A stretch of DNA of 47,448 nucleotides from positions 1-47,448 of the IMG/VR virus record IMGVR_UViG_3300036818_000041; one strand, given 5' to 3'. The position numbers were made by a program, and so were the translations under genes. Numbering within the stretch: the stretch's first letter is position 1; each line of letters opens with the position of its first letter. Shown piece by piece: positions 1 to 47,448 of the stretch. The notes under the pieces were generated by a model that was given only the letters and a program-made list of their open reading frames with translations, made no database searches and was not told the origin of the DNA. Origin of the DNA: a virus.

Positions 1-127
1 TCCCATTAAGTATCGCTATTATCAGGTTTGCACCCGCGGTGGCAAATCTGCCTACGTAACTTGTGATCCGGTTGATTACGCCCAGAAGCAAATTGAGGAA
101 CGTCGTCTCAATCTTCGGAGCATACTT
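1..127. repeat. Terminal direct repeat, left copy (127 bp)
   Basis: Bases 1-127 are identical to 47322-47448. The repeat falls inside the tape-measure gene and keeps its reading frame. A perfect overlap of exactly 127 bases inside a gene fits the k-mer overlap left by a de Bruijn assembler on a circular or circularly permuted molecule better than a biological terminal repeat. The unique length is 47,321 bp. Confidence 0.97.
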
Positions 128-3100
128 TGTGACTGAACCGAGAACCGCAGTCATAACTGCGCCAAATGCCGTAGCTGCCCGCGGAGCAATTCTTATGATC
201 GCGTTCAGCAAGGACAGAAGCAACGACGTAATTGCGTTGGTGATTGCCGGTCCGCCCTTGCCGATGATGTTGGCAAACTCTATAATTCCATTCGCGACGG
301 TTTTCATCGCAAGAGGAATAAGACCGAGTATGCTTCCAACAAAGGCCACTATAGCTGCACCAGAAGCAGTAAGAGCTACAGCAAGAGCTGTTAGGCCTAC
401 CGCAAAGAGTCCTATGCCTACGCCCGCTGCCAGAACGCCAACACCAAACAGTGCTACTGCTGCACCCAGCAGAAGCAAAGTAGGAACAAGAGGTGTGAGC
501 AGAATTCCCGCCGCGGCCAAAATCAGGAAAACACCAACCAGTGTGACTAGGCCCTTGGCGATCCCTTCCCAGGAAATACCCGCCAGGGCTATAAGCACAG
601 GAACCAGAATCGCTAGTGCCGCAGCCACAACAAACAATGCTGCAGCGCCAGGCAGAGCTTCGGTCATCAGAATCATCGCCGCAGCGATAATGACTAGTGC
701 ACCAGCCAGCTCAACCAGCGATTTGCCGATCTCACCCCAGGACATTCCGCCCAAGGAAGACAAGGCGTTGGACATGATGACGAGTGCCGAAGCAACCAGT
801 AGCAGTCCTACTGATGTGGCAATCATCGACGGCGGCATCAAAGTCATCGCAAGAGCAATGATAACCAAGGCCGCAGCAATGGCGAGAATACCCTTCACCA
901 GAGTACTGATTGGCAAAGCACCAAGAGTCCCCACAGCATTTGCTATGACGTTCAAAGCCGCACCAAGGATAAGCATTGATGCCGCAGTACCGATTAGCTG
1001 AACGCCACTGATCTTGTTGAAGCCGGCAAGCACTGCCAGCAAGACTGCTATAGCGCCAACGCCCTGAATAAGATTACTGAGAGGCATATTGCCAAGACGA
1101 CTAACAGCAATCGTCAGAATGTCAAGTGCAGCCGCCACGAGTATCAGGGACGCTGACGTAAGAAGCGTTTTGCCGCTGCTCTTAGACAGCAACAGCATTG
1201 TGGCAGCCAATGCGCCAAGCAGAATGATGATCGATCCTAGTCCCTTAGCCAGCTGGACCCAGCTGAACTGTGCAAGGATAGCCACAGCACCAGCAAGAAT
1301 CAGGATCGCCGTTGCCAGCAAGTTCAGAGCCACACCAATGGCTACCATTTTGACGACGCCAGTACCAACGCCGACCTTGGTGATGATCACCATCGCTGCA
1401 CCAAGTTCAATGAACAGCGTTGTGACAGCGCCAAGGGCCTTGGTCAAATCGCCGACGTTAATGAGCGACAAGACAAGCAAAGATGCCACAAGGATGCCTA
1501 TCGCAATGGCTATCCTTTGCAGAATGCCAACCTTAAGACTGGCCTCCATAGTCTTAAGTGTCACAGTCAGACTCTCAAACGACTCCTTGATGGTGGAGAA
1601 TAGACCGCCACTGGCACCGCCACCAAAGTTGGAGATGATAGCCTTGATCTTCAGCAGAATGCCGCCGATCAGAAGTTGGTTAAGAAGACCGACAATTACG
1701 TTGAAGTTTCCGCTCTTGATTCCGTTGGCGATCGCCTGAGCCAGACCGGAGAACATCTGGCCGATCTTCTGAACGAAGCTTCCTATTCCGGATTGAGCGT
1801 TTCCGGCGGCGCTTCCTACGTTCGTTAGCCAGCCGACGATAGCGCCCAGCGCCTTGATCGGAAGAGACAGGACTGTGCCCAGGAAGGTGAAGAACCTGGT
1901 CAGGGCATTGCCCGACTCGATAGCCTTTCGTGCGTCATTGATCCACGAAGCGACTGTTGCCAGCAATGTGAGGAATCCGCCACTGCTGTGAGTTGCAGCT
2001 CCACCGATCTTCCCGAAACCAGCGATGAGCGCGCCGATCAGGTCAATAACAATCTTGAAGACTGAGAAGACTCCTTCAAAGATAGTCTTGATCGAGGCAG
2101 CAGCCGAAGCACTGAGCTTAAGATGCTTCGAGAAGTTGTCAAGAGCGGTTGTCAGAGTGACTAGAGTGTTTCCTGTGCCCGGTGGGAACACGTCATGGAA
2201 AGCGCTCCCCACCACATGCATAATCGCTGCGAGGAAGTGGAATGCGTTCGTGAACGCGTCGATCAGTTTGGCCCGGCCACCAAGGTCGTTCCATTGCTGC
2301 AGGTATTGCGCCAATGCGTAGATTGGCTTGGTGAAGAAGTTCTCGAGATTTGTATGAAGTGCTGACAACGTGGACGTTGCCTGGCCAATGTTACCAATCA
2401 GTGCTTCAAAGACCTTCGACCAGGCAGTGGCAACTTCTTCCTTCAACGCCTGGAAAAGCTGACTGACTGTCCTGATCTGCGTTGCAGAACTTACAGCCGC
2501 CTGCGCTTGCTTCTGGATCGCCTTAGCTTCTTGATTGGTGTAACCCAGAGCCTTGAGCTGCTGAAGACTAAGGTCTCCAGTGAAAGTTTCCAGCGTTTGA
2601 GTCAGGATCTTCGAGCTAAGCCAGCCTTGCTGGAGCGAGTTCCTGAAACTTCCGGCCTTCTTGATGATTGCGTCAATGTTGACGCCAGTTGCCTTGGCTG
2701 TCGTCTCGAGAGCGTGCTGGAAGACCTTACCACCCAGACCAGCATTAACGACCGAGTTCCAGTCCTGAAGCTTGACTGTGCCCGACGCAATGGACTGGGA
2801 AAGCTGATACATCGCAGTGGATGCTTGTTCTGAAGTAGATCCAGACAAGGCAGCAAGGTTCGCGATACCCTTGATCGAAGCGACTGAAGTCTTCAGATTA
2901 ACACCAGCAGCTGTGAAGGTGCCGATGTTTCTCGCCATCTCACCGAAGTTGTACACGGTAAGGTTGGCGTACTTGTTCAGCTGATCCAGTGCAGCTGTAA
3001 CTTGCTTGAGGTTAGTGCCCTCTGACTGGGTGTTGGAAAGAATGGTCTTGATGGCGTTGATCTTGGTCTCATAGACATCGAGTCCCGCCTTGATGGGATC

Positions 3101-3412
3101 GATAGTCAGAGCCTTGGCCATCGTCAGGCCGGCGTTGACCGCTTTGTTCGCGAGAGTCGCAATGGCGGTAACGCCTACAACTCCGAGCGTTTTGAACTTC
3201 CCGGCAAGACCCTCTATACCATTAGCTATTCCCTTGAGGGAGAAGCGTTTGGCTGCCGCGTCGAGATTGTTCAGGTCGCCTTCGGAGCCTTTCAGCCCAT
3301 TCAGGCCGTTCTTCAAGCCTGTAAGTGAGCTAAGAGCGTCTTTGATCCCTGAAGAAAAGGCCGTACCCTTGAATGCCATCTCGACGATGCGTTCGTCGAT
3401 GTTACCCGCCAC
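1..3412 (-). CDS. Tail tape measure protein, N-terminal part (continues at 46516-47448)
   Basis: The N-terminal 1137 codons of a tape measure protein that sets tail length and occupies the tail tube. The minus-strand frame is open from a GTG at 3412 to the window edge and continues in frame at 47321, giving about 1405 residues in all. The GTG is chosen because a near-perfect Shine-Dalgarno (AAGGAGGTGA) lies 8 nt upstream; the start overlaps the end of the preceding gene by 11 nt. The chain begins MAGNIDERIVEMAFKG, has a conserved-looking helical N-terminal region with a long Gln/Ala-rich helix, then many alternating hydrophobic Ile/Leu/Ala/Val segments, as is usual for tape measures. Position after the tube and chaperone genes agrees. 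The gene is split here only by where the circle was opened. Confidence 0.95.
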   Translation of the reverse strand, partial: MAGNIDERIVEMAFKGTAFSSGIKDALSSLTGLKNGLNGLKGSEGDLNNLDAAAKRFSLKGIANGIEGLAGKFKTLGVVGVTAIATLANKAVNAGLTMAKALTIDPIKAGLDVYETKINAIKTILSNTQSEGTNLKQVTAALDQLNKYANLTVYNFGEMARNIGTFTAAGVNLKTSVASIKGIANLAALSGSTSEQASTAMYQLSQSIASGTVKLQDWNSVVNAGLGGKVFQHALETTAKATGVNIDAIIKKAGSFRNSLQQGWLSSKILTQTLETFTGDLSLQQLKALGYTNQEAKAIQKQAQAAVSSATQIRTVSQLFQALKEEVATAWSKVFEALIGNIGQATSTLSALHTNLENFFTKPIYALAQYLQQWNDLGGRAKLIDAFTNAFHFLAAIMHVVGSAFHDVFPPGTGNTLVTLTTALDNFSKHLKLSASAAASIKTIFEGVFSVFKIVIDLIGALIAGFGKIGGAATHSSGGFLTLLATVASWINDARKAIESGNALTRFFTFLGTVLSLPIKALGAIVGWLTNVGSAAGNAQSGIGSFVQKIGQMFSGLAQAIANGIKSGNFNVIVGLLNQLLIGGILLKIKAIISNFGGGASGGLFSTIKESFESLTVTLKTMEASLKVGILQRIAIAIGILVASLLVLSLINVGDLTKALGAVTTLFIELGAAMVIITKVGVGTGVVKMVAIGVALNLLATAILILAGAVAILAQFSWVQLAKGLGSIIILLGALAATMLLLSKSSGKTLLTSASLILVAAALDILTIAVSRLGNMPLSNLIQGVGAIAVLLAVLAGFNKISGVQLIGTAASMLILGAALNVIANAVGTLGALPISTLVKGILAIAAALVIIALAMTLMPPSMIATSVGLLLVASALVIMSNALSSLGGMSWGEIGKSLVELAGALVIIAAAMILMTEALPGAAALFVVAAALAILVPVLIALAGISWEGIAKGLVTLVGVFLILAAAGILLTPLVPTLLLLGAAVALFGVGVLAAGVGIGLFAVGLTALAVALTASGAAIVAFVGSILGLIPLAMKTVANGIIEFANIIGKGGPAITNAITSLLLSLLNAIIRIAPRAATAFGAVMTAVLGSVTKYAPKIETTFLNLLLGVINRITSYVGRFATAGANLIIAILNG

Positions 3413-3791
3413 TAGACGTCACCTCCTTCCACACCTCGTTGGCGATTTCATCAAATATAGGCTGAATAGCCGGATTGATGAAGTCTCTTCCCTGAACATA
3501 CCCGCCTGTTCCGGTTCCATGACCGAACTGCAGCATGATCACAATCGGCGTTCCGACCTCGTCCTTGTGCGTGTTGGTCCACCAGATCGTGACATCGTCG
3601 CCGCTTCTCTCGATTTCATAACTCCATGAAGCAGCTGTTACGCCGCTCTCTTCAGGAGTAGCCGCAGCAAGAGCTGCTTGCCCCCGGCGGGCATAAGTAT
3701 CGAGAAACGCATACTGGTTGCCTTTCAGAAGAGCGTTGAGAAACCTCTCTGTGCGATCGAAGGAGCCGGTCGTGGTAAACTGGATAGCCAT
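3402..3791 (-). CDS. Tail/neck completion protein, HK97 gp10-like (putative)
   Basis: A 129-residue protein directly before the tape measure gene, with ATG at 3791 preceded by AGGAG. The sequence has a gp10-like outline: an N-terminal amphipathic helix, a central section WSYEIERSGDDVTIWW, then LQFGHGTGTGGYVQGRDF and a helical C-terminus (IQPIFDEIANEVWKE). The GTGTGGYVxGRDF segment recurs in phage proteins annotated as HK97 gp10-like or tail completion proteins, which act at the head-tail junction. Its location, after the tube genes rather than in the connector block, is slightly unusual. The family call is by motif resemblance only. Confidence 0.6.
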   Translation of the reverse strand: MAIQFTTTGSFDRTERFLNALLKGNQYAFLDTYARRGQAALAAATPEESGVTAASWSYEIERSGDDVTIWWTNTHKDEVGTPIVIMLQFGHGTGTGGYVQGRDFINPAIQPIFDEIANEVWKEVTSSGG

Positions 3792-3806
3792 CGGGCTCCT
3801 TTCATC

Positions 3807-4487
3807 TTAGGTCTTGACGATGAAGCTGACGTTCAGGTAGGGAGGAAGAGTGTCGGTCGTTTTGGCAGTAATACCCGTAACCAAGGCGCCGTTGACACGA
3901 TCGTCATTGCTTGTGCCAGCCGAGGTATCGTTCACCTGGAAGTTCGCTGTCCAGGTATCGCCAGGCTGCCTGTTAATCCACAGGTTTGGCCCAGAATCGC
4001 TTTGCGAAATGCTGATCTGAGCAGTAACCGGGGTAGTACCACCTTGAACGGTGTGGTTGTGACTCGTAGGCGTCGTGCCGCCTTGAACGCCCAGGTTTAC
4101 GTTGTCTTGCCTGGGCATGCGGGCCCGGAAGTCCGGAAGATTGAACGTAGTTGAGCCGTTTCCTGCTCCGAAGGCCGTCCCAATCGCTGAAAAGAGAGCC
4201 GCAAAGGTGGTTCTTGACACTGCAGAACCATCACAGACGAGCCAGCCGCTTGGCGGGATCGTTGCTCCGAACATCATGATGGCTCCGGAGGGCGCATCGC
4301 CCGCAGAACCCGCGGGACCTGGGGGGCCAGTGGGACCAACGGGACCAGCAACATCCCCCGCGTCTATTTCAGTACCGCCACTGGTTGTGAGCTGCAGATG
4401 TCCGGTATCGTCTACTTCACCAGACACGACGCTGGCATCAGCGATCGCTTGCATTGCCTCAGCCGTGAGGCCCGTTACTTCAGCCAC
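3807..4487 (-). CDS. Phage tail collar domain protein with collagen-like stretch
   Basis: A 226-residue fibre-type protein. After a short N-terminal region (MAEVTGLTAEAMQAI) it carries a collagen-like Gly-X-Y run (GPVGPTGPPGPAG, about residues 49-61). A classical tail collar domain follows: GAIMMFGATIPPSGWLVCDG, then FxxLFxxIGTxFGxGNGSTTFNLPDFRARMP. The C-terminal half is beta-rich and ends LPPYLNVSFIVKT, the usual ending of collar fibres. The GTG start at 4487 follows GAGGAGGT. Collar proteins form trimeric fibres involved in adsorption. Its place between a tail-tube paralog and the tape measure gene is unusual; fibres normally come after the baseplate genes. Confidence 0.85.
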   Translation of the reverse strand: MAEVTGLTAEAMQAIADASVVSGEVDDTGHLQLTTSGGTEIDAGDVAGPVGPTGPPGPAGSAGDAPSGAIMMFGATIPPSGWLVCDGSAVSRTTFAALFSAIGTAFGAGNGSTTFNLPDFRARMPRQDNVNLGVQGGTTPTSHNHTVQGGTTPVTAQISISQSDSGPNLWINRQPGDTWTANFQVNDTSAGTSNDDRVNGALVTGITAKTTDTLPPYLNVSFIVKT

Positions 4488-4501
4488 TAGACCTCCTCGG
4501 T

Positions 4502-5233
4502 TTATAGTGAATAGACGCGGTATGATGTAGAATCAATGAGTATAACGGACGGCCAGTCGATCTGGAACATATTTGCATCGATCATGGACACGACGTCGTC
4601 TGGACCAGTCGCAGTCCAGGTTCCATCTCCGTTGTCCGTGATCCGCAACGTTGTATATGACTCAAATATGCTGAGTATAGTCGCTGGATCAGGCAAAGAC
4701 GGATCGTTTTCGTCATTTCCATAAATCAGAGCTTCAAGATCGGCGATCGAACTCGTTTCCGCCTGAGCAACCGGAATTACGAGATGCGAAGTCGCTCTTG
4801 CAGTAGGCACGTCGACCGGAAGTGTGCTTATAGCCCAAGCGAAAGCAACCGGACTTGGGGAATCGCTAAGCGTTGAGTACTGATCACTAGACGGAGCAGC
4901 TGTGACGTTGTACAAGATGTGTATTTCGTTGTTGTCACGGTAACTGAGACCAAACGACGGCCTAGACTGGCCAGTAATGCCCTCAACCACACCGTTGTAC
5001 GGCTCAAACTCGTCAGGATAGGTATACGCTGAGAGAGTTCCATCGAAGACCGAAGGTATGATCTGATTCAGATACTTTTGGCCATCGAAATATAGCGGAG
5101 TTGAGTTATCGTCGCCTTTCTCATCTACAGAAATCAATCCATTCCAGGGTACCCCCGGGGAATTTTCAGGATAGAGAACACCTTGGCTGACGCCTTGGGA
5201 GTAAATCTTGTTTCCATCCCAGGATATGCGCAC
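4502..5233 (-). CDS. Major tail protein paralog 3
   Basis: A 243-residue protein clearly related to the products at 5245-6168 and 6723-7589. Shared blocks are ISWDGNKIYSQGVSQGVLY, the PWNGL-V-EKG block, a Y-DGQKYL segment, F-GTL-AYTYPDEFEP, the FGLSYR block, IHxLYN, and LEALIYGNDENDPSLP. These match the actinophage-type tail tube subunit. The C-terminal part (about residues 190-243, with DNGDGTWTATGPDD) differs from those of the other two copies. GTG at 5233 follows AGGAGG. Role: tail tube, or a tube-tip or decorated variant of it; which of the three copies builds the main tube cannot be told from sequence. Confidence 0.75.
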   Translation of the reverse strand: MRISWDGNKIYSQGVSQGVLYPENSPGVPWNGLISVDEKGDDNSTPLYFDGQKYLNQIIPSVFDGTLSAYTYPDEFEPYNGVVEGITGQSRPSFGLSYRDNNEIHILYNVTAAPSSDQYSTLSDSPSPVAFAWAISTLPVDVPTARATSHLVIPVAQAETSSIADLEALIYGNDENDPSLPDPATILSIFESYTTLRITDNGDGTWTATGPDDVVSMIDANMFQIDWPSVILIDSTSYRVYSL

Positions 5234-5244
5234 GTGTCCTCCTG

Positions 5245-6168
5245 TTAGGTTACAGTTCCGGTTCCAGACAAGCCCATCTTAGGAAGATCGACACTTCCTG
5301 CTGTGATGCACTTCCAGACTTGACCGGTAACTGTGTCGTATCCCCAATCTCCTACAGAAGCTTCCTCTGGGAAGTCCAGATCGCCAGTAAGATCCCACCA
5401 GAAGGCGACATCGTCGGGCGCTTCGTCCGCATATAGATCGCCGTTGCTGAAATCGACACCCATGTCGCCAGCAAGTGCTCCAGCAGGGAAATCAGTAAGA
5501 CCAGTGAGGTCATACCAGACACCGATTGGCGGATTCGTCAGAAGAGTCACAAGTTCGTCTGCTGTAGGCATGCGCGGGTCATTGTCGTCATCTCCGTAGA
5601 GAATATCCTCAAGCCGGGCGATGATGTACGCATTAACGAAACGTGTATCAAATATGAAGTGTGATGTCGGCCTGTATCCTGCTGGACTTTCTGGAAAAGT
5701 CGTAATGTTCCAGGAATATGTCTTAGCTGAAGAAGTATCAGTATTTGTGGAATGCGTGTAGTCCGCAATCTTGGCCATAGCATTGTAGACGACATGCAGT
5801 TTGTAACCAAACGACGTTCCAGCTGAATCATTACCGATCAATGTCCGGTAAGAGAAGTCAAACGTTTCCTTGGGCTGGTCGGCTACGTACAGACCAGTCG
5901 ACAATCGGAGTCTGCCGGCACACGGAGCGAATTCGTTAGGTGCACCGAAGGCTTCGATCGATCCTGCAAAGTCTTCACCCGCCGGAATGTTCAGAATCTT
6001 CCTGCCGTCGAGGTAATACGGCTGAGCATCTCCGCCTTCTGGCGATTCTGTGACGCTTGCAAGACCAGACCACGGAACCGCGACCTCAGAACCGACGTAG
6101 AGCATACCTCGGTCGATTCCTGTGTGATACAGACGCGTTCCCGGGTCGTCCCAGGTAACTTTTGGCAT
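5245..6168 (-). CDS. Major tail protein paralog 2 with repeated C-terminal modules
   Basis: A 307-residue member of the three-gene tail-tube family (VTWDDPGTRLYHTGIDRG at the start, DGRKIL, FAGSIEAFGAPNEFAPC, FDFSYRTLIGND, YKLHVVYN, LEDILYGDDDNDPRMP). Beyond about residue 215 it has an added region made of two similar units, VWYDLTGLTDFPAGALAGD and FWWDLTGDLDFPEEASVGD, each followed by a (V/Y)D-x-(S/T)-x-G-x-(L/V) strand. It ends with one KM module (LPKMGLSGTG), the repeat seen many times in the large adhesin at 14593-18435. Probably a decorated tube subunit. The ATG at 6168 lies just past the end of the chaperone gene. Confidence 0.75.
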   Translation of the reverse strand: MPKVTWDDPGTRLYHTGIDRGMLYVGSEVAVPWSGLASVTESPEGGDAQPYYLDGRKILNIPAGEDFAGSIEAFGAPNEFAPCAGRLRLSTGLYVADQPKETFDFSYRTLIGNDSAGTSFGYKLHVVYNAMAKIADYTHSTNTDTSSAKTYSWNITTFPESPAGYRPTSHFIFDTRFVNAYIIARLEDILYGDDDNDPRMPTADELVTLLTNPPIGVWYDLTGLTDFPAGALAGDMGVDFSNGDLYADEAPDDVAFWWDLTGDLDFPEEASVGDWGYDTVTGQVWKCITAGSVDLPKMGLSGTGTVT

Positions 6169-6169
6169 G

Positions 6170-6706
6170 CTACCCCTTACTTCCCGTTTCGGCGCGCCTC
6201 TGCGCGTTCAGATCACGGTTTCGCTGAGCCAATTCACTCTGACTCATCTTCTTTTTCGGTCCGTTCTTGATGTTGCAGACCTTGATGAGCGTAAGCAGCC
6301 GATTAAGATGCCAATCCTGGCACTCGAACGGTATGCCGAGTGTAATCATCCAGTAATAGATCAATTCGGCCGTGATGATCTCTCGATTTGGTGCAGACTT
6401 CCGCTCACTGGTCCATGTGGCCGTCATCTTCGCGTTGATGTACGTATTGATGGCTTTGGAGTGGTCTTCAGTAATTTTTGACACAATGTGTTCCGGAAAT
6501 TCAGAGAGACACATCATCCTGATATAGTCCAGAACTTGCTCGTCCGTTTTCTGAGTACTGTCAAGGAATGGAATCTCCCATTTGGACTCCCATTTTGACA
6601 GTGAGACCAGCGAATGCTCCAGCTCCAGCACAACGAAGGAAGAAGCAACGAACTCGTTGGTCGCCTCGTTGAAATCCTCAGATGTGGCGATAGTGAGCTG
6701 GAGCAC
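6170..6706 (-). CDS. Tail assembly chaperone (putative)
   Basis: A 178-residue protein between two tail-tube paralogs. It contains LELEHSLVSLSKWESKWEIP, an EEILDYI-like segment (TDEQVLDYIRMM), NREIITAELIYYWMITLGIP and WHLNRLLTLIKVCNIKN, a set of blocks found in a widespread Gram-positive-phage family encoded next to tail-tube genes and usually annotated as tail assembly chaperone. Such chaperones coat the tape measure during tail assembly. The C-terminus is charged (QRNRDLNAQRRAETGSKG). I found no obvious slippery site or second overlapping frame producing the usual longer form; the next gene starts 2 nt after the stop. GTG start at 6706. Confidence 0.65.
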   Translation of the reverse strand: MLQLTIATSEDFNEATNEFVASSFVVLELEHSLVSLSKWESKWEIPFLDSTQKTDEQVLDYIRMMCLSEFPEHIVSKITEDHSKAINTYINAKMTATWTSERKSAPNREIITAELIYYWMITLGIPFECQDWHLNRLLTLIKVCNIKNGPKKKMSQSELAQRNRDLNAQRRAETGSKG

Positions 6707-6722
6707 CCGCTAATCCTTCCGA

Positions 6723-7589
6723 TCAGGAGTGGACGAAGTACCACTCGTCGACGGACGGCTCGCTGAACACGTAGCCTGCTGCCGGCCGGGCGTTCACCAC
6801 AGTGTCGGCAGTGATCGCTGGCTGAGCGCCTGCTTCCACGTCCACGCCAGCGATGCTGTAGATCACGCCAGCGGTCGACGGGATCGTGATGACGTTCGAC
6901 GCGAAGGTCGGGGCCGTCGGAGCCACTGCCGTGACGGTGCCAGAGAACAGCGCGATGACGTCGTCGGGCGACGGAAGCGACGGATCGGTGCCGACGGTGC
7001 CGTAGAGGAGCTCTTCCAGATCGGCGAGAGCGGCAGAATCGACCTTCGACGAGTCGAGAACGATCAGGGCCGTCGGCTGCATACCGGATACGGACACCGG
7101 TGAGCAGTCAAAGTCCCATGAGAACTGCACCGCGGCCGGCGAGTCGTTGATCGTGGCGAAGTCCTTCTCAGACGGCGCCGCAGTGGCTCCGTACACGAGG
7201 TGGATCTTGTAGCCGAGATCCCCACTGACGTCGTTTCCGACTTTGGTGCGGTAGCACAGCCCGAAACTCTGCCGAGTCTGCTGACCCACGACGAGTCCTG
7301 CGACAGGAGCCGCTGTTCCGTCGCAAGCACCGAACTCATCCGGATAGGTGAACGCCTCGAGAGTTCCGGCGAAGGTCTCGGCCGATCGCAGGTCGAGATA
7401 CTTGATGTTGTCCGCGTACTGTGGGTTCGACGCAGCTCCGCCCGGCTTCTCGTTGACCGCAGTCAGCCCATTCCAGGCGAAACCTGCGTCGTAGAGAGAT
7501 GTCGAAGCGTTCAGCGGGTACAGAACGCCGTGGTCGACTCCGGTTTCGTACTTGCGGTTGCCGGTGTCGTCCCAGACAACTTGGGTCAT
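6723..7589 (-). CDS. Major tail protein paralog 1 with C-terminal Ig-like domain
   Basis: A 288-residue tail tube protein. Core blocks: VVWDDTGNRKYETGVDHGVLY, FAWNGLTAVNEKPGG, FAGTLEAFTYPDEFGACDG, QSFGLCYRTKVGND, GYKIHLVYG, LADLEELLYGTVGTDPSLP. From residue 224 an added domain begins PTAPTF, with TIPSTAGVIY and YVFSEPSVDEWYF. It is the same module found at the C-terminus of the capsid fusion protein (8243-10327). It is the first tube gene after the connectors and has the best canonical fit, so I take it as the main tail tube subunit. GC content looks higher here and in the capsid gene than in their neighbours. ATG at 7589 follows GAGGAG. Confidence 0.85.
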   Translation of the reverse strand: MTQVVWDDTGNRKYETGVDHGVLYPLNASTSLYDAGFAWNGLTAVNEKPGGAASNPQYADNIKYLDLRSAETFAGTLEAFTYPDEFGACDGTAAPVAGLVVGQQTRQSFGLCYRTKVGNDVSGDLGYKIHLVYGATAAPSEKDFATINDSPAAVQFSWDFDCSPVSVSGMQPTALIVLDSSKVDSAALADLEELLYGTVGTDPSLPSPDDVIALFSGTVTAVAPTAPTFASNVITIPSTAGVIYSIAGVDVEAGAQPAITADTVVNARPAAGYVFSEPSVDEWYFVHS

Positions 7590-7598
7590 TACTCCTCC

Positions 7599-7904
7599 TC
7601 AGAAGTAAACGTCATAAATATCATGGTTCAGACCTTCGGTCGTGAAATGCCGGACGTATCTGGTGAACGGCAGTTCTGCGACTTTGTCTGGGATGGCACT
7701 ATCCGGATCTGAGTCAATGACAGTGATCTGCCACCGAACCTTCCGGGAATATGGAACGTTATCTGCGAACTCCACCGCTTGGTAATCCCGGTTATAGACG
7801 ATGGCCGGGTACGTCATTGCGACATTTGGCGGAGGCTGGAAATATACACTCACTCCAGCCTGAAGAGAGCTGAGAACAGTTTGCAGATCAAGCCGCGTTC
7901 CCAT
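7599..7904 (-). CDS. Tail terminator-like protein
   Basis: A 101-residue protein placed between the head-tail connector and the tail tube gene, the usual position of the tail terminator (neck) protein. Seen: an N-terminal helix (LDLQTVLSSLQ), YPAIVYNRDY, a strand region RKVRWQITVIDSD, and a C-terminal FTTEGLNHDIYDVYF. This layout matches small neck/terminator proteins in which a helix packs on a beta sheet. ATG at 7904, preceded by GGAGGG, is preferred over the TTG five codons upstream. It overlaps the preceding gene by 17 nt. Confidence 0.65.
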   Translation of the reverse strand: MGTRLDLQTVLSSLQAGVSVYFQPPPNVAMTYPAIVYNRDYQAVEFADNVPYSRKVRWQITVIDSDPDSAIPDKVAELPFTRYVRHFTTEGLNHDIYDVYF

Positions 7905-8220
7905 TCCACAACCCTCCAATCGTCATTATGAGCCGCGGCCGGCGAACTTCCACGTTAGTAATAGTCCAGCGGTTTCCCTCCCACTCGACATAACGGAAGT
8001 TCATGAAGTTTGCGTAGGCGTCAGCGTCCGCCAGGATACTGAACTGGTTCTCGAGGGTGAGGTTGCTGTTGGCTTCCGGCGGAACTAGCAAAGGCGGATC
8101 CAGGCGCCTGGAGTTGCGGACTACGTCACCGTAATACGTTTTCTCGGTGATTACTTCCGCCCAGACGCCCGGAGCCGTCTCTGTACTAGTAGCTACGCCT
8201 ACGGCTCCGAAGAACCGCAT
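7888..8220 (-). CDS. Head-tail connector / stopper protein
   Basis: A 110-residue protein just downstream of the capsid gene. Features: VWAEVITEKTYYGDVVRN, LTLENQFSILAD, then FMNFRYVEWEGNRWTITNVEV and a C-terminal RPRLIMTIGGLWNG. The RYVEWEGxRWTITNVEVxRPRLxMxIGGLWNG pattern is typical of actinophage head-tail connector (stopper) proteins that seal the portal after packaging and join the tail. The start at 8220 follows an AGGAG-type site. Confidence 0.7.
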   Translation of the reverse strand: MRFFGAVGVATSTETAPGVWAEVITEKTYYGDVVRNSRRLDPPLLVPPEANSNLTLENQFSILADADAYANFMNFRYVEWEGNRWTITNVEVRRPRLIMTIGGLWNGNAA

Positions 8221-8242
8221 CGATCATTCTCCTCTAGCTACC

Positions 8243-10327
8243 TCAGCCGGTACGGGTGAAGATCCAGTCGTCGTCCGCACCGTCGGAGAAGGCGTAAGTG
8301 GAAGCCGCCTTGGCCCTGACATGCACGCTGTCGCCGACGGAGATTGCGGTCTGCGCACCCGCGGTCAGAGCAGAACCCTCGGTTCCGTCGTCGGCCACGT
8401 CCACGTAAGACACGTGAGTCGTGGTCGGGATGGTGACGACACCACTGACTGCGTCGAAGGTCGGAGCAGTCGGGTCGTCCAGCAGCGTGCCGGCACCGGT
8501 GAACTCGGTCACCGTGATCGCGCCCTTGTACTTGGTCATGGCGCCCGACACACGGGTCTCCATGAGGTACTTGAACTGGTTGTAGTCGATGTCGAAGAAG
8601 TCGAACATCGACACCGCGCCGCCCTTGTCGGCACCGACGGTGTAGTCGGTGAGGTTGACGATGATCCCGATCAGCCCGGTCGTTGCCTCGAGGGCCTCGC
8701 ACGGGAAGATGTCGCTGACGCCCATCGCCGCGGCCAGCTCCACCTTGGTCGGGTAGAGACGCCGTCCCAGCGTGTCCTTCGCCAGCAGCATCCTGGACAG
8801 GTACGGCAGGGTGGTGTACATCACCGGGTTGCCGGAGCCGCGGTAGTGCCGCATGCCCATGACGACCGCGTCGACGATGTTGTCGGCGTTGCTCTCGCCT
8901 TCGTTTTCCTCACCGGCGACCCGGAGATCGACTTCGAGGTTGGTGACGTACATCTCGGCGTCACCGTAGATCGGGCGCACGTTTGCCGGGTTGATCTTGT
9001 CGATGTCCGCGATGTCGCGGCCGTCACCGACCAGCACGGCCCTGGCGAGCTCCTCGTCCAGCATGACGCGCATCTCGGTCTGCAGCCAGGTCACCACGTC
9101 GAAGTCGGTGATGTCCAGGATGTCGTCCCGGTCCAGCTTCTGCTTCTTGTAGATGGTCTGCGGAGTCGTGATCCGCCGGGCCACCCCGAAGAACTCCTCG
9201 CGCTTGAGACCCGCCTTGATGTAACCCTTGGCGCGGGCTTCCTCCTGCGTGATGTCCGCGGTCCAGCTGCGGATCCTGGAGAACGGGGTCTTGCGAGTGC
9301 CGGACAGCACACCGGCAACCCATTCCATCCGCCGGCTGATCCACTCCGGCGTGGTGGTGACGGCCTGGTCGTACGGGAACAGTGTGGAGATGTCGTCGAT
9401 GCCGTGCGAGAGCGCGTAGCCCTCGACGGCGTCCCTCAGCGAACCGCCCTTACGGGCCGAGTCGAAGATCTCCTGGATGTCCGAGTGCGACAACGTGGCG
9501 CCTGGGACCTTCTTGTTCTTGTCATCATCGGACTGGTCGAAGACGTTACGGGTCACGTTGACGTCGCCCTTCTGGGAATGGGAGGTGGTGTTGTTGTCGC
9601 CGGACGAAGAACCGCCGGATGAGGAACCGCCGGACGTTGAACCGTTCTGAGCTGCATGGCCGACGAGTGCGTAGACGACCTTCTTCTGCTCAGGAGTGAG
9701 CGTGTTGAGAACGTCCTGAACGGATGCGTCCGGACCCAGCCCACCATCGGCCGGATCGAACAGATCGTTGTCGCCATCGTTGTCGGGATCGGGGTTGCTC
9801 GCCGTTGGCTTGGGCATGTCGCCCTTGGGAGTCCCGACCTGCTTGGGCGGCGAGACGGTCGTGCTTCCGGCGTGCTGAAGTTCTTCGCCGCTGTAGATGA
9901 CGGCTTCGTCCTCGAGCACTCTGACGCCATCGCCATGCGCGATGTTGACGTTCTCGATGAACGCGCCGGGATTCGCACCCGACAGAACAAGACTGACTTC
10001 GCAGATGACGCCATGAACGACGTTCATAGCCTGCTGAACCAGCTTGTTGGCGTAGATCGAAAGCGCGTTGACGTCCTTGGCGTGCACAAGCGCCTTGGCC
10101 TGCTTGCCTGGCTCGGTGGTGTTGAAGAATCCTTCGCCCCACACACCATCGTTTCGGTTGTGCAGGATGACGTGACCTAGGACGTTGTTGGGATCGTCGT
10201 GCTGGTGCTGCCACACGAGCGGGACCTGCTGACCGTCGTTGCCCTTGAAGGCGTGAGCCATGATGACCCGACCGTCGGAGCACTTGATCCCGTTCTTGGT
10301 GACGTACCCTGTGAAGTCAGGTACCAT
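8243..10327 (-). CDS. Prohead protease - major capsid protein fusion
   Basis: A 694-residue polyprotein. Residues 1-140 look like an HK97/S78-type prohead protease: FTGYVTKNGIK, the histidine segment PLVWQHQHDD (His 41/43), VLGHVILHNRNDGVWGEGFF, and the serine segment CEVSLVLSGANPGAFIE (Ser 112). Residues 145-290 are a Pro/Asp/Ser/Gly-rich linker, probably a scaffold or delta region. Residues 290-615 have HK97-fold capsid character (WISRRMEWVAGVL, PFSRIRSWTADITQEEARAKG, WLQTEMRVMLDEELARAVLVGDGR split over two stretches, PVMYTTLPYLSRMLL). Residues 619-694 are an Ig-like module beginning PTAPTF, shared with a tail tube protein. The ATG overlaps the portal gene by 11 nt. Protease and capsid are separate genes in most phages. 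Confidence 0.92.
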   Translation of the reverse strand: MVPDFTGYVTKNGIKCSDGRVIMAHAFKGNDGQQVPLVWQHQHDDPNNVLGHVILHNRNDGVWGEGFFNTTEPGKQAKALVHAKDVNALSIYANKLVQQAMNVVHGVICEVSLVLSGANPGAFIENVNIAHGDGVRVLEDEAVIYSGEELQHAGSTTVSPPKQVGTPKGDMPKPTASNPDPDNDGDNDLFDPADGGLGPDASVQDVLNTLTPEQKKVVYALVGHAAQNGSTSGGSSSGGSSSGDNNTTSHSQKGDVNVTRNVFDQSDDDKNKKVPGATLSHSDIQEIFDSARKGGSLRDAVEGYALSHGIDDISTLFPYDQAVTTTPEWISRRMEWVAGVLSGTRKTPFSRIRSWTADITQEEARAKGYIKAGLKREEFFGVARRITTPQTIYKKQKLDRDDILDITDFDVVTWLQTEMRVMLDEELARAVLVGDGRDIADIDKINPANVRPIYGDAEMYVTNLEVDLRVAGEENEGESNADNIVDAVVMGMRHYRGSGNPVMYTTLPYLSRMLLAKDTLGRRLYPTKVELAAAMGVSDIFPCEALEATTGLIGIIVNLTDYTVGADKGGAVSMFDFFDIDYNQFKYLMETRVSGAMTKYKGAITVTEFTGAGTLLDDPTAPTFDAVSGVVTIPTTTHVSYVDVADDGTEGSALTAGAQTAISVGDSVHVRAKAASTYAFSDGADDDWIFTRTG

Positions 10328-11630
10328 TTTGACCGTTTACTCCTTGATCTATAGGTGTTGAAGGTGCCGGTGCAGCAATCTTGGCAACAGGGACTTTCGG
10401 TATGGCCAAAGGTGTACCTGGTGGAGGAAGTTCGCCAGCAGCTGCCGGAATGTTCTTGTTGAGAAGCACGTCGGCCTTTGGATCGTCAGATGGACGGAAG
10501 CCGATAACGCTGCGCATGTCGTTGGAGGAAAGGACTTCGTTCCTCGTAAACTTATCAGCAATCTCAGCAAGATCCTTGACCGGGACCAGCTTGAACGGAT
10601 CCCTAAGATAGAGAATCCACTGACCTTGCGACCTAGCCGTTTTGGTCAGAAACGTTCTGATCATAGCTTCGGTGAAAGCCGCCAGAATAGGCTCGATCGT
10701 TCGGTTGTAGTAGTTGATCATCGTTGCTTCGTCGGCGGTACCGTTCATTACGGCTTCGGTGATGCCGAGTTGACCGTACAACATCGTCGTAAGGTACTCG
10801 ATCTGGCTCATCAGATTGTTCTCAGCCGGCCGGTTCAGCTGGGTGATCTTCTCGGTACCGTCTGTATAGGCGATCCCGTACTGTGATCCCTTGAGCTGGA
10901 ACTCGATCTCTTTAAGCCGCTTCTCAGCTTCCTGCCGGCGAGCCTCGGTCTTGATGACGTAAGGCAATTGAATGATGAGATCCAGGTTTCCCGACGCACT
11001 TTGCTCATCGACCGCGTCCAGAAGACTGAGCTTCCTCAGCAATCTCTGCAAAGTAGAACTTGGCTCGTTCATGACCGAGTAAAGCGGATTCTCAACGATA
11101 GCGACCATGCTCTTCGGCATGAGCACTTCTTCTTGCATGCCCTTCTTTTCGTTGTACGCTCTTACCAAGACATGTTTCGGGTACCAGTTCATGATACGTC
11201 CAGCTCGCACCGTAACGACGTCGTATCCACCGGTAACAAGGGGGTTCAACGTTGTATCGACTGGAAGAATCGCGACGGTTCCTTCATCAAAGAGTGTTTG
11301 CACAACGTCTTGCCTGAACTGACGAGCACCCTGGTCACAATTAGCTTCGACCGTTAGACAATCGTTCAGCAGACTTGGTATGTCTTCCTGATACTGACGA
11401 TTGCCGTCAAGTCGTACATGGCGAACTGGAACAGAAGCAAAGTCGATCGCGATTCTGGTATAGATCGCCGACACGATCGTTTTCTCGTTAAAGAACCGGT
11501 ACCGTGAACGCTCAGGACGCCTCGTATAGGACGGTCCAAGATCCGACGACGTCGCCAGTTCCTGAGGATGCTTGTCCTGCCACAGAAACGCGTTCCAAGC
11601 GTGCTTCAAACGGTCCGTGAAATTACCCAC
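10317..11630 (-). CDS. Portal protein (HK97 type)
   Basis: A 437-residue portal protein, the dodecameric ring through which DNA is packaged and ejected. Evidence: an N-terminal region with FFNEKTIVSAIYTRIAIDFA and VPVRHVRLDG, IPSLLNDCLTVEANCDQGARQF (in two adjoining stretches), the NWYPKHVLVRAYN wing region, and LTTMLYGQLGITEAVMNG, a classical portal signature, followed by helices (TIEPILAAFTEAMIRTFL) and FKLVPVKDLAEIADKFTRNEVLSSNDMR over adjoining stretches. The C-terminus is Pro/Ala-rich. It lies between the large terminase and the capsid fusion, as expected. Confidence 0.93.
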   Translation of the reverse strand: MGNFTDRLKHAWNAFLWQDKHPQELATSSDLGPSYTRRPERSRYRFFNEKTIVSAIYTRIAIDFASVPVRHVRLDGNRQYQEDIPSLLNDCLTVEANCDQGARQFRQDVVQTLFDEGTVAILPVDTTLNPLVTGGYDVVTVRAGRIMNWYPKHVLVRAYNEKKGMQEEVLMPKSMVAIVENPLYSVMNEPSSTLQRLLRKLSLLDAVDEQSASGNLDLIIQLPYVIKTEARRQEAEKRLKEIEFQLKGSQYGIAYTDGTEKITQLNRPAENNLMSQIEYLTTMLYGQLGITEAVMNGTADEATMINYYNRTIEPILAAFTEAMIRTFLTKTARSQGQWILYLRDPFKLVPVKDLAEIADKFTRNEVLSSNDMRSVIGFRPSDDPKADVLLNKNIPAAAGELPPPGTPLAIPKVPVAKIAAPAPSTPIDQGVNGQNGT

Positions 11631-11645
11631 ACGTCACCCCCTTTC

Positions 11646-13391
11646 CTACTCGAAGGAATCTTTGTTCAACTTGTAGGCCACATAGGCGTCCATCATCGCC
11701 GAAACGTTGTCGATCTTCTGATCCTGACGACGTTTAAACAATTTCCGGTTACCGTTCGTGTCCTCCATGGTGATCGCGTTCCCCATAGCAAAACTCATCA
11801 ATTCCTGGTCAAATATGAGCATTCGCTCACCAGACAAGGCCTTAAGTTCACCAAGGGGAACCGATTCCGTTCTGGCACCCTGAATAACTTTCTCAATTCC
11901 GAAGGGACCATTCTCAGACTCCCAACGGGTCACAAACTCCTTCGCGTTATAGGGGTCAAAACCGAGAGCACGGACATCGAACTCGTTGTCCAGAATAAAC
12001 CGCTCAAGATCCTCATATACCTCCATCATGTCCAGTACAGCACCTTCAAGGACCTGCAAACTGCCCTCGTTGATGAATTCATCATACTTCTGGCGCATAG
12101 CACCAGGAAGTTTGGACATAGTCAGACTGGAAATATAGCTTCTGGTCTTGATGCCGAAAGACCCATTACTGATGGGGAACAAGAAGGTAAAAGCGGTGAA
12201 GTCGTCGCCTTGCGAGAGGTCTGCGCCCACGGAACAAGGCATCTTCCAGAATTCACGCCTGCGATGCGGGATCGTCTCCTCATATGTGAAGAAATATGTG
12301 AAACCTTCCATTGGAATCCCGAATCGTTTAGCCAGAATATCATTTCGCGAAGCCGGAGCATTCTCAGCCCGCTCGACATCCAGCTGATACGTTTCATAAC
12401 TGACGGTTTTCCCAAGGTTGGGGTTAGCCTTCAGCCATGTATCTGGATCAGCGACCTCTTCGAGTTCATCCAGCTTGTAATGCCAGATGGAAACGTGTGG
12501 GTTAATGTATTCACCCTTGAGAATGTCTGCAAGTTCCATCTTGATGGTATCGCCCGAACCATTACGGACGGTACCTTCAGAACTGACCGCTACAATGACG
12601 TAATCGTCAAGTTTAGATGCGCCTTGTTCCAGTGCACCGATAACATCTTCCCGCAGATCTCCAGACAGCCATTCATCGATAGTCGACACCTTTGGCCTGA
12701 GCCCTTGAAGCTTGGCTATGGCCATGGGCCGAACTTCGAGCAGCGAACCGGTCAGGAAGTTCTCAACACCTTTCTTCGTACTTGCCAGCTTCACACGATT
12801 GGCTCTACTGCCCGTCGTATTCTGCAAAGATCCCTCAGTGAGGAATTTGAATAGCGGACCACGCGCCCGTGTGATAGCGGTACGGAAAGGCGACATCACT
12901 TCTTCGGCTTGCTTCATTGTCGGAGCGGTAGTTATCTGATGGGTTGTCGAAGTGTCAACATTCAGAAAATATGACTGAATGCACTCTTCGTACATGGACT
13001 TGGCCGCACCACGAGCTACGATCAAGTATTGTTTATTGACCAGTCGCTTGCAGATCCGTTTCCGGACGTAATGACCACCATGGCCATCGTCGTTCGGAAC
13101 GTAAACGCTTCTTTCGACGAAATAGAACCATGCGAGAAGCTGTTCTGCCCACAGTTTGAAGCTGTCAAGCAAATGGAAATTGCTTCCATCTGTAAGCGTC
13201 AGTTCATTCTCGCAGTAGAGGACGAAACCGTTGATCGCCTCATCGTCGTAGTAGAAGTTTGGATCGGCGATGAGATCGTCGATGCGATTCATCTCCATTG
13301 AGATTTCCCGGTTAACCGGAATTTCTCCACGAAGAACAGCAGCACGGAACTGGCCATAATATATGGGAGTCGCCGTGTTCGACAACGTCAT
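11646..13391 (-). CDS. terL: Terminase large subunit
   Basis: A 581-residue packaging motor. The ATPase half has a Walker A-type VARGAAKS (residues 125-132) and Walker B STIDEW (236-241), with a coupling segment VAVSSEGTVRNGSGD. The nuclease half shows acidic residues at GADLSQGDD (Asp 391), LGFDPYNAKEF (Asp 479) and KIDNVSAMMDAYVAY (Asp 561/568), the RNase H-like arrangement of TerL enzymes. It cuts concatemeric DNA and pumps it into proheads through the portal encoded next. It lies about 8 kb from the small terminase candidate, with lysis and adhesin genes between them. Confidence 0.95.
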   Translation of the reverse strand: MTLSNTATPIYYGQFRAAVLRGEIPVNREISMEMNRIDDLIADPNFYYDDEAINGFVLYCENELTLTDGSNFHLLDSFKLWAEQLLAWFYFVERSVYVPNDDGHGGHYVRKRICKRLVNKQYLIVARGAAKSMYEECIQSYFLNVDTSTTHQITTAPTMKQAEEVMSPFRTAITRARGPLFKFLTEGSLQNTTGSRANRVKLASTKKGVENFLTGSLLEVRPMAIAKLQGLRPKVSTIDEWLSGDLREDVIGALEQGASKLDDYVIVAVSSEGTVRNGSGDTIKMELADILKGEYINPHVSIWHYKLDELEEVADPDTWLKANPNLGKTVSYETYQLDVERAENAPASRNDILAKRFGIPMEGFTYFFTYEETIPHRRREFWKMPCSVGADLSQGDDFTAFTFLFPISNGSFGIKTRSYISSLTMSKLPGAMRQKYDEFINEGSLQVLEGAVLDMMEVYEDLERFILDNEFDVRALGFDPYNAKEFVTRWESENGPFGIEKVIQGARTESVPLGELKALSGERMLIFDQELMSFAMGNAITMEDTNGNRKLFKRRQDQKIDNVSAMMDAYVAYKLNKDSFE

Positions 13392-13413
13392 CGTCTATCC
13401 TCCCTACCTTGAG

Positions 13414-13704
13414 TTAGAACGGCAGAAGGAACCACTGCCAAGTCGGTGCGGCGCTTCCGACCCACGCGATCGTGCTGCCGTCGCGAACCAGGAACATCCC
13501 CGCGATCCTTGCGCCGACAGTGACCCCGTCGACCTTGACGGCGGTGACCGTACCGGCGGTGATCTCGACCCACGCGGTGTAACCCGACGTATTCTTGGCC
13601 GTGACCGTGGTGGCAGGAACAGCGGGCTTCTCCGACCAGTCGCCGAGATTCAGGGTTTCGTTGACGGCCTTTTCGGTGGTTTGGAGTTCTTGTTCGTCGG
13701 GCAT
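13414..13704 (-). CDS. Small head/tail fibre-type protein
   Basis: A 96-residue protein between the large terminase and the capsid-linked protein at 13747. After a Glu/Gln-rich N-terminal helix (MPDEQELQTTEKAVNETL) comes a compact beta domain: VPATTVTAKNTSGYTAWVEI, then VTAVKVDGVTVGAR, FLVRDGSTIAWVGSAAPTW and WFLLPF at the end. The pattern resembles small capsid- or fibre-attached decoration domains in phages (NTSGY/GxTVxxxxVDGxxVG). No enzymatic motif. Probably a virion surface protein; exact family not established. Confidence 0.55.
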   Translation of the reverse strand: MPDEQELQTTEKAVNETLNLGDWSEKPAVPATTVTAKNTSGYTAWVEITAGTVTAVKVDGVTVGARIAGMFLVRDGSTIAWVGSAAPTWQWFLLPF

Positions 13705-13746
13705 TGTTTCTTTCCTTTGTTTGGAAGAACTCTGAAATTGCAGTAT

Positions 13747-14370
13747 TCAGGAGACGTTCTTGATGAGATGCTCAATCCCCTTCGCGGCATACTTACCAGC
13801 GTAGACAGTAGCTTGCTGCTTAGCCACGTCACCGCCAATCTTGAGAACGTCGTTCAGAACCTTCTGACCGGTACTGACGTGCGCCGGGTTCAGCCGACTG
13901 TGCTGACTCTCGAGATTCATCCGCGAAACCAGATGCTGAAGATCGTCGTTGGACAAAGCGTCGACGCCGTGTTTCTTGACTGTCGCTCTGAGCTCGTGCG
14001 TTCTGGCTGAATCAGCCGACACGTGAGATGATCCCGCACTTCCGTCCTTGCGCTGGCCCCACTTCATGCCCTTGACGCCGAAGTGAGCAAGGAACTCTTC
14101 GACAGTCATTTCATGCTTCAGTGTGCCGTCTGGATTCCATGTATCGGGAATCATGTTTGTCAGTTTGAGTGCCCTAGCCCTTTTCATGGCGTGTCGGCGA
14201 ACTGAATTTCTCCGGGCTTCCTCAGACTCATCCCCGTTTGGAGTAGCACGACCGACGGCCTTGATTGCATCACTTAGTTCTGATGCGTTTCTGATGTAGA
14301 ACGATCCGTCGGGCATCGCAACACCAGCCTTTGAGAGGGCCTGGCGCATTGCTGCTGTTGGTTCAGCCAC
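13747..14370 (-). CDS. Virion-associated protein with HFGVKGMKWG motif
   Basis: A 207-residue protein. GTG at 14370 is chosen because GAGGAGGT lies 7 nt upstream; the longer frame reaching 14583 overlaps the next gene and looks like a shadow. The N-terminal half is helical and charged (NASELSDAIKAVGRATPNGD, RRHAMKRARALKLTNMIPD). The middle has EEFLAHFGVKGMKWGQRK, the short HxGVKGMKWG motif that occurs in many Gram-positive-phage head-region proteins. The rest is helical (LSNDDLQHLVSRMNLESQ). The motif is associated with capsid or portal-proximal proteins, but its role is unknown. Placement beside terL and portal fits a head protein. Confidence 0.6.
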   Translation of the reverse strand: MAEPTAAMRQALSKAGVAMPDGSFYIRNASELSDAIKAVGRATPNGDESEEARRNSVRRHAMKRARALKLTNMIPDTWNPDGTLKHEMTVEEFLAHFGVKGMKWGQRKDGSAGSSHVSADSARTHELRATVKKHGVDALSNDDLQHLVSRMNLESQHSRLNPAHVSTGQKVLNDVLKIGGDVAKQQATVYAGKYAAKGIEHLIKNVS

Positions 14371-14386
14371 TTTTAACCTCCTCTCA

Positions 14387-14581
14387 TCAACTCGTGTCGA
14401 ACCAGATCGATCCATCGGCGACAGCTCCAGGATCCGTATCACTGACGTAGTTTGCAGCGCCAGTTTGGGGCACCCAGTTGGTGCCGTCAAATATGACGTT
14501 GACGCCAGTAGCACCAGGAGGACCTGTTTCGCCTTGAGGGCCTTGCGGGCCCATGATTTCGCCGACAAGAACCTTACCCAC
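14387..14581 (-). CDS. Small collagen-like virion protein
   Basis: A 64-residue protein with a short collagen-like run (MGPQGPQGETGPPGATG, residues 10-26) followed by a compact segment VIFDGTNWVPQTGA and DPGAVADGSIWFDTS. The DGTNWVPQ and DGSIWFDT phrases are typical of tail-fibre ends and small trimeric fibre connectors. It follows the 1280-residue adhesin with only 11 nt between them, so the two are probably co-expressed and may associate. Function inferred from composition. Confidence 0.6.
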   Translation of the reverse strand: MGKVLVGEIMGPQGPQGETGPPGATGVNVIFDGTNWVPQTGAANYVSDTDPGAVADGSIWFDTS

Positions 14582-14592
14582 ATTTCCTCCTT

Positions 14593-17500
14593 TCAGCTAA
14601 CGGCGACCCACACACCGTTGATCATGACTTTGGGTACAGCGGGTACCCAAACACCGCCCACTCGGGCTTTCACCACCGCATTCAGCCATTCACCATTAAA
14701 ACGAACGGCGACTGGACCTAGCCTGATCGCATGAATCGTCATCTTCGAAAGAGAAACGCCGCCATGACCTATGGCTTTTTCTACAACGGAACCGGTCAGT
14801 GCCATTTTCTTCATGGCAACGCCACCAGTACCGTAATGTCTAGCTGTGCCTGCTCCAGACAAACTCATCTTCTTCAGGGCAACGCCACCAGTACCTTCGT
14901 CACCGGTGAGAATTGTCGGCCCCATGTAATCAGAGTTTGAAAGTCCTACATCGTCCATATAAAGAGTAGCGCTCGCGACTGACAAGGAACTAATTCCGTA
15001 CTGAATCTTGGCTATTGGCCCGGTGGTATTAAAGGTCGCAGCAGATGTCTGAACGTCGTCGGCGATCAGCGAATCAGCAGTGTTGTACTGCTTGAATTCG
15101 ATTTGACCAGCTGTTGGAGAACCTATAACACGGCCCTCTATACGAATCCAGTGACCAACTCTAACCGGAACCACACCAACTATCTGGCCACTACCGGAAG
15201 CGCCGTCATTGAATTGCAGAATGCCTGCAGATGTAACTTGTATTCGTGCACATTGAACGCCGTTTGCGTCCAGAAATTCAACAAAAGCCAGAGTTGATGC
15301 TGGAAGAGCTGGAAGGAACAGATAAGCTCTGAAGAAACCCTCATCCAACGTTCCCTGAAGCTGATCAGACCACGCAAACCAGGCAATTTCTCCTGTAGCG
15401 TCAGTCGTAATCTTGACCGCCAGCGGAGTACGCGCCGGATGATCGTTACTGAACTTGATCGTAGAACCTGCGCCCCGATGAATGTTATCGAAATACGATC
15501 CCGACCCACCGAGCAGCGAATTCCTGACGTAGTTCAGCCCAGCAATGAGACTGTAGCCGATTCCACCTGATTGAGTGCCTGGAAGCAAGTTCCACTCAGG
15601 ATAGTTTGTGCCTGAGTACCAGACCGCACCGCCGTTAGGCTTTCCGGCGATCTTCCGGCCCGCAAACAAGTTACCTATGTACTGATGCCAAGTTTGCCAT
15701 TGAGCCACAGTCAGCGGACTAGCTACGCCTTGCTGATCTGCACCCCATTCGAACACCCAGAAAGGAACCGGGCCATGCACGGTATTATTATCAGCGAGAT
15801 CCGTGATGCTGACCGTAGCCATACCGTTCGGCTGGTCCAGATACCAAGGATCAGAGTTGATGAGAAGGTTTCCGTAAGCGTCTGCACCTACAAACCAGAC
15901 GTGCTGATCGCCAGGATAGAACTGCTGATAGTTTCCGCCAGTTCCGTGGTTGGTAGCAACGTCGTAACCGACGGCAAGACCACTATCGGCCGGAATTGTT
16001 GTCACATACGCAGTAGGATTCTCTACAACCTGCGCGTAATAGTTGTACCAGGATATGAAAGCATTTGCTGACGCCTGGCCAGGGTTAGCTTTGCCCGCGC
16101 CTGATACATCAAACGACCCGTTGCCGTTCGCTTCCGAGTTCAGCACACAGATCGGCTCTGGAGCACCCTTGGAAGCCGCATACGTCTTGAGCGAGTAGAT
16201 CGTACTCGCAAGATTATGCCGATCAGCAACAGACTTCTGAGGTGGAGATGCTGAAGAGCCCGGTTTGATACAGAAGACGATCTTAGTGCCCTTGTCGATC
16301 AGGTCAGTAAGATCGTTCGGAATCGCTGACTGCGTAGTGTAATAGTTATCATCACCTACGAACCACTTCTGTACTGTAAGCGCCGGAGAACCATCCAGGC
16401 CACTGACCTTACTAGGGTACGAATGTCCACCCGCGGTAACGTCTACACCGTCAGCGTAATTGGCGGTCTGAAGCCGGGTAAAGTTGGGATTCGTTCCAGT
16501 CAGATCCTGGACGTTTAGGTTGTAACCCTTCTGCTGCGCTGTGTGACCAGCCAGACCAGTAGAACCAGACCCACCACCGCCAGTATTGCCGTCAGCACCT
16601 TGAGTGAGATCGAGCCCATCCGCACCACCTTCGAATGTATTGACAAGAGACACACCAGCACTGGCAGTTGCTGATTCTGAGCCGATGCCTGTCAGCTTCA
16701 TCTTCTTCAAGATGACGCCGCCAGTACCAGAAACCTTCTGAAGCTCTATCCCGGAGCCAGACAAACTCATCTTCTTCAGAGTAATGCCGCCGATAGCTGC
16801 GACAGTCTCTGTTCCAGCAGCAGACAAGCCCAGTTTGTGCAGTATAACGCCACCGGAACCAGCGTTTATCTGCATACTCGTGCCCGCAAGGCTCATCTTG
16901 TGTATGTCGACACTGCCGGTACCCGAAACAGATCCAGGTTCGGTTCCAGTACCAGACAAACTCATCTTCTTCAGAGCAATACTTCCAGTACCGGCATCTT
17001 TCTCTGAACCAGCAGAAGACAAGCTCATCTTCTTCAGGTTAACGCCGCCACTACCAGTGAGAATCGTGGGGCCCATGTATGCTGAGTCGGAAAGACCCAG
17101 ATCATCAAGAAAGAGCGTCAAACTAGGCACTGCAAGAACGATGACGCCGTATTTAACGGCGGCGATAGGCCCTTGAGTGTTGAATGTTGTCGCTGAAGTT
17201 TGCGTTTCGGTAGGCGTGAGTGAATCGGCCGTGTTGAACAGCTTCATTTCCAGCTGTCCTACAGTTGCCGATCCAGTAACGAATCCTTCTACGCGAATCC
17301 AGTGACCTGTTCCGATTGACGCCGTAGTGGCTATCTGATTTCCGGATCCAGAAGCCGCATGGAAGCTTAGAGTTCCATCGGTTTCTATCTGAAGCCTGGC
17401 GCATCGAGTACCAGACGCATCGTCGAACTCCGCCACGACAAGTTCAGAAGAAGGAAACGCAGTCAGGTAAATATAGATCCGGAACCAGAGCTTGCCTACT

Positions 17501-18435
17501 GTTCCGCCGCCTAGTTGCGCATTCCAGCCTATATACGCCGTTTCGCCAGTGGCGTCTGTTGTGAATTTGACACCTTTTGGATTACGTTGCGGATGACTGT
17601 TACTAAAAACTATCGCAGCGCCTGAATCGATACTGACTGTATCGAAATATGATCCTGAAGTACCGCCTGTGTTGCCGCCAGAACCCTGCGTGAGAGTTGC
17701 ATTATTAGTGCCACCCTCAAACGTGTTAGTAAGAACAAGACCCGCCGATCCAGTGTCCTCTATCGAACCAGAACCAGAAAGCCCCATCTTGTGCATGCCA
17801 ATACTGCCGGTACCCGAGTCGGGAACTCTAGCAATATAAACGACAGCCTGTCCGCCGCTCCCAGAAGCCAGCGAACTCGCAAGGACCCAGTTCAGTCCCA
17901 TTGAATCCGACATTGCTGGAGCCAAATTGAACATTCCAGAAACTAGAGCCACCAGAAGCGATCCAATTGGTGGAGTAAATGCTGCAGTAGTAGCTGCTGC
18001 ACTAGTAGTTACCGTCGTTAGTGCTGGACTACTCGCATCCTCGGCTATAACATTAACACCGTCGGATTTCACTTCGAATAGCGAGATACCACCGATAGTT
18101 CGCGTGTTTGTATAACCGATGTTCGCTGCACCAAGACTGGCTGTATCCGCAGCCGACTTGCACGTCGCGTAACGACCACCGTTCGTCGCATCTGTGACGT
18201 TGTCGATCGCAGTAGTACTTGCATTGACAGCAAATCCTGAAGAACTGCTGTTAAGAGCTGCTCCATAAATACGACTGCCTATTTCGGTAGTCGTAATCGA
18301 GAGATGCTCGGCAGAACTTGTGTTACCGGCCGCGCCGTCCTGAATTGCAGCGACGTTTGTCAGAACTTTAACCCGAAGGTTGATCCCGTTCGCAAGTTTA
18401 CTTGCGGTGGCGTCTGCCGTAACGGTCATGGACAT
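14593..18435 (-). CDS. Large modular virion adhesin with duplicated jelly-roll and glycosidase-like insert
   Basis: A 1280-residue surface protein. Residues 1-205 are beta-rich. Residues 232-460 form a LamG/carbohydrate-binding-type jelly roll (NTFEGG, FTTDATGETAYIGW, RCARLQIETDGTLSF, GHWIRVEG, LFLDDLGLSD, YMGPTILTG). Seven KM modules (LKKMSLSGTG-like, about 19-22 residues each) lie at 216 and 469-578. A second jelly roll starts at 597 (VNTFEGG), is interrupted at about 621-976, and resumes at GGSGSYFDNIHRG to YMGPTILTG (1177). The insert resembles a TIM-barrel glycoside hydrolase: CVLNSEANG (Glu 768) and FWVFEWGAD (Glu 896) would be acid/base and nucleophile. Three more KM modules and a Trp-rich tail (NGVWVAVS) end it. 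Likely binds and perhaps trims host surface glycans. Confidence 0.75.
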   Translation of the reverse strand: MSMTVTADATASKLANGINLRVKVLTNVAAIQDGAAGNTSSAEHLSITTTEIGSRIYGAALNSSSSGFAVNASTTAIDNVTDATNGGRYATCKSAADTASLGAANIGYTNTRTIGGISLFEVKSDGVNVIAEDASSPALTTVTTSAAATTAAFTPPIGSLLVALVSGMFNLAPAMSDSMGLNWVLASSLASGSGGQAVVYIARVPDSGTGSIGMHKMGLSGSGSIEDTGSAGLVLTNTFEGGTNNATLTQGSGGNTGGTSGSYFDTVSIDSGAAIVFSNSHPQRNPKGVKFTTDATGETAYIGWNAQLGGGTVGKLWFRIYIYLTAFPSSELVVAEFDDASGTRCARLQIETDGTLSFHAASGSGNQIATTASIGTGHWIRVEGFVTGSATVGQLEMKLFNTADSLTPTETQTSATTFNTQGPIAAVKYGVIVLAVPSLTLFLDDLGLSDSAYMGPTILTGSGGVNLKKMSLSSAGSEKDAGTGSIALKKMSLSGTGTEPGSVSGTGSVDIHKMSLAGTSMQINAGSGGVILHKLGLSAAGTETVAAIGGITLKKMSLSGSGIELQKVSGTGGVILKKMKLTGIGSESATASAGVSLVNTFEGGADGLDLTQGADGNTGGGGSGSTGLAGHTAQQKGYNLNVQDLTGTNPNFTRLQTANYADGVDVTAGGHSYPSKVSGLDGSPALTVQKWFVGDDNYYTTQSAIPNDLTDLIDKGTKIVFCIKPGSSASPPQKSVADRHNLASTIYSLKTYAASKGAPEPICVLNSEANGNGSFDVSGAGKANPGQASANAFISWYNYYAQVVENPTAYVTTIPADSGLAVGYDVATNHGTGGNYQQFYPGDQHVWFVGADAYGNLLINSDPWYLDQPNGMATVSITDLADNNTVHGPVPFWVFEWGADQQGVASPLTVAQWQTWHQYIGNLFAGRKIAGKPNGGAVWYSGTNYPEWNLLPGTQSGGIGYSLIAGLNYVRNSLLGGSGSYFDNIHRGAGSTIKFSNDHPARTPLAVKITTDATGEIAWFAWSDQLQGTLDEGFFRAYLFLPALPASTLAFVEFLDANGVQCARIQVTSAGILQFNDGASGSGQIVGVVPVRVGHWIRIEGRVIGSPTAGQIEFKQYNTADSLIADDVQTSAATFNTTGPIAKIQYGISSLSVASATLYMDDVGLSNSDYMGPTILTGDEGTGGVALKKMSLSGAGTARHYGTGGVAMKKMALTGSVVEKAIGHGGVSLSKMTIHAIRLGPVAVRFNGEWLNAVVKARVGGVWVPAVPKVMINGVWVAVS

Positions 18436-18465
18436 TGCGGCCTCCTCTCACTGGCCTGGAAGGGA

Positions 18466-18900
18466 CTACTCGGTCAGCGTGATGGCAAAGCTTGTGACCG
18501 AAACGTCCTCGGCAGCGACGATCGAGGTCGACGCGAGCAGCAGATCCGCCGTCCCGCCCGTTGCCGCGACCGAACCGTCGAACACGACTGACGTGCCGTC
18601 AGACTTGAGCACCCGGAACCATGCCGCCGTGCCGGTAGCATCCGCCGAGGTGTCGTCTGTGATCGAGTTGGCAGTAGCCGTGACGATCTTCGAGCCGGCA
18701 GAGCCGGAAGCGACCGAAGAAGCAAAGGCTGTTGCGTTGAGAGTCAGTGTGGCCAGCAGCGTCTGTGCACCAATCGCAGTGTTGGCGTCGGTGGGCTGAC
18801 TGCCGGAGTAGATCTTGAGCGTTCCGCCGTTGCACTTGACAGCGACAGCATCGACTGCGGCCTTGGCCGCCTCATCGGAGAAGAAAGGATTGTGCGCCAT
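18466..18900 (-). CDS. Small virion protein, adhesin-linked
   Basis: A 144-residue protein beginning MAHNPFFSDEAAKAAVDAVA, then GGTLKIYSGSQPTDANTAIG, LLATLTLNATAF, a SITDDTSADATGTAAWFRVL segment and a C-terminal VSVTSFAITLTE. This is a recurrent actinophage virion protein type, with a beta-sandwich-like sequence and alternating Ser/Thr/Ala strands, and it usually lies next to fibre or tail-decoration genes. It sits between two KM-module proteins. No catalytic motif. The start follows an AGAGAG-type site. Confidence 0.6.
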   Translation of the reverse strand: MAHNPFFSDEAAKAAVDAVAVKCNGGTLKIYSGSQPTDANTAIGAQTLLATLTLNATAFASSVASGSAGSKIVTATANSITDDTSADATGTAAWFRVLKSDGTSVVFDGSVAATGGTADLLLASTSIVAAEDVSVTSFAITLTE

Positions 18901-18915
18901 GGATTGATCTCTCTT

Positions 18916-19803
18916 TCAGAGTGGTGAGAATACGAACAATGAAGAATCTTGTTCGACTTGTATATTTCGGCCATGAATGCCCATCTTTGGTAGCTGAACA
19001 CCACCTGCGCCTGAGATTTTGAGCTGGCCTGAACCAGTAACACTCATCTTCGAAAGTTGTGCACTTCCTGAGCCTGGAATTTTGAGCTGGCCTGAACCAG
19101 TAACACTCATCTTCGAAAGTTGTGCACTTCCTGAGCCTGGAATTTTGAGCTGGCCTGAACCAGTAACACTCATCTTCGAAAGTTGTGCACTGCCAGTACC
19201 AGAATCAGCGACATCGTCAGATGGCCCAACAAGTACGTCCAACCAGAAGTTTGATGAATGACCGCCATTATCGTCCAACGTTGGATAATGCGCTGTTGGA
19301 TCTTCGCCTGACGTATCGTATGTTTCCTGAACAGTGCCATTAGGCTCGGGATTCGTGCCGTCGTTTGCTGAAATCGTTGAGAAAATCGTCAAAGGCCCGT
19401 TAACGATACCGTTGACGTAAGGATCACCACCGCGGAATTGGAAAGCCGTATCGTTAAAGTTTCCCATAATTCCAAGAACCGCTTTGTAACTTGTCTCAGA
19501 AGTAAGAGCCAGTGGTGTGGGCAACGCCACGTAATTCCACTCACCAACGATCATATCGCTGATCGACACATCCGAATCCGTTATCACAGTGCCTGTTGTA
19601 GCACCGGTAATTTCCCACAATGCGAAATCGGCAGTTGCCGGTTGACCAGAATCCGATCTCCAGCAAGAATATCCATACAAGAACTGATCGTCTTCTGTGA
19701 CTTTGAAAGCCATCCCCATGACGATAGGACCGGTGTAAGATACAGACGATTCCGGACCTGTAACTGCGTTTCCATCGACACCGAAGGCGCTATATTGATT
19801 CAT
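18916..19803 (-). CDS. Virion protein with KM modules (tandem-repeat C-terminus)
   Basis: A 295-residue protein; ATG at 19803 (MNQYSAFGVDGNAV) is chosen over a start 13 codons upstream inside the previous gene. Residues 1-210 look like a beta-sandwich domain, with VMGMAFKVTEDDQFLYGYSC, CWRSDSGQPATADFALWEI and SETSYKAVLGIMG; this resembles domains of the DUF4082 type. The C-terminus has three near-identical 21-residue units (AQLSKMSVTGSGQLKIPGSG), encoded by a 63-bp tandem repeat, and one divergent module (LPKMGIHGRN). It precedes the 144- and 1280-residue surface proteins and shares the KM module with the latter. Confidence 0.65.
   Translation of the reverse strand: MNQYSAFGVDGNAVTGPESSVSYTGPIVMGMAFKVTEDDQFLYGYSCWRSDSGQPATADFALWEITGATTGTVITDSDVSISDMIVGEWNYVALPTPLALTSETSYKAVLGIMGNFNDTAFQFRGGDPYVNGIVNGPLTIFSTISANDGTNPEPNGTVQETYDTSGEDPTAHYPTLDDNGGHSSNFWLDVLVGPSDDVADSGTGSAQLSKMSVTGSGQLKIPGSGSAQLSKMSVTGSGQLKIPGSGSAQLSKMSVTGSGQLKISGAGGVQLPKMGIHGRNIQVEQDSSLFVFSPL
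19021..19195 (-). repeat. 63-bp tandem repeat, about 2.8 copies
   Basis: Units start at 19021, 19084 and 19147 on the plus strand with a period of 63 nt. The first two are virtually identical over the full unit; the third is identical for its first 40-odd bases and then diverges. Each encodes one 21-residue KM module of the protein at 18916-19803. The low divergence suggests recent expansion. Confidence 0.9.
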
Positions 19804-19811
19804 TGGTGTCC

Positions 19812-20513
19812 TCAGAAGCCGGGTGTATAACCGGCGTACCAATCGGTTGCCGATAGACGGAAGACCGCGCTGATGATGTCAGTCTTTCCTGCAGAGGAAA
19901 GATCTGGTTCTCCAGCATCGCCGAAGTTCCAGCCATTGCCCCAGGTAACCGTATGATCGTTCGCCGTCAGCTCCAACGTGATGTGCTGACCATCGACACC
20001 ACTAATTGGCGCATCGATTGTGCAATCGCTAGTCAGCGTCAGATAGAACACGTTTCCAGCCATTGCGTCTGGCGTAATCACAGAAGCAAATTCCAATTCC
20101 ACGACCATCGGCTTATAGACTGGCGTATCCGTAGTCTCATCTCCGAATGGATCGCTTGGTGGATTCAATTGCTCAGCTACGACGTTGATTTGCCAAATAT
20201 GCTGAGCAGCCATGTTCTTGAGTGCGTCGATTCCGAACGAAGTTCCTGGCGGATCGAACGAAAGCCGGACAAACGCAAATATGTATGCCTTGATGAGGTT
20301 CAGCAAGGTAGCGTTTGAGACATAATTCGACCAGAGCGTTGTGTTATCACTGATCGAGAAACCGGAATCCGAGCCAACGCCAGCCATCTGGAGAGACCCG
20401 AATGCTCCGTTGATGAAGAGCGTAATATCGAGATCGAACGCTTCGTAGTCCGGGTCAAAACCGAGAGTCTTCTTGACCGAATCAAGAATGCTGTCGGGAT
20501 TTGCTGTGCTCAT
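19812..20513 (-). CDS. Head-tail connector-like protein with C-terminal fibre-type domain
   Basis: A 233-residue protein. The N-terminal 125 residues resemble the gp6-like head-tail connector family: ILDSVKKTLGFDPDYEAFDL, DITLFINGAFGSLQMAGVG, FSISDNTTLW, LLNLIKAYIFAFVRLSFDPP, then helices with QHIWQINVVAEQ. Residues 135-233 are a beta-rich add-on (NVFYLTLTSDCTIDAPISG, QHITLELTANDHTVTWGNGW, AVFRLSATDWYAGYTPGF) of the kind found at the ends of phage fibres. The connector call rests on the N-terminal pattern; the fibre-like extension suggests an exposed position on the neck. Confidence 0.6.
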   Translation of the reverse strand: MSTANPDSILDSVKKTLGFDPDYEAFDLDITLFINGAFGSLQMAGVGSDSGFSISDNTTLWSNYVSNATLLNLIKAYIFAFVRLSFDPPGTSFGIDALKNMAAQHIWQINVVAEQLNPPSDPFGDETTDTPVYKPMVVELEFASVITPDAMAGNVFYLTLTSDCTIDAPISGVDGQHITLELTANDHTVTWGNGWNFGDAGEPDLSSAGKTDIISAVFRLSATDWYAGYTPGF

Positions 20514-20540
20514 CGGGTCTCTCCAGCTTGGCTAGTCAGA

Positions 20541-21431
20541 TCAAGTGTTGATCACGAACGAGACGTCGTTCTTGCCGTCATCGACACGGTGCGCGACGAA
20601 ACCGTTGATGCCGTCCGGTACGTCGACCGTATCCGCGCTGTCGTAGGTGAGATGGACGTCTTGCGAGTTGCCGTTGCGGGTGTCCACCTTGACCTCGGCG
20701 TCGCTGTTCGAGAAGAACCGGACGGACTTCGCGTTGGTCGGCAGTGCGATGGGCGTTGCTCCGATGCCGGAGTTGAGAAGCATTGGTTCCTCCTGATAAG
20801 TTGATGGATCTGACTTGGGTGACGGAGCTCCAAACGTCGCCAAGTACTTGGCGAGATTGCCCCGGAAAATCGAGGCATCACACGGACCGGAAACGCCGGC
20901 CATGACCTTGCCGTCGGTGAATTGCCACAAGTTCTCTCCTCGCAGAGCCGGATCGGACTGCCCGTAAGCAGCGACCCACCTATGCGAGCCTGTTGGCACT
21001 TCGCCGAGGTGCGCAAGCCAGAATGCCGAACCGGAATACACCCCTTCGTCGCTCAGGAAGTCCTTGAGCAGATTGTGAGCTTCTGCGAGAAACGCAACGG
21101 CTCGAGGAGACTGGTTTCCGGCCCCTTCTTCGTCGTCACACCAGATCGTGTCCCCGATTCGCAGACCGCCGTTGGCGATGACTGTCTGTGCGAAGAACCG
21201 GCCTTGCGTAGCAGCATCCACTGACGCCGTCATGTAGCCGTAGTGGCCGATATGCAGTCCCGCGGCTCTTGCTGCCCTCACGCTGCTTGGATAAGCCAAG
21301 TCTACGTGAGAAGCAGAGTAAGTCGCTCGCATGATGACGACTGGATGGTTGCTGCCGTCAGGTTCTCTGGCGTCCCGGTAAGCAACCGAGTTGGTCAGCG
21401 GATGAAACTCGTTCGTATCTGCGATGATCAT
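20541..21431 (-). CDS. Endolysin, GH25 lysozyme
   Basis: A 296-residue muramidase cleaving peptidoglycan glycan strands. The GH25 barrel occupies about residues 1-200: MIIADTNEFHP at the start, VVIMRATYSA, AGLHIGHYGYMTA, the acidic strand TIWCDDEEGAGN with the expected catalytic Asp/Glu pair, VYSGSAFWLAHLG, HRWVAAYGQ, LWQFTDGK and DASIFRG. A linker with SPKSDPSTYQEEP leads to a C-terminal beta domain (about 215-296) of the wall-binding or decoration type. It has no signal peptide, so release would depend on the holin genes. These lie about 24 kb away in the linear map (42556-43423), an unusual separation. Confidence 0.92.
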   Translation of the reverse strand: MIIADTNEFHPLTNSVAYRDAREPDGSNHPVVIMRATYSASHVDLAYPSSVRAARAAGLHIGHYGYMTASVDAATQGRFFAQTVIANGGLRIGDTIWCDDEEGAGNQSPRAVAFLAEAHNLLKDFLSDEGVYSGSAFWLAHLGEVPTGSHRWVAAYGQSDPALRGENLWQFTDGKVMAGVSGPCDASIFRGNLAKYLATFGAPSPKSDPSTYQEEPMLLNSGIGATPIALPTNAKSVRFFSNSDAEVKVDTRNGNSQDVHLTYDSADTVDVPDGINGFVAHRVDDGKNDVSFVINT

Positions 21432-21440
21432 GTGCCTCTC

Positions 21441-21854
21441 CTACCACAACTTAGTGTCGCCACGCCGGCGTTCGGTGAATGGCCGTTCGAGTTGATCTGC
21501 TGACCCGAAATGGATCGCATTATGCGTCCGGAGCGAAACTGAGATCAAATACTCGGGATTGAGAATCGCCTGATCGTGATCCTTCACATCACGAGACGCA
21601 ATTGGGTTCATGTGATGGACGATGATGTCGTTCCATACTTCATGGCCCTCAACGCCAAGATCAAGACCAAGATCCCTTGCGATGACCTCTTGACGGACTC
21701 GTTTCCACTCTCTGGACGTGTAAAACGCCTGATTCAGCCATCTTTCGAAGCCGAACGTTGCAGCACCCACGTTGGAGTACTCTCGCAGGTAATCGTAGCG
21801 TCCTTCGAAGTCTGGAATCTCGATAAGGTCAGAATATGTCCTGGTTTTAATCAT
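21441..21854 (-). CDS. HNH-like endonuclease
   Basis: A 137-residue protein; ATG at 21854 follows GGAGGAG and overlaps the small terminase candidate by 8 nt. Key motif: DIIVHHMNPIASRDV (HH pair and Asn), then LNPEYLISVSLRTHNAIHFG with the final His, the betabeta-alpha-metal arrangement seen in phage HNH proteins. The segment QAFYTSREWKRVRQEVIARD precedes it, as in many terminase-adjacent HNH nucleases. HNH proteins beside terminase genes assist packaging or cos cleavage in several siphoviruses; that role is likely here by location. Confidence 0.75.
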   Translation of the reverse strand: MIKTRTYSDLIEIPDFEGRYDYLREYSNVGAATFGFERWLNQAFYTSREWKRVRQEVIARDLGLDLGVEGHEVWNDIIVHHMNPIASRDVKDHDQAILNPEYLISVSLRTHNAIHFGSADQLERPFTERRRGDTKLW

Positions 21855-22179
21855 CAAGCTCCTCCGGATCCGGATGACCGGAATAAGCACGCATTGCTTT
21901 GATCGCTGCCTCGTAAAGTTCTTCGACTCGTGCCGCCGAAGCTAGATTCTCGACTTTAGCTTTAAGAAGTGCGTTCTCATTCTGCAATCGTGCTTGTTCG
22001 AGCTTCTCACGACTCGATGCGAGCTTCAAGAAGTGCGTTAGGACCTGTGAAGACGCTTTTCCCGCCCGAATCTGCTTTTCAGCGAGGTCTATGGCCGCTG
22101 AAACGAGCTGATTCTCTCTTGCCTCGGGAGTTGTGGCTGGTGGACGCTGAGATCTCGAAGCTTTGTTACCAGAACCCAT
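21847..22179 (-). CDS. Terminase small subunit (putative)
   Basis: A 110-residue, mostly helical, charged protein. N-terminal segment RPPATTPEARENQLVSAAID, then LAEKQIRAGKASSQVLTHFL, KLASSREKLEQARLQNENAL, AKVENLASAARVEELYEAAI, and an acidic end. The QxxRGKASSQVxTHFLKLxSxREKxE pattern is characteristic of a small protein family encoded at the head of the packaging region in Gram-positive phages and usually taken as the small terminase. ATG at 22179 follows GGAGGTG. It lies directly after the structured RNA candidate. Confidence 0.6.
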   Translation of the reverse strand: MGSGNKASRSQRPPATTPEARENQLVSAAIDLAEKQIRAGKASSQVLTHFLKLASSREKLEQARLQNENALLKAKVENLASAARVEELYEAAIKAMRAYSGHPDPEELDD

Positions 22180-22225
22180 ACGTTCACCTCCACTCGTGGG
22201 GACTTTTGGTTTACAGAAAAGGACT

Positions 22226-22376
22226 TTCTAAGTGCCTCATGAGGAGGCGCCGGAACATCCCTGTACCATCCGGAGAGGCCGGAAGACGGCCGAAACCAAT
22301 CGAACGAGGCTCAGGGGGCATACCTCGCGCGGTTCCGAAGGGGTAATCACGACGCCCCCGCAAGAGGCACTTAGAA
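22226..22376 (-). ncRNA. Candidate structured RNA, closed by a 13-bp stem
   Basis: The gap between tad2 and the small terminase candidate contains a perfect 13-bp inverted repeat (22226-22238 with 22364-22376, TTCTAAGTGCCTC on the minus strand). Within it three further stems can pair: 22250-22254 with 22269-22273, 22277-22281 with 22287-22291, and 22314-22319 with 22354-22359 (GGGGGC/GCCCCC). This would make a four-way-junction RNA of about 151 nt. It is GC-rich, and the only open frame through it (22211-22396) is unconvincing. A T-run follows the closing stem (minus strand, about 22217-22222), so part of it may act as a terminator. I do not recognise a known RNA family. Confidence 0.6.
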
Positions 22377-22380
22377 GCTG

Positions 22381-22653
22381 TCAGGCGATCTCCCAATCGT
22401 CAGCGAGCAGATCTGTCTGCGAAGCGACCCAAGGAACACACGAACCGTCGACCGTGCGAATGTCGATGTGCGATCGGTAGTTGATCTTCGTGCCTTCGGG
22501 ATAGATGCCGAGCAGTGGTGGACGATTGACCGCGAAAGTACTGCCTGACACCAGGTACAGAAACTGATCCTTGCCGTTCCAACCCGCACGGGTAAGCTTG
22601 TGACCGTCCTTGAGGAAACTGAGCGCCTCGCTGAAGCTCAATGACTTCTCCAC
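22381..22653 (-). CDS. tad2: Tad2-type anti-Thoeris protein (DUF2829)
   Basis: A 90-residue protein matching the DUF2829/Tad2 family along its length: FSEALSFLKDGHKLTRAGWN, GKDQFLYLVSGSTFAVNRPP, LLGIYPEGTKINYRSHIDI and VPWVASQTDLLADDWE. Family members form oligomers that sequester gcADPR-type signal nucleotides and so block Thoeris, and some bind CBASS signals. The start is the GTG at 22653, placed by AAGGAGAG; the longer frame to 22755 runs into the upstream hairpin and is rejected. It is the first gene after a terminator-like hairpin, ahead of the RNA candidate and packaging genes. Identification is strong by motif; which ligand it binds is unknown. Confidence 0.9.
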   Translation of the reverse strand: MEKSLSFSEALSFLKDGHKLTRAGWNGKDQFLYLVSGSTFAVNRPPLLGIYPEGTKINYRSHIDIRTVDGSCVPWVASQTDLLADDWEIA

Positions 22654-22736
22654 GTCTCTCCTTTCAACCCCTCGATGATCATGAACCCTGTGCCAAAATT
22701 CCCGCCGGGGCATTTTTAGGCAGCGGGCGATGCAGA

Positions 22737-22764
22737 GGGGGGGCCAAATTTTCATAGACCCCCC
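22737..22764 (-). terminator. G/C hairpin between the RNA-polymerase-like operon and tad2
   Basis: On the minus strand GGGGGG (22759-22764) pairs with CCCCCC (22738-22743) around an A/T-rich loop containing GAAAA. There is no clear U-run, so it may stop transcription weakly or stabilise 3' ends. The same design, with the loop edges TC and TGG, occurs at 28291-28323. It lies just after the stop at 22794 and before tad2. Confidence 0.5.
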
Positions 22765-22793
22765 GCCCTACCCTTAAACATTTTGAAATTAAT

Positions 22794-23060
22794 TTATAAC
22801 GCTGCTTCTGGAGGTCGAACTGCTTTCCTGTACAAACCGCTAACATTCAAAATGCAAATTTCGTCGATTGCGTCTTCGATCGACTGTTCGACGTCGTCAT
22901 CCGACAAGTCCAAACTAACATTTGCAATTCGAGCGAGCAGTCCAGGTGTGTCGTACCCTTGGCTCTGGTCGTAGGTCCACCACTCATCGTAGTTAGTGAA
23001 AGGATTCCAAGGGTTGTCGACAGTAGTCAGCATGTGTTCGACAGAGTCGTCAGCCATCAT
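22794..23060 (-). CDS. Conserved small acidic protein next to the RNA-polymerase-like gene
   Basis: An 88-residue acidic protein: MLTTVDNPWNPFTNYDEWW at residues 10-28, then DTPGLLARIANVSLDLSDDD, a helix IEDAIDEICILN and a basic end GLYRKAVRPP. I recall the TTVDNPxxPFTxxDEW / LLARIAxxSxDLS pattern from many Gram-positive phages, in which it follows the DFDGD protein and precedes terminase genes, but I do not know a function. It starts 5 nt after the end of the 882-residue gene, so the two are surely co-translated. Confidence 0.7.
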   Translation of the reverse strand: MMADDSVEHMLTTVDNPWNPFTNYDEWWTYDQSQGYDTPGLLARIANVSLDLSDDDVEQSIEDAIDEICILNVSGLYRKAVRPPEAAL

Positions 23061-23065
23061 CCTCC

Positions 23066-25714
23066 CTAACGGTGAAGAGCAGTGTTGAGTGTACTGACTG
23101 GTATGCCTAGTGAGTCAGCGATCTCTGCCTGTGTGTAGCCTGATGCTAGCCTAGCCTTAGCTATAGCCAGCTTAGACGCAGTCATTACAGTAGCTGCTCT
23201 CGGTGTGGCTAGCTTACGTACACGATCAGCATCTGCATTCTCAAGGATCTGACTAAGCTTACTGCCACTGATTGCGCCCTGTTGGATCGCCTTCCATTCG
23301 CTATCTGTTATCTCTACTTGATTCTTCTTAGCACCTACCCGATCACGGGCGGCGGTGAGTGCTTGGCCCTTGACCTTCTTAAGATCGGCGGCATCCATAC
23401 CGGGATTATCCTGGCGCTTGGCCGTGACTACTGCATTAGCAATCAGTTGTGCTTGACGTTCGAGTGGCTTGTTCTTAAGGGCAAGGTTAAGCTTGGCATT
23501 GAGTGATGCCACCTCTGAGTGGTACGTCCGCTTAGCAGTAGGTGAGTACCGCATGCTGCCCGTTGAGAAGGCGGACTTGCGTGCACTGTTAGCCAGGGTC
23601 TTCATTGCATTCGAGTGGTCTGCATAGATGTTCTCTATGGGCATACCACTAGACAATGACCTGGCGTCCTTGGCCTCTGCTAGCTTAGTGGATGATGAGG
23701 TACGGACAATCGTTCTGCCCTTGGCATCCTTGAATGACTCACCTGTTTCTTCATAGACTTTCTCACCTGTCGCTGGGTTAATAGCGCCACCCTTTGATGC
23801 AGGCCTTAGTCTACGTTCTGGAACCCTGATCTCTGAACTGGCTCTTGATACGATGGTAGATGCACCAGCAAGACGGCCAGTAGAACCGCGACCCTGATAC
23901 TTCTCTTTCAGTGAAGCAATTCCGTTGTCGAGATAAGACTGCTTATAGTTCAGGTTGTGTTTCTCAGCATCAATCACAACCATTGAATGACGAACTGCTC
24001 GAGCAAGCTCGTCAGGCTTAGCGCCCTTAATCGACATATCAGTGATCAGGTTTGAAACATCACCCATCTGTTGCTGCTTAGCGCGAGAGGTGATCGTCTT
24101 CATTCCTGTATGAGCAGGATACATCTCTTTGGGATCGAAGTCTTTCAGGCCACTCAATGGTGCAGAGGTCTTAACTTCTCTCTTGTTGTTCGGGATGACG
24201 AGAACTGTGTCGCCATCAAAGTCGGCACCTGACAAACGTTCAGCAATCTTGGGATGAATGCCAATGGCGTCGATAGCATTGCCGAGTGCTGCCCTTGATT
24301 CGGCATGCTTGTTGTTTACTGTAGCTTCAGGTATCTCGAAAGGCCCACCATGAGGGAAGCGAACTAGCGCGACCTTTTCACCATTACGGTAATTAGGCGC
24401 GTAGACTTCCCCTTCTTTCAAGGTCTCGATAGGAAGGATGACATGCGTTCCTTGCCGAGGAAGTGCTGCTGCCTTGAGATGCACTGAAGCTGAGTCAGCG
24501 CTATCTGCGAACTTCTCAAGCAAAGCTTTCTTTACGACAGGGTTGGTGAGACGCATGATCTCATTAAGCTCATCCTTGCGTGAAGCCAACGCAAGATCGA
24601 GCTGTCGCTTAGCCAGAGCAGTGCTCTGCTTCGACAAGACCTGACTAGACAGACTGCGAGACCAGTCTTTCCAGTCGCCTTCTTCGTTCACGATGTTCAT
24701 TGGCGAAAGCTTGCGCTTACCTGAGGAATCCAGGTAATGCCTTTGACGAACAGTAGAACCGAAAGGATTGTCTTCGTCCTTCTGTACTTTCATGACATCA
24801 AGCTTATTGCCTGTGTCGTGTTTGTTCGTGTTGAACAGCAGATCTACCCCATGAGGCAGATCGTTCTTGTACATCGCCATGCCTTTGAGGTAGTGTGTTC
24901 CATCGACGGCGATGCGTACTTGTGCGTACCGAGCTGAACCCAGCGAAATGTCTTTCACACCAGGACGCACATAGATGACCCCATCTGCTTTGGTTCCACC
25001 TTGTTCGGCGTAACGAATACCAATGCGGCTGGAGTCAACGTTTCGAGGCGGCTCTATACCTAGATAGGTATGACCGCCGTCTTCACTGTACGCAGCGATC
25101 GATTTGATCTTGGTTGGATTCTTGACGATGTCGACGTACTTGGTTCCGGGCGGAGCAAGAACCTTGATGGTCGTCTTCTTGCCCGTGCCTAGTTGAGCGA
25201 CCTGAACGTTGTGTAGTTCATAGCCTTCTTCACGGAGCACAGCAGCCGCAGTCGAAAGCCTTGTATTGGTAATGCCGAGATGATTCTCGGTGCCTGCACC
25301 AATGTCCAGATAACCGTCTTTGCCTATCTTGTCTCGAAGAAGGTTCGACGTAGTGATCAGAATGTCTTTCTTGTCTGCCTGAGATGGATCAAGCAATGCA
25401 CGAACTGTTGATTCGTTGACCTTCATACGCTGACCGATAGCCGTGTTCGACATGCCTTTTGCCTTAAGCCTCACGGCTTGGGCAGCATCGGCGGCACGAG
25501 TTTCGTTCTTGGCAATTGCACGAGCAGCTCTGAGTGCAGTTGTCGTTGTCCCAAAGCCTGCTGCTATCTGAATCTCAGACAGACCTTTGGCTTTGAGACT
25601 TTCGACATAACTCAGAAAGCCACGACTTTGTTCGACACTTTCACCAGAACCCCACGGATAGCGGCCAGATCGGCGAAGAACTCCGTAGTGAAACAGTTCA
25701 GCTGTACCGACCAC
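23066..25714 (-). CDS. Candidate single-chain DPBB RNA polymerase (DFDGD motif)
   Basis: An 882-residue protein. The sequence RLSGADFDGDTVLVIPN puts a DFDGD motif at residues 498-502, the metal-binding signature of the beta-prime double-psi beta-barrel (NADFDGD in cellular RNAP) and of YonO, crAss-like and QDE-1 single-chain enzymes. Upstream, VRFPHGGPFEIPEATVNNKH (451-470) fits the strand set before the catalytic loop, and DGTHYLKGMAMYKNDLPHG (271-289) contains a Lys-Gly that could belong to the second barrel. Helix-turn-helix-like segments lie at about 43-68 and 87-108 and at the C-terminus (YTQAEIADSLGIPVSTLN). The N-terminal LFHYGVLRRSGRYPWGSGE motif is common in phage proteins. It could transcribe phage genes, or make RNA on ssDNA or RNA templates. 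Activity is inferred from motifs only. Confidence 0.65.
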   Translation of the reverse strand: MVGTAELFHYGVLRRSGRYPWGSGESVEQSRGFLSYVESLKAKGLSEIQIAAGFGTTTTALRAARAIAKNETRAADAAQAVRLKAKGMSNTAIGQRMKVNESTVRALLDPSQADKKDILITTSNLLRDKIGKDGYLDIGAGTENHLGITNTRLSTAAAVLREEGYELHNVQVAQLGTGKKTTIKVLAPPGTKYVDIVKNPTKIKSIAAYSEDGGHTYLGIEPPRNVDSSRIGIRYAEQGGTKADGVIYVRPGVKDISLGSARYAQVRIAVDGTHYLKGMAMYKNDLPHGVDLLFNTNKHDTGNKLDVMKVQKDEDNPFGSTVRQRHYLDSSGKRKLSPMNIVNEEGDWKDWSRSLSSQVLSKQSTALAKRQLDLALASRKDELNEIMRLTNPVVKKALLEKFADSADSASVHLKAAALPRQGTHVILPIETLKEGEVYAPNYRNGEKVALVRFPHGGPFEIPEATVNNKHAESRAALGNAIDAIGIHPKIAERLSGADFDGDTVLVIPNNKREVKTSAPLSGLKDFDPKEMYPAHTGMKTITSRAKQQQMGDVSNLITDMSIKGAKPDELARAVRHSMVVIDAEKHNLNYKQSYLDNGIASLKEKYQGRGSTGRLAGASTIVSRASSEIRVPERRLRPASKGGAINPATGEKVYEETGESFKDAKGRTIVRTSSSTKLAEAKDARSLSSGMPIENIYADHSNAMKTLANSARKSAFSTGSMRYSPTAKRTYHSEVASLNAKLNLALKNKPLERQAQLIANAVVTAKRQDNPGMDAADLKKVKGQALTAARDRVGAKKNQVEITDSEWKAIQQGAISGSKLSQILENADADRVRKLATPRAATVMTASKLAIAKARLASGYTQAEIADSLGIPVSTLNTALHR

Positions 25715-26269
25715 TTATCCACCCACCTTAAGATTCTCGATGAATTGATCGAACACGATGATCTTGCTCATGATGTGAGCGATGTCGTTGATGTCTGGCT
25801 CGATGATCACAACTTCGTCATTTTGGTAGATGCGAAGCTCAATACCAATCTCACCAGGCTTGTGTGCATACTCGAGACAGAACAACGCTGCGTAGATCTC
25901 GAGCTGATGCATCGATCCGTTGATGATGCCAGTCTTCAAGTCATGAACACGCAAGTGATTTCTCGAGAAAGAAATAGCATCAGCTGTCCCATAACAATTT
26001 GGCGAATAGAACAGAATTTGCTCAGTCATCATACGGAAACCGATTGCGTCGTTCACGTACATGTTCAGCGTCTTGCTGGAACGCGGCAACTTGATGCCGA
26101 GTCTGATGGCGTTGTGCGCAAAGGCGTGAAGCTCGGTGCCTCTCCTAGCTGCCTGTGCGTTGGTGTACGCTTCTGTCAGTTTCTCGGTGTCGTAGTTTAT
26201 CCAGTGATACTTGCTGGCGCTGAGAAAAGCGTGCTGGCCCACGAGATCGAAGTGCGAGTTGAAGTTCAT
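25715..26269 (-). CDS. Cas4/RecB-like PD-(D/E)XK exonuclease
   Basis: A 184-residue nuclease candidate. Near the N-terminus HAFLSASKYHWINYD and an RGTELHAFAHNAIRLG helix (with the conserved His), then YGTADAISFSRNHLRVHDLK gives the catalytic Asp and the D-x-K motif (VHDLKTG), followed by HQLEIYAALFCLEY, the QLxxYA motif of RecB/Cas4-type enzymes. Such phage nucleases process DNA ends in recombination or replication. The gene starts 125 nt inside the end of the previous nuclease ORF and ends 1 nt before the RNA-polymerase-like gene. No Cys cluster for an iron-sulfur centre is evident. Confidence 0.75.
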   Translation of the reverse strand: MNFNSHFDLVGQHAFLSASKYHWINYDTEKLTEAYTNAQAARRGTELHAFAHNAIRLGIKLPRSSKTLNMYVNDAIGFRMMTEQILFYSPNCYGTADAISFSRNHLRVHDLKTGIINGSMHQLEIYAALFCLEYAHKPGEIGIELRIYQNDEVVIIEPDINDIAHIMSKIIVFDQFIENLKVGG

Positions 26270-26537
26270 GCAAGACGTCTCTCTCGTTAGTGGGATTAAT
26301 GAAAGCCGCGAAAGACATGGCGTCCATCAAATCCACGTAGTACCCCTGATTTGGCTGAGTCCTTGATCTAGATCCGGCCTTGCATTCGAGAGCAGCCCAC
26401 GTTTCTCGCCAGAGGATCAGCAAGTCGGGAATGCCCTGAAGATAGTTCGCATCTCCTTTGACGATGAGACACCCGGGAAACATCTTCCGGAGTTTGCGGA
26501 TTAGCTCACGCTGGAATTTGCTCTCGATCTGATTCAC
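26145..26537 (-). CDS. VRR-NUC-like PD-(D/E)XK endonuclease
   Basis: A 130-residue frame whose first about 97 residues match a small phage nuclease: ESKFQRELIRKLRKMFPGC, VKGDANYLQGIPDLLILW (catalytic Asp in GIPD), and ALECKAGSR (E-x-K), then QPNQGYYVDLMDAMSFAAF. This order is that of VRR-NUC or Holliday-junction-resolvase-like enzymes. The last 32 residues overlap the next gene by 125 nt and look non-conserved, so the ancestral stop may have been lost. The start is uncertain: the GTG at 26537 directly abuts AAGGAG, so initiation may occur a few codons later, possibly at a rare codon. First gene after the promoter at 26732-26757. Confidence 0.7.
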   Translation of the reverse strand: MNQIESKFQRELIRKLRKMFPGCLIVKGDANYLQGIPDLLILWRETWAALECKAGSRSRTQPNQGYYVDLMDAMSFAAFINPTNERDVLHELQLALRSRGPARFSQRQQVSLDKLRHRETDRSVHQRTGS

Positions 26538-26731
26538 CTCCTTGAATGGTGGTCTGGACCGCCTCTAGCACCCCAATACTGGAGACGGTCCAGACGACAA
26601 ACGTGATGAGCTCTCTATCGCTTCCCTCGCACTAGGCTTATGTCAGAGCATTGCGCATCACCTGCCTCACGAAAGACAAGAGGACGTGTACTAATCTGGC
26701 AACGATTAGCATGCGTTCTCTACTTCCTTCT

Positions 26732-26757
26732 ATTATAGGCCATGTTTTTTTCGCGAG
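26732..26757 (-). promoter_or_regulatory. Promoter-like element A
   Basis: Minus strand: TATAAT (26732-26737) preceded by exactly 18 nt beginning CGCGAA. The same block with identical spacing occurs at 42085-42111 and 42530-42555, and with TATAAC at 40847-40872. Shared bases are CGCGAA, two A/T-rich positions, AC at block positions 11-12, then a G/C pair before the -10. It would drive the nuclease and RNA-polymerase-like operon, with a leader of about 190 nt. Confidence 0.7.
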
Positions 26758-26768
26758 TTGGACATTTG
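26756..26768 (+). repeat. 13-bp repeat AGTTGGACATTTG, left copy
   Basis: Inverted partner at 27093-27105. A shortened form, AAGTGGACAT, lies at 26825. This copy abuts the upstream edge of promoter element A, so it could be a binding site for a regulator or replication protein. Confidence 0.6.
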
Positions 26769-27092
26769 GGCGCAAACAGGATTCCCCTTGGAGTGAAGTT
26801 GCGCTCATTCGCAAACAGACACGAAAGTGGACATAATTCAATCCGGACAAAAGGGATTCCGCTCGAAGCGAAACGACATTTCCAGGCAAACCGGGCATGA
26901 AATGTGCGCTTGTGCGACTTTTTTTTGTAAAAGACTTTAAATTTGTGTTAAACTCGTAATCCCCTTATATTATTACTATTACTATTACTATAAGAAGAAA
27001 ACTAGCACAAGTAGCACAAACACAGATTGACCTGGGGAAACTAGCGTAAGAAAATTACGCAAAAGTAGCACACTGTGCGGTTTTTAATCGCG

Positions 27093-27105
27093 CAAATGTC
27101 CAACT
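27093..27105 (-). repeat. 13-bp repeat AGTTGGACATTTG, right inverted copy
   Basis: Exact inverted copy of 26756-26768, located immediately beyond the helicase stop codon, so that the pair brackets the whole intergenic region. Confidence 0.6.
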
Positions 27106-27109
27106 TGTC

Positions 27110-28258
27110 CTACTCCATTCCCGCTATCTGTTTCATCCCTTTTGTCTCATTGAACACGCGTTTTTCAGAAAGCGCACAAAAAAGCGCACAATCGATCAGG
27201 CTAGAGGACCTCAGAATGTAGTATCTGAGATCTGTGTATGGCGTATTTAGCCTATCGATGCGGCCCTTTGCCTGCTCCACAGCACGGTAAGAATAGTTCA
27301 TCGAGTAGAATGCCATCGTATCTGTCTCTATGCAGTTCCATCCTTCCGCCCCCGCGGCGTACTGCACGAGGTAGATCCACTCGTCTCCTTCAGGTATCGG
27401 CTGATGTTTGTGACCATTCCATTCAGCCACAGTTGTGCCGATGTTGCGAAGGCTCTCCAACTCGTAATCGAAGTTGTAGAAGACAATGAGTCTTGGATGC
27501 ACGACAAGGAGATTGCGAATAGCCTCAAGTCTCGACGAATCCGAATTGACGACTCTTCGCATGAGGCTGAAAAGTTCTGAAACGTTCTGGATAGGTCGTT
27601 GCTCAAGATAGTTCCATCTCCTCTTCCATACCGTGTCGAACAGTTCCTTGTCGTAGCTGACAAACACGTCCTCCTGATGCCTGACGGTTTTCCGCTCGTA
27701 TGGCATCTCGACAAGGATGCTGTGAAGGTAATCTGCCAGCTTGTGGGTTCCAAGAATTCGCTCAACCTTCGGGTACTTAGCGAATCGGCTGAAGACCACA
27801 TGCTCCCTCACGAACTCTGTCCGGTTCTTATAGAAGCCGTTGGCAATGAAGACCGGTATGTAGTCCAGCCATGTGTCACCAGGCGTAGCACTCAGCAAGA
27901 TCCACTGATTGGTCTTGGTCACCTGCAGGAACGCTTTGACCCATACTCCTGATCCCACCACTCTCTGCTCGTCGAAGATGAAGAATGCATTCTCCACGTC
28001 CTCGTAGTCCAGCAAGTTGTTCCACGAGTCGACCACCACGTCTACGCCGTACAGTTTTGCCTCTGCTTGCCAGTCGCCGCTGTCCCGCTTCTTCGCCGTT
28101 GTGATCACATACAAGGCGGTCCAAGGCGCAAGTGTGATGTAGTACGCCATGGCCGTTCTGGTCTTGCCTGTGCCTGTGCCTCCCTTGAGAATGTTGCCAT
28201 TACTCAGCTCATTCACCGCCTTCTGCTGATGCGGCATGAGTGGTGGGTTGACTATCAT
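27110..28258 (-). CDS. SNF2/DEAD-like superfamily 2 helicase
   Basis: A 382-residue SF2 ATPase. Motif I GGTGTGKT (residues 26-33) follows a Q-type MPHQQKAVNEL; motif II is FIFDEQR (DEQR at 96-99); motif III is LLSATPGDTW (123-126 SATP). The second lobe shows LIVFYNFDYELESL, VQYAAGAEGWNC and motif VI EQAKGRIDRL (about 328-337), then LRYYILRSSSLIDCALF. This is the compact SNF2-like helicase common in phage replication modules. ATG at 28258 follows CGGAGG; the GTG eight codons upstream is less likely. It is the last gene before the intergenic region. Confidence 0.9.
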   Translation of the reverse strand: MIVNPPLMPHQQKAVNELSNGNILKGGTGTGKTRTAMAYYITLAPWTALYVITTAKKRDSGDWQAEAKLYGVDVVVDSWNNLLDYEDVENAFFIFDEQRVVGSGVWVKAFLQVTKTNQWILLSATPGDTWLDYIPVFIANGFYKNRTEFVREHVVFSRFAKYPKVERILGTHKLADYLHSILVEMPYERKTVRHQEDVFVSYDKELFDTVWKRRWNYLEQRPIQNVSELFSLMRRVVNSDSSRLEAIRNLLVVHPRLIVFYNFDYELESLRNIGTTVAEWNGHKHQPIPEGDEWIYLVQYAAGAEGWNCIETDTMAFYSMNYSYRAVEQAKGRIDRLNTPYTDLRYYILRSSSLIDCALFCALSEKRVFNETKGMKQIAGME

Positions 28259-28290
28259 GATCCTCCGAAACAAATAGGGCACGTTTAACC

Positions 28291-28323
28291 GAGGCGGGGG
28301 GCCATTTCTGACCCCCCAACCTC
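28291..28323 (-). terminator. G/C hairpin between the 107-residue gene and the helicase
   Basis: Minus strand GAGG-TT-GGGGGG pairs with CCCCCC-G-CCTC around a short loop containing GAAAT. No U-run follows. Similar in design and sequence to the hairpin at 22737-22764. It may attenuate transcription into the helicase gene. Confidence 0.5.
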
Positions 28324-28332
28324 AGCATCTGC

Positions 28333-28656
28333 CTAGCTGGTCTTCGTCTTGCTGCCGTTCCCGGTCTTCGCCGCGACTTCCGCGTCCTTCGCCGCTGCTT
28401 CGTCTGCCGGGTTGCCCGCCGGATCCATGGCCGGCTGACTCACTGCCGTCGGGTCTCCCTCGGGCTCCGGGATCGGCTGGGCCGTCTTGACCGCGGCCAC
28501 CGCCTCCTCGCTGCGTGCGTCCTGCACCCGGCTGTTGTGCCACACCAGGTCCGCGAGACGGTGCATATCCTCCATGAAGCTGTCGAAGGTCTCGTGCTTG
28601 TTCGCAATGGCGGTCAGGTCGTTGTGGGTGACTGGGCTGACGTTGTCCAGGGACAT
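28333..28656 (-). CDS. Small protein with acidic disordered C-terminus
   Basis: A 107-residue protein. ATG at 28656 (MSLDNVSPVTHNDLTAIANK) is preferred over the TTG eleven codons upstream. Residues 1-60 are helical (FDSFMEDMHRLADLVWHNSR), and the rest is Pro/Ala/Glu/Gly/Lys-rich and probably disordered. No recognised family or enzymatic motif. It lies between the 105-residue protein and the helicase in the replication region, so an accessory role there is possible. Confidence 0.6.
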   Translation of the reverse strand: MSLDNVSPVTHNDLTAIANKHETFDSFMEDMHRLADLVWHNSRVQDARSEEAVAAVKTAQPIPEPEGDPTAVSQPAMDPAGNPADEAAAKDAEVAAKTGNGSKTKTS

Positions 28657-28697
28657 TCTGTTGTTCCTTCTTGTGTTGAGGTTCTGCAAGGGGATGA

Positions 28698-29015
28698 TCA
28701 GGTTACGAGATGGACGTCTTCTGGGCTAGGAACAATGTACTCGAGCATATCGCCAAGTTGCATCGGATAAGACGAGATGTATAGTTCATTCTCGTCCTTG
28801 TCGTAGGCGACTACGTGAAGATAGTGTACACCTACCACAATCTTCTTGTACTGAATTACGTCGTTTGGCTTTACTGAGTATCTCTTCCGTTTCAGTTCAC
28901 GGCCTCGTCGGTCGTAGGCGATCACATCGACATGCACCATAGTCGCTATGATGCGTCTAGCCTCTTCGACGGCTTTCTGCTGAGCATATGACGATAGCTT
29001 ATTCAAAGTACTCAT
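28698..29015 (-). CDS. Hypothetical protein with two similar strand motifs
   Basis: A 105-residue basic/acidic mixed protein. After a helical start (LNKLSSYAQQKAVEEARRII) it has two similar segments: VHVDVIAYDRRGRELKRKRY and YLHVVAYDKDENELYISSYP, each followed by a P-(N/L)-DVI or GDML phrase. The internal duplication suggests two copies of a small beta domain. Not recognised. ATG at 29015. Confidence 0.6.
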   Translation of the reverse strand: MSTLNKLSSYAQQKAVEEARRIIATMVHVDVIAYDRRGRELKRKRYSVKPNDVIQYKKIVVGVHYLHVVAYDKDENELYISSYPMQLGDMLEYIVPSPEDVHLVT

Positions 29016-29023
29016 AGCTCCTA

Positions 29024-29257
29024 CTAGATCTTCTCAGGGAATGTTTTCAGGTGCGCATCCACCTCCTTGAGTTTATTGCGGTAGGCCTTTTCGTCGTCAG
29101 TGCCCCGGTATACGCCGGACACGTCGAACTCGATGCCGGGATTCCACAAGGCGTGAATGAGTTCCTGGCGGAATGTGGTTGCTTCGTACTGACTGAGTGT
29201 GGTGACGTCGACGTCTGCGAGCGCTACCTCTTCGCCACCTGTGCTGTTGACACCCAT
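29024..29257 (-). CDS. Hypothetical small protein
   Basis: A 77-residue protein: an acidic N-terminus (GGEEVALADVDVTTLSQYEA), a helix TTFRQELIHALWNPGIEFDV, then SGVYRGTDDEKAYRNKLKEV and a short end. The ATG at 29257 shares one base with the stop of the preceding gene (TGATG), indicating translational coupling with the Acb2-like gene. No family recognised. Confidence 0.55.
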   Translation of the reverse strand: MGVNSTGGEEVALADVDVTTLSQYEATTFRQELIHALWNPGIEFDVSGVYRGTDDEKAYRNKLKEVDAHLKTFPEKI

Positions 29258-29466
29258 CAGTTTCCTGAATCAGGCGGAGTGTATGGAGGCCGGCTGGGTT
29301 TCCAGTCAGTCTGATCTTTCTCGAGCGCTTCCTTGGTTGGCCCACACCGGGCAAGCCACATCTCGCACTCGTCCAGCTTGGTGGCGGCCAGGCTCCTTTC
29401 CCGGCTCGGTTCGTACTCCTCGAGGAGCTCACGCATCCTGGCGAAGTGGTAGGTGGGGTTCATCAT
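29257..29466 (-). CDS. Acb2/Tad1-like small helical protein (candidate signal sponge)
   Basis: A 69-residue protein. Residues 7-40 read YHFARMRELLEEYEPSRERS and then LAATKLDECEMWLARC. The P-x-RE-x-SLA-x-T-K-L-(D/E)-E-x-x-MW pattern is that of the Acb2/Tad1-type helical hairpin (SRERSLALTKLEEA-like), a fold that oligomerises and binds cyclic nucleotides to block CBASS or Thoeris. The C-terminal about 25 residues are Pro-rich. The aromatic/Ala segment after MW in known members is altered (LARC). The gene is coupled to its neighbours (ATGA/TGATG overlaps). The link is by sequence pattern and moderate; it may be only a distant relative. Confidence 0.5.
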   Translation of the reverse strand: MMNPTYHFARMRELLEEYEPSRERSLAATKLDECEMWLARCGPTKEALEKDQTDWKPSRPPYTPPDSGN

Positions 29467-29759
29467 CCTGGTACCCTTTCCCTGAAGAGAATGCCCGCGT
29501 TCTGCATTACCCTGATCGCGTTGATGGCCTGCTTCTGGGTGAGACCCGATGCCGACAGGGCAGTCAGCACTTTGTACAACGTGTCGTCGGTGTGATGTTC
29601 GGCTGGCGGATCCGTATTCTGATGTGCCTTATAAAGCGCTGCCTCCGCACTGCAATTAACGCACAGTCCAGGACCACCACAGCGGGCGATTTGAATAGGC
29701 CGGTCCTCAGAAATCATGACAGTGCCTGAGATGTGATGACCGTGTGCGGTCCAGGCCAT
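29463..29759 (-). CDS. Small protein with CGGPGLCxxC motif
   Basis: A 98-residue protein whose ATG at 29759 overlaps the preceding stop (TAATG). The N-terminal half has WTAHGHHISGT and PIQIARCGGPGLCVNCSAEA, in which the Cys residues (C-x5-C-x2-C) could bind zinc. The C-terminal half is helical: LYKVLTALSASGLTQKQAIN and AIRVMQNAGILF, resembling a small HTH-like segment. The HGHxIxGT...RCGGPGxCxxC layout is common among uncharacterised actinophage proteins. Function unknown; DNA or metal binding is possible. Confidence 0.65.
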   Translation of the reverse strand: MAWTAHGHHISGTVMISEDRPIQIARCGGPGLCVNCSAEAALYKAHQNTDPPAEHHTDDTLYKVLTALSASGLTQKQAINAIRVMQNAGILFRERVPG

Positions 29760-30268
29760 TACTCCTCCTCTGGCTCGTCGTGCATCATCACAGCCACCGC
29801 TGCACTGTCCGGCACGTCGTAGTACTTCTGCTCGAGCTCGTCCTCCCTGATCGTCACGTAGATGGACTTGAGGTAGGCCTTGACCCCGGTCTTCCCACTC
29901 ACCTCCCACTCATATGGCCTGATGATCATGTCGACGTTGACGATCTCGGCCCAGTCCAGCAAGTTGACCATGCTCTCATCGAGTGGCGTCTTGCCGTGAC
30001 CGGTGATCAGAACGATGCGAGGCGGGTTCTTGCCGAAGGCGACACTGACCTCGAGCCTTGGCTGTGGTTTGTCGCCCTCTTCCCGCGGCTGAAGGTACTT
30101 CACGTTCCAGCCATCAGCCAGCATTGCCTCCGCTTCATCGTCTTCAAGAAGCACGTTGAAGTTCCGCTTGCCCTTGGCGTTGTAAAGCCCTTCCTCTCCC
30201 GAGAAGTTGCGGAAGAGAATGCGCCGGTCTTCGAGCACGACTGGCTGCAGACGGTTGTCGCCCGCCAT
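29759..30268 (-). CDS. Putative ssDNA-binding-type protein
   Basis: A 169-residue acidic protein: VVLEDRRILFRNFSGEEGLY, NAKGKRNFNVLLEDDEAEAM, GWNVKYLQPREEGDKPQPRL, VSVAFGKNPPRIVLIT, then LLDWAEIVNVDMIIRPYEWE, VSGKTGVKAYLKSIYVTI and an acidic tail (MMHDEPEEE). The beta-rich core plus a strongly acidic C-terminal tail is the outline of phage single-stranded DNA-binding proteins, and its location in the replication block agrees. I recall close relatives in many Gram-positive phages without firm function, so the role is inferred. The tail would recruit partners such as the polymerase. Confidence 0.5.
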   Translation of the reverse strand: MAGDNRLQPVVLEDRRILFRNFSGEEGLYNAKGKRNFNVLLEDDEAEAMLADGWNVKYLQPREEGDKPQPRLEVSVAFGKNPPRIVLITGHGKTPLDESMVNLLDWAEIVNVDMIIRPYEWEVSGKTGVKAYLKSIYVTIREDELEQKYYDVPDSAAVAVMMHDEPEEE

Positions 30269-30564
30269 CAGAGCATCGCCATGCTCTCGTAGAACTGATG
30301 CAGCTGCTCGATGTAGGCATCCTGAGCCTCCAGGAGACGGTCACCGCTGCGGTCGTGCCTGTACTGAGTCTGGGCCCTGATGTAGTCCCGCTGCGCCTTC
30401 ATGACGATCTCGACAGGCGACAGACTGTGACTGGAACGATTCGGAGTGGACAGATCCATCTCACTCACGTTCATGGTCTTGTTCGGCGTTTCGATGACCG
30501 GACGAGGCGGAGCATTCTTCGCAGCGTCACGGGCTGCGTCTTCGATAGGCATGTGATTACTCAC
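30268..30564 (-). CDS. Small helical hypothetical protein
   Basis: A 98-residue protein with GTG start at 30564 preceded by AAGGAG. The N-terminal 50 residues are polar and Pro/Asn/Ser-rich; the second half is a continuous helix (VEIVMKAQRDYIRAQTQYRH, RLLEAQDAYIEQLHQFYESM), perhaps a coiled coil. It ends one base into the next gene (the putative ssDNA-binding protein), suggesting coupled translation and possibly a physical partnership. No family recognised. Confidence 0.6.
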   Translation of the reverse strand: MSNHMPIEDAARDAAKNAPPRPVIETPNKTMNVSEMDLSTPNRSSHSLSPVEIVMKAQRDYIRAQTQYRHDRSGDRLLEAQDAYIEQLHQFYESMAML

Positions 30565-30611
30565 TAACTTTCTCCTTGTAGGTTCTCTTGCAAGCAGCGC
30601 GTTGCTCGAAG

Positions 30612-30767
30612 TTACTTCTTTTTCTTCTCTTCGTTCTTGATCTTCTTCTGGGTTTTCTTGAGCGCTTCTTCCTTATCTTTCTTAGAGATGATGCCTGTCT
30701 GCCTGATGGCTTCTTTCTTCAGCTCTTTCCGCAGCTGCTCTTCGAGGTCTTTGTCTTCATCACTCAT
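30612..30767 (-). CDS. Small highly charged Lys/Glu-rich protein
   Basis: A 51-residue protein, MSDEDKDLEEQLRKELKKEA at the start and a Lys-rich end (KIKNEEKKKK), with TGIISKKDKEEALKKT between. Almost entirely Lys/Glu helix. It begins within GGGAATTCCCAATG at 30767. Such tiny charged proteins are common in phage early regions and may bind DNA or host proteins. A short TTG-initiated frame of 27 codons (30760-30843) precedes and overlaps it, but has no ribosome site and is not called. Confidence 0.55.
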   Translation of the reverse strand: MSDEDKDLEEQLRKELKKEAIRQTGIISKKDKEEALKKTQKKIKNEEKKKK

Positions 30768-30847
30768 TGGGAATTCCTAGAATGTCGTTGATCAACTGCT
30801 GCTCCCTGAGTTTCGCTTCTTCTGTCTGAGGTCCTTCGAGCAAGACG

Positions 30848-31141
30848 TCAGCCCGGCACTTCGGCCGAGTCTTCTCCGAGCGCGATCTGGACGTTGTCGA
30901 ACTTCTTGTACGCGTCGAGATACGCTTTTTCTTTGTCCCCATCGTATGTCACCTCGTAGTACATCTGGTCGGGGAGAGTGGTACTTATCAGGCACTTCCA
31001 GTTCTGCAGAGTCTTTGAGAACCAGACCACGTAGACGTTGCCGAAATCGAACTTAGGAGCAGGATCCGATTTGTCGAAATGCGCCATGACGTATTCGAAG
31101 ACGAGTTCCCTGGCCCTGAGCTGAGGGTCCTTCCACCACAT
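30848..31141 (-). CDS. DUF6275 family protein, copy 2
   Basis: A 97-residue protein: ARELVFEYVMAHFDKSD, VYVVWFSKTLQNWKCLISTT, YYEVTYDGDKEKAYLDAYKK, FDNVQIALGE. This is the DUF6275 pattern (VYxVWFxKTLxNWKxLxST...YEVTYxGDKxxAYLDxYxK). The paralog at 40413-40760 shares the same blocks with a longer N-terminus. The fold is unknown to me; the YEVTYNG motif suggests a small beta sheet. Encoded in the cluster of small early genes, 1 nt away from its neighbour. Confidence 0.8.
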   Translation of the reverse strand: MWWKDPQLRARELVFEYVMAHFDKSDPAPKFDFGNVYVVWFSKTLQNWKCLISTTLPDQMYYEVTYDGDKEKAYLDAYKKFDNVQIALGEDSAEVPG

Positions 31142-31142
31142 G

Positions 31143-31355
31143 TTACTTCCTCCGGTAGAACTTCTTCATTACCAGTCGATTACACCACCGGCAACGCTTC
31201 GAGTGCCCGGTCGTCATCGCTTCAATTATCGTCTCTCTTTCCCAGAAAGCGTGCTGGCGGAAAAGACAGAGAATGTTCACGAACGGCCAGGCGATGCTGT
31301 AACGGAGTTCCTTCCAGAATTTCTCCCGGTGGAGTTTTCTGGTCAGAGTGTCCAT
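31143..31355 (-). CDS. Small basic protein with CxxC motif
   Basis: A 70-residue protein. ATG at 31355 shares a base with the preceding stop (TAATG), so the longer frame to 31406 is rejected. Sequence: REKFWKELRYSIAWPFVNIL with a short hydrophobic segment (AWPFVNILCLF, residues 19-29), then TTGHSKRCRWCNRLVMKKFY, where CRWC could bind a metal. It may associate with the membrane. Family not recognised. Confidence 0.6.
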   Translation of the reverse strand: MDTLTRKLHREKFWKELRYSIAWPFVNILCLFRQHAFWERETIIEAMTTGHSKRCRWCNRLVMKKFYRRK

Positions 31356-31540
31356 TATCTCTCCTTCATGCCCACCGCTCTGAGCGACTTGACTGCGCCA
31401 TGCCAATTGATCTGGCCATAGACAATCGTATCGTCTGCCACTTCCATCTGATCGAGAGCAGTCAGGAACAGTTTCAGATCCGCGATCGTCATTCCGCTCT
31501 TGTCAGCAGCTGTCACTTTGGCGAACTTGCCAATGTTCAT
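31355..31540 (-). CDS. Small conserved phage protein
   Basis: A 61-residue protein: VTAADKSGMTIADLKLFLTA, LDQMEVADDTIVYGQINWHG, AVKSLRAVGMKER. The IADLKLFLxALDQMxVADDTxVxGxINW phrasing occurs in small phage proteins of unknown function, some with a DD-type helix-strand layout. Start ATG at 31540; ends coupled to the next gene. No function can be assigned. Confidence 0.6.
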   Translation of the reverse strand: MNIGKFAKVTAADKSGMTIADLKLFLTALDQMEVADDTIVYGQINWHGAVKSLRAVGMKER

Positions 31541-31553
31541 GATGTCCCCTGAG

Positions 31554-31661
31554 TTACTTCTTTTTGGCTGCGAGCTTTGCCATAGCCCTGGCGAGCTGGG
31601 CGAGCTTCGACTTCTTCTTCAGCCGCCTGCGCCTGGCATGCGACGTCTCCTTCTTGCTCAT
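31554..31661 (-). CDS. Tiny Lys/Arg-rich protein
   Basis: A 35-residue frame: MSKKETSHARRRRLKKKSKL, then AQLARAMAKLAAKKK. AGGAGAG precedes the ATG at 31661, and it sits in the operon between the papain-like gene and the 61-residue gene, 8-13 nt from each. A strongly basic peptide that might bind nucleic acid. It is called on spacing, ribosome site and composition rather than homology. Confidence 0.5.
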   Translation of the reverse strand: MSKKETSHARRRRLKKKSKLAQLARAMAKLAAKKK

Positions 31662-31669
31662 TGTCTCTC

Positions 31670-32242
31670 CTAAGGCCAGATCGGTTTGGCTCCTCGCTCG
31701 AGAAGCCGGTATGCGAGATCGGACGGCTTCACATCTCCCGGCCAGCGGTTGTCAGTGAAGATGTGCTCGTCCGACTGATCCCATGCGTAGTCCACTGCCT
31801 GGCTGCAGATGTCCTCACGGCTGTCGTTGATGTAGGTTTTGAGACCTGGCACGTTGACGTGGTAATGGTGCAGTGTCAAAGCTCCGTAGGTGAGCCAACC
31901 GTACTTGTGCCCCTTGAGTGTTCGTGCTGTCGCGACGATCTTCGGCCGGTTCTCCGGCTTCGGTACGATCACGCCGGTCGACCACATGATCAGAGCGTTC
32001 TGGTAGTGGTACGGCACTTCGACCTGGCCGTTGCCGCCTTCTTCGAGCAGCATGACGCCGTCCGGACCCACCTGACTCACAAGCCCGGCATGCTCGAACT
32101 CAGTCGCAAGGTCGAGATACTTGGGCGGTATGTCTTCCTTGTCGATCCGCTCGAAGAACTGGATCAGCGTGCCGATCTCATGTCCGCCGGTCGTCACGAA
32201 GAAGTCGCCAGGCTTGATGCCGAGTGCGAGGTTGCCGCTCAT
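31670..32242 (-). CDS. Permuted NlpC/P60 (YiiX-like) papain-fold protein
   Basis: A 190-residue protein; ATG at 32242 overlaps the preceding stop (ATGA), so the longer frame is rejected. It opens with IKPGDFFVTTGGHEIGTLIQ, then ATEFEHAGLVSQVGPDGVML, with His 51 in EHAGLV and Glu 67/68 in LLEEGG, and a late Cys 146 in EDICSQAVDYAWDQ. His before Cys is the circularly permuted order of the YiiX/LRAT-like NlpC/P60 superfamily. Possible roles are cleavage of peptide or acyl links in cell-wall or lipid substrates. It sits among early genes rather than lysis genes, so a role in takeover is as likely as lysis. Confidence 0.6.
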   Translation of the reverse strand: MSGNLALGIKPGDFFVTTGGHEIGTLIQFFERIDKEDIPPKYLDLATEFEHAGLVSQVGPDGVMLLEEGGNGQVEVPYHYQNALIMWSTGVIVPKPENRPKIVATARTLKGHKYGWLTYGALTLHHYHVNVPGLKTYINDSREDICSQAVDYAWDQSDEHIFTDNRWPGDVKPSDLAYRLLERGAKPIWP

Positions 32243-32400
32243 CCCCTGATCTCCATAACACCGTGGCCGTTGAAGCTGAGACACCTCTCGGTCGGATGAT
32301 CGCTGATCTCCGAGCCGCACTTGCAGAACAGCAGCACCCTGATGTTCTTGATCAGGTCATCCTTGAACCTGGTCGGGGTAATTACTACGTCTTTTGCCAT
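32239..32400 (-). CDS. Small Cys-containing protein
   Basis: A 53-residue frame: MAKDVVITPTRFKDDLIKNI, RVLLFCKCGSEISDHPTERC, LSFNGHGVMEIRG. Cys residues at CKCG and TERC, plus His, could form a small zinc site. ATG at 32400; the stop overlaps the next start by 4 nt (ATGA), which supports the call. Located directly downstream of the polymerase gene. Confidence 0.55.
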   Translation of the reverse strand: MAKDVVITPTRFKDDLIKNIRVLLFCKCGSEISDHPTERCLSFNGHGVMEIRG

Positions 32401-32408
32401 GTCATTCC

Positions 32409-35400
32409 CTAATCCCTGAATTGCTCGATGTCCCCGAACTTGCTGATGTTCTTGATCGCCGCGTCGACCAGCTTCCGGAAGTAATCCAGATCGATAGTGT
32501 CTTCAAGTCCGAGATTCCGGACCGTGACAGCTTCTCTCCAGAAGTAACCCTTCGTACCGCTCGCCGAATGAAACTCGCCATCCTTCCCGCGAAGAAGTAT
32601 GCCCCCTCCGGTCCCTTCTCGAACAGGAACAAACGAGCCAGAACGGCCCACGAAATGTGGCTCTCCATCTCCGAAATCGAGATAGAGCGCGGCAGTGACA
32701 GTTTTGGTTTCACAGTAATCCTTGAATTCAATAGGCTCCCCACTGAACAAAGTCTTGAAGACGAACGGATGCTGGAACTGCGCCCCTGTGGCCGTCCAAA
32801 TACCGTCTTCTTTCTTGGCGACGTAGACCGCATCATTGACAAGGCAGAATTTCTTGTACGTGCACTCATGTTCGAAGTCGTACCCGTACTTCTGCCCAAA
32901 GTTGATGACGTAATCGATGATCTCCTGGGTTGCCTCAGGGATCTTGATCGAATCTGTCTTGATGTGGACGACCTTGAAGCCTTGCTCTTGCACTGCTTCC
33001 TTCAGGTCGACCATGAACAGAGCACCACGCTTGGCGACGATGTTGTCTTTGTTGCGAACGTCCCGGAACGGATTCGGGAAACTGGCTGATGTCAGCCCGT
33101 AGACGATGTTGATTGCCAGCTTGAGTGCATCTGCGAGTGCTGCTGCATTGTCCGCTGTATCGAGATAGGGACTGAGTTTTCCGCCGAGCATTCGCCGAGC
33201 TGAATCGTAATCCTTGCGCTTGATTGCAATCCTTGCTGCTTTGAGGTCCGAATAATTCTTCGTATAAGGGCCAAACAAAGACAGCTTCTCGATTGTTGTA
33301 GGATGCATCGAGGCAATATCGAGCACCGCCACATCGGTATAGATTCCTGGTTCGGCATAGACGTAACCTCCTTCGCCGGTCTCCTCGCCCTTGTAGGTGC
33401 TTTTGCCGTAATCGAAAATGTATCCCGGGAACTCCTTGGAGAGGTCGGTATAAACGAAGTCGCGCTGTGGGTCTCTCTCGTCACCGAAGATGATCTTTGC
33501 TGCGTGCCGCTGAGTTGTGTCGTTGACTCGCAGACCGCTCAATTCGGCGAGGATCTGCCTGGCGACGTAGTCCTGCATCCGGTCTTCGAAGACTTGCTCG
33601 AGTGTGACGACGTCGTTGCAGCAGTAGTCCACGACTCGTTCCCACATAGCAGGATCGACTGGCTCATCCCAGGGCAGGTTGAGCTCTTCGTGATTTAGGC
33701 CCAAGTCGATCTGGAACTTCTTGAGCCCTTGCTTGACACTGGAGAAATCCCAGACGTCAGCGTATGACAAGTTGTACGCATCGCCGAACATCCCGGCCTT
33801 CTCACCGGCAACCACTCTCTGACTGAGCAGGAACAAGTCATGCTCTTTGTAACCCATGATCCGGGCATAGAGAATATGATTGTCGTAGCGCCGGTTGTTG
33901 AACCCGACGAGATTCATATGCGTGAGTTCTTCGATCTGCTTGCTGCCCGGATTGATCATCCTGACAATGTCGGCATCTCCGCGGTACTTCCAGCAGACCA
34001 CGAAGAGGTTCGGGTACACCTCAGTGTCGAAGAACACCAGCCGGTCATCCTTGGGTGCCACCGGCTCGGGATTGTGCGCCACAGCCTCTGAAGCGAACTT
34101 CATCGACATGACCTGCTTGACGCAATAGACCGACTGATTGGTCGATCCGTTGGCAAAGGCCAGTACACGGCCTCGCAAGTCGGTCACGTCATACTGCATC
34201 CCTGAGTTCCATGCATCCTCAAGGACCTTCCAGATGAAGTCGATACTGGGCTTTGTTCCTGGGTGAATCTCCTTCCGCAGATTTCGCTGGATCAGGTCAC
34301 GCAGAGCCCTCTCACTCCGCATGGTTTCAGAGTCAAGCACACGCTTCTCCTTTAGCGGCAGACCGCTGTTGAGAGTCGCGACAGGAACATCGTTGCAGGT
34401 CGTCAGTTTCCGCCTCAGTGAAGCGTCATCTGGAAACGTCTTGACCTCAATCCCAGGGCTGTAACTGTGACTCAGCTCTGAGACGTCCCCATCGTAGACA
34501 TAGTGAAGATGAATGCCTGCACCGCTCTGACTGAATTCCGCGTATGTCGGTGGCCACTTACTAGCAGCCTCGAGGTTCAGAGCCAGATTCTTCTGACCGT
34601 CATCATCCCTCAGATCGAAATCGATGACTATGTACTGCAGGTTCAGTTTGACGAAGTGGAGTTTCGACGTGTCAAGCTCCGCCAATGTGGTTTTGACTTT
34701 GGCCCAGGACTTTCCTGGCTTGCCATCGTCTGTTGCGTACTGAGCCGGCTGCCCTGCGAGCAACCCATCAAGAAGTGATTCCTGGCACTCCATCTCAAGG
34801 GACGGAGGAGGTTTGTCCGGTGGTGGGGTTATTCCTAGCTTCTCCACCTTGAATTCGGTGTACAGATTGGTAACCTGCACGCCATCGACTCTGCCTCTCT
34901 CAGAGAAGTGATTGAAATAGTTCCTGAGCTCATCCCGGAACTTTCCCAAGTTGAGCCGCCACTCGTATCCGCCTTCGTCGCAGAACGCCTTGTAGAGTCC
35001 CCAGGCCTGCTTGAGAGTTGTCCCATCTTGCTGCCTGTAGAGCTCGTAGTTCTCCGTCAGATAGTTGTAGAACATGTCGGTTCTGATGATCATGTCCGTT
35101 GGCCGGTACATCGAGTATCTGTTGGGCCCGAGCGACCGGTAGATCTCCAGGCAGTAGTGAGCAATAGCGCCGAGTTCGAAGTTGATCCCGTGCTTCATTG
35201 CCTCGTATTCACTGGACGACAGCGTATTGCCTGTCGGATGCACATCGATGAGACGCCTGATGATTCCTGATTTGGCATCTGTGATCTTTACCGACTGGTT
35301 TGTGCCGATGAAGAGCAAAGCGTTGACCCGGCCGGTGTACGGCGCCTTATACTTCTCGTTGATGATAATCTCCTCGTGAGAGACTATCGAGTTGAGCCTT

Positions 35401-36110
35401 GTGTTGTCGTCAATCTTTGACAAGTCGCCGTCATGCTGAATTGCCACCAGCGGATTGGTCTTGAATGACTCAGTGGCAAACGCGTTGGTTGTTCCGGTCA
35501 GGGCTTTCGCATCGAACGTCGCGGTGTAACCCTCGAAGAGCTTGCTCAGGATGTTCAGGAACGTCGACTTGCCCGTCCCGGCCTCTCCATACAAGACAAA
35601 GAACTTTTGCACGTTCTTCGAGTCACCTGCAACGATCGAGCCGATCGCCCATTCCAGCTTCTCTCGCTCATGTGGAGCGTAAAGCACGCTCATCATCCGA
35701 TCATACGCCGCGATCGAGCCTTCTTTCAGCGAATATGACAAGCGCTTTGAACTGTGATCTCCTTTCTTCGGCGGTGTGTCTGAGAATGCCAGGACTCCAT
35801 CCAGCTGCTCATGCGAACTGGGCAAGTTAACACAGTAACTCTTGAAGTCTTTCCATGAATTGCTCTTAAAGCTGCTGAGACTCCGGACCACGACAGGTCC
35901 TTCAAGTTTCTCAGCGCGGGCATACAGACTAGCATCGACAAGACGCTGAACTGTGAACTCGTCGGTAGACCACAGTCCTGCTTCTTCGTCCCACACCGCA
36001 TAAAAGGAACCGCCACGAACCATCAGGTCATGCGCCTTTCGGACGATAAAGTCCGGGTAAAGCTCAATTCCGGTCTTCGTCGGCCTCTCCCTGACCTGAT
36101 AGAAGTCCAT
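32409..36110 (-). CDS. SF3 helicase - primase-like domain - family B DNA polymerase fusion
   Basis: A 1233-residue replication polypeptide. Residues 1-425: SF3 helicase, Walker A GEAGTGKST (175-183), LVAIQHDGD (221-229), sensor FIGTNQS, arginines in GIIRRLIDV. Residues 440-600: AEP/prim-pol-like motifs YIVIDFDL (Asp 497/499), SGAGIHLHYVYDGD (His 534), GIEVKTF. Residues 690-840: 3'-5' exonuclease motifs FFDTEVYP (Asp 695, Glu 697), VGFNNRRYDNHIL, YCCNDVVTLEQVF (Asp 833). Residues 914-1090: polymerase, GGYVYAEPGIY, motif A VLDIASMHP (Asp 931), motif B KLAINIVYG (997-1005), motif C IKTDSI (Asp 1053), then TYKKF. Motif C has Lys in place of the usual first Asp of DTDS. Domain activities follow from the motifs; the order, helicase first, is unusual. 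Confidence 0.9.
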   Translation of the reverse strand: MDFYQVRERPTKTGIELYPDFIVRKAHDLMVRGGSFYAVWDEEAGLWSTDEFTVQRLVDASLYARAEKLEGPVVVRSLSSFKSNSWKDFKSYCVNLPSSHEQLDGVLAFSDTPPKKGDHSSKRLSYSLKEGSIAAYDRMMSVLYAPHEREKLEWAIGSIVAGDSKNVQKFFVLYGEAGTGKSTFLNILSKLFEGYTATFDAKALTGTTNAFATESFKTNPLVAIQHDGDLSKIDDNTRLNSIVSHEEIIINEKYKAPYTGRVNALLFIGTNQSVKITDAKSGIIRRLIDVHPTGNTLSSSEYEAMKHGINFELGAIAHYCLEIYRSLGPNRYSMYRPTDMIIRTDMFYNYLTENYELYRQQDGTTLKQAWGLYKAFCDEGGYEWRLNLGKFRDELRNYFNHFSERGRVDGVQVTNLYTEFKVEKLGITPPPDKPPPSLEMECQESLLDGLLAGQPAQYATDDGKPGKSWAKVKTTLAELDTSKLHFVKLNLQYIVIDFDLRDDDGQKNLALNLEAASKWPPTYAEFSQSGAGIHLHYVYDGDVSELSHSYSPGIEVKTFPDDASLRRKLTTCNDVPVATLNSGLPLKEKRVLDSETMRSERALRDLIQRNLRKEIHPGTKPSIDFIWKVLEDAWNSGMQYDVTDLRGRVLAFANGSTNQSVYCVKQVMSMKFASEAVAHNPEPVAPKDDRLVFFDTEVYPNLFVVCWKYRGDADIVRMINPGSKQIEELTHMNLVGFNNRRYDNHILYARIMGYKEHDLFLLSQRVVAGEKAGMFGDAYNLSYADVWDFSSVKQGLKKFQIDLGLNHEELNLPWDEPVDPAMWERVVDYCCNDVVTLEQVFEDRMQDYVARQILAELSGLRVNDTTQRHAAKIIFGDERDPQRDFVYTDLSKEFPGYIFDYGKSTYKGEETGEGGYVYAEPGIYTDVAVLDIASMHPTTIEKLSLFGPYTKNYSDLKAARIAIKRKDYDSARRMLGGKLSPYLDTADNAAALADALKLAINIVYGLTSASFPNPFRDVRNKDNIVAKRGALFMVDLKEAVQEQGFKVVHIKTDSIKIPEATQEIIDYVINFGQKYGYDFEHECTYKKFCLVNDAVYVAKKEDGIWTATGAQFQHPFVFKTLFSGEPIEFKDYCETKTVTAALYLDFGDGEPHFVGRSGSFVPVREGTGGGILLRGKDGEFHSASGTKGYFWREAVTVRNLGLEDTIDLDYFRKLVDAAIKNISKFGDIEQFRD

Positions 36111-36131
36111 AGGTGTTCCTCCCTTGCATGG

Positions 36132-36695
36132 CTAGTACATTCCGTTTTCGGTCATGTATTCACCCATCTGATACCAGAGTTCTACTTCTCTCTGATCCTT
36201 GGATGGGTGTCTCAGCGGGAACAAGCCGCCTCTTCCGCTTTCGGTGTACTTCCGTTCACTGAATCTTCTGACAATCCTCTCGATCCCGGAGACGTTGGTC
36301 TTGTTCCGGCAGAACTCATCCGTGAAAGCCGAGAGCCGGAGATTCTGCAAGAACAGATAGAACATCTCCTTGCCCGGGATGTCGATCATGAACTCGGCTC
36401 GCAAAGCTAGTGCGATGAGCACTTCCAGAACACTCGCGTCGGGAAGAAGCAGGTCGATACGATCCAATTCGGATCCGCTGCCGACCCTCAGGAACTCATT
36501 ACGGAGTTCCGCTCCTTCCGCGACACGATTATCGTCATGCGGAACCAGCACTTCGAAGTCCACCTGGAACATAACCTGACACACCTGAGCATAACGACGT
36601 GGCACACCGTCAATTATGATCGGGCTGATCAGGCCATGCAACCAGGCAAAGTACGTCTCTGTGAGAGGATTCTCAGTGGGATCTGCTCGCATCAC
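36132..36695 (-). CDS. Conserved hypothetical phage protein
   Basis: A 187-residue protein upstream of the polymerase fusion. Segments: LTETYFAWLHGLISPIIIDG, VCQVMFQVDFEVLVPHDDNR, VAEGAELRNEFL, LLLPDASVLEVLIALALRAE, EMFYLFLQNLRLSAFTDE, RNKTNVSGIERIVRRFSERK, and a final WYQMGEYMTENGMY. I recall this layout from many Gram-positive-phage genomes, where it is encoded near replication genes; no function known to me. It overlaps the end of the previous gene by 4 nt. Confidence 0.65.
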   Translation of the reverse strand: MMRADPTENPLTETYFAWLHGLISPIIIDGVPRRYAQVCQVMFQVDFEVLVPHDDNRVAEGAELRNEFLRVGSGSELDRIDLLLPDASVLEVLIALALRAEFMIDIPGKEMFYLFLQNLRLSAFTDEFCRNKTNVSGIERIVRRFSERKYTESGRGGLFPLRHPSKDQREVELWYQMGEYMTENGMY

Positions 36696-37423
36696 TTCCC
36701 CCTGTTAGGCCGTCCATAGTTGAGGATCGCCTCCGCATATGAACGAGCATCGAGGACCACTTCAAAGTCGACCTCGAGTTCCTCGTTACGCACATAGCAG
36801 ATATGTGGATCCCCCGAAATGCCGCCGAAACTGAGTGGCGTGAGAGCTCCGACAATCTTGTGATGGTCGCGTATCGGCTGATCTTTCTCATCGACCAGGA
36901 CCTTGTCGCCGCCGTAGTAAGTGATGGTGATGTTTTGTGTACCGGGCGGTGTCTCAGAGAACTCAGCGAGGGAAATACGCCGAGGCTTGCCGTACGTGCG
37001 CTTCTTAGCTTCGACGAACAGATTTCGCTCATCCAGATCAGCCTGTTCCGCGAGCTCTTCCTCAGTCGGCAGACCCTCGAAGGGGTCTTGTGCTGTGGTG
37101 ACGTCAGCAGGCTTGACCTCGGCCTCGGTGCTGGCGCTTTCTCCCACGGTGGGCTCCCCGTCGTCTCCGTTATCACTTTCACCGGCCACGGTTGTGGGGA
37201 CAGGGCGACCGACATAAGACGATCCGGATTCGAGGAAAGCTTTGGCCCTGTCGTTGTAGTGCGACTTGGCCTTATTGACTTCCTCAGTGAGCCGTCGGTC
37301 AAGATCGGCCAGCAGAAGGCGACGGCAAAGCAGATAACCTGCAACACCGCCAGCAAGCAGACCAGCTCCGGCACCGAGTACTGTGGATTTAGCATCCAGT
37401 TTCAGTCCCTTCACGGCGATCAT
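36692..37423 (-). CDS. Membrane-anchored hypothetical protein
   Basis: A 243-residue protein. ATG at 37423 forms an ATGA overlap with the preceding stop; the longer frame to 37498 is rejected. The N-terminus has one membrane segment (STVLGAGAGLLAGGVAGYLL, residues 13-32) followed by a helical CRRLLLADLDRRLTEEVNKA. A Glu/Pro/Thr-rich linker follows (residues 60-130), then a conserved-looking domain: ISLAEFSETPPGTQNITI, TYYGGDKVLVDEKDQPI, FGGISGDPHICYVRNEELEV, DFEVVLDARSYAEAIL. It is next to the DUF6353 gene, which also has membrane segments, so they may act together at the cell membrane. Confidence 0.65.
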   Translation of the reverse strand: MIAVKGLKLDAKSTVLGAGAGLLAGGVAGYLLCRRLLLADLDRRLTEEVNKAKSHYNDRAKAFLESGSSYVGRPVPTTVAGESDNGDDGEPTVGESASTEAEVKPADVTTAQDPFEGLPTEEELAEQADLDERNLFVEAKKRTYGKPRRISLAEFSETPPGTQNITITYYGGDKVLVDEKDQPIRDHHKIVGALTPLSFGGISGDPHICYVRNEELEVDFEVVLDARSYAEAILNYGRPNRGK

Positions 37424-38286
37424 ATCTTGATCGGCCCGTCCACGTTGAAGTCGAGCATGACAGTGTGCTCGATTCCGTTGATGAATGCCCGATTGCACTC
37501 GTCACCAATGTTGTACAAGCCAAAATCCACATGGCCGTCGCCATTGCCGTTGAGCTTCCAGCCGACGATCTGGCCGGCCTGACTGCGCTCGAGACCCAGA
37601 GCCTCATAGACCTCGTTGAGGAATATGTAGCCATAGGCCTGCAGCCGGTCATTTGCCCAGTCCTGCTGGGATCGCAGGAAGAGCAAGTTGTACTCGGGCG
37701 TCTTCGTCCAGTTCCGGCTGCACTCATCGAAGAACCTGGCGTACGGAGACGGCAGCACGTCATCCATGTCGATGACTTCGCCGTCGTGCTCTTCGTCCGT
37801 CAGGTCGGCACAAGTCCGGACCTTCCGGTAGAGCTCGAGCTCCTTCTCTTCTCCCACCGCCTCGGCGACCCGGCGGCGATATGCCTTGAACCCTGCGTCC
37901 AGGGCCGTGTAGGCCGCGACCAGGCTTGCCTGACGCTTCAGCATCATGCCGTGTGCAGACACCACACAGACGATGGACGCCGAACCTGCCGCCAGCACCG
38001 GCCAGTAGAGCTCGGCCAGCTTCAGGCTGCTGCTGAGATAGACGTGAGCCAGAGCCTTCTGCTGCTCCCTGGGATCCTCGTCCTGAGAGGCGTTCTTGAC
38101 CTCTGTGATGTCCTTGGAGATCTCGGGCATGACGTCGACGGCCTTGGCGGTCGCCCTGATGGTGAGTGCGGTAGTGATCGCGAAACCGGCCACACCCGCA
38201 CCGGTCAGGATGGTTGGCGCATTCTTCTGCAAGAAGAACTTGCCCGAGCCAACGGCCCGTGTTGAAAGCAGTGAGAGATTCATCAC
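37420..38286 (-). CDS. DUF6353 family protein, copy 2
   Basis: A 288-residue protein. Near the N-terminus KNAPTILTGAGVAGFAITTA gives one membrane segment, and residues 91-116 (YWPVLAAGSASIVCVVSAHG) another. The middle is helical and charged (FKAYRRRVAEAVGEEKELEL). The C-terminus has PYARFFDECSRNWTKTPEYN, LQAYGYIFLNEVYEALGLER, GWKLNGNGDGHVDFGLYN. The paralog at 41021-41803 shares N-x-PTIL-x-GA-x-AG, the second segment and the FLNEVYEALG/YGFLGLG end region. DUF6353 proteins are of unknown function; the membrane segments suggest an inner-membrane location. Confidence 0.8.
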   Translation of the reverse strand: MMNLSLLSTRAVGSGKFFLQKNAPTILTGAGVAGFAITTALTIRATAKAVDVMPEISKDITEVKNASQDEDPREQQKALAHVYLSSSLKLAELYWPVLAAGSASIVCVVSAHGMMLKRQASLVAAYTALDAGFKAYRRRVAEAVGEEKELELYRKVRTCADLTDEEHDGEVIDMDDVLPSPYARFFDECSRNWTKTPEYNLLFLRSQQDWANDRLQAYGYIFLNEVYEALGLERSQAGQIVGWKLNGNGDGHVDFGLYNIGDECNRAFINGIEHTVMLDFNVDGPIKI

Positions 38287-38295
38287 ATTCCTTTT

Positions 38296-38472
38296 CTAAC
38301 CGAAGATTTTGTGACTGCGGATTTTGCTGTTTAGCCTGCGGCGAACTTTCTTTGGATCCTTCGAGTATTCGGTGCGTTTCCATCTGCCGCAACTGCATTC
38401 TGCAGCCATTCTGAACATCTGTCCCTGGCCTGCTTCGAGCGGACCTTTGGCGATTTTGTGACCTTTAGCCAT
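38296..38472 (-). CDS. Small basic Cys-containing protein
   Basis: A 58-residue protein: MAKGHKIAKGPLEAGQGQMF, RMAAECSCGRWKRTEYSKDP, then KKVRRRLNSKIRSHKIFG. CSCGRW suggests a small metal site and the C-terminus is very basic. ATG at 38472 shares one base with the stop of the lipoprotein gene (TGATG). Family not recognised; DNA binding is possible. Confidence 0.6.
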   Translation of the reverse strand: MAKGHKIAKGPLEAGQGQMFRMAAECSCGRWKRTEYSKDPKKVRRRLNSKIRSHKIFG

Positions 38473-38909
38473 CAGGAACTGATAGACGGGTAGATGACCG
38501 AAGTTGGCGTTTCCCACTTGGGAATGAGACCGACCCCGGATGCCTGGGCAAGCTTGATCCAGTTGTCCCGTCCGGTCTTGGTGACGAAAGTGTTGATACC
38601 GTACTTCTGGCCGTTCTTCCAGCAACTTCCGCCATCGATGGTATACATGGTCTTGGCCGGGTTGAACGGCTTGTGCACGAAACGTCCACAGTGACTGAGT
38701 GCGGCCGCCTGCGCAGCGGTCATGGGCTGTTGCGGTGTGGTTACGACGACTGGTGTGGGCTTGTGGAACGTGTGGCCGATCGTGTTGTGCGGCGCCGGGA
38801 ACGAAGTGCTGCACGCCGACAGCAGGAAGGCGACGAACACGACGAAGATGAAGGTGACGGAGACGACGAGGGCTGCGCGCTGGAACTTCTTGAAAGTGGA
38901 CGTGGACAT
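38472..38909 (-). CDS. Lipoprotein with lipobox
   Basis: A 145-residue protein with a bacterial lipoprotein signal: basic start STFKKFQR, hydrophobic core ALVVSVTFIFVVFVAF, lipobox LLSAC with Cys 33. The mature part has a Pro/Thr linker (HKPTPVVVTTPQQP), then AAALSHCGRFVHKPFNP, TMYTIDGGSCWKNGQKYG, FVTKTGRDNWIKLAQASG. It would be lipidated and displayed on the outer face of the cytoplasmic membrane. Phage lipoproteins of this kind are known to block superinfection by related phages; that role is inferred. An early-type position fits. Confidence 0.75.
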   Translation of the reverse strand: MSTSTFKKFQRAALVVSVTFIFVVFVAFLLSACSTSFPAPHNTIGHTFHKPTPVVVTTPQQPMTAAQAAALSHCGRFVHKPFNPAKTMYTIDGGSCWKNGQKYGINTFVTKTGRDNWIKLAQASGVGLIPKWETPTSVIYPSISS

Positions 38910-38958
38910 TGAATTACTCCTTGGTTTGAATCTTACGTGAGTTGTGCGTTGGGTTGTG

Positions 38959-39606
38959 CTAAGTGATCGGCTGAGTCCTTGGGAGATTCAGCAAATAACC
39001 TCCGCGAATTGCCCGGATGCTGGCGCTTCGCAGGTCATACCAGCCCCACTTGTCGTCGGTGAACTCGCCGGTCAGCCCGACAAGGTCGTACAGATCCGAC
39101 ACGGTGGCGACGTCGTACTGACTCACCAGATCCCTGAGCCGGTCGAGAACGTCCTCGGCCTCGGCTCTGCTGGCGATGATGATGTCGTCGAAGTCATGCA
39201 TTGCTCTTGCCTGCCTCGACAAGGGCGGTCTCGGATCGGTTCGTTCTGTTGCTCTGGAGATCCGGTTGTAGGTCGTGTAGCCAGGCCTGGACGAACGGCT
39301 CGGCCTTGCGTCGCCGAAGAGCAGCCTCTCCACTCCCTGGCTGACTGCGTCGGACACCATGTTCTTGGCTGCGGGAAGCAGTACTTCCATCACAACATAG
39401 TGGACGACGTTCGGAGAATCTTCGGCGATGAAGTTACGGAGAACTCTGCTGCCCACGCCTTGTTTGCGCTGGACAACATCGCCTTCGACGACTTTCTCGA
39501 CTTTGGGTTTCTCTTCAACTTTCTTGGATCGCTGGGAGTTGGCTGGATAGTTGACGCGGATCTTGCTTTCCCGGCCACCGCCATTATCGACGTTCATTTC
39601 ATTCAT
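38959..39606 (-). CDS. Conserved phage protein (unknown function)
   Basis: A 215-residue protein: a disordered basic N-terminus (IRVNYPANSQRSKKVEEKPK), VVQRKQGVGSRVLRNFIAED, VVMEVLLPAAKNMVSDAVSQ, GVERLLFGDARPSRSSRPGY, a Ser/Arg/Pro linker, FDDIIIASRAEAEDVLDRLR, YDVATVSDLYDLVGLTG, and DDKWGWYDLRSASIRAIRGG. I recall this exact architecture in many Gram-positive siphoviruses: a membrane/helix segment ending GVERLLFG and a C-terminal YDVASVxDLYDLxG...WGWxDL domain. Function is unknown. Confidence 0.7.
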   Translation of the reverse strand: MNEMNVDNGGGRESKIRVNYPANSQRSKKVEEKPKVEKVVEGDVVQRKQGVGSRVLRNFIAEDSPNVVHYVVMEVLLPAAKNMVSDAVSQGVERLLFGDARPSRSSRPGYTTYNRISRATERTDPRPPLSRQARAMHDFDDIIIASRAEAEDVLDRLRDLVSQYDVATVSDLYDLVGLTGEFTDDKWGWYDLRSASIRAIRGGYLLNLPRTQPIT

Positions 39607-39714
39607 AAGAATCCTTACTTAAATATGAGAGGGCACATAGGACCATCTGGATCCCCATTGTCGTTTAAGCCCGAGCGTCCCCGAGTTGTGCTGAGCCCCT
39701 CAGAAGTGTGTCAA

Positions 39715-40416
39715 TCAGACGCCGGTTGGCTGCTCCCAACCCTGTTCCCGCCGACGGTAGATGTCCCTGAGCTGGACCTGAGACATCGTCGCGAGCTCTT
39801 TGTTCGTTGGGTCGCGATATGCCCAGGGAACGATCTCACCATCGACCATGTAGGGATATTGAAGACCGCTCAATTCCTTTTCCCGGTTTCGCTTCTCAGC
39901 CTCGTCGGGGTTTGGCCACGGGCCAGTGCCGGTGTCGAGCTTGTTCGGATCCTGGACGGCGCCGATCCCGATCGAGCCCCGGCTCAGATCCACGTTCTCG
40001 ATCACCCGAGGCGCGTTCTGGTTCTGCTTCTCCACCTTCGCAGCCATTGCTTCGAGGTCCTTCGGGATCAGGCCGTTCATGAAGCTGACCGCTGCACCCA
40101 TGTCCGTCACGAGCTCAGTAAGCAGCTCATCGAACGCCGGTGATGCGAGGAAGTCCGCCGAAATCTGCTTCGACTTGCGGAACGACGTCGGGTTGGACGG
40201 ATCACGCTGGCCGTACGCCTGGCCGATGATTTCCTTGAAGAGCTGCATGATCTCGGCGCCGTTATTGGACTTGACGACGCCGGACAGCTTGTTCGACAGG
40301 CCGCCTTCGGCACTGAGTTCCATGTCGATGAGCTCGGACTTGGAGAAGTGGAACCAGTGGTTCTCCACAACCTCTTTGCCGTCGAAGTCCTCGTAGTGGA
40401 TTTCCTTCTTGATCAT
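39715..40416 (-). CDS. Conserved phage protein, chaperone-like N-terminal domain
   Basis: A 233-residue protein. The N-terminal 110 residues, IHYEDFDGKEVVENHWFHFS, SELIDMELSAEGGLSNKL, IMQLFKEIIGQAYGQRDPS, DELLTELVTDMGAAVSFMNG, match a family found widely in Gram-positive phages (Y-D-x-G-x-E...F-x-L-T-K-x-E-x-x-x-ME...GGL), sometimes annotated as a tail assembly chaperone. The C-terminal half is Pro/Asn-rich (GPWPNPDEAEKRNREKELSG) with WAYRDPTNKELATMSQVQLR, a compact motif also seen near tail chaperone readthrough products. It is encoded far from the tail genes here, so the chaperone name is not secure. Confidence 0.6.
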   Translation of the reverse strand: MIKKEIHYEDFDGKEVVENHWFHFSKSELIDMELSAEGGLSNKLSGVVKSNNGAEIMQLFKEIIGQAYGQRDPSNPTSFRKSKQISADFLASPAFDELLTELVTDMGAAVSFMNGLIPKDLEAMAAKVEKQNQNAPRVIENVDLSRGSIGIGAVQDPNKLDTGTGPWPNPDEAEKRNREKELSGLQYPYMVDGEIVPWAYRDPTNKELATMSQVQLRDIYRRREQGWEQPTGV

Positions 40417-40760
40417 GCTGTGTCTCCCAGGGAAACCTTGACGTTGTTGAGCTTCTTGTAGATCTCGATGTAGGCGTCCTGCCGATGTCCGTTGTAGGTG
40501 ACTTCCCAGAGCAAGCCGCGGGCCGTCGGGGAAGACACGACCGCCTTCCAGTTCCCCATGGTCTTCGCGAACCAGACGATGTAGACCGCGTCCATCGTCA
40601 ATTCCGGCGACCGCGACTCGTCCCGGTGAGTGTTGTAGTTGTCGACGACCACGCGCTTCGCCATCAGCAGGAACCGGTCGGGATCCGGCGCTGGCCTGGG
40701 CGGCAGAGAAGCCGGGGGCGGGCCCGGAATTGCGGTTGTGGCCGTGACATTCTCGGTCAT
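40413..40760 (-). CDS. DUF6275 family protein, copy 1
   Basis: A 115-residue protein with a Pro-rich N-terminal extension (PGPPPASLPPRPAPDPD) and the DUF6275 core: RFLLMAKRVVVDNYNTHRD, VYIVWFAKTMGNWKAVVSS, LLWEVTYNGHRQDAYIEIYK, LNNVKVSLGD. Paralog of the 97-residue product at 30848-31141. The ATG at 40760 lies about 87 nt downstream of the weak promoter-like element D and shortly after an 8-bp hairpin. Ends in a 4-nt overlap with the next gene. Function unknown. Confidence 0.8.
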   Translation of the reverse strand: MTENVTATTAIPGPPPASLPPRPAPDPDRFLLMAKRVVVDNYNTHRDESRSPELTMDAVYIVWFAKTMGNWKAVVSSPTARGLLWEVTYNGHRQDAYIEIYKKLNNVKVSLGDTA

Positions 40761-40792
40761 GAGATACTCCTAATCGATGTGGAGAGAAAATC

Positions 40793-40814
40793 AGACCGCT
40801 TGTATTAGCGGTCT
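40793..40814 (-). terminator. 8-bp hairpin after the 90-residue gene
   Basis: Minus strand AGACCGCT pairs with AGCGGTCT around a 6-nt loop, followed by GATTTTC. It starts immediately beyond the stop codon at 40816. It could be a weak terminator or an attenuator between element D and the DUF6275 gene. Confidence 0.45.
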
Positions 40815-40815
40815 C

Positions 40816-41088
40816 TTATGGTGATGCTTTCGGCGCATCGGCCTTCGTTATAGGCCCAGTAATTTTCGCGAGGTCGTTACGAAGCCTGGCCACCTGATCC
40901 TTGGGCATCTCCTTTCCGGTGTACTTGAAGTAGTACTTCTCGGTCTGCTTGGCCACGATGTACGGCCAGATGAGCCAGAACAGGAAACCTCCCAGCTTCG
41001 GGAACAGTCTCCTGATCCAGCTAGAACTTCCCGTAGTCCTTCCGCGGAAGGCTCTTGTAGCCGATTGCGAGGCAAGGGCGGCCGTCAT
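40816..41088 (-). CDS. Small membrane protein (start uncertain)
   Basis: A frame of 90 residues from ATG 41088, overlapping the DUF6353 gene by 68 nt. The convincing part begins at WIRRLFPKLGGFLFWLIWPY (about residues 25-44), a basic-aromatic membrane segment, followed by VAKQTEKYYFKYTGKEMPKD and ARLRNDLAKITG. Just after the preceding stop there is AGGAGA but no ATG/GTG/TTG follows at the right distance, so a rare start codon or the overlapping ATG must be used. The coding sequence contains promoter-like element D. Probably partners the adjacent DUF6353 membrane protein. Confidence 0.55.
   Translation of the reverse strand: MTAALASQSATRAFRGRTTGSSSWIRRLFPKLGGFLFWLIWPYIVAKQTEKYYFKYTGKEMPKDQVARLRNDLAKITGPITKADAPKASP
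40847..40872 (-). promoter_or_regulatory. Promoter-like element D (weak, intragenic)
   Basis: Minus strand CGCGAA followed by 12 nt and TATAAC (18 nt from CGCG to the -10), matching elements A-C except for the last base of the -10. It lies inside the end of the 90-residue gene. Part of the match could be chance from coding sequence. Confidence 0.4.
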
Positions 41089-41803
41089 CAGCGAGGTGGG
41101 ATGAGAAGACAAGATCGATGAAGTTGTCGAGATTCCATCCCAGCTCATCGCCAAGAGTGACCGGACCCAGACCCAGAAAGCCGTAGAACTCGTTCTGGCT
41201 GGCGTACATGTTGCCGCCCACGATGGACCGGTTGATCTCGTTTGCGGCCTGACGGATCGTTTCGATGTCTCCCCGAAAGTAACGACCCGTCAATGAGTCG
41301 TAGCAAAGCTGATCACCCCCGCCGACGATGACCGTGGTGTTGGTCACCGGGTTCTCCTCGAGCTGCTTCTTGGCGATACCGTCCCGGACCTTCTGCTCCT
41401 TGGTTTCGCCCAGCTGCGCGAGGACCTCGTCCTTGTACTCCCTGAACGCCGTGTCAGCGAGCGTGTAAGCGCCCAGGAGCGCCGCATTTCGCCTGAGCCC
41501 GATCTGGTTGGCCCCCACGATACAAGCGATCGTAGCGGCGCCTGAGAGCCCTGCAGGAGCATATGTTTTCCAGCAGGTTTCGGCAATTTCACGCCGGGTC
41601 AGGTCCTCCCAGCCCTCCTTGGACTCCTTGCCCGCGTTCTTCGCGAGGGAAGCGTCGTCGAGCTGCTGAGAGGCCTTGAGTGTGGCTTTGGCCGTCAGGA
41701 TTGCAGTGGTGATGACGCCGGCAATAGCGGCACCTGACAGAATCGTTGGTGAGTTGTTCTTGAATGTGCGACTGATTGCGTTCAGCCCTGATGAGCGTGA
41801 CAT
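41021..41803 (-). CDS. DUF6353 family protein, copy 1
   Basis: A 260-residue protein: FKNNSPTILSGAAIAGVITT (membrane segment about residues 17-38), a helical linker, YAPAGLSGAATIACIVGANQ (second segment), ALLGAYTLADTAFREYKDEV, a coil, then VGGGDQLCYDSLTGRYFRGD, INRSIVGGNMYASQNEFYGF and LGLGPVTLGDELGWNLDN. ATG at 41803 follows AGGAGAG. It shares N-terminal and C-terminal blocks with the copy at 37420-38286. Both copies lie in the early region, each next to another membrane-type protein. Unknown function; membrane anchoring is predicted. Confidence 0.8.
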   Translation of the reverse strand: MSRSSGLNAISRTFKNNSPTILSGAAIAGVITTAILTAKATLKASQQLDDASLAKNAGKESKEGWEDLTRREIAETCWKTYAPAGLSGAATIACIVGANQIGLRRNAALLGAYTLADTAFREYKDEVLAQLGETKEQKVRDGIAKKQLEENPVTNTTVIVGGGDQLCYDSLTGRYFRGDIETIRQAANEINRSIVGGNMYASQNEFYGFLGLGPVTLGDELGWNLDNFIDLVFSSHLADDGRPCLAIGYKSLPRKDYGKF

Positions 41804-41827
41804 GTTGGCCTCTCCTAAAATATGACG

Positions 41828-41863
41828 AAAAGCATGAGTCCTTGTTACGGGACTCTGTGCTTT
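41828..41863 (-). terminator. Hairpin after the 58-residue gene
   Basis: Minus strand AAAGCA-CA-GAGTCC pairs with GGACTC-A-TGCTTT around an 8-nt loop, with one further T following. It lies between the 58-residue gene and DUF6353 copy 1 and could act as a partial terminator. Confidence 0.45.
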
Positions 41864-41869
41864 CCTTTC

Positions 41870-42046
41870 CTAGTTCTTTTCGGGGATGATGGCGTTGTTG
41901 ACGCGACCAGCGATCTTGCTGATGAGGACGTTGGCGACGACACTCAGCGCGACGGTGACGGTCGTAGTGGCTGCTACGGCGGCGACCTGGCGCTTGGTGC
42001 TGACGGTTTCGGTCTGCTCCAGCTCGGTCTCTGTGGTCTCGGTCAT
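41870..42046 (-). CDS. Small single-pass membrane-type protein
   Basis: A 58-residue frame not much discussed elsewhere: a Thr/Glu-rich start (MTETTETELEQTETVS), TKRQVAAVAATTTVTVALSV, then VANVLISKIAGRVNNAIIPE. Residues 19-42 form one hydrophobic segment, so a membrane protein is likely. ATG at 42046 follows AAGGAGAG, about 39 nt downstream of the -10 of promoter element B, making it the first gene of the early operon. Confidence 0.65.
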   Translation of the reverse strand: MTETTETELEQTETVSTKRQVAAVAATTTVTVALSVVANVLISKIAGRVNNAIIPEKN

Positions 42047-42084
42047 GATGGCCTCTCCTTCAAAAACACGGTTTGTGGGGTTTC

Positions 42085-42111
42085 ATTATAGCCCTTGTAA
42101 TTTTCGCGAGG
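42085..42111 (-). promoter_or_regulatory. Promoter-like element B
   Basis: Minus strand TATAAT (42085-42090) with CGCGAA 18 nt upstream. A TTGCCT overlapping the upstream edge could serve as a conventional -35. It lies between a terminator-like hairpin and the first early gene. Confidence 0.75.
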
Positions 42112-42140
42112 CAAACTTTAGAGGGCAAGGTAAACAGAGA

Positions 42141-42169
42141 CCCCCTGCAGCTTTTTACACTGCAAGGGG
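42141..42169 (-). terminator. 10-bp hairpin after the 100-residue gene
   Basis: Minus strand CCCCTTGCAG pairs with CTGCAGGGGG (one G-U pair) around a 9-nt A-rich loop. It sits in the 157-nt gap between the stop at 42204 and the next gene, just upstream of promoter element B. Consistent with separating two transcription units; no U-run. Confidence 0.6.
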
Positions 42170-42203
42170 CCCCTATCCTCCGAGGTCCGTTCTGGTTCTG
42201 GTG

Positions 42204-42506
42204 TTAAACGGTTACTTTCGGGACGAATGACAGGCTCTTGGTGGTGAGCACGTTTGCCTTCTCGAATCCGAGGATCAGTCCGATTCCGAGCAGGTTCGCA
42301 GCGATCTTGGCGACTGATTCGGCGCTCAGGGAATTGGCTCTCGCTTCGGCCTTATCGGCGTTGCGAGCATCCGTGAGCACTTTCAGTGCTGTGATTGCGG
42401 CGAGATATGCATCGGAGTCGGAATCTAGTCCTGCTAGATCCGAGATGAGGCTGGTGATGCTCTCATCAAGTTCGTGTGAGTTGTCCTTCTTCGTGAATGT
42501 GAACAC
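42204..42506 (-). CDS. Small conserved phage protein after the holin
   Basis: A 100-residue protein: KDNSHELDESITSLISDLAG, SDSDAYLAAITALKVLTDAR, NADKAEARANSLSAESVAKI, AANLLGIGLILGFEKANVLT. The C-terminal hydrophobic stretch (residues 72-86) could touch the membrane. GTG at 42506 with AAAGGA upstream, 24 nt after the -10 of element C. I recall such about 100-residue proteins (AxNLxGIxxILxFEKxNVxTSK) in actinophages without known function. Confidence 0.65.
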   Translation of the reverse strand: MFTFTKKDNSHELDESITSLISDLAGLDSDSDAYLAAITALKVLTDARNADKAEARANSLSAESVAKIAANLLGIGLILGFEKANVLTTKSLSFVPKVTV

Positions 42507-42529
42507 GTCGTTCCTTTCATAGACTCTCT

Positions 42530-42555
42530 ATTATACGACGTGTTTTATTCGCGAA
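42530..42555 (-). promoter_or_regulatory. Promoter-like element C
   Basis: Minus strand TATAAT (42530-42535) with CGCGAA beginning 18 nt upstream, as in elements A and B. It lies between the holin gene and the 100-residue gene; the element reaches the edge of the holin gene's stop. Confidence 0.75.
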
Positions 42556-42915
42556 TCAGTTCATCATCGCCGGCGGTGGCGTGGCTGGTGCCGACGTGAC
42601 CGCCAGTTTGACCAGCTTCTGACCCTTGTCAATGATGTCCTGAGGATGCGTATCCATCGAGAGCGTGAAAGTGTTTTTGATGGGATCGTGCGTATCCACT
42701 TCCAGTGTGCCATCCACCGGCGCCTTGTAGTTTGCGGACGAGATCGTCAAGATGACGCCGAGGAACGTGTCCACAGCAATTACCGTACCTACCACCTGCT
42801 GGGCAGCAGGAAGATTCCAGATCGCTGCCAGAGCGAAATAGAGCGTTCCGGCTGCGGGAAAAACCAGCTGAGCCAGGCTTTTGATGATCGTGTACCATCG
42901 ATTACTAAGTTGCAT
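42556..42915 (-). CDS. Holin, Dp-1 type
   Basis: A 119-residue membrane protein: LSNRWYTIIKSLAQLVFPAA, GTLYFALAAIWNLPAAQQVV, GTVIAVDTFLGVILTISSAN. Two membrane segments (residues 12-31 and 40-60) and the KxLAQ-x-x-PAxGTLYFxLxxIW...GTxxAxDTFLGxxLxxSS pattern are those of the phage Dp-1 holin family. Residues 62-119 are a soluble, Pro-ending tail, which is longer than usual. It makes the membrane lesion that releases the GH25 endolysin. Ends just before promoter element C. Confidence 0.88.
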   Translation of the reverse strand: MQLSNRWYTIIKSLAQLVFPAAGTLYFALAAIWNLPAAQQVVGTVIAVDTFLGVILTISSANYKAPVDGTLEVDTHDPIKNTFTLSMDTHPQDIIDKGQKLVKLAVTSAPATPPPAMMN

Positions 42916-42933
42916 TGCCTCTCCTAAACACCG

Positions 42934-43173
42934 CTAACAGCCGAGCGAATGACCTAGCCGAACTACTTTCTGATAACCTTCGTAAGCTCTTTCCCGGCTT
43001 GGATGAGCTTTAGGGTCTGCTGGTTTTGGCGCAGGGACCGCGAGACTGAAACGAACTATGTCACAGAATTTGTGTTCGTTCTCAGTTTCACGTACTTGAG
43101 CTGCCACAAATACTGCAGCCGACAAGATGACTGAAATGAAAACTAGGACAATATAAGCGCGGCGTTCTCTCAC
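42934..43173 (-). CDS. Small membrane protein of the lysis region
   Basis: A 79-residue protein; GTG at 43173 (VRERRAYIVLVFISVILSAA) is chosen since the frame upstream is not membrane-like and overlaps the preceding gene. One N-terminal membrane segment (residues 7-25), then QVRETENEHKFCDIVRFS, a Pro-rich PAPKPADPKAHPS and RAYEGYQKVVRLGHSLGC. Small proteins of this layout accompany holins in actinophages and may be second holins or holin regulators. It overlaps the 111-residue frame by 86 nt. Confidence 0.7.
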   Translation of the reverse strand: MRERRAYIVLVFISVILSAAVFVAAQVRETENEHKFCDIVRFSLAVPAPKPADPKAHPSRERAYEGYQKVVRLGHSLGC

Positions 43174-43423
43174 CAGTGCCCCCTTGAGAGGATGGCGGCT
43201 CCGGCGGCTGATCCGTTGAATGCGATGAGTCCGAGGATGAGCCAGTCTCGGAAAGTATTGAAATGATTGCCGCCCTTCCGGAAGGAACCATGCATGCAAG
43301 ACCGACTAGGGATAGATACCCGTTCGGGTTCTTCGAATATACTTGCGTCCAGATAACCCAGGCGCCGAATCCCATTAGGATTACATCCCGAAAATTCCGC
43401 CGGAGTGTTGAAGGCCACTTCAC
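43088..43423 (-). CDS. Holin-like membrane protein with Ser/Pro-rich tail
   Basis: A 111-residue frame starting at GTG 43423. The N-terminal 50 residues (RRNFRDVILMGFGAWVIWTQ, VYSKNPNGYLSLVGLACMVP, SGRAAIISIL) hold two membrane segments with an NPN turn and are convincing as an actinophage holin-like protein. A Ser/Pro tail follows (SSSDSSHSTDQPPEPPSSQG). The last about 30 residues overlap the next gene and look random, so the true end may be earlier through a missing stop or a sequence shift. A competing 82-residue frame (43170-43418) has a better-spaced ribosome site and a GTGA overlap but poor protein character. Confidence 0.65.
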   Translation of the reverse strand: MKWPSTLRRNFRDVILMGFGAWVIWTQVYSKNPNGYLSLVGLACMVPSGRAAIISILSETGSSSDSSHSTDQPPEPPSSQGGTGERTPRLYCPSFHFSHLVGCSICGSSST

Positions 43424-43436
43424 CTCTCCCTACTTT

Positions 43437-44249
43437 CTAGTTGTTCGTGGGTCGCCATATGTTTATCTTACGAACGAAAGTTTCCACTGGTTTCCAAATC
43501 CCCGCATCACGGACATATGGCTGTACCCTGACCCAACTCCCGTGATGTCTCATGAACACCCCGGTGCGTGAAGTAACCGTCAGTTTATCAGACGGTTCAG
43601 AAAGACCACTACGATACTGCGCCTTGTTGAAGGCCTGAATCGTATAGGTGTATTCTTGCCCCGGTATCAGGTCGGTAAGATTTCGTGCTTCTTTGGGACT
43701 TTGATATCGGTTGAAATTGCCTTGAGTACCACCGCCGTCGTACCGCTTGATGATGTAATTCGTGACGTTGTAGCCGCCATCGTCATCTGGCTTATCCCAC
43801 AGCAACGTAATTGAAGTAGGCGTCAGATTCTCGTAATTCAGATTCCGGGGAACTGAGGGAACCGTCTTGATCCGGTCCAAAGTCAGGCTGCACGAAACGC
43901 CTTCATTGTTACCGAACGTGCCAGTACCACTGTTAGCATAGTTGACATGGAAGGTGACGTCGAGGTTTCCCCGATCGCCATGCTGCATCGTGAAAGTGTG
44001 CTCGATGAAGGTTACTGACTCGCCAACACCCAAATCGAAGGTATAACCGGCTGCATTGTAGCTCCGGTCACCGCCGATCCAGGTATTGGAGAGCCAGCCT
44101 GACGAACGGCCATCCCCCTGATTCTGTATGAAACCTTCGACACGGACCCGGGAAGTCAGCGTGTTTTCATCCTGCGAGACCACCGTGATCTTGCAGGTAA
44201 GATGACCACCATTACCGACATCCCGGCCGTTTGAGTTAGTCGTCGCCAT
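43437..44249 (-). CDS. Minor tail protein with fibronectin type III domain
   Basis: A 270-residue protein. Residues 1-125 form a beta-rich domain (GGHLTCKITVVSQDENTLTS, VRVEGFIQNQGDGRSSGWLS, FTMQHGDRGNLDVTFHVN). Residues 136-228 match FnIII: VPRNLNYENLTPTSITLLWD, GYNVTNYIIKRYDGG, LTDLIPGQEYTYTIQAFN. The C-terminus has Trp-rich repeats (GSWVRVQPYVRDAGIWKPVE and KINIWRP), similar in style to the end of the 1280-residue adhesin. FnIII domains on tails are common and thought to bind cell-surface sugars. Starts 1 nt after the previous stop. Confidence 0.8.
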   Translation of the reverse strand: MATTNSNGRDVGNGGHLTCKITVVSQDENTLTSRVRVEGFIQNQGDGRSSGWLSNTWIGGDRSYNAAGYTFDLGVGESVTFIEHTFTMQHGDRGNLDVTFHVNYANSGTGTFGNNEGVSCSLTLDRIKTVPSVPRNLNYENLTPTSITLLWDKPDDDGGYNVTNYIIKRYDGGGTQGNFNRYQSPKEARNLTDLIPGQEYTYTIQAFNKAQYRSGLSEPSDKLTVTSRTGVFMRHHGSWVRVQPYVRDAGIWKPVETFVRKINIWRPTNN

Positions 44250-44250
44250 C

Positions 44251-44538
44251 TCAGGTCATGATCTTGAAGTAGATGTTTCCATCGACAGCGCCACCGTTGT
44301 CGTCGGTAGGATCATCAGCGCCTGAATAGAATCCCAGATTGTTACGGGCTACAGGAGCGGTTGATGCTCCAGTTCCGCCGCGGGAAATTGGCCAGATCGC
44401 AAGGATCAATGCCAGAACTTCAGCAACAAAGTCACGAGTCCGGTTGATCTCTGTGGCGCCTTCTTTGACCTCTCCGCCGTCACCTGCTTGCGGGACGATC
44501 GGATAGCCTGCTGCTTGTGCTTCATCACCTACAGCCAT
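44251..44538 (-). CDS. Small tail fibre-type protein
   Basis: A 95-residue protein: MAVGDEAQAAGYPIVPQAGD, EINRTRDFVAEVLALILAIW, then PISRGGTGASTAPVARNNLG and DDNGGAVDGNIYFKIMT. The GGTGASTAxxARxNLG motif is a hallmark of tail fibre shafts and tips. A helix precedes it. ATG at 44538 follows GGAGGTAT. It sits directly after the Gp37-like protein and before the FnIII protein, so all three probably form the tail tip. Confidence 0.75.
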   Translation of the reverse strand: MAVGDEAQAAGYPIVPQAGDGGEVKEGATEINRTRDFVAEVLALILAIWPISRGGTGASTAPVARNNLGFYSGADDPTDDNGGAVDGNIYFKIMT

Positions 44539-44550
44539 GAATATACCTCC

Positions 44551-45720
44551 CTAGGATAGATCCGCCCAGTGAACGGTGTCAGGAACTTCGTCCCAGTAGT
44601 CCGCACCAGGCCATGCGATCCAGGATCCAGGCGTGATGACGTTCTTGAGAGTGAGTGTGGGATATGACTTCTCACCGCTATCGTCCGAGGAGAATATCTG
44701 CTCGGTAACGACCATCTGGTTACCTTCGTAACTTGAATTGCGCTCCTCTACGAGATCACCAAGACCATAATGCACGCCATAAACGTACGGTGAGTTCGGC
44801 GGAAGCGTGCCATCAAAAGCGTAGGTTCTCGTTTGTGCAGCAAGAGCCATAACGCCTTCCTGATGGAGAGCTGCGTCTAGATCAGGACCCGCAGCATCGC
44901 TATTGCTCGAGTTAACCAGCAATACTCGGCGATCTGTGCCGTACCCGTTCGGATCTCCCACCGGAGAATACACCGTAGCTGACCCATTCGAGGCGAATAC
45001 GTAAGCAACTGTCTTAAGACCCACCGTGGAGGAAATATAGCTCGGCTGACTGAGATTGTCCATGTTCGGATCGAACACAACCGGATCCCGATCTGTCTGA
45101 TTCGTAGTCAGATCATTACCCGTATACACCTCGAAGTAGATTCTGCCCGTCTCGCCTTCCTTGACAAGACGGAAACCCAGAATATAGGTATCACAGAGCT
45201 TTTTCAAGGTGTTGTACAACGTATCCGGAGGTGCAGTCAGCGTGATGATTTGAGTTGGCTCGAGCAGATCTCCGGTCGGCAGCAAAGTACCGAAGGTATA
45301 GAAGGGAATCGAGTCATGTACGTCAAATATAGTACTGACGCAGACCTGATTGAACATCTCCCTTGCGACGGCTCCAGGAGTTCCAGTCAGCACCCAGCTA
45401 GGCACTGTCGTAGTGTCAGTGAGACCTGGCATTGCCACACGATCGTCGAGAAGAGCCTCAAGCATCCTTCCCACGACTGTGAGATTCACCACTCCATTGT
45501 CGTCTTCGGCGCTTGTGACCGTGTCCACGATCGCTACGTAAGTTGATCCCTGCCTGGTTATCCAGGTATCTTCAGCCAATTGCCGCCGGCTGAACGCAGT
45601 CGACTTGGTAACGATCTGGAAATCGCCATAAGCCGAATATCGTTCAGTCCAGATGATCGACTGGTAATTTTCGATCACCTCGTTTCTGCGGAGGTTCTCG
45701 TCAAGAGTATAATACTCCAT
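44551..45720 (-). CDS. Minor tail protein, Gp37-like (baseplate hub)
   Basis: A 389-residue protein with the Siphovirus ReqiPepy6 Gp37-like pattern: an N-terminal RNEVIENYQSIIWTERYSAY, GDFQIVTKST, LAEDTWITRQGSTYVAIVDT, NLTVVGRMLEALLDDRVA, LYNTLKKLCDTYILGFRLVK, YVFASNGSATVYSPVGDPNG, RRVLLVNSS, and a C-terminal LGDLVEERNSSYEGNQMVV. This family forms part of the tail tip, acting as a tail-associated hub (Tal-like) after Dit. The ATG shares a base with the preceding stop (TAATG). Confidence 0.88.
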   Translation of the reverse strand: MEYYTLDENLRRNEVIENYQSIIWTERYSAYGDFQIVTKSTAFSRRQLAEDTWITRQGSTYVAIVDTVTSAEDDNGVVNLTVVGRMLEALLDDRVAMPGLTDTTTVPSWVLTGTPGAVAREMFNQVCVSTIFDVHDSIPFYTFGTLLPTGDLLEPTQIITLTAPPDTLYNTLKKLCDTYILGFRLVKEGETGRIYFEVYTGNDLTTNQTDRDPVVFDPNMDNLSQPSYISSTVGLKTVAYVFASNGSATVYSPVGDPNGYGTDRRVLLVNSSNSDAAGPDLDAALHQEGVMALAAQTRTYAFDGTLPPNSPYVYGVHYGLGDLVEERNSSYEGNQMVVTEQIFSSDDSGEKSYPTLTLKNVITPGSWIAWPGADYWDEVPDTVHWADLS

Positions 45721-46544
45721 TAAAGCCCTCCGTATTGTGGCGTAAAGGTCATCGTGAACGGAACTCCATCTTCCGCGGTAATGACCCGGAACGAGTTATC
45801 TCCTTTCTTCAGGGCAATCCAGGACGATGTGGAATCGAGGCCAGAAAGCGCTGAAGTGGTAATCGCTCCTTTTGTAAGGGTGATCGCCTTTGAACCAGGA
45901 ATTGTACTGATCGTGACGATGTCGCCGGCTACGAATGCGCCTTCCAGCGTCATTTTCTGAAGCACGCCGTCAGGAGTCGTATTAGAAATCACGACTTCAG
46001 TCAGATCCCGATCCACCGCAAGAGTGAATACGACTCCCGCGTCAGACGTTCCGTCGTAACTGACTACGATTGGAACTGCTGTGCCGGTCTTCGAAGTATC
46101 ACTCGTGACCACCGGATCTGGCCCATAAAAGTCTGGGTCATAACAGATGATCGAAATATCAACTTCGGGGTCGGCCGAGAACATCGTATTATCGAAGCTC
46201 TCGACCTGACCCGCAGAAGTCGCAAACAGCACACTGTCGAAATAGAACCCAACTATGACGTTTGCCTTGGGCATGAGGTAGTCGTACAAGGCCGATCGGA
46301 GTGATCGCACGGTATTCTTCGCGTAATCCGGCGAAAGGCCGAGTTTCATCGTGATGTTCCTTGTTTCCCGCCGGTCGTTCTGGGGCTGGGCCCCATCCTG
46401 CTGTGCCATCGACGATGTCGTCAATGTAGCAGCGACAGGGCCCAGCCCTTCGACACCTCTGACTGCGTATCCGGACGAGAAACCAGCCACCGGAAGACGA
46501 AGTGTGTCACCGCGACTATTGGTTACTTCCACCGCTGTTAGCAC
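45720..46544 (-). CDS. Distal tail protein (Dit-like)
   Basis: A 274-residue protein after the tape measure. It opens with LTAVEVTNSRGDTLRLPVAG, FSSGYAVRGVEGLGPVAATL, QQDGAQPQNDRRETRNITMK, LRSALYDYLMPKANVIVGFY, then ISIICYDPDFYGPDPVVTSD. This is the classical Dit outline: a ring-forming N-terminal domain ending in a (I/C)YDPDFYGP strand, followed by a galectin-like C-terminal domain with FTLAVDRDLTEVVISNTTPD and SSWIALKKGDNSFRV. Dit joins the tail tube to the tip. GTG at 46544 overlaps the tape measure gene by 29 nt; AAGGGAG is upstream. Confidence 0.88.
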   Translation of the reverse strand: MLTAVEVTNSRGDTLRLPVAGFSSGYAVRGVEGLGPVAATLTTSSMAQQDGAQPQNDRRETRNITMKLGLSPDYAKNTVRSLRSALYDYLMPKANVIVGFYFDSVLFATSAGQVESFDNTMFSADPEVDISIICYDPDFYGPDPVVTSDTSKTGTAVPIVVSYDGTSDAGVVFTLAVDRDLTEVVISNTTPDGVLQKMTLEGAFVAGDIVTISTIPGSKAITLTKGAITTSALSGLDSTSSWIALKKGDNSFRVITAEDGVPFTMTFTPQYGGL

Positions 46545-47448
46545 CCAGTGCTCCCTTCGCTATAGATAGCTGATTCTTGGTCTTCCGGTAAATATCGGCT
46601 GCGGACAGTGATTCCGGCGAGTAATTGTTCTGAGTGAAGCTGAGATTTGTCCCACCGACAGCAGACAGCCCTGCAGCAGCCGCCGCGGCCGCATTAGCCG
46701 CAGATATAGATGCCGCCGAGCTCGAACTCGTGGTTGCAGCGATCAGCTGATTCTTGGTGAGTCCAGCAAGATCGCCGAGACCCTTCTTGGCCTCTGTGAG
46801 ATCCACGACCGGAGTGATTGTGGGCTGCAGCTCCAAGTTGGAATTGATGGCGTCGTTGAGTCCAGCCATCGTTTGACCGATCGTGCTGAGCATGGCTGTG
46901 CCCATACTGTTCACTGAATCGGTAACAAGGCCTGTGTTCTCTATGATGCCGAGCGCCGTTCCTTCTGGAATCGAAGCACCGACTTGATCCCTGAATATCC
47001 TGGATGGCGAGTTGATGTGCAGGAAATGCAATGCAGAAGACAAAGCGCTTTTAGCCATGTTCTCTGCCGCACTGATAACTCCGCCAATACCGCCGGATAT
47101 ACCCGCAATAATGCCCTGGATAATTGCGCTACCCAAGTTTCTGGCAGCAGCGCTGAATTGGCCACTACTCGACCGGATTTTATTCGCGATACCGTTAACA
47201 AGGTTAATAACCATGTTAATACCAGCAGACACGACGCGCTGAGTGCCGTTGCCGATAGCATTGATGAACGAGATAACCAGATTCGTGGCAGCCGTAATAA
47301 CCCGGCCGACGTTTCTGGAAATCCCATTAAGTATCGCTATTATCAGGTTTGCACCCGCGGTGGCAAATCTGCCTACGTAACTTGTGATCCGGTTGATTAC
47401 GCCCAGAAGCAAATTGAGGAACGTCGTCTCAATCTTCGGAGCATACTT
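46516..47448 (-). CDS. Tail tape measure protein, C-terminal part (begins at 3412, across the join)
   Basis: C-terminal end of the same tape measure protein; the last 127 bases duplicate the start of the window. It shows repeated amphipathic segments (for example INAIGNGTQRVVSAG) and then the INSPSRIFRDQVG motif, which is typical of siphovirus tape measure C-termini. It then becomes Ala/Ser-rich and ends in a Gly/Ser/Asn tail. The stop at 46516 overlaps the next gene, the distal tail protein, by 29 nt. An internal methionine at 47412 is not the real start, because the frame is open upstream through the join. Confidence 0.95.
   Translation of the reverse strand, partial: KYAPKIETTFLNLLLGVINRITSYVGRFATAGANLIIAILNGISRNVGRVITAATNLVISFINAIGNGTQRVVSAGINMVINLVNGIANKIRSSSGQFSAAARNLGSAIIQGIIAGISGGIGGVISAAENMAKSALSSALHFLHINSPSRIFRDQVGASIPEGTALGIIENTGLVTDSVNSMGTAMLSTIGQTMAGLNDAINSNLELQPTITPVVDLTEAKKGLGDLAGLTKNQLIAATTSSSSAASISAANAAAAAAAGLSAVGGTNLSFTQNNYSPESLSAADIYRKTKNQLSIAKGALGANSGGSNQ
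47322..47448. repeat. Terminal direct repeat, right copy (127 bp)
   Basis: Second copy of the 127-base terminal overlap. Joining the two copies gives an unbroken tape-measure gene of 4218 nt, a multiple of three, which supports true circularity or circular permutation of the template. Confidence 0.97.

Follow-up and report, generated by a model that had tools for sequence, protein, structure and literature searches.

A predicted single-chain two-barrel RNA polymerase and an associated early promoter-like motif in phages of Actinobacteria and Firmicutes

The viral record IMGVR_UViG_3300036818_000041, analysed here over its whole length of 47,448 nt (the window), encodes an 882-aa product whose predicted fold supports its placement among the single-chain two-barrel RNA polymerases, outside the YonO family. 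The protein is probably a DNA-dependent early RNA polymerase that would act at a phage-specific promoter, including the one before its own operon, and that is perhaps carried in the virion. While the class of enzyme is known, the pairing of enzyme and promoter across two phyla appears to be new.

An initial annotation of the window, made from its letters alone, had described an 882-residue reading frame containing a DFDGD motif. The frame exists exactly as given and lies on the minus strand, running from a GTG start at 25714 to 23066 (882 codons); the plus strand over the same interval is full of stops. Residues 5–881 match positions 10–906 of 909 in the profile phrog_4291 (1303 bits). By tblastn, the polymerase occurs in 250 of 50,697 phage records, with hosts that include Arthrobacter (95), Gordonia (55), Streptomyces (54), Lactococcus (13), Curtobacterium (7) and Microbacterium (4), as well as Rhodococcus, Faecalibacterium and others. 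At least 520 loci were confirmed in a scan of IMG/VR, and a scan of bacterial and archaeal genomes returned 138, many of them in Lachnospiraceae and Oscillospiraceae. The family is already noticed and named at the annotation level in PHROGs, where, as in RefSeq, the label is "RNA-dependent RNA polymerase"; most deposited labels read "helix-turn-helix" or "hypothetical". No account of the family's activity, promoter or virion content was found in the searchable literature, a body that excludes the supplements of PMC10770324, which may cover the family among 23.

The DFDGD loop lies within LSGADFDGD (residues 494–502) and, together with S495-G496-A497, Q265-V266-R267 and K277-G278-M279-A280, is invariant in an alignment of 94 sequences. 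Lys277 falls in HYLKGMAMY, the segment that had been suggested to supply the lysine-bearing barrel. This choice of lysine proves correct by the QVR...KG motif, which gp64 of Thermus phage P23-45 shares (reading QVR...WKG where the polymerase reads QVR...LKG) and which corresponds to the invariant Q736 and K743 of QDE-1 (PMC1750930). Judged from the alignment, the aspartate triad of barrel 2 and the basic residue of barrel 1 that characterize the superfamily are both in place. Pfam also recovers the HTH-like segments that had been noted at both ends, as HTH_23 at residues 73–107 and as Sigma70_r4_2/HTH-type matches at 851–882.

Sequence searches of the PDB, with the single sequence or with a profile, matched no polymerase, so that the link to known polymerases is by fold only. 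The structure prediction recommended with the initial annotation gave an AlphaFold2 model, built from the 94-sequence alignment, with a mean pLDDT of 81 and a pTM of 0.67. Foldseek matched this model over nearly the whole chain, at a probability of 1.00, to QDE-1 (6e-9), gp62 of phage P74-26 (1.4e-7) and gp64 of P23-45 (1.7e-7); RDR2 of maize (3e-7, probability 1.00) and of Arabidopsis (1e-5) were also matched. The only confident PDB matches were single-chain two-barrel polymerases, with cellular beta' subunits next at 2e-3. Among BFVD models, P23-45 and other phage polymerases were matched and crAss-like matches were weak. The TM-scores are modest (0.24–0.32 by query length, rmsd 12–24 A), indicating that the common part is the catalytic core and that the placement of domains differs. 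A profile alignment by hhalign paired the DFDGD barrel with the DYDGD barrel of gp64 (E 0.0017), the QVR strand of barrel 1 forming a weaker second alignment. Against a 34-sequence alignment of the YonO family the hhalign probability was 1.3% and only an R-x-P-H motif aligned; by sequence, the polymerase is thus nearer to gp64 than to YonO. The class first proposed for the protein stands through QDE-1 and gp64, by Foldseek and by motifs, and the likeness to YonO in sequence falls away. Positions of these and other features are collected in Table 1, where the barrel boundaries are taken from predicted secondary structure.

Table 1. Features of the polymerase gene, its neighbours and the associated motif, in window coordinates
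Feature	Position	Strand	Evidence
Single-chain two-barrel RNA polymerase gene (predicted class), 882 aa (phrog_4291)	23066..25714	-	Full-length profile E=0, AF2, Foldseek
N-terminal tag, residues 7-25 (LFHYGVLRRSGRYPWGSGE), conserved, predicted disordered	25640..25696	-	R18, P20, G22 invariant; pLDDT 30-38
N-terminal HTH, residues 73-107	25394..25498	-	Pfam HTH_23, 7.4e-10 whole protein; helices in AF2 model
Probable barrel 1, lysine-bearing, residues 231-345	24680..25024	-	AF2 strands; 244-268 against gp64 111-135; approximate limits
Lys277 codon, QVR...KG motif (Q265, K277)	24884..24886	-	Alignment; gp64 QVRMFSRRGNEIFRAWKG; QDE-1 Q736, K743 (PMC1750930)
Probable barrel 2, aspartate-bearing, residues 421-512	24179..24454	-	AF2 strands; hhalign to gp64 257-336, E=0.0017; approximate limits
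Catalytic loop D498-F-D500-G-D502	24209..24223	-	Translation, alignment
C-terminal HTH, sigma-70 region 4-like by Pfam, residues 846-882	23069..23179	-	Pfam; AF2 helices
VRR-Nuc-like endonuclease, first identified gene of polymerase operon	26145..26537	-	phrog_93
Cas4/RecB-like exonuclease, abuts polymerase start	25715..26269	-	phrog_3953
88-aa conserved gene after polymerase	22794..23060	-	phrog_4303
Promoter-like motif before endonuclease-exonuclease-polymerase operon (CTCGCGAAAAAAACATGGCCTATAATAGAAGGAAGT)	26722..26757	-	Score 45.4; best shuffle 6.0
Promoter-like motif, early region	42520..42555	-	Matrix scan
Promoter-like motif, early region (CTCGCGAAAATTACAAGGGCTATAATGA)	42075..42110	-	Repeat search, scan
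Promoter-like motif, early region, weaker -10 TATAAC	40837..40872	-	Repeat search, matrix scan
DUF7211 tag (HFGVKGMKWGQR) in gene adjoining terminase	14041..14106	-	Pfam

A repeat search found identical ends of 127 bp at 1–127 and 47322–47448, by which the contig looks complete and circularly assembled, with a genome of about 47.3 kb. The gene order is collinear with that of Streptomyces phage RosaAsantewaa and is common to Arthrobacter phage Mudcat. Lysis genes and small early genes are followed by a fused primase-DNA polymerase, an annealing protein and a helicase. Next come the VRR-Nuc endonuclease, the Cas4-like exonuclease, the polymerase and the 88-aa gene, and then a late block with the terminase, the portal, the protease-capsid fusion and the tail genes. 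As regards nucleases and packaging genes, the surroundings are as first described, with the two nucleases directly upstream in one operon and the terminase, portal and capsid genes downstream. In relatives with linear genomes, the polymerase takes the last place but one and the phrog_4303 gene the last. The terminases of the closest relatives are 82–84% identical and their polymerases 55–60%. As the initial annotation had also reported, neither a T7-like polymerase nor a sigma factor was matched in the record: a profile search for T7-type RNAP (PF00940) found none, although this is a weak test in which the control was also silent everywhere, a Pfam scan of the 882-aa polymerase gave no PF00940 match, and sigma-70 region 2 was absent from the record by profile search.

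The late block has several features of its own. The protease and major capsid protein form one fused chain (8243–10327, minus strand), annotated likewise in RosaAsantewaa, and three paralogues that have an N-terminal pattern in common (4502–5233, 5245–6168 and 6723–7589, minus strand) occupy the place of the relatives' two major tail proteins. Within putative fibre genes, repeats of 63 nt at 14593–18435 and 18916–19842 (minus strand) translate into recurrent GTGGVxLxKMSLSGxG units, and a related unit closes the paralogue at 5245–6168. The first late gene is preceded, a short way upstream, by a 150-nt hairpin with a long stem (22226–22376, minus strand; MFE -80 kcal/mol, z -6.2), for which an Rfam search gave no match. 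Nine relatives carry dissimilar sequences with similar long closing stems (106–197 nt), 34–172 nt upstream of the same gene. The hairpin is perhaps a packaging or end structure, a structured RNA or an element of late-gene control.

Outside the late block, the window carries a repeated promoter-like motif. The repeat search returned three copies of CTCGCGAAAA-N10-TATAAT, one with a TATAAC end, at 42110, 40872 and 26757, all pointing along the direction of the genes, and a fourth copy lies at 42555. In 76 of the upstream regions tested, an iterated matrix placed a similar site about 0.9–1.0 kb ahead of the polymerase. For further scans a 28-nt core took the place of the 36-nt site, whose downstream AGAAGG is peculiar to the copy at the polymerase operon; the core, YTCGC-R-NN-A-WWW-ACA-N5-TATARTGA, was built from 94 sites and can be summarized as CGC-(A-rich)-ACA-N5-TNTNAT-RA. 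Another type of promoter that was considered, an N4-like hairpin with an inverted repeat around the -10, was rejected, as pairing was no better than in permuted halves (p 0.07–0.44).

The motif is concentrated in early regions. Across 20 orientable genomes, early sequence (452 kb) held 138 sites of the 28-nt core and late sequence (427 kb) a single one, with two antisense sites in all and none in 932 kb of Markov shuffles. Because these genomes include those used to train the matrix, the test is the early/late contrast and the strand bias and not the raw count. The two antisense copies (30955 in genome G001 and 52440 in genome G006, both on the plus strand) are found close to the end of the genome, next to a gene of opposite orientation, an arrangement in which the motif may travel with inserted early-type genes.

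Sets independent of training show the same association. Among 80 polymerase loci from bacterial genomes, mostly Firmicutes, 72 have the motif upstream (site score of at least 12, at -908 to -1278, median -960), compared with 0 of 400 shuffles. Lactococcus phage P078, from a host group absent from training and with a polymerase of 37% identity, has the form TTTTACATACCCTATAATGA, and its TTTTACATRCCCTATAATGA-type sites fall almost only in the early half. In Faecalibacterium phage FP_oengus (45%), also outside the training set, the form ACGCGAAAAAWACA-N-TTTATG occurs at least 13 times, for the most part in the early region, with one copy directly before the hypothetical-cas4-polymerase genes. Among 2.9 million IMG/VR contigs, the consensus occurs in at least 120 stretches, many with 2–7 copies, and a reversed control pattern in 15 stretches with one match each. 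When 50 motif-bearing contigs were chosen from the listed loci, mainly for length, 36 matched phrog_4291 (one match being short, weak and partial), and no contig above 50 kb lacked a match. Eight of the 14 negative contigs carry the group's own DNA polymerase, phrog_4210, and are probably incomplete members of the group. Of course, motif and polymerase are of common ancestry, so co-occurrence does not by itself prove recognition.

The reader of the motif is nevertheless likely to be the polymerase itself and not some other factor, since this enzyme is the sole RNAP found in the genome, bears HTHs at both ends and has a motif that diverges in step with it. One other way to explain the motif is that host RNAP reads it as an early promoter, with TATAAT as the -10 and the upstream blocks serving an activator, while the phage polymerase acts later, on late genes, as YonO does (PMC5467207). 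The actinophage sites do contain a perfect TATAAT, on which host RNAP might act, and the polymerase gene lies between replication and late genes, much as yonO lies near exonuclease and terminase genes in SPbeta. However, no -35 hexamer occurs at 16–18 nt from the -10, scans for sigma-70-like promoters gave neither early nor late regions above shuffles, and visual inspection of the sequence ahead of the first late gene revealed no common late motif. Moreover, the -10 is the part that changes: in 64 distinct sites from bacterial genomes it reads TTTTAT in 40, TATAAT in 11 and TGTTAT in 7, and in FP_oengus TTTATG, whereas CGC, the A-rich stretch and ACA are nearly invariant and position 27 onward is nearly all purine. 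The A at -11 is the key base for host sigma. It is present at the second -10 position in 15 of the 64 sites and absent from 49, and its loss while the upstream blocks are kept argues for a phage-encoded enzyme or factor as the reader. The motif also keeps one spacing throughout the host phyla, a constancy that resembles, by analogy, promoters of single-polypeptide phage polymerases. Reading by host RNAP is, on balance, unlikely.

A second explanation would have a separate phage DNA-binding protein recognize the motif and recruit a polymerase, of phage or host, the phage enzyme on its own lacking sequence specificity. Candidates for such a protein could be sought among the many early genes of unknown function or the small HTH proteins of relatives (such as Mudcat gp42), and whether YonO needs extra factors was left open in its description (PMC5467207); a polymerase with HTHs of its own at both ends makes the arrangement quite improbable. 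As for an RNA-dependent RNA polymerase or a primer or repair enzyme, the role implied by the PHROG and RefSeq label, a Pfam RdRP match at residues 489–589 (E 0.0027, below cut-off), the RNA-copying QDE-1 and RDR2 among the nearest folds and the two adjacent nucleases could be cited in its favour, but the about equal Foldseek match to gp64, a phage DNA-dependent RNAP, the DNA-binding HTHs, the tight association with a promoter-like DNA motif and the phage's possession of its own primase-polymerase make it very improbable, and a purely RNA-copying or primer role finds little support past the database label.

A polymerase that reads its own promoter would depend on some enzyme being present at the outset, unless leaky transcription by host RNAP supplied it. 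In the crAss-like phage phi14:2, the gp66 protein transcribes early genes from the virion. A hint of virion delivery for the present polymerase comes from its N-terminus. Here the pattern LxHYGxxRxSGRYPWGSG (residues 7–25) is among the most conserved stretches of the protein, is present in 251 phage records and is recognizable in 70 of 80 bacterial-genome polymerase loci; it also lies in the part of the model with the lowest confidence, a combination that would suit a tag for binding. In the same phages, proteins of the structural module, several per phage and some annotated as acetyltransferase, bear HFGVKGMKWGxR (Pfam DUF7211), at about 930 places in 244 phage records. The record counts of DUF7211-tagged proteins equal those of the polymerase in each actinobacterial genus (Arthrobacter 95, Gordonia 55, Streptomyces 54, Curtobacterium 7, Microbacterium 4). 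A profile alignment of the two tags over about 12 columns scored 27.7, with 40 column-shuffled controls at or below 14.1, although the score is inflated because both sets were selected by patterns containing H-x-G. DUF7211 itself does not match the polymerase in a Pfam scan, and the searchable literature yielded no paper on the GMKWG tag. With DUF7211 lacking a known function, virion delivery stays hypothetical, an idea of somewhat less than even probability.

Taken together, these features suggest how the system could operate. Barrel 1 would contribute Gln265 and Lys277 and barrel 2 the Mg-binding Asp498, Asp500 and Asp502, with the two HTHs as candidate DNA-reading parts. The enzyme would read a phage-specific promoter made up of CGC, an A-rich stretch, ACA, 5 nt, T-N-T-N-A-T and a purine-rich start; this promoter, standing before early genes and before the polymerase's own operon, could set up a self-amplifying early circuit. 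The first enzyme might enter with the virion by means of the conserved tag, and the late genes, which lack the motif, could be transcribed by host RNAP, or else be reached by transcription that starts at the promoter of the polymerase operon and continues over the joined genome ends. The earlier suggestion of a phage-owned transcription enzyme thus gains support from fold, motifs and placement, with the genome evidence pointing to early and not late genes. In its fullest form, the proposal is that phages and prophages of Actinobacteria and Firmicutes package the polymerase into the head by a DUF7211-related tag, inject it and start early transcription from their own 28-nt promoters, that of the polymerase operon included, without host RNAP or sigma; this whole chain is offered only tentatively.

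Single-chain two-barrel polymerases are a candidate ancestral form of all cellular RNAPs, and only a handful have been studied. Phages with phrog_4291 have been sequenced by the hundreds and are easily grown on Arthrobacter, Streptomyces, Gordonia and Lactococcus, yet the protein is mostly annotated as an HTH protein. The clear consensus of the predicted promoter makes the enzyme, the promoter and the self-start directly testable, and the pair could yield a compact orthogonal tool for transcription in high-GC bacteria.

Known phage enzymes of this kind are YonO, gp64 and gp96 of P23-45, and gp66 of phi14:2 (PMC5467207, PMC10770324). Of these, gp64 is nearer by sequence than YonO. Like gp62 of P74-26, it is a non-virion RNAP of a single chain with two barrels, and crystal structures exist for this pair of Thermus phage enzymes (8F72, 8F5M). 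The gp64 protein has been shown to be an RNA polymerase and serves early phage genes (PMC10770324). Both D-[FY]-D-G-D and QVR...KG align with the polymerase described here, with Foldseek values of about 1e-7; however, gp64 has 616 aa against 882, overall sequence similarity is very low, the alignment spans the barrels and leaves the long N- and C-terminal HTH regions outside, and the GC-rich promoters of gp64 (PMC10770324) are unlike the 28-nt motif. QDE-1 and RDR2, the former giving the best Foldseek match of all, have similar catalytic residues (Q, K and DxDGD), but are cellular proteins that act in RNA silencing and share 11–13% identity with the polymerase. The gp66 protein is likewise a single-chain two-barrel enzyme by its description (PMC10770324), from which its likeness to the present polymerase is drawn. 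Finally, YonO of SPbeta is also a single-chain phage enzyme of similar size, with its gene by an exonuclease and just before the late genes, but its loop reads FDNDGD in place of DFDGD. Its promoter was unknown at the time of its description and it serves late genes (PMC5467207), whereas the motif that accompanies the phrog_4291 polymerase sits early.

Follow-up and report, generated by a model that had tools for sequence, protein, structure and literature searches.

The closest described relatives of the gene analyzed here are the HelPrimPolBs, family B DNA polymerases (PolBs) that have a superfamily 3 (SF3) helicase and a PrimPol domain fused to their N-terminus (Kazlauskas et al. 2020, PMC7544198). 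That paper traces the first sighting of this architecture to the 2016 survey by Kazlauskas et al. The 2020 paper was the only one to surface for HelPrimPolB or 'helicase-primase-polymerase', and no biochemical study of any HelPrimPolB was found in the literature searched. Related helicases occur in the SaPI5 primase-helicase (7ola), poxvirus D5/E5 and the ASFV PrimPol. In these proteins the primase part is N-terminal, the helicase is C-terminal, and there is no PolB in the chain. The PrimPol of phage NrS-1 likewise begins with its AEP (prim-pol) domain and has no PolB domain.

The window, by which we mean the whole 47,448-nucleotide stretch that was analyzed (IMG/VR virus record IMGVR_UViG_3300036818_000041), encodes another member of the HelPrimPolB group. 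One unbroken frame of 1233 codons with an ATG start occupies the minus strand from 32409 to 36110; the plus-strand reading of this interval contains many stops. A first-pass annotation had read the interval as helicase, primase-like and polymerase domains on one chain. Its reading frame and motifs stand, with every named helicase, AEP, exonuclease and polymerase motif found at the residue numbers it gave, and the only correction is the strand, which it had left unstated. Along the chain, an SF3/D5-type helicase is followed by an AEP domain with a probable helix bundle and then by a family B exonuclease-polymerase. This is the HelPrimPolB architecture in each of its domains, and we found no difference from it. 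Because the same fusion is present in hundreds of phages and already has a name, the gene is a new example of a published and common architecture and not a discovery.

The features of the gene are as follows. Conservation was counted in two sets of relatives, one of 83 sequences and one of 54 that was picked by patterns outside polymerase motif C.

32409 to 36110, minus strand: HelPrimPolB gene, 1233 aa, ATG at 36110, stop at 32409-32411
34842 to 36008, minus strand: helicase module with flanks, residues 35-423, SF3 core at about 168-290
35562 to 35588, minus strand: Walker A, GEAGTGKST, residues 175-183; G175, G180, K181 and T183 identical in 83 of 83
34347 to 34787, minus strand: AEP catalytic domain, residues 442-588, from AlphaFold, Foldseek and the match to NrS-1
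34614 to 34622, minus strand: AEP motif I, D497-F-D499; D497 and D499 identical in 83 of 83 and 54 of 54
34509 to 34532, minus strand: AEP motif II, S527-Q-S-G-A-G-I-H534, within SQSGAGIHLHY (527-537); S527 and H534 identical in 83 of 83 and 54 of 54
34440 to 34448, minus strand: AEP motif III, E555-V-K557; E555 and K557 identical in 83 of 83 and 54 of 54
34074 to 34322, minus strand: helical segment after the AEP core, residues 597-679, four helices (model residues 171-239)
33591 to 34043, minus strand: 3'-5' exonuclease domain, residues 690-840, with ExoI D695/E697, ExoII D743 and ExoIII Y829/D833
32412 to 33398, minus strand: family B palm, fingers and thumb, residues 905-1233, from the Pol II profile match and the KOD fold match
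33300 to 33320, minus strand: polymerase motif A, D931-I-A-S-M-H-P; D931 identical in 83 of 83 and 54 of 54
33096 to 33122, minus strand: polymerase motif B, K997-xxx-N1001-xx-Y1004-G1005, in 54 of 54
32949 to 32960, minus strand: polymerase motif C, K1051-T-D1053-S, identical in 83 of 83 and 54 of 54

The helicase, AEP and PolB catalytic residues are the same in every sequence of the 54-member set and, save for K997 and N1001, each of which is altered in one sequence, in all 83 of the other. They are also identical in a 15-sequence alignment of full-length proteins from the window, IMG/VR and named phages that includes Lactococcus phage P078 (39% identity). Because these residues are invariant across relatives, the named motifs are not chance matches. 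Residues 1-1231 match PHROG 4210, 'DNA polymerase', with 1874 bits. The same PHROG contains Gordonia phage Petito gp64 (annotated 'DNA primase/polymerase' by SEA-PHAGES), which is 58% identical over 99% of the protein and differs from it only by sequence divergence. The sole confident Pfam match on the 1233-aa protein is DUF5906, and the rest of the chain has none. An AlphaFold model of residues 35-1233 has a mean pLDDT of 86.7 and a pTM of only 0.51, so that it speaks for the folds of the modules and not for the placement of one domain relative to another. Low-confidence linkers separate the modules, at residues 428-436, 588-597 and 676-684 (model residues 394-402, 554-563 and 642-650). Each of the three domain assignments is borne out by structure prediction and by fold search.

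The N-terminal helicase is of the SF3 type, as its Walker motifs had suggested. DUF5906 matches residues 173-286 (E=1.2e-14), from the SF3-type Walker A to the arginine region, and the expected region also matches TIGR01613, the NCBIfam model for the P4-type primase C-terminal family, with a score below the cut-off. A family profile searched against solved structures found the SaPI5 primase-helicase (E=4.9e-10). Model residues 1-374 align with the same protein, 7ola, over 338 residues (Z 23.4, rmsd 4.0), and poxvirus D5/E5 and the ASFV PrimPol share the fold at Z of about 15-19. In SaPI5, D5/E5, ASFV and NrS-1 proteins, the helicase segment is C-terminal, starting at about residue 328-440. Thus, the placement of the helicase before the primase in the window protein is indeed a reversal of the usual order.

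The middle module takes up an AEP fold from about residue 442 to 588, within the interval 440-600 for which such a fold had been predicted. A model of residues 430-690 built from 78 family sequences has a mean pLDDT of 91.8, and all ten PDB matches that Foldseek returned for it at E <= 0.001 are AEP primases, including NrS-1, pRN1 ORF904 and Sulfolobus islandicus PrimPol. A second aligner matched it to NrS-1 PrimPol (6a9w) with Z 10.0, rmsd 3.5 and 141 residues aligned. The likeness is seen by fold comparison only; when the AEP region was searched against the PDB as a sequence profile, no AEP chain matched. On this fold, between the helicase and the polymerase, lie the DxD (D497/D499), SxH (S527/H534) and acidic motif III (E555) of the AEP superfamily, all invariant, which supports the assignment of DxD...SGxGIHLHY...EVK to the AEP type. 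In the model of residues 35-1233, strands end at D497/D499 and at D931, strands also contain H534 and E555, and D1053 is in a hairpin turn. These predicted positions are as expected for such AEP and PolB sites.

Residues 597-679 probably form a helix-bundle domain, judging from the four modeled helices. Such a domain is typical of AEPs. An alignment with 6jop covers both the AEP domain and the helix bundle, but at an rmsd of 10.0. The window protein resembles NrS-1 PrimPol in its AEP fold, its probable helix bundle, a related helicase (Z 18) and an SxS loop before the motif II histidine. In NrS-1 PrimPol, the SPS loop with S108 stands in for a zinc finger in nucleotide binding (PMC8718748), and the analogy suggests that S527 may be the counterpart of S108.

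The C-terminal module has all of the family B exonuclease and polymerase motifs claimed for it. A family profile found E. coli DNA polymerase II among solved structures (E=4.8e-07), the expected region matched the NCBIfam DNA polymerase II model with a score below the cut-off, and a single-sequence phmmer search of the PDB matched the helicase and Pol II weakly. The fold match to PolBs starts at about model residue 645, and model residues 645-1196 align with KOD PolB (8s84) over 447 residues (Z 16.4, rmsd 7.0).

Motif C of this module reads KTDS instead of DTDS, with a lysine at the usual first aspartate. The first-pass annotation was right about the lysine, which is, however, not a peculiarity of one phage. 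It is found in all of the 54 sequences chosen without regard to motif C and in every other family member checked, and is thus a trait of the group. The 2020 paper reports that motif C and KxY of HelPrimPolBs are markedly different (Kazlauskas et al. 2020, PMC7544198). Because the lysine is there throughout, we infer polymerase activity and do not take it for granted. One could argue that K1051, where an aspartate is expected, has killed motif C, leaving the polymerase domain as a relic, degraded or structural, beside an AEP that does the synthesis; NrS-1-type PrimPols make DNA with an AEP and a helicase alone (PMC8718748). We consider such a relic quite improbable, since it would not keep D931, D1053, motif B and all of the exonuclease residues, which are invariant in the 54 sequences. 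D931 and D1053 presumably are the pair of metal-ion aspartates expected from family B enzymology. With these and the exonuclease residues intact, the motif C lysine alone is no sign of a dead polymerase.

Two groups of PolBs described in the same 2020 paper bear on how a polymerase with one motif C aspartate might work. Primer-independent PolBs (piPolBs) do not have the first motif C aspartate, yet they polymerize well (PMC7544198). The window protein shares this lack but carries its own AEP on the same chain, so that it is doubtful whether its PolB would need to start without a primer. Archaeal B2 PolBs also have one motif C aspartate and are tied to translesion synthesis (PMC7544198), and by this comparison the altered motif C could mark a repair or specialized, translesion-type polymerase and not a replicase. 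That role appears highly improbable here. The exonuclease motifs of the B2 group are degenerate or missing (PMC7544198) but are intact in the window protein, which also has its own primase and helicase on the chain; and no DnaB_C or PolA match was found in the record of this phage or in those of three related ones.

The domain order singled out in the first-pass annotation recurs in other phages. In 252 phage records, a single place accounts for at least 80% of the query, with the same order of modules. These are mostly phages of Arthrobacter, Gordonia and Streptomyces, but also of Microbacterium, Bifidobacterium and Lactococcus, and the usual annotation is 'DNA primase/polymerase'. Two scans of IMG/VR found at least 592 and at least 503 relatives among the stretches tested. 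In genome contigs of bacteria and archaea, a further scan picked up 137, mostly in Clostridia among the matches listed, and often on long contigs, as prophages would be. HelPrimPolB is widespread among phages that infect Actinobacteria and Firmicutes.

We also weighed whether the fusion could be an artefact of assembly or annotation that joins separate genes. Split relatives do exist: two adjacent genes in Listeria phage LP-083-1 and three ORFs in Bifidobacterium phage BitterVaud1. However, every IMG/VR member that was translated has the fusion free of stops, and its presence over at least 80% of the query and in the same order in the 252 phage records speaks against any error of assembly. The same fusion in independent genomes rules this reading out, and we put its chances at practically nil.

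In LP-083-1 (L008:4974-8798), a PolB gene is followed by an adjacent gene in which AEP-like motifs precede an SF3 helicase, and the pair looks like an unfused state of the same three modules. The helicase homology is supported. The AEP homology is suggestive only, because an AEP profile matched the gene weakly, although over the right motifs (probability 3.3%, E=0.013). The three modules are apparently side by side in both phages. In LP-083-1, they are in two genes, the AEP-like part precedes the helicase, as is usual, and motif C is NTDG; in the window, the helicase comes first and motif C is KTDS. In BitterVaud1 (L006:6001-10631), a 213-aa ORF with no PHROG match is inserted just before motif A, and Rfam detected no intron in this split locus or in the window.

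The genes around the HelPrimPolB gene are also conserved. Their positions were counted in 245 loci; the counts below are approximate, with some contigs included twice and some loci incomplete, and downstream is by median position.

36132 to 36695, minus strand: 187-aa gene, PHROG 4678, directly upstream; a homologue is upstream of the polymerase gene in 213 of 245 loci
29759 to 30268, minus strand: phage ssDNA-binding protein, Pfam PF24083 (E=2.1e-65); downstream in 220 of 245 loci
27110 to 28282, minus strand: separate SF2-type DNA helicase, PHROG 62 (E=6.9e-53); downstream in 181 of 245 loci

Petito, P078 and RavenPuff have the PF24083 protein as well, and the PHROG 4678 protein is a candidate accessory factor of the replisome. 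Neither DnaB_C nor PolA had a match in the window record, which may be incomplete, or in those of Petito, P078 and RavenPuff, and this fits a role as main replicase. The gene had been described as encoding a near-complete replisome. It does put helicase, primase and polymerase on one chain, but the description is a stretch, because its ssDNA-binding protein comes from another gene and no gene was assigned as a clamp, clamp loader or ligase.

Based on these results, the gene very probably encodes the main replicase of the phage, a HelPrimPolB in which the helicase would unwind, the AEP prime and the PolB extend. At its N-terminus, the D5-like SF3 module is probably a ring that uses ATP to unwind DNA. 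The AEP domain and helix bundle would synthesize short primers on the single strand thus exposed, and the C-terminal PolB, with its intact proofreading exonuclease, would extend them, the primer probably being passed within one chain or between chains of one complex. The ssDNA-binding protein and the SF2 helicase, each from its own gene, may work alongside. D5 relatives of the SF3 module are hexamers in solved structures among the fold matches. If the module is hexameric by analogy, one ring would carry six primases together with six polymerases. We speculate, tentatively, that such a homo-hexameric replisome might pass primers directly between domains and that the invariant motif C lysine might adapt the active site to AEP-made primers; this is possible, though doubtful. 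If the predicted activities hold, unwinding, priming, extension and proofreading on one chain would provide a compact system for studies of their coupling and possibly an enzyme for primer-free DNA amplification.

Several other genes in the window, all on the minus strand, were noted. The interval 23066-25714 encodes an 882-aa protein that matches PHROG 4291, 'RNA-dependent RNA polymerase' (1303 bits), and that near both ends has weak matches to the RdRP and HTH domains of Pfam; Petito, P078 and RavenPuff encode it too, so it seems to travel with HelPrimPolB. A 69-aa protein (29257-29466) has a Pfam Acb2_Tad1 hairpin domain above the cut-off (E=3e-7) and may counter CBASS or Thoeris defence as a cyclic-nucleotide sponge. 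Two DUF6353 paralogues (37420-38286 and 41021-41803) lie a few genes apart, and two major-tail-protein paralogues (5245-6168 and 6723-7589) each match PHROG 2645.
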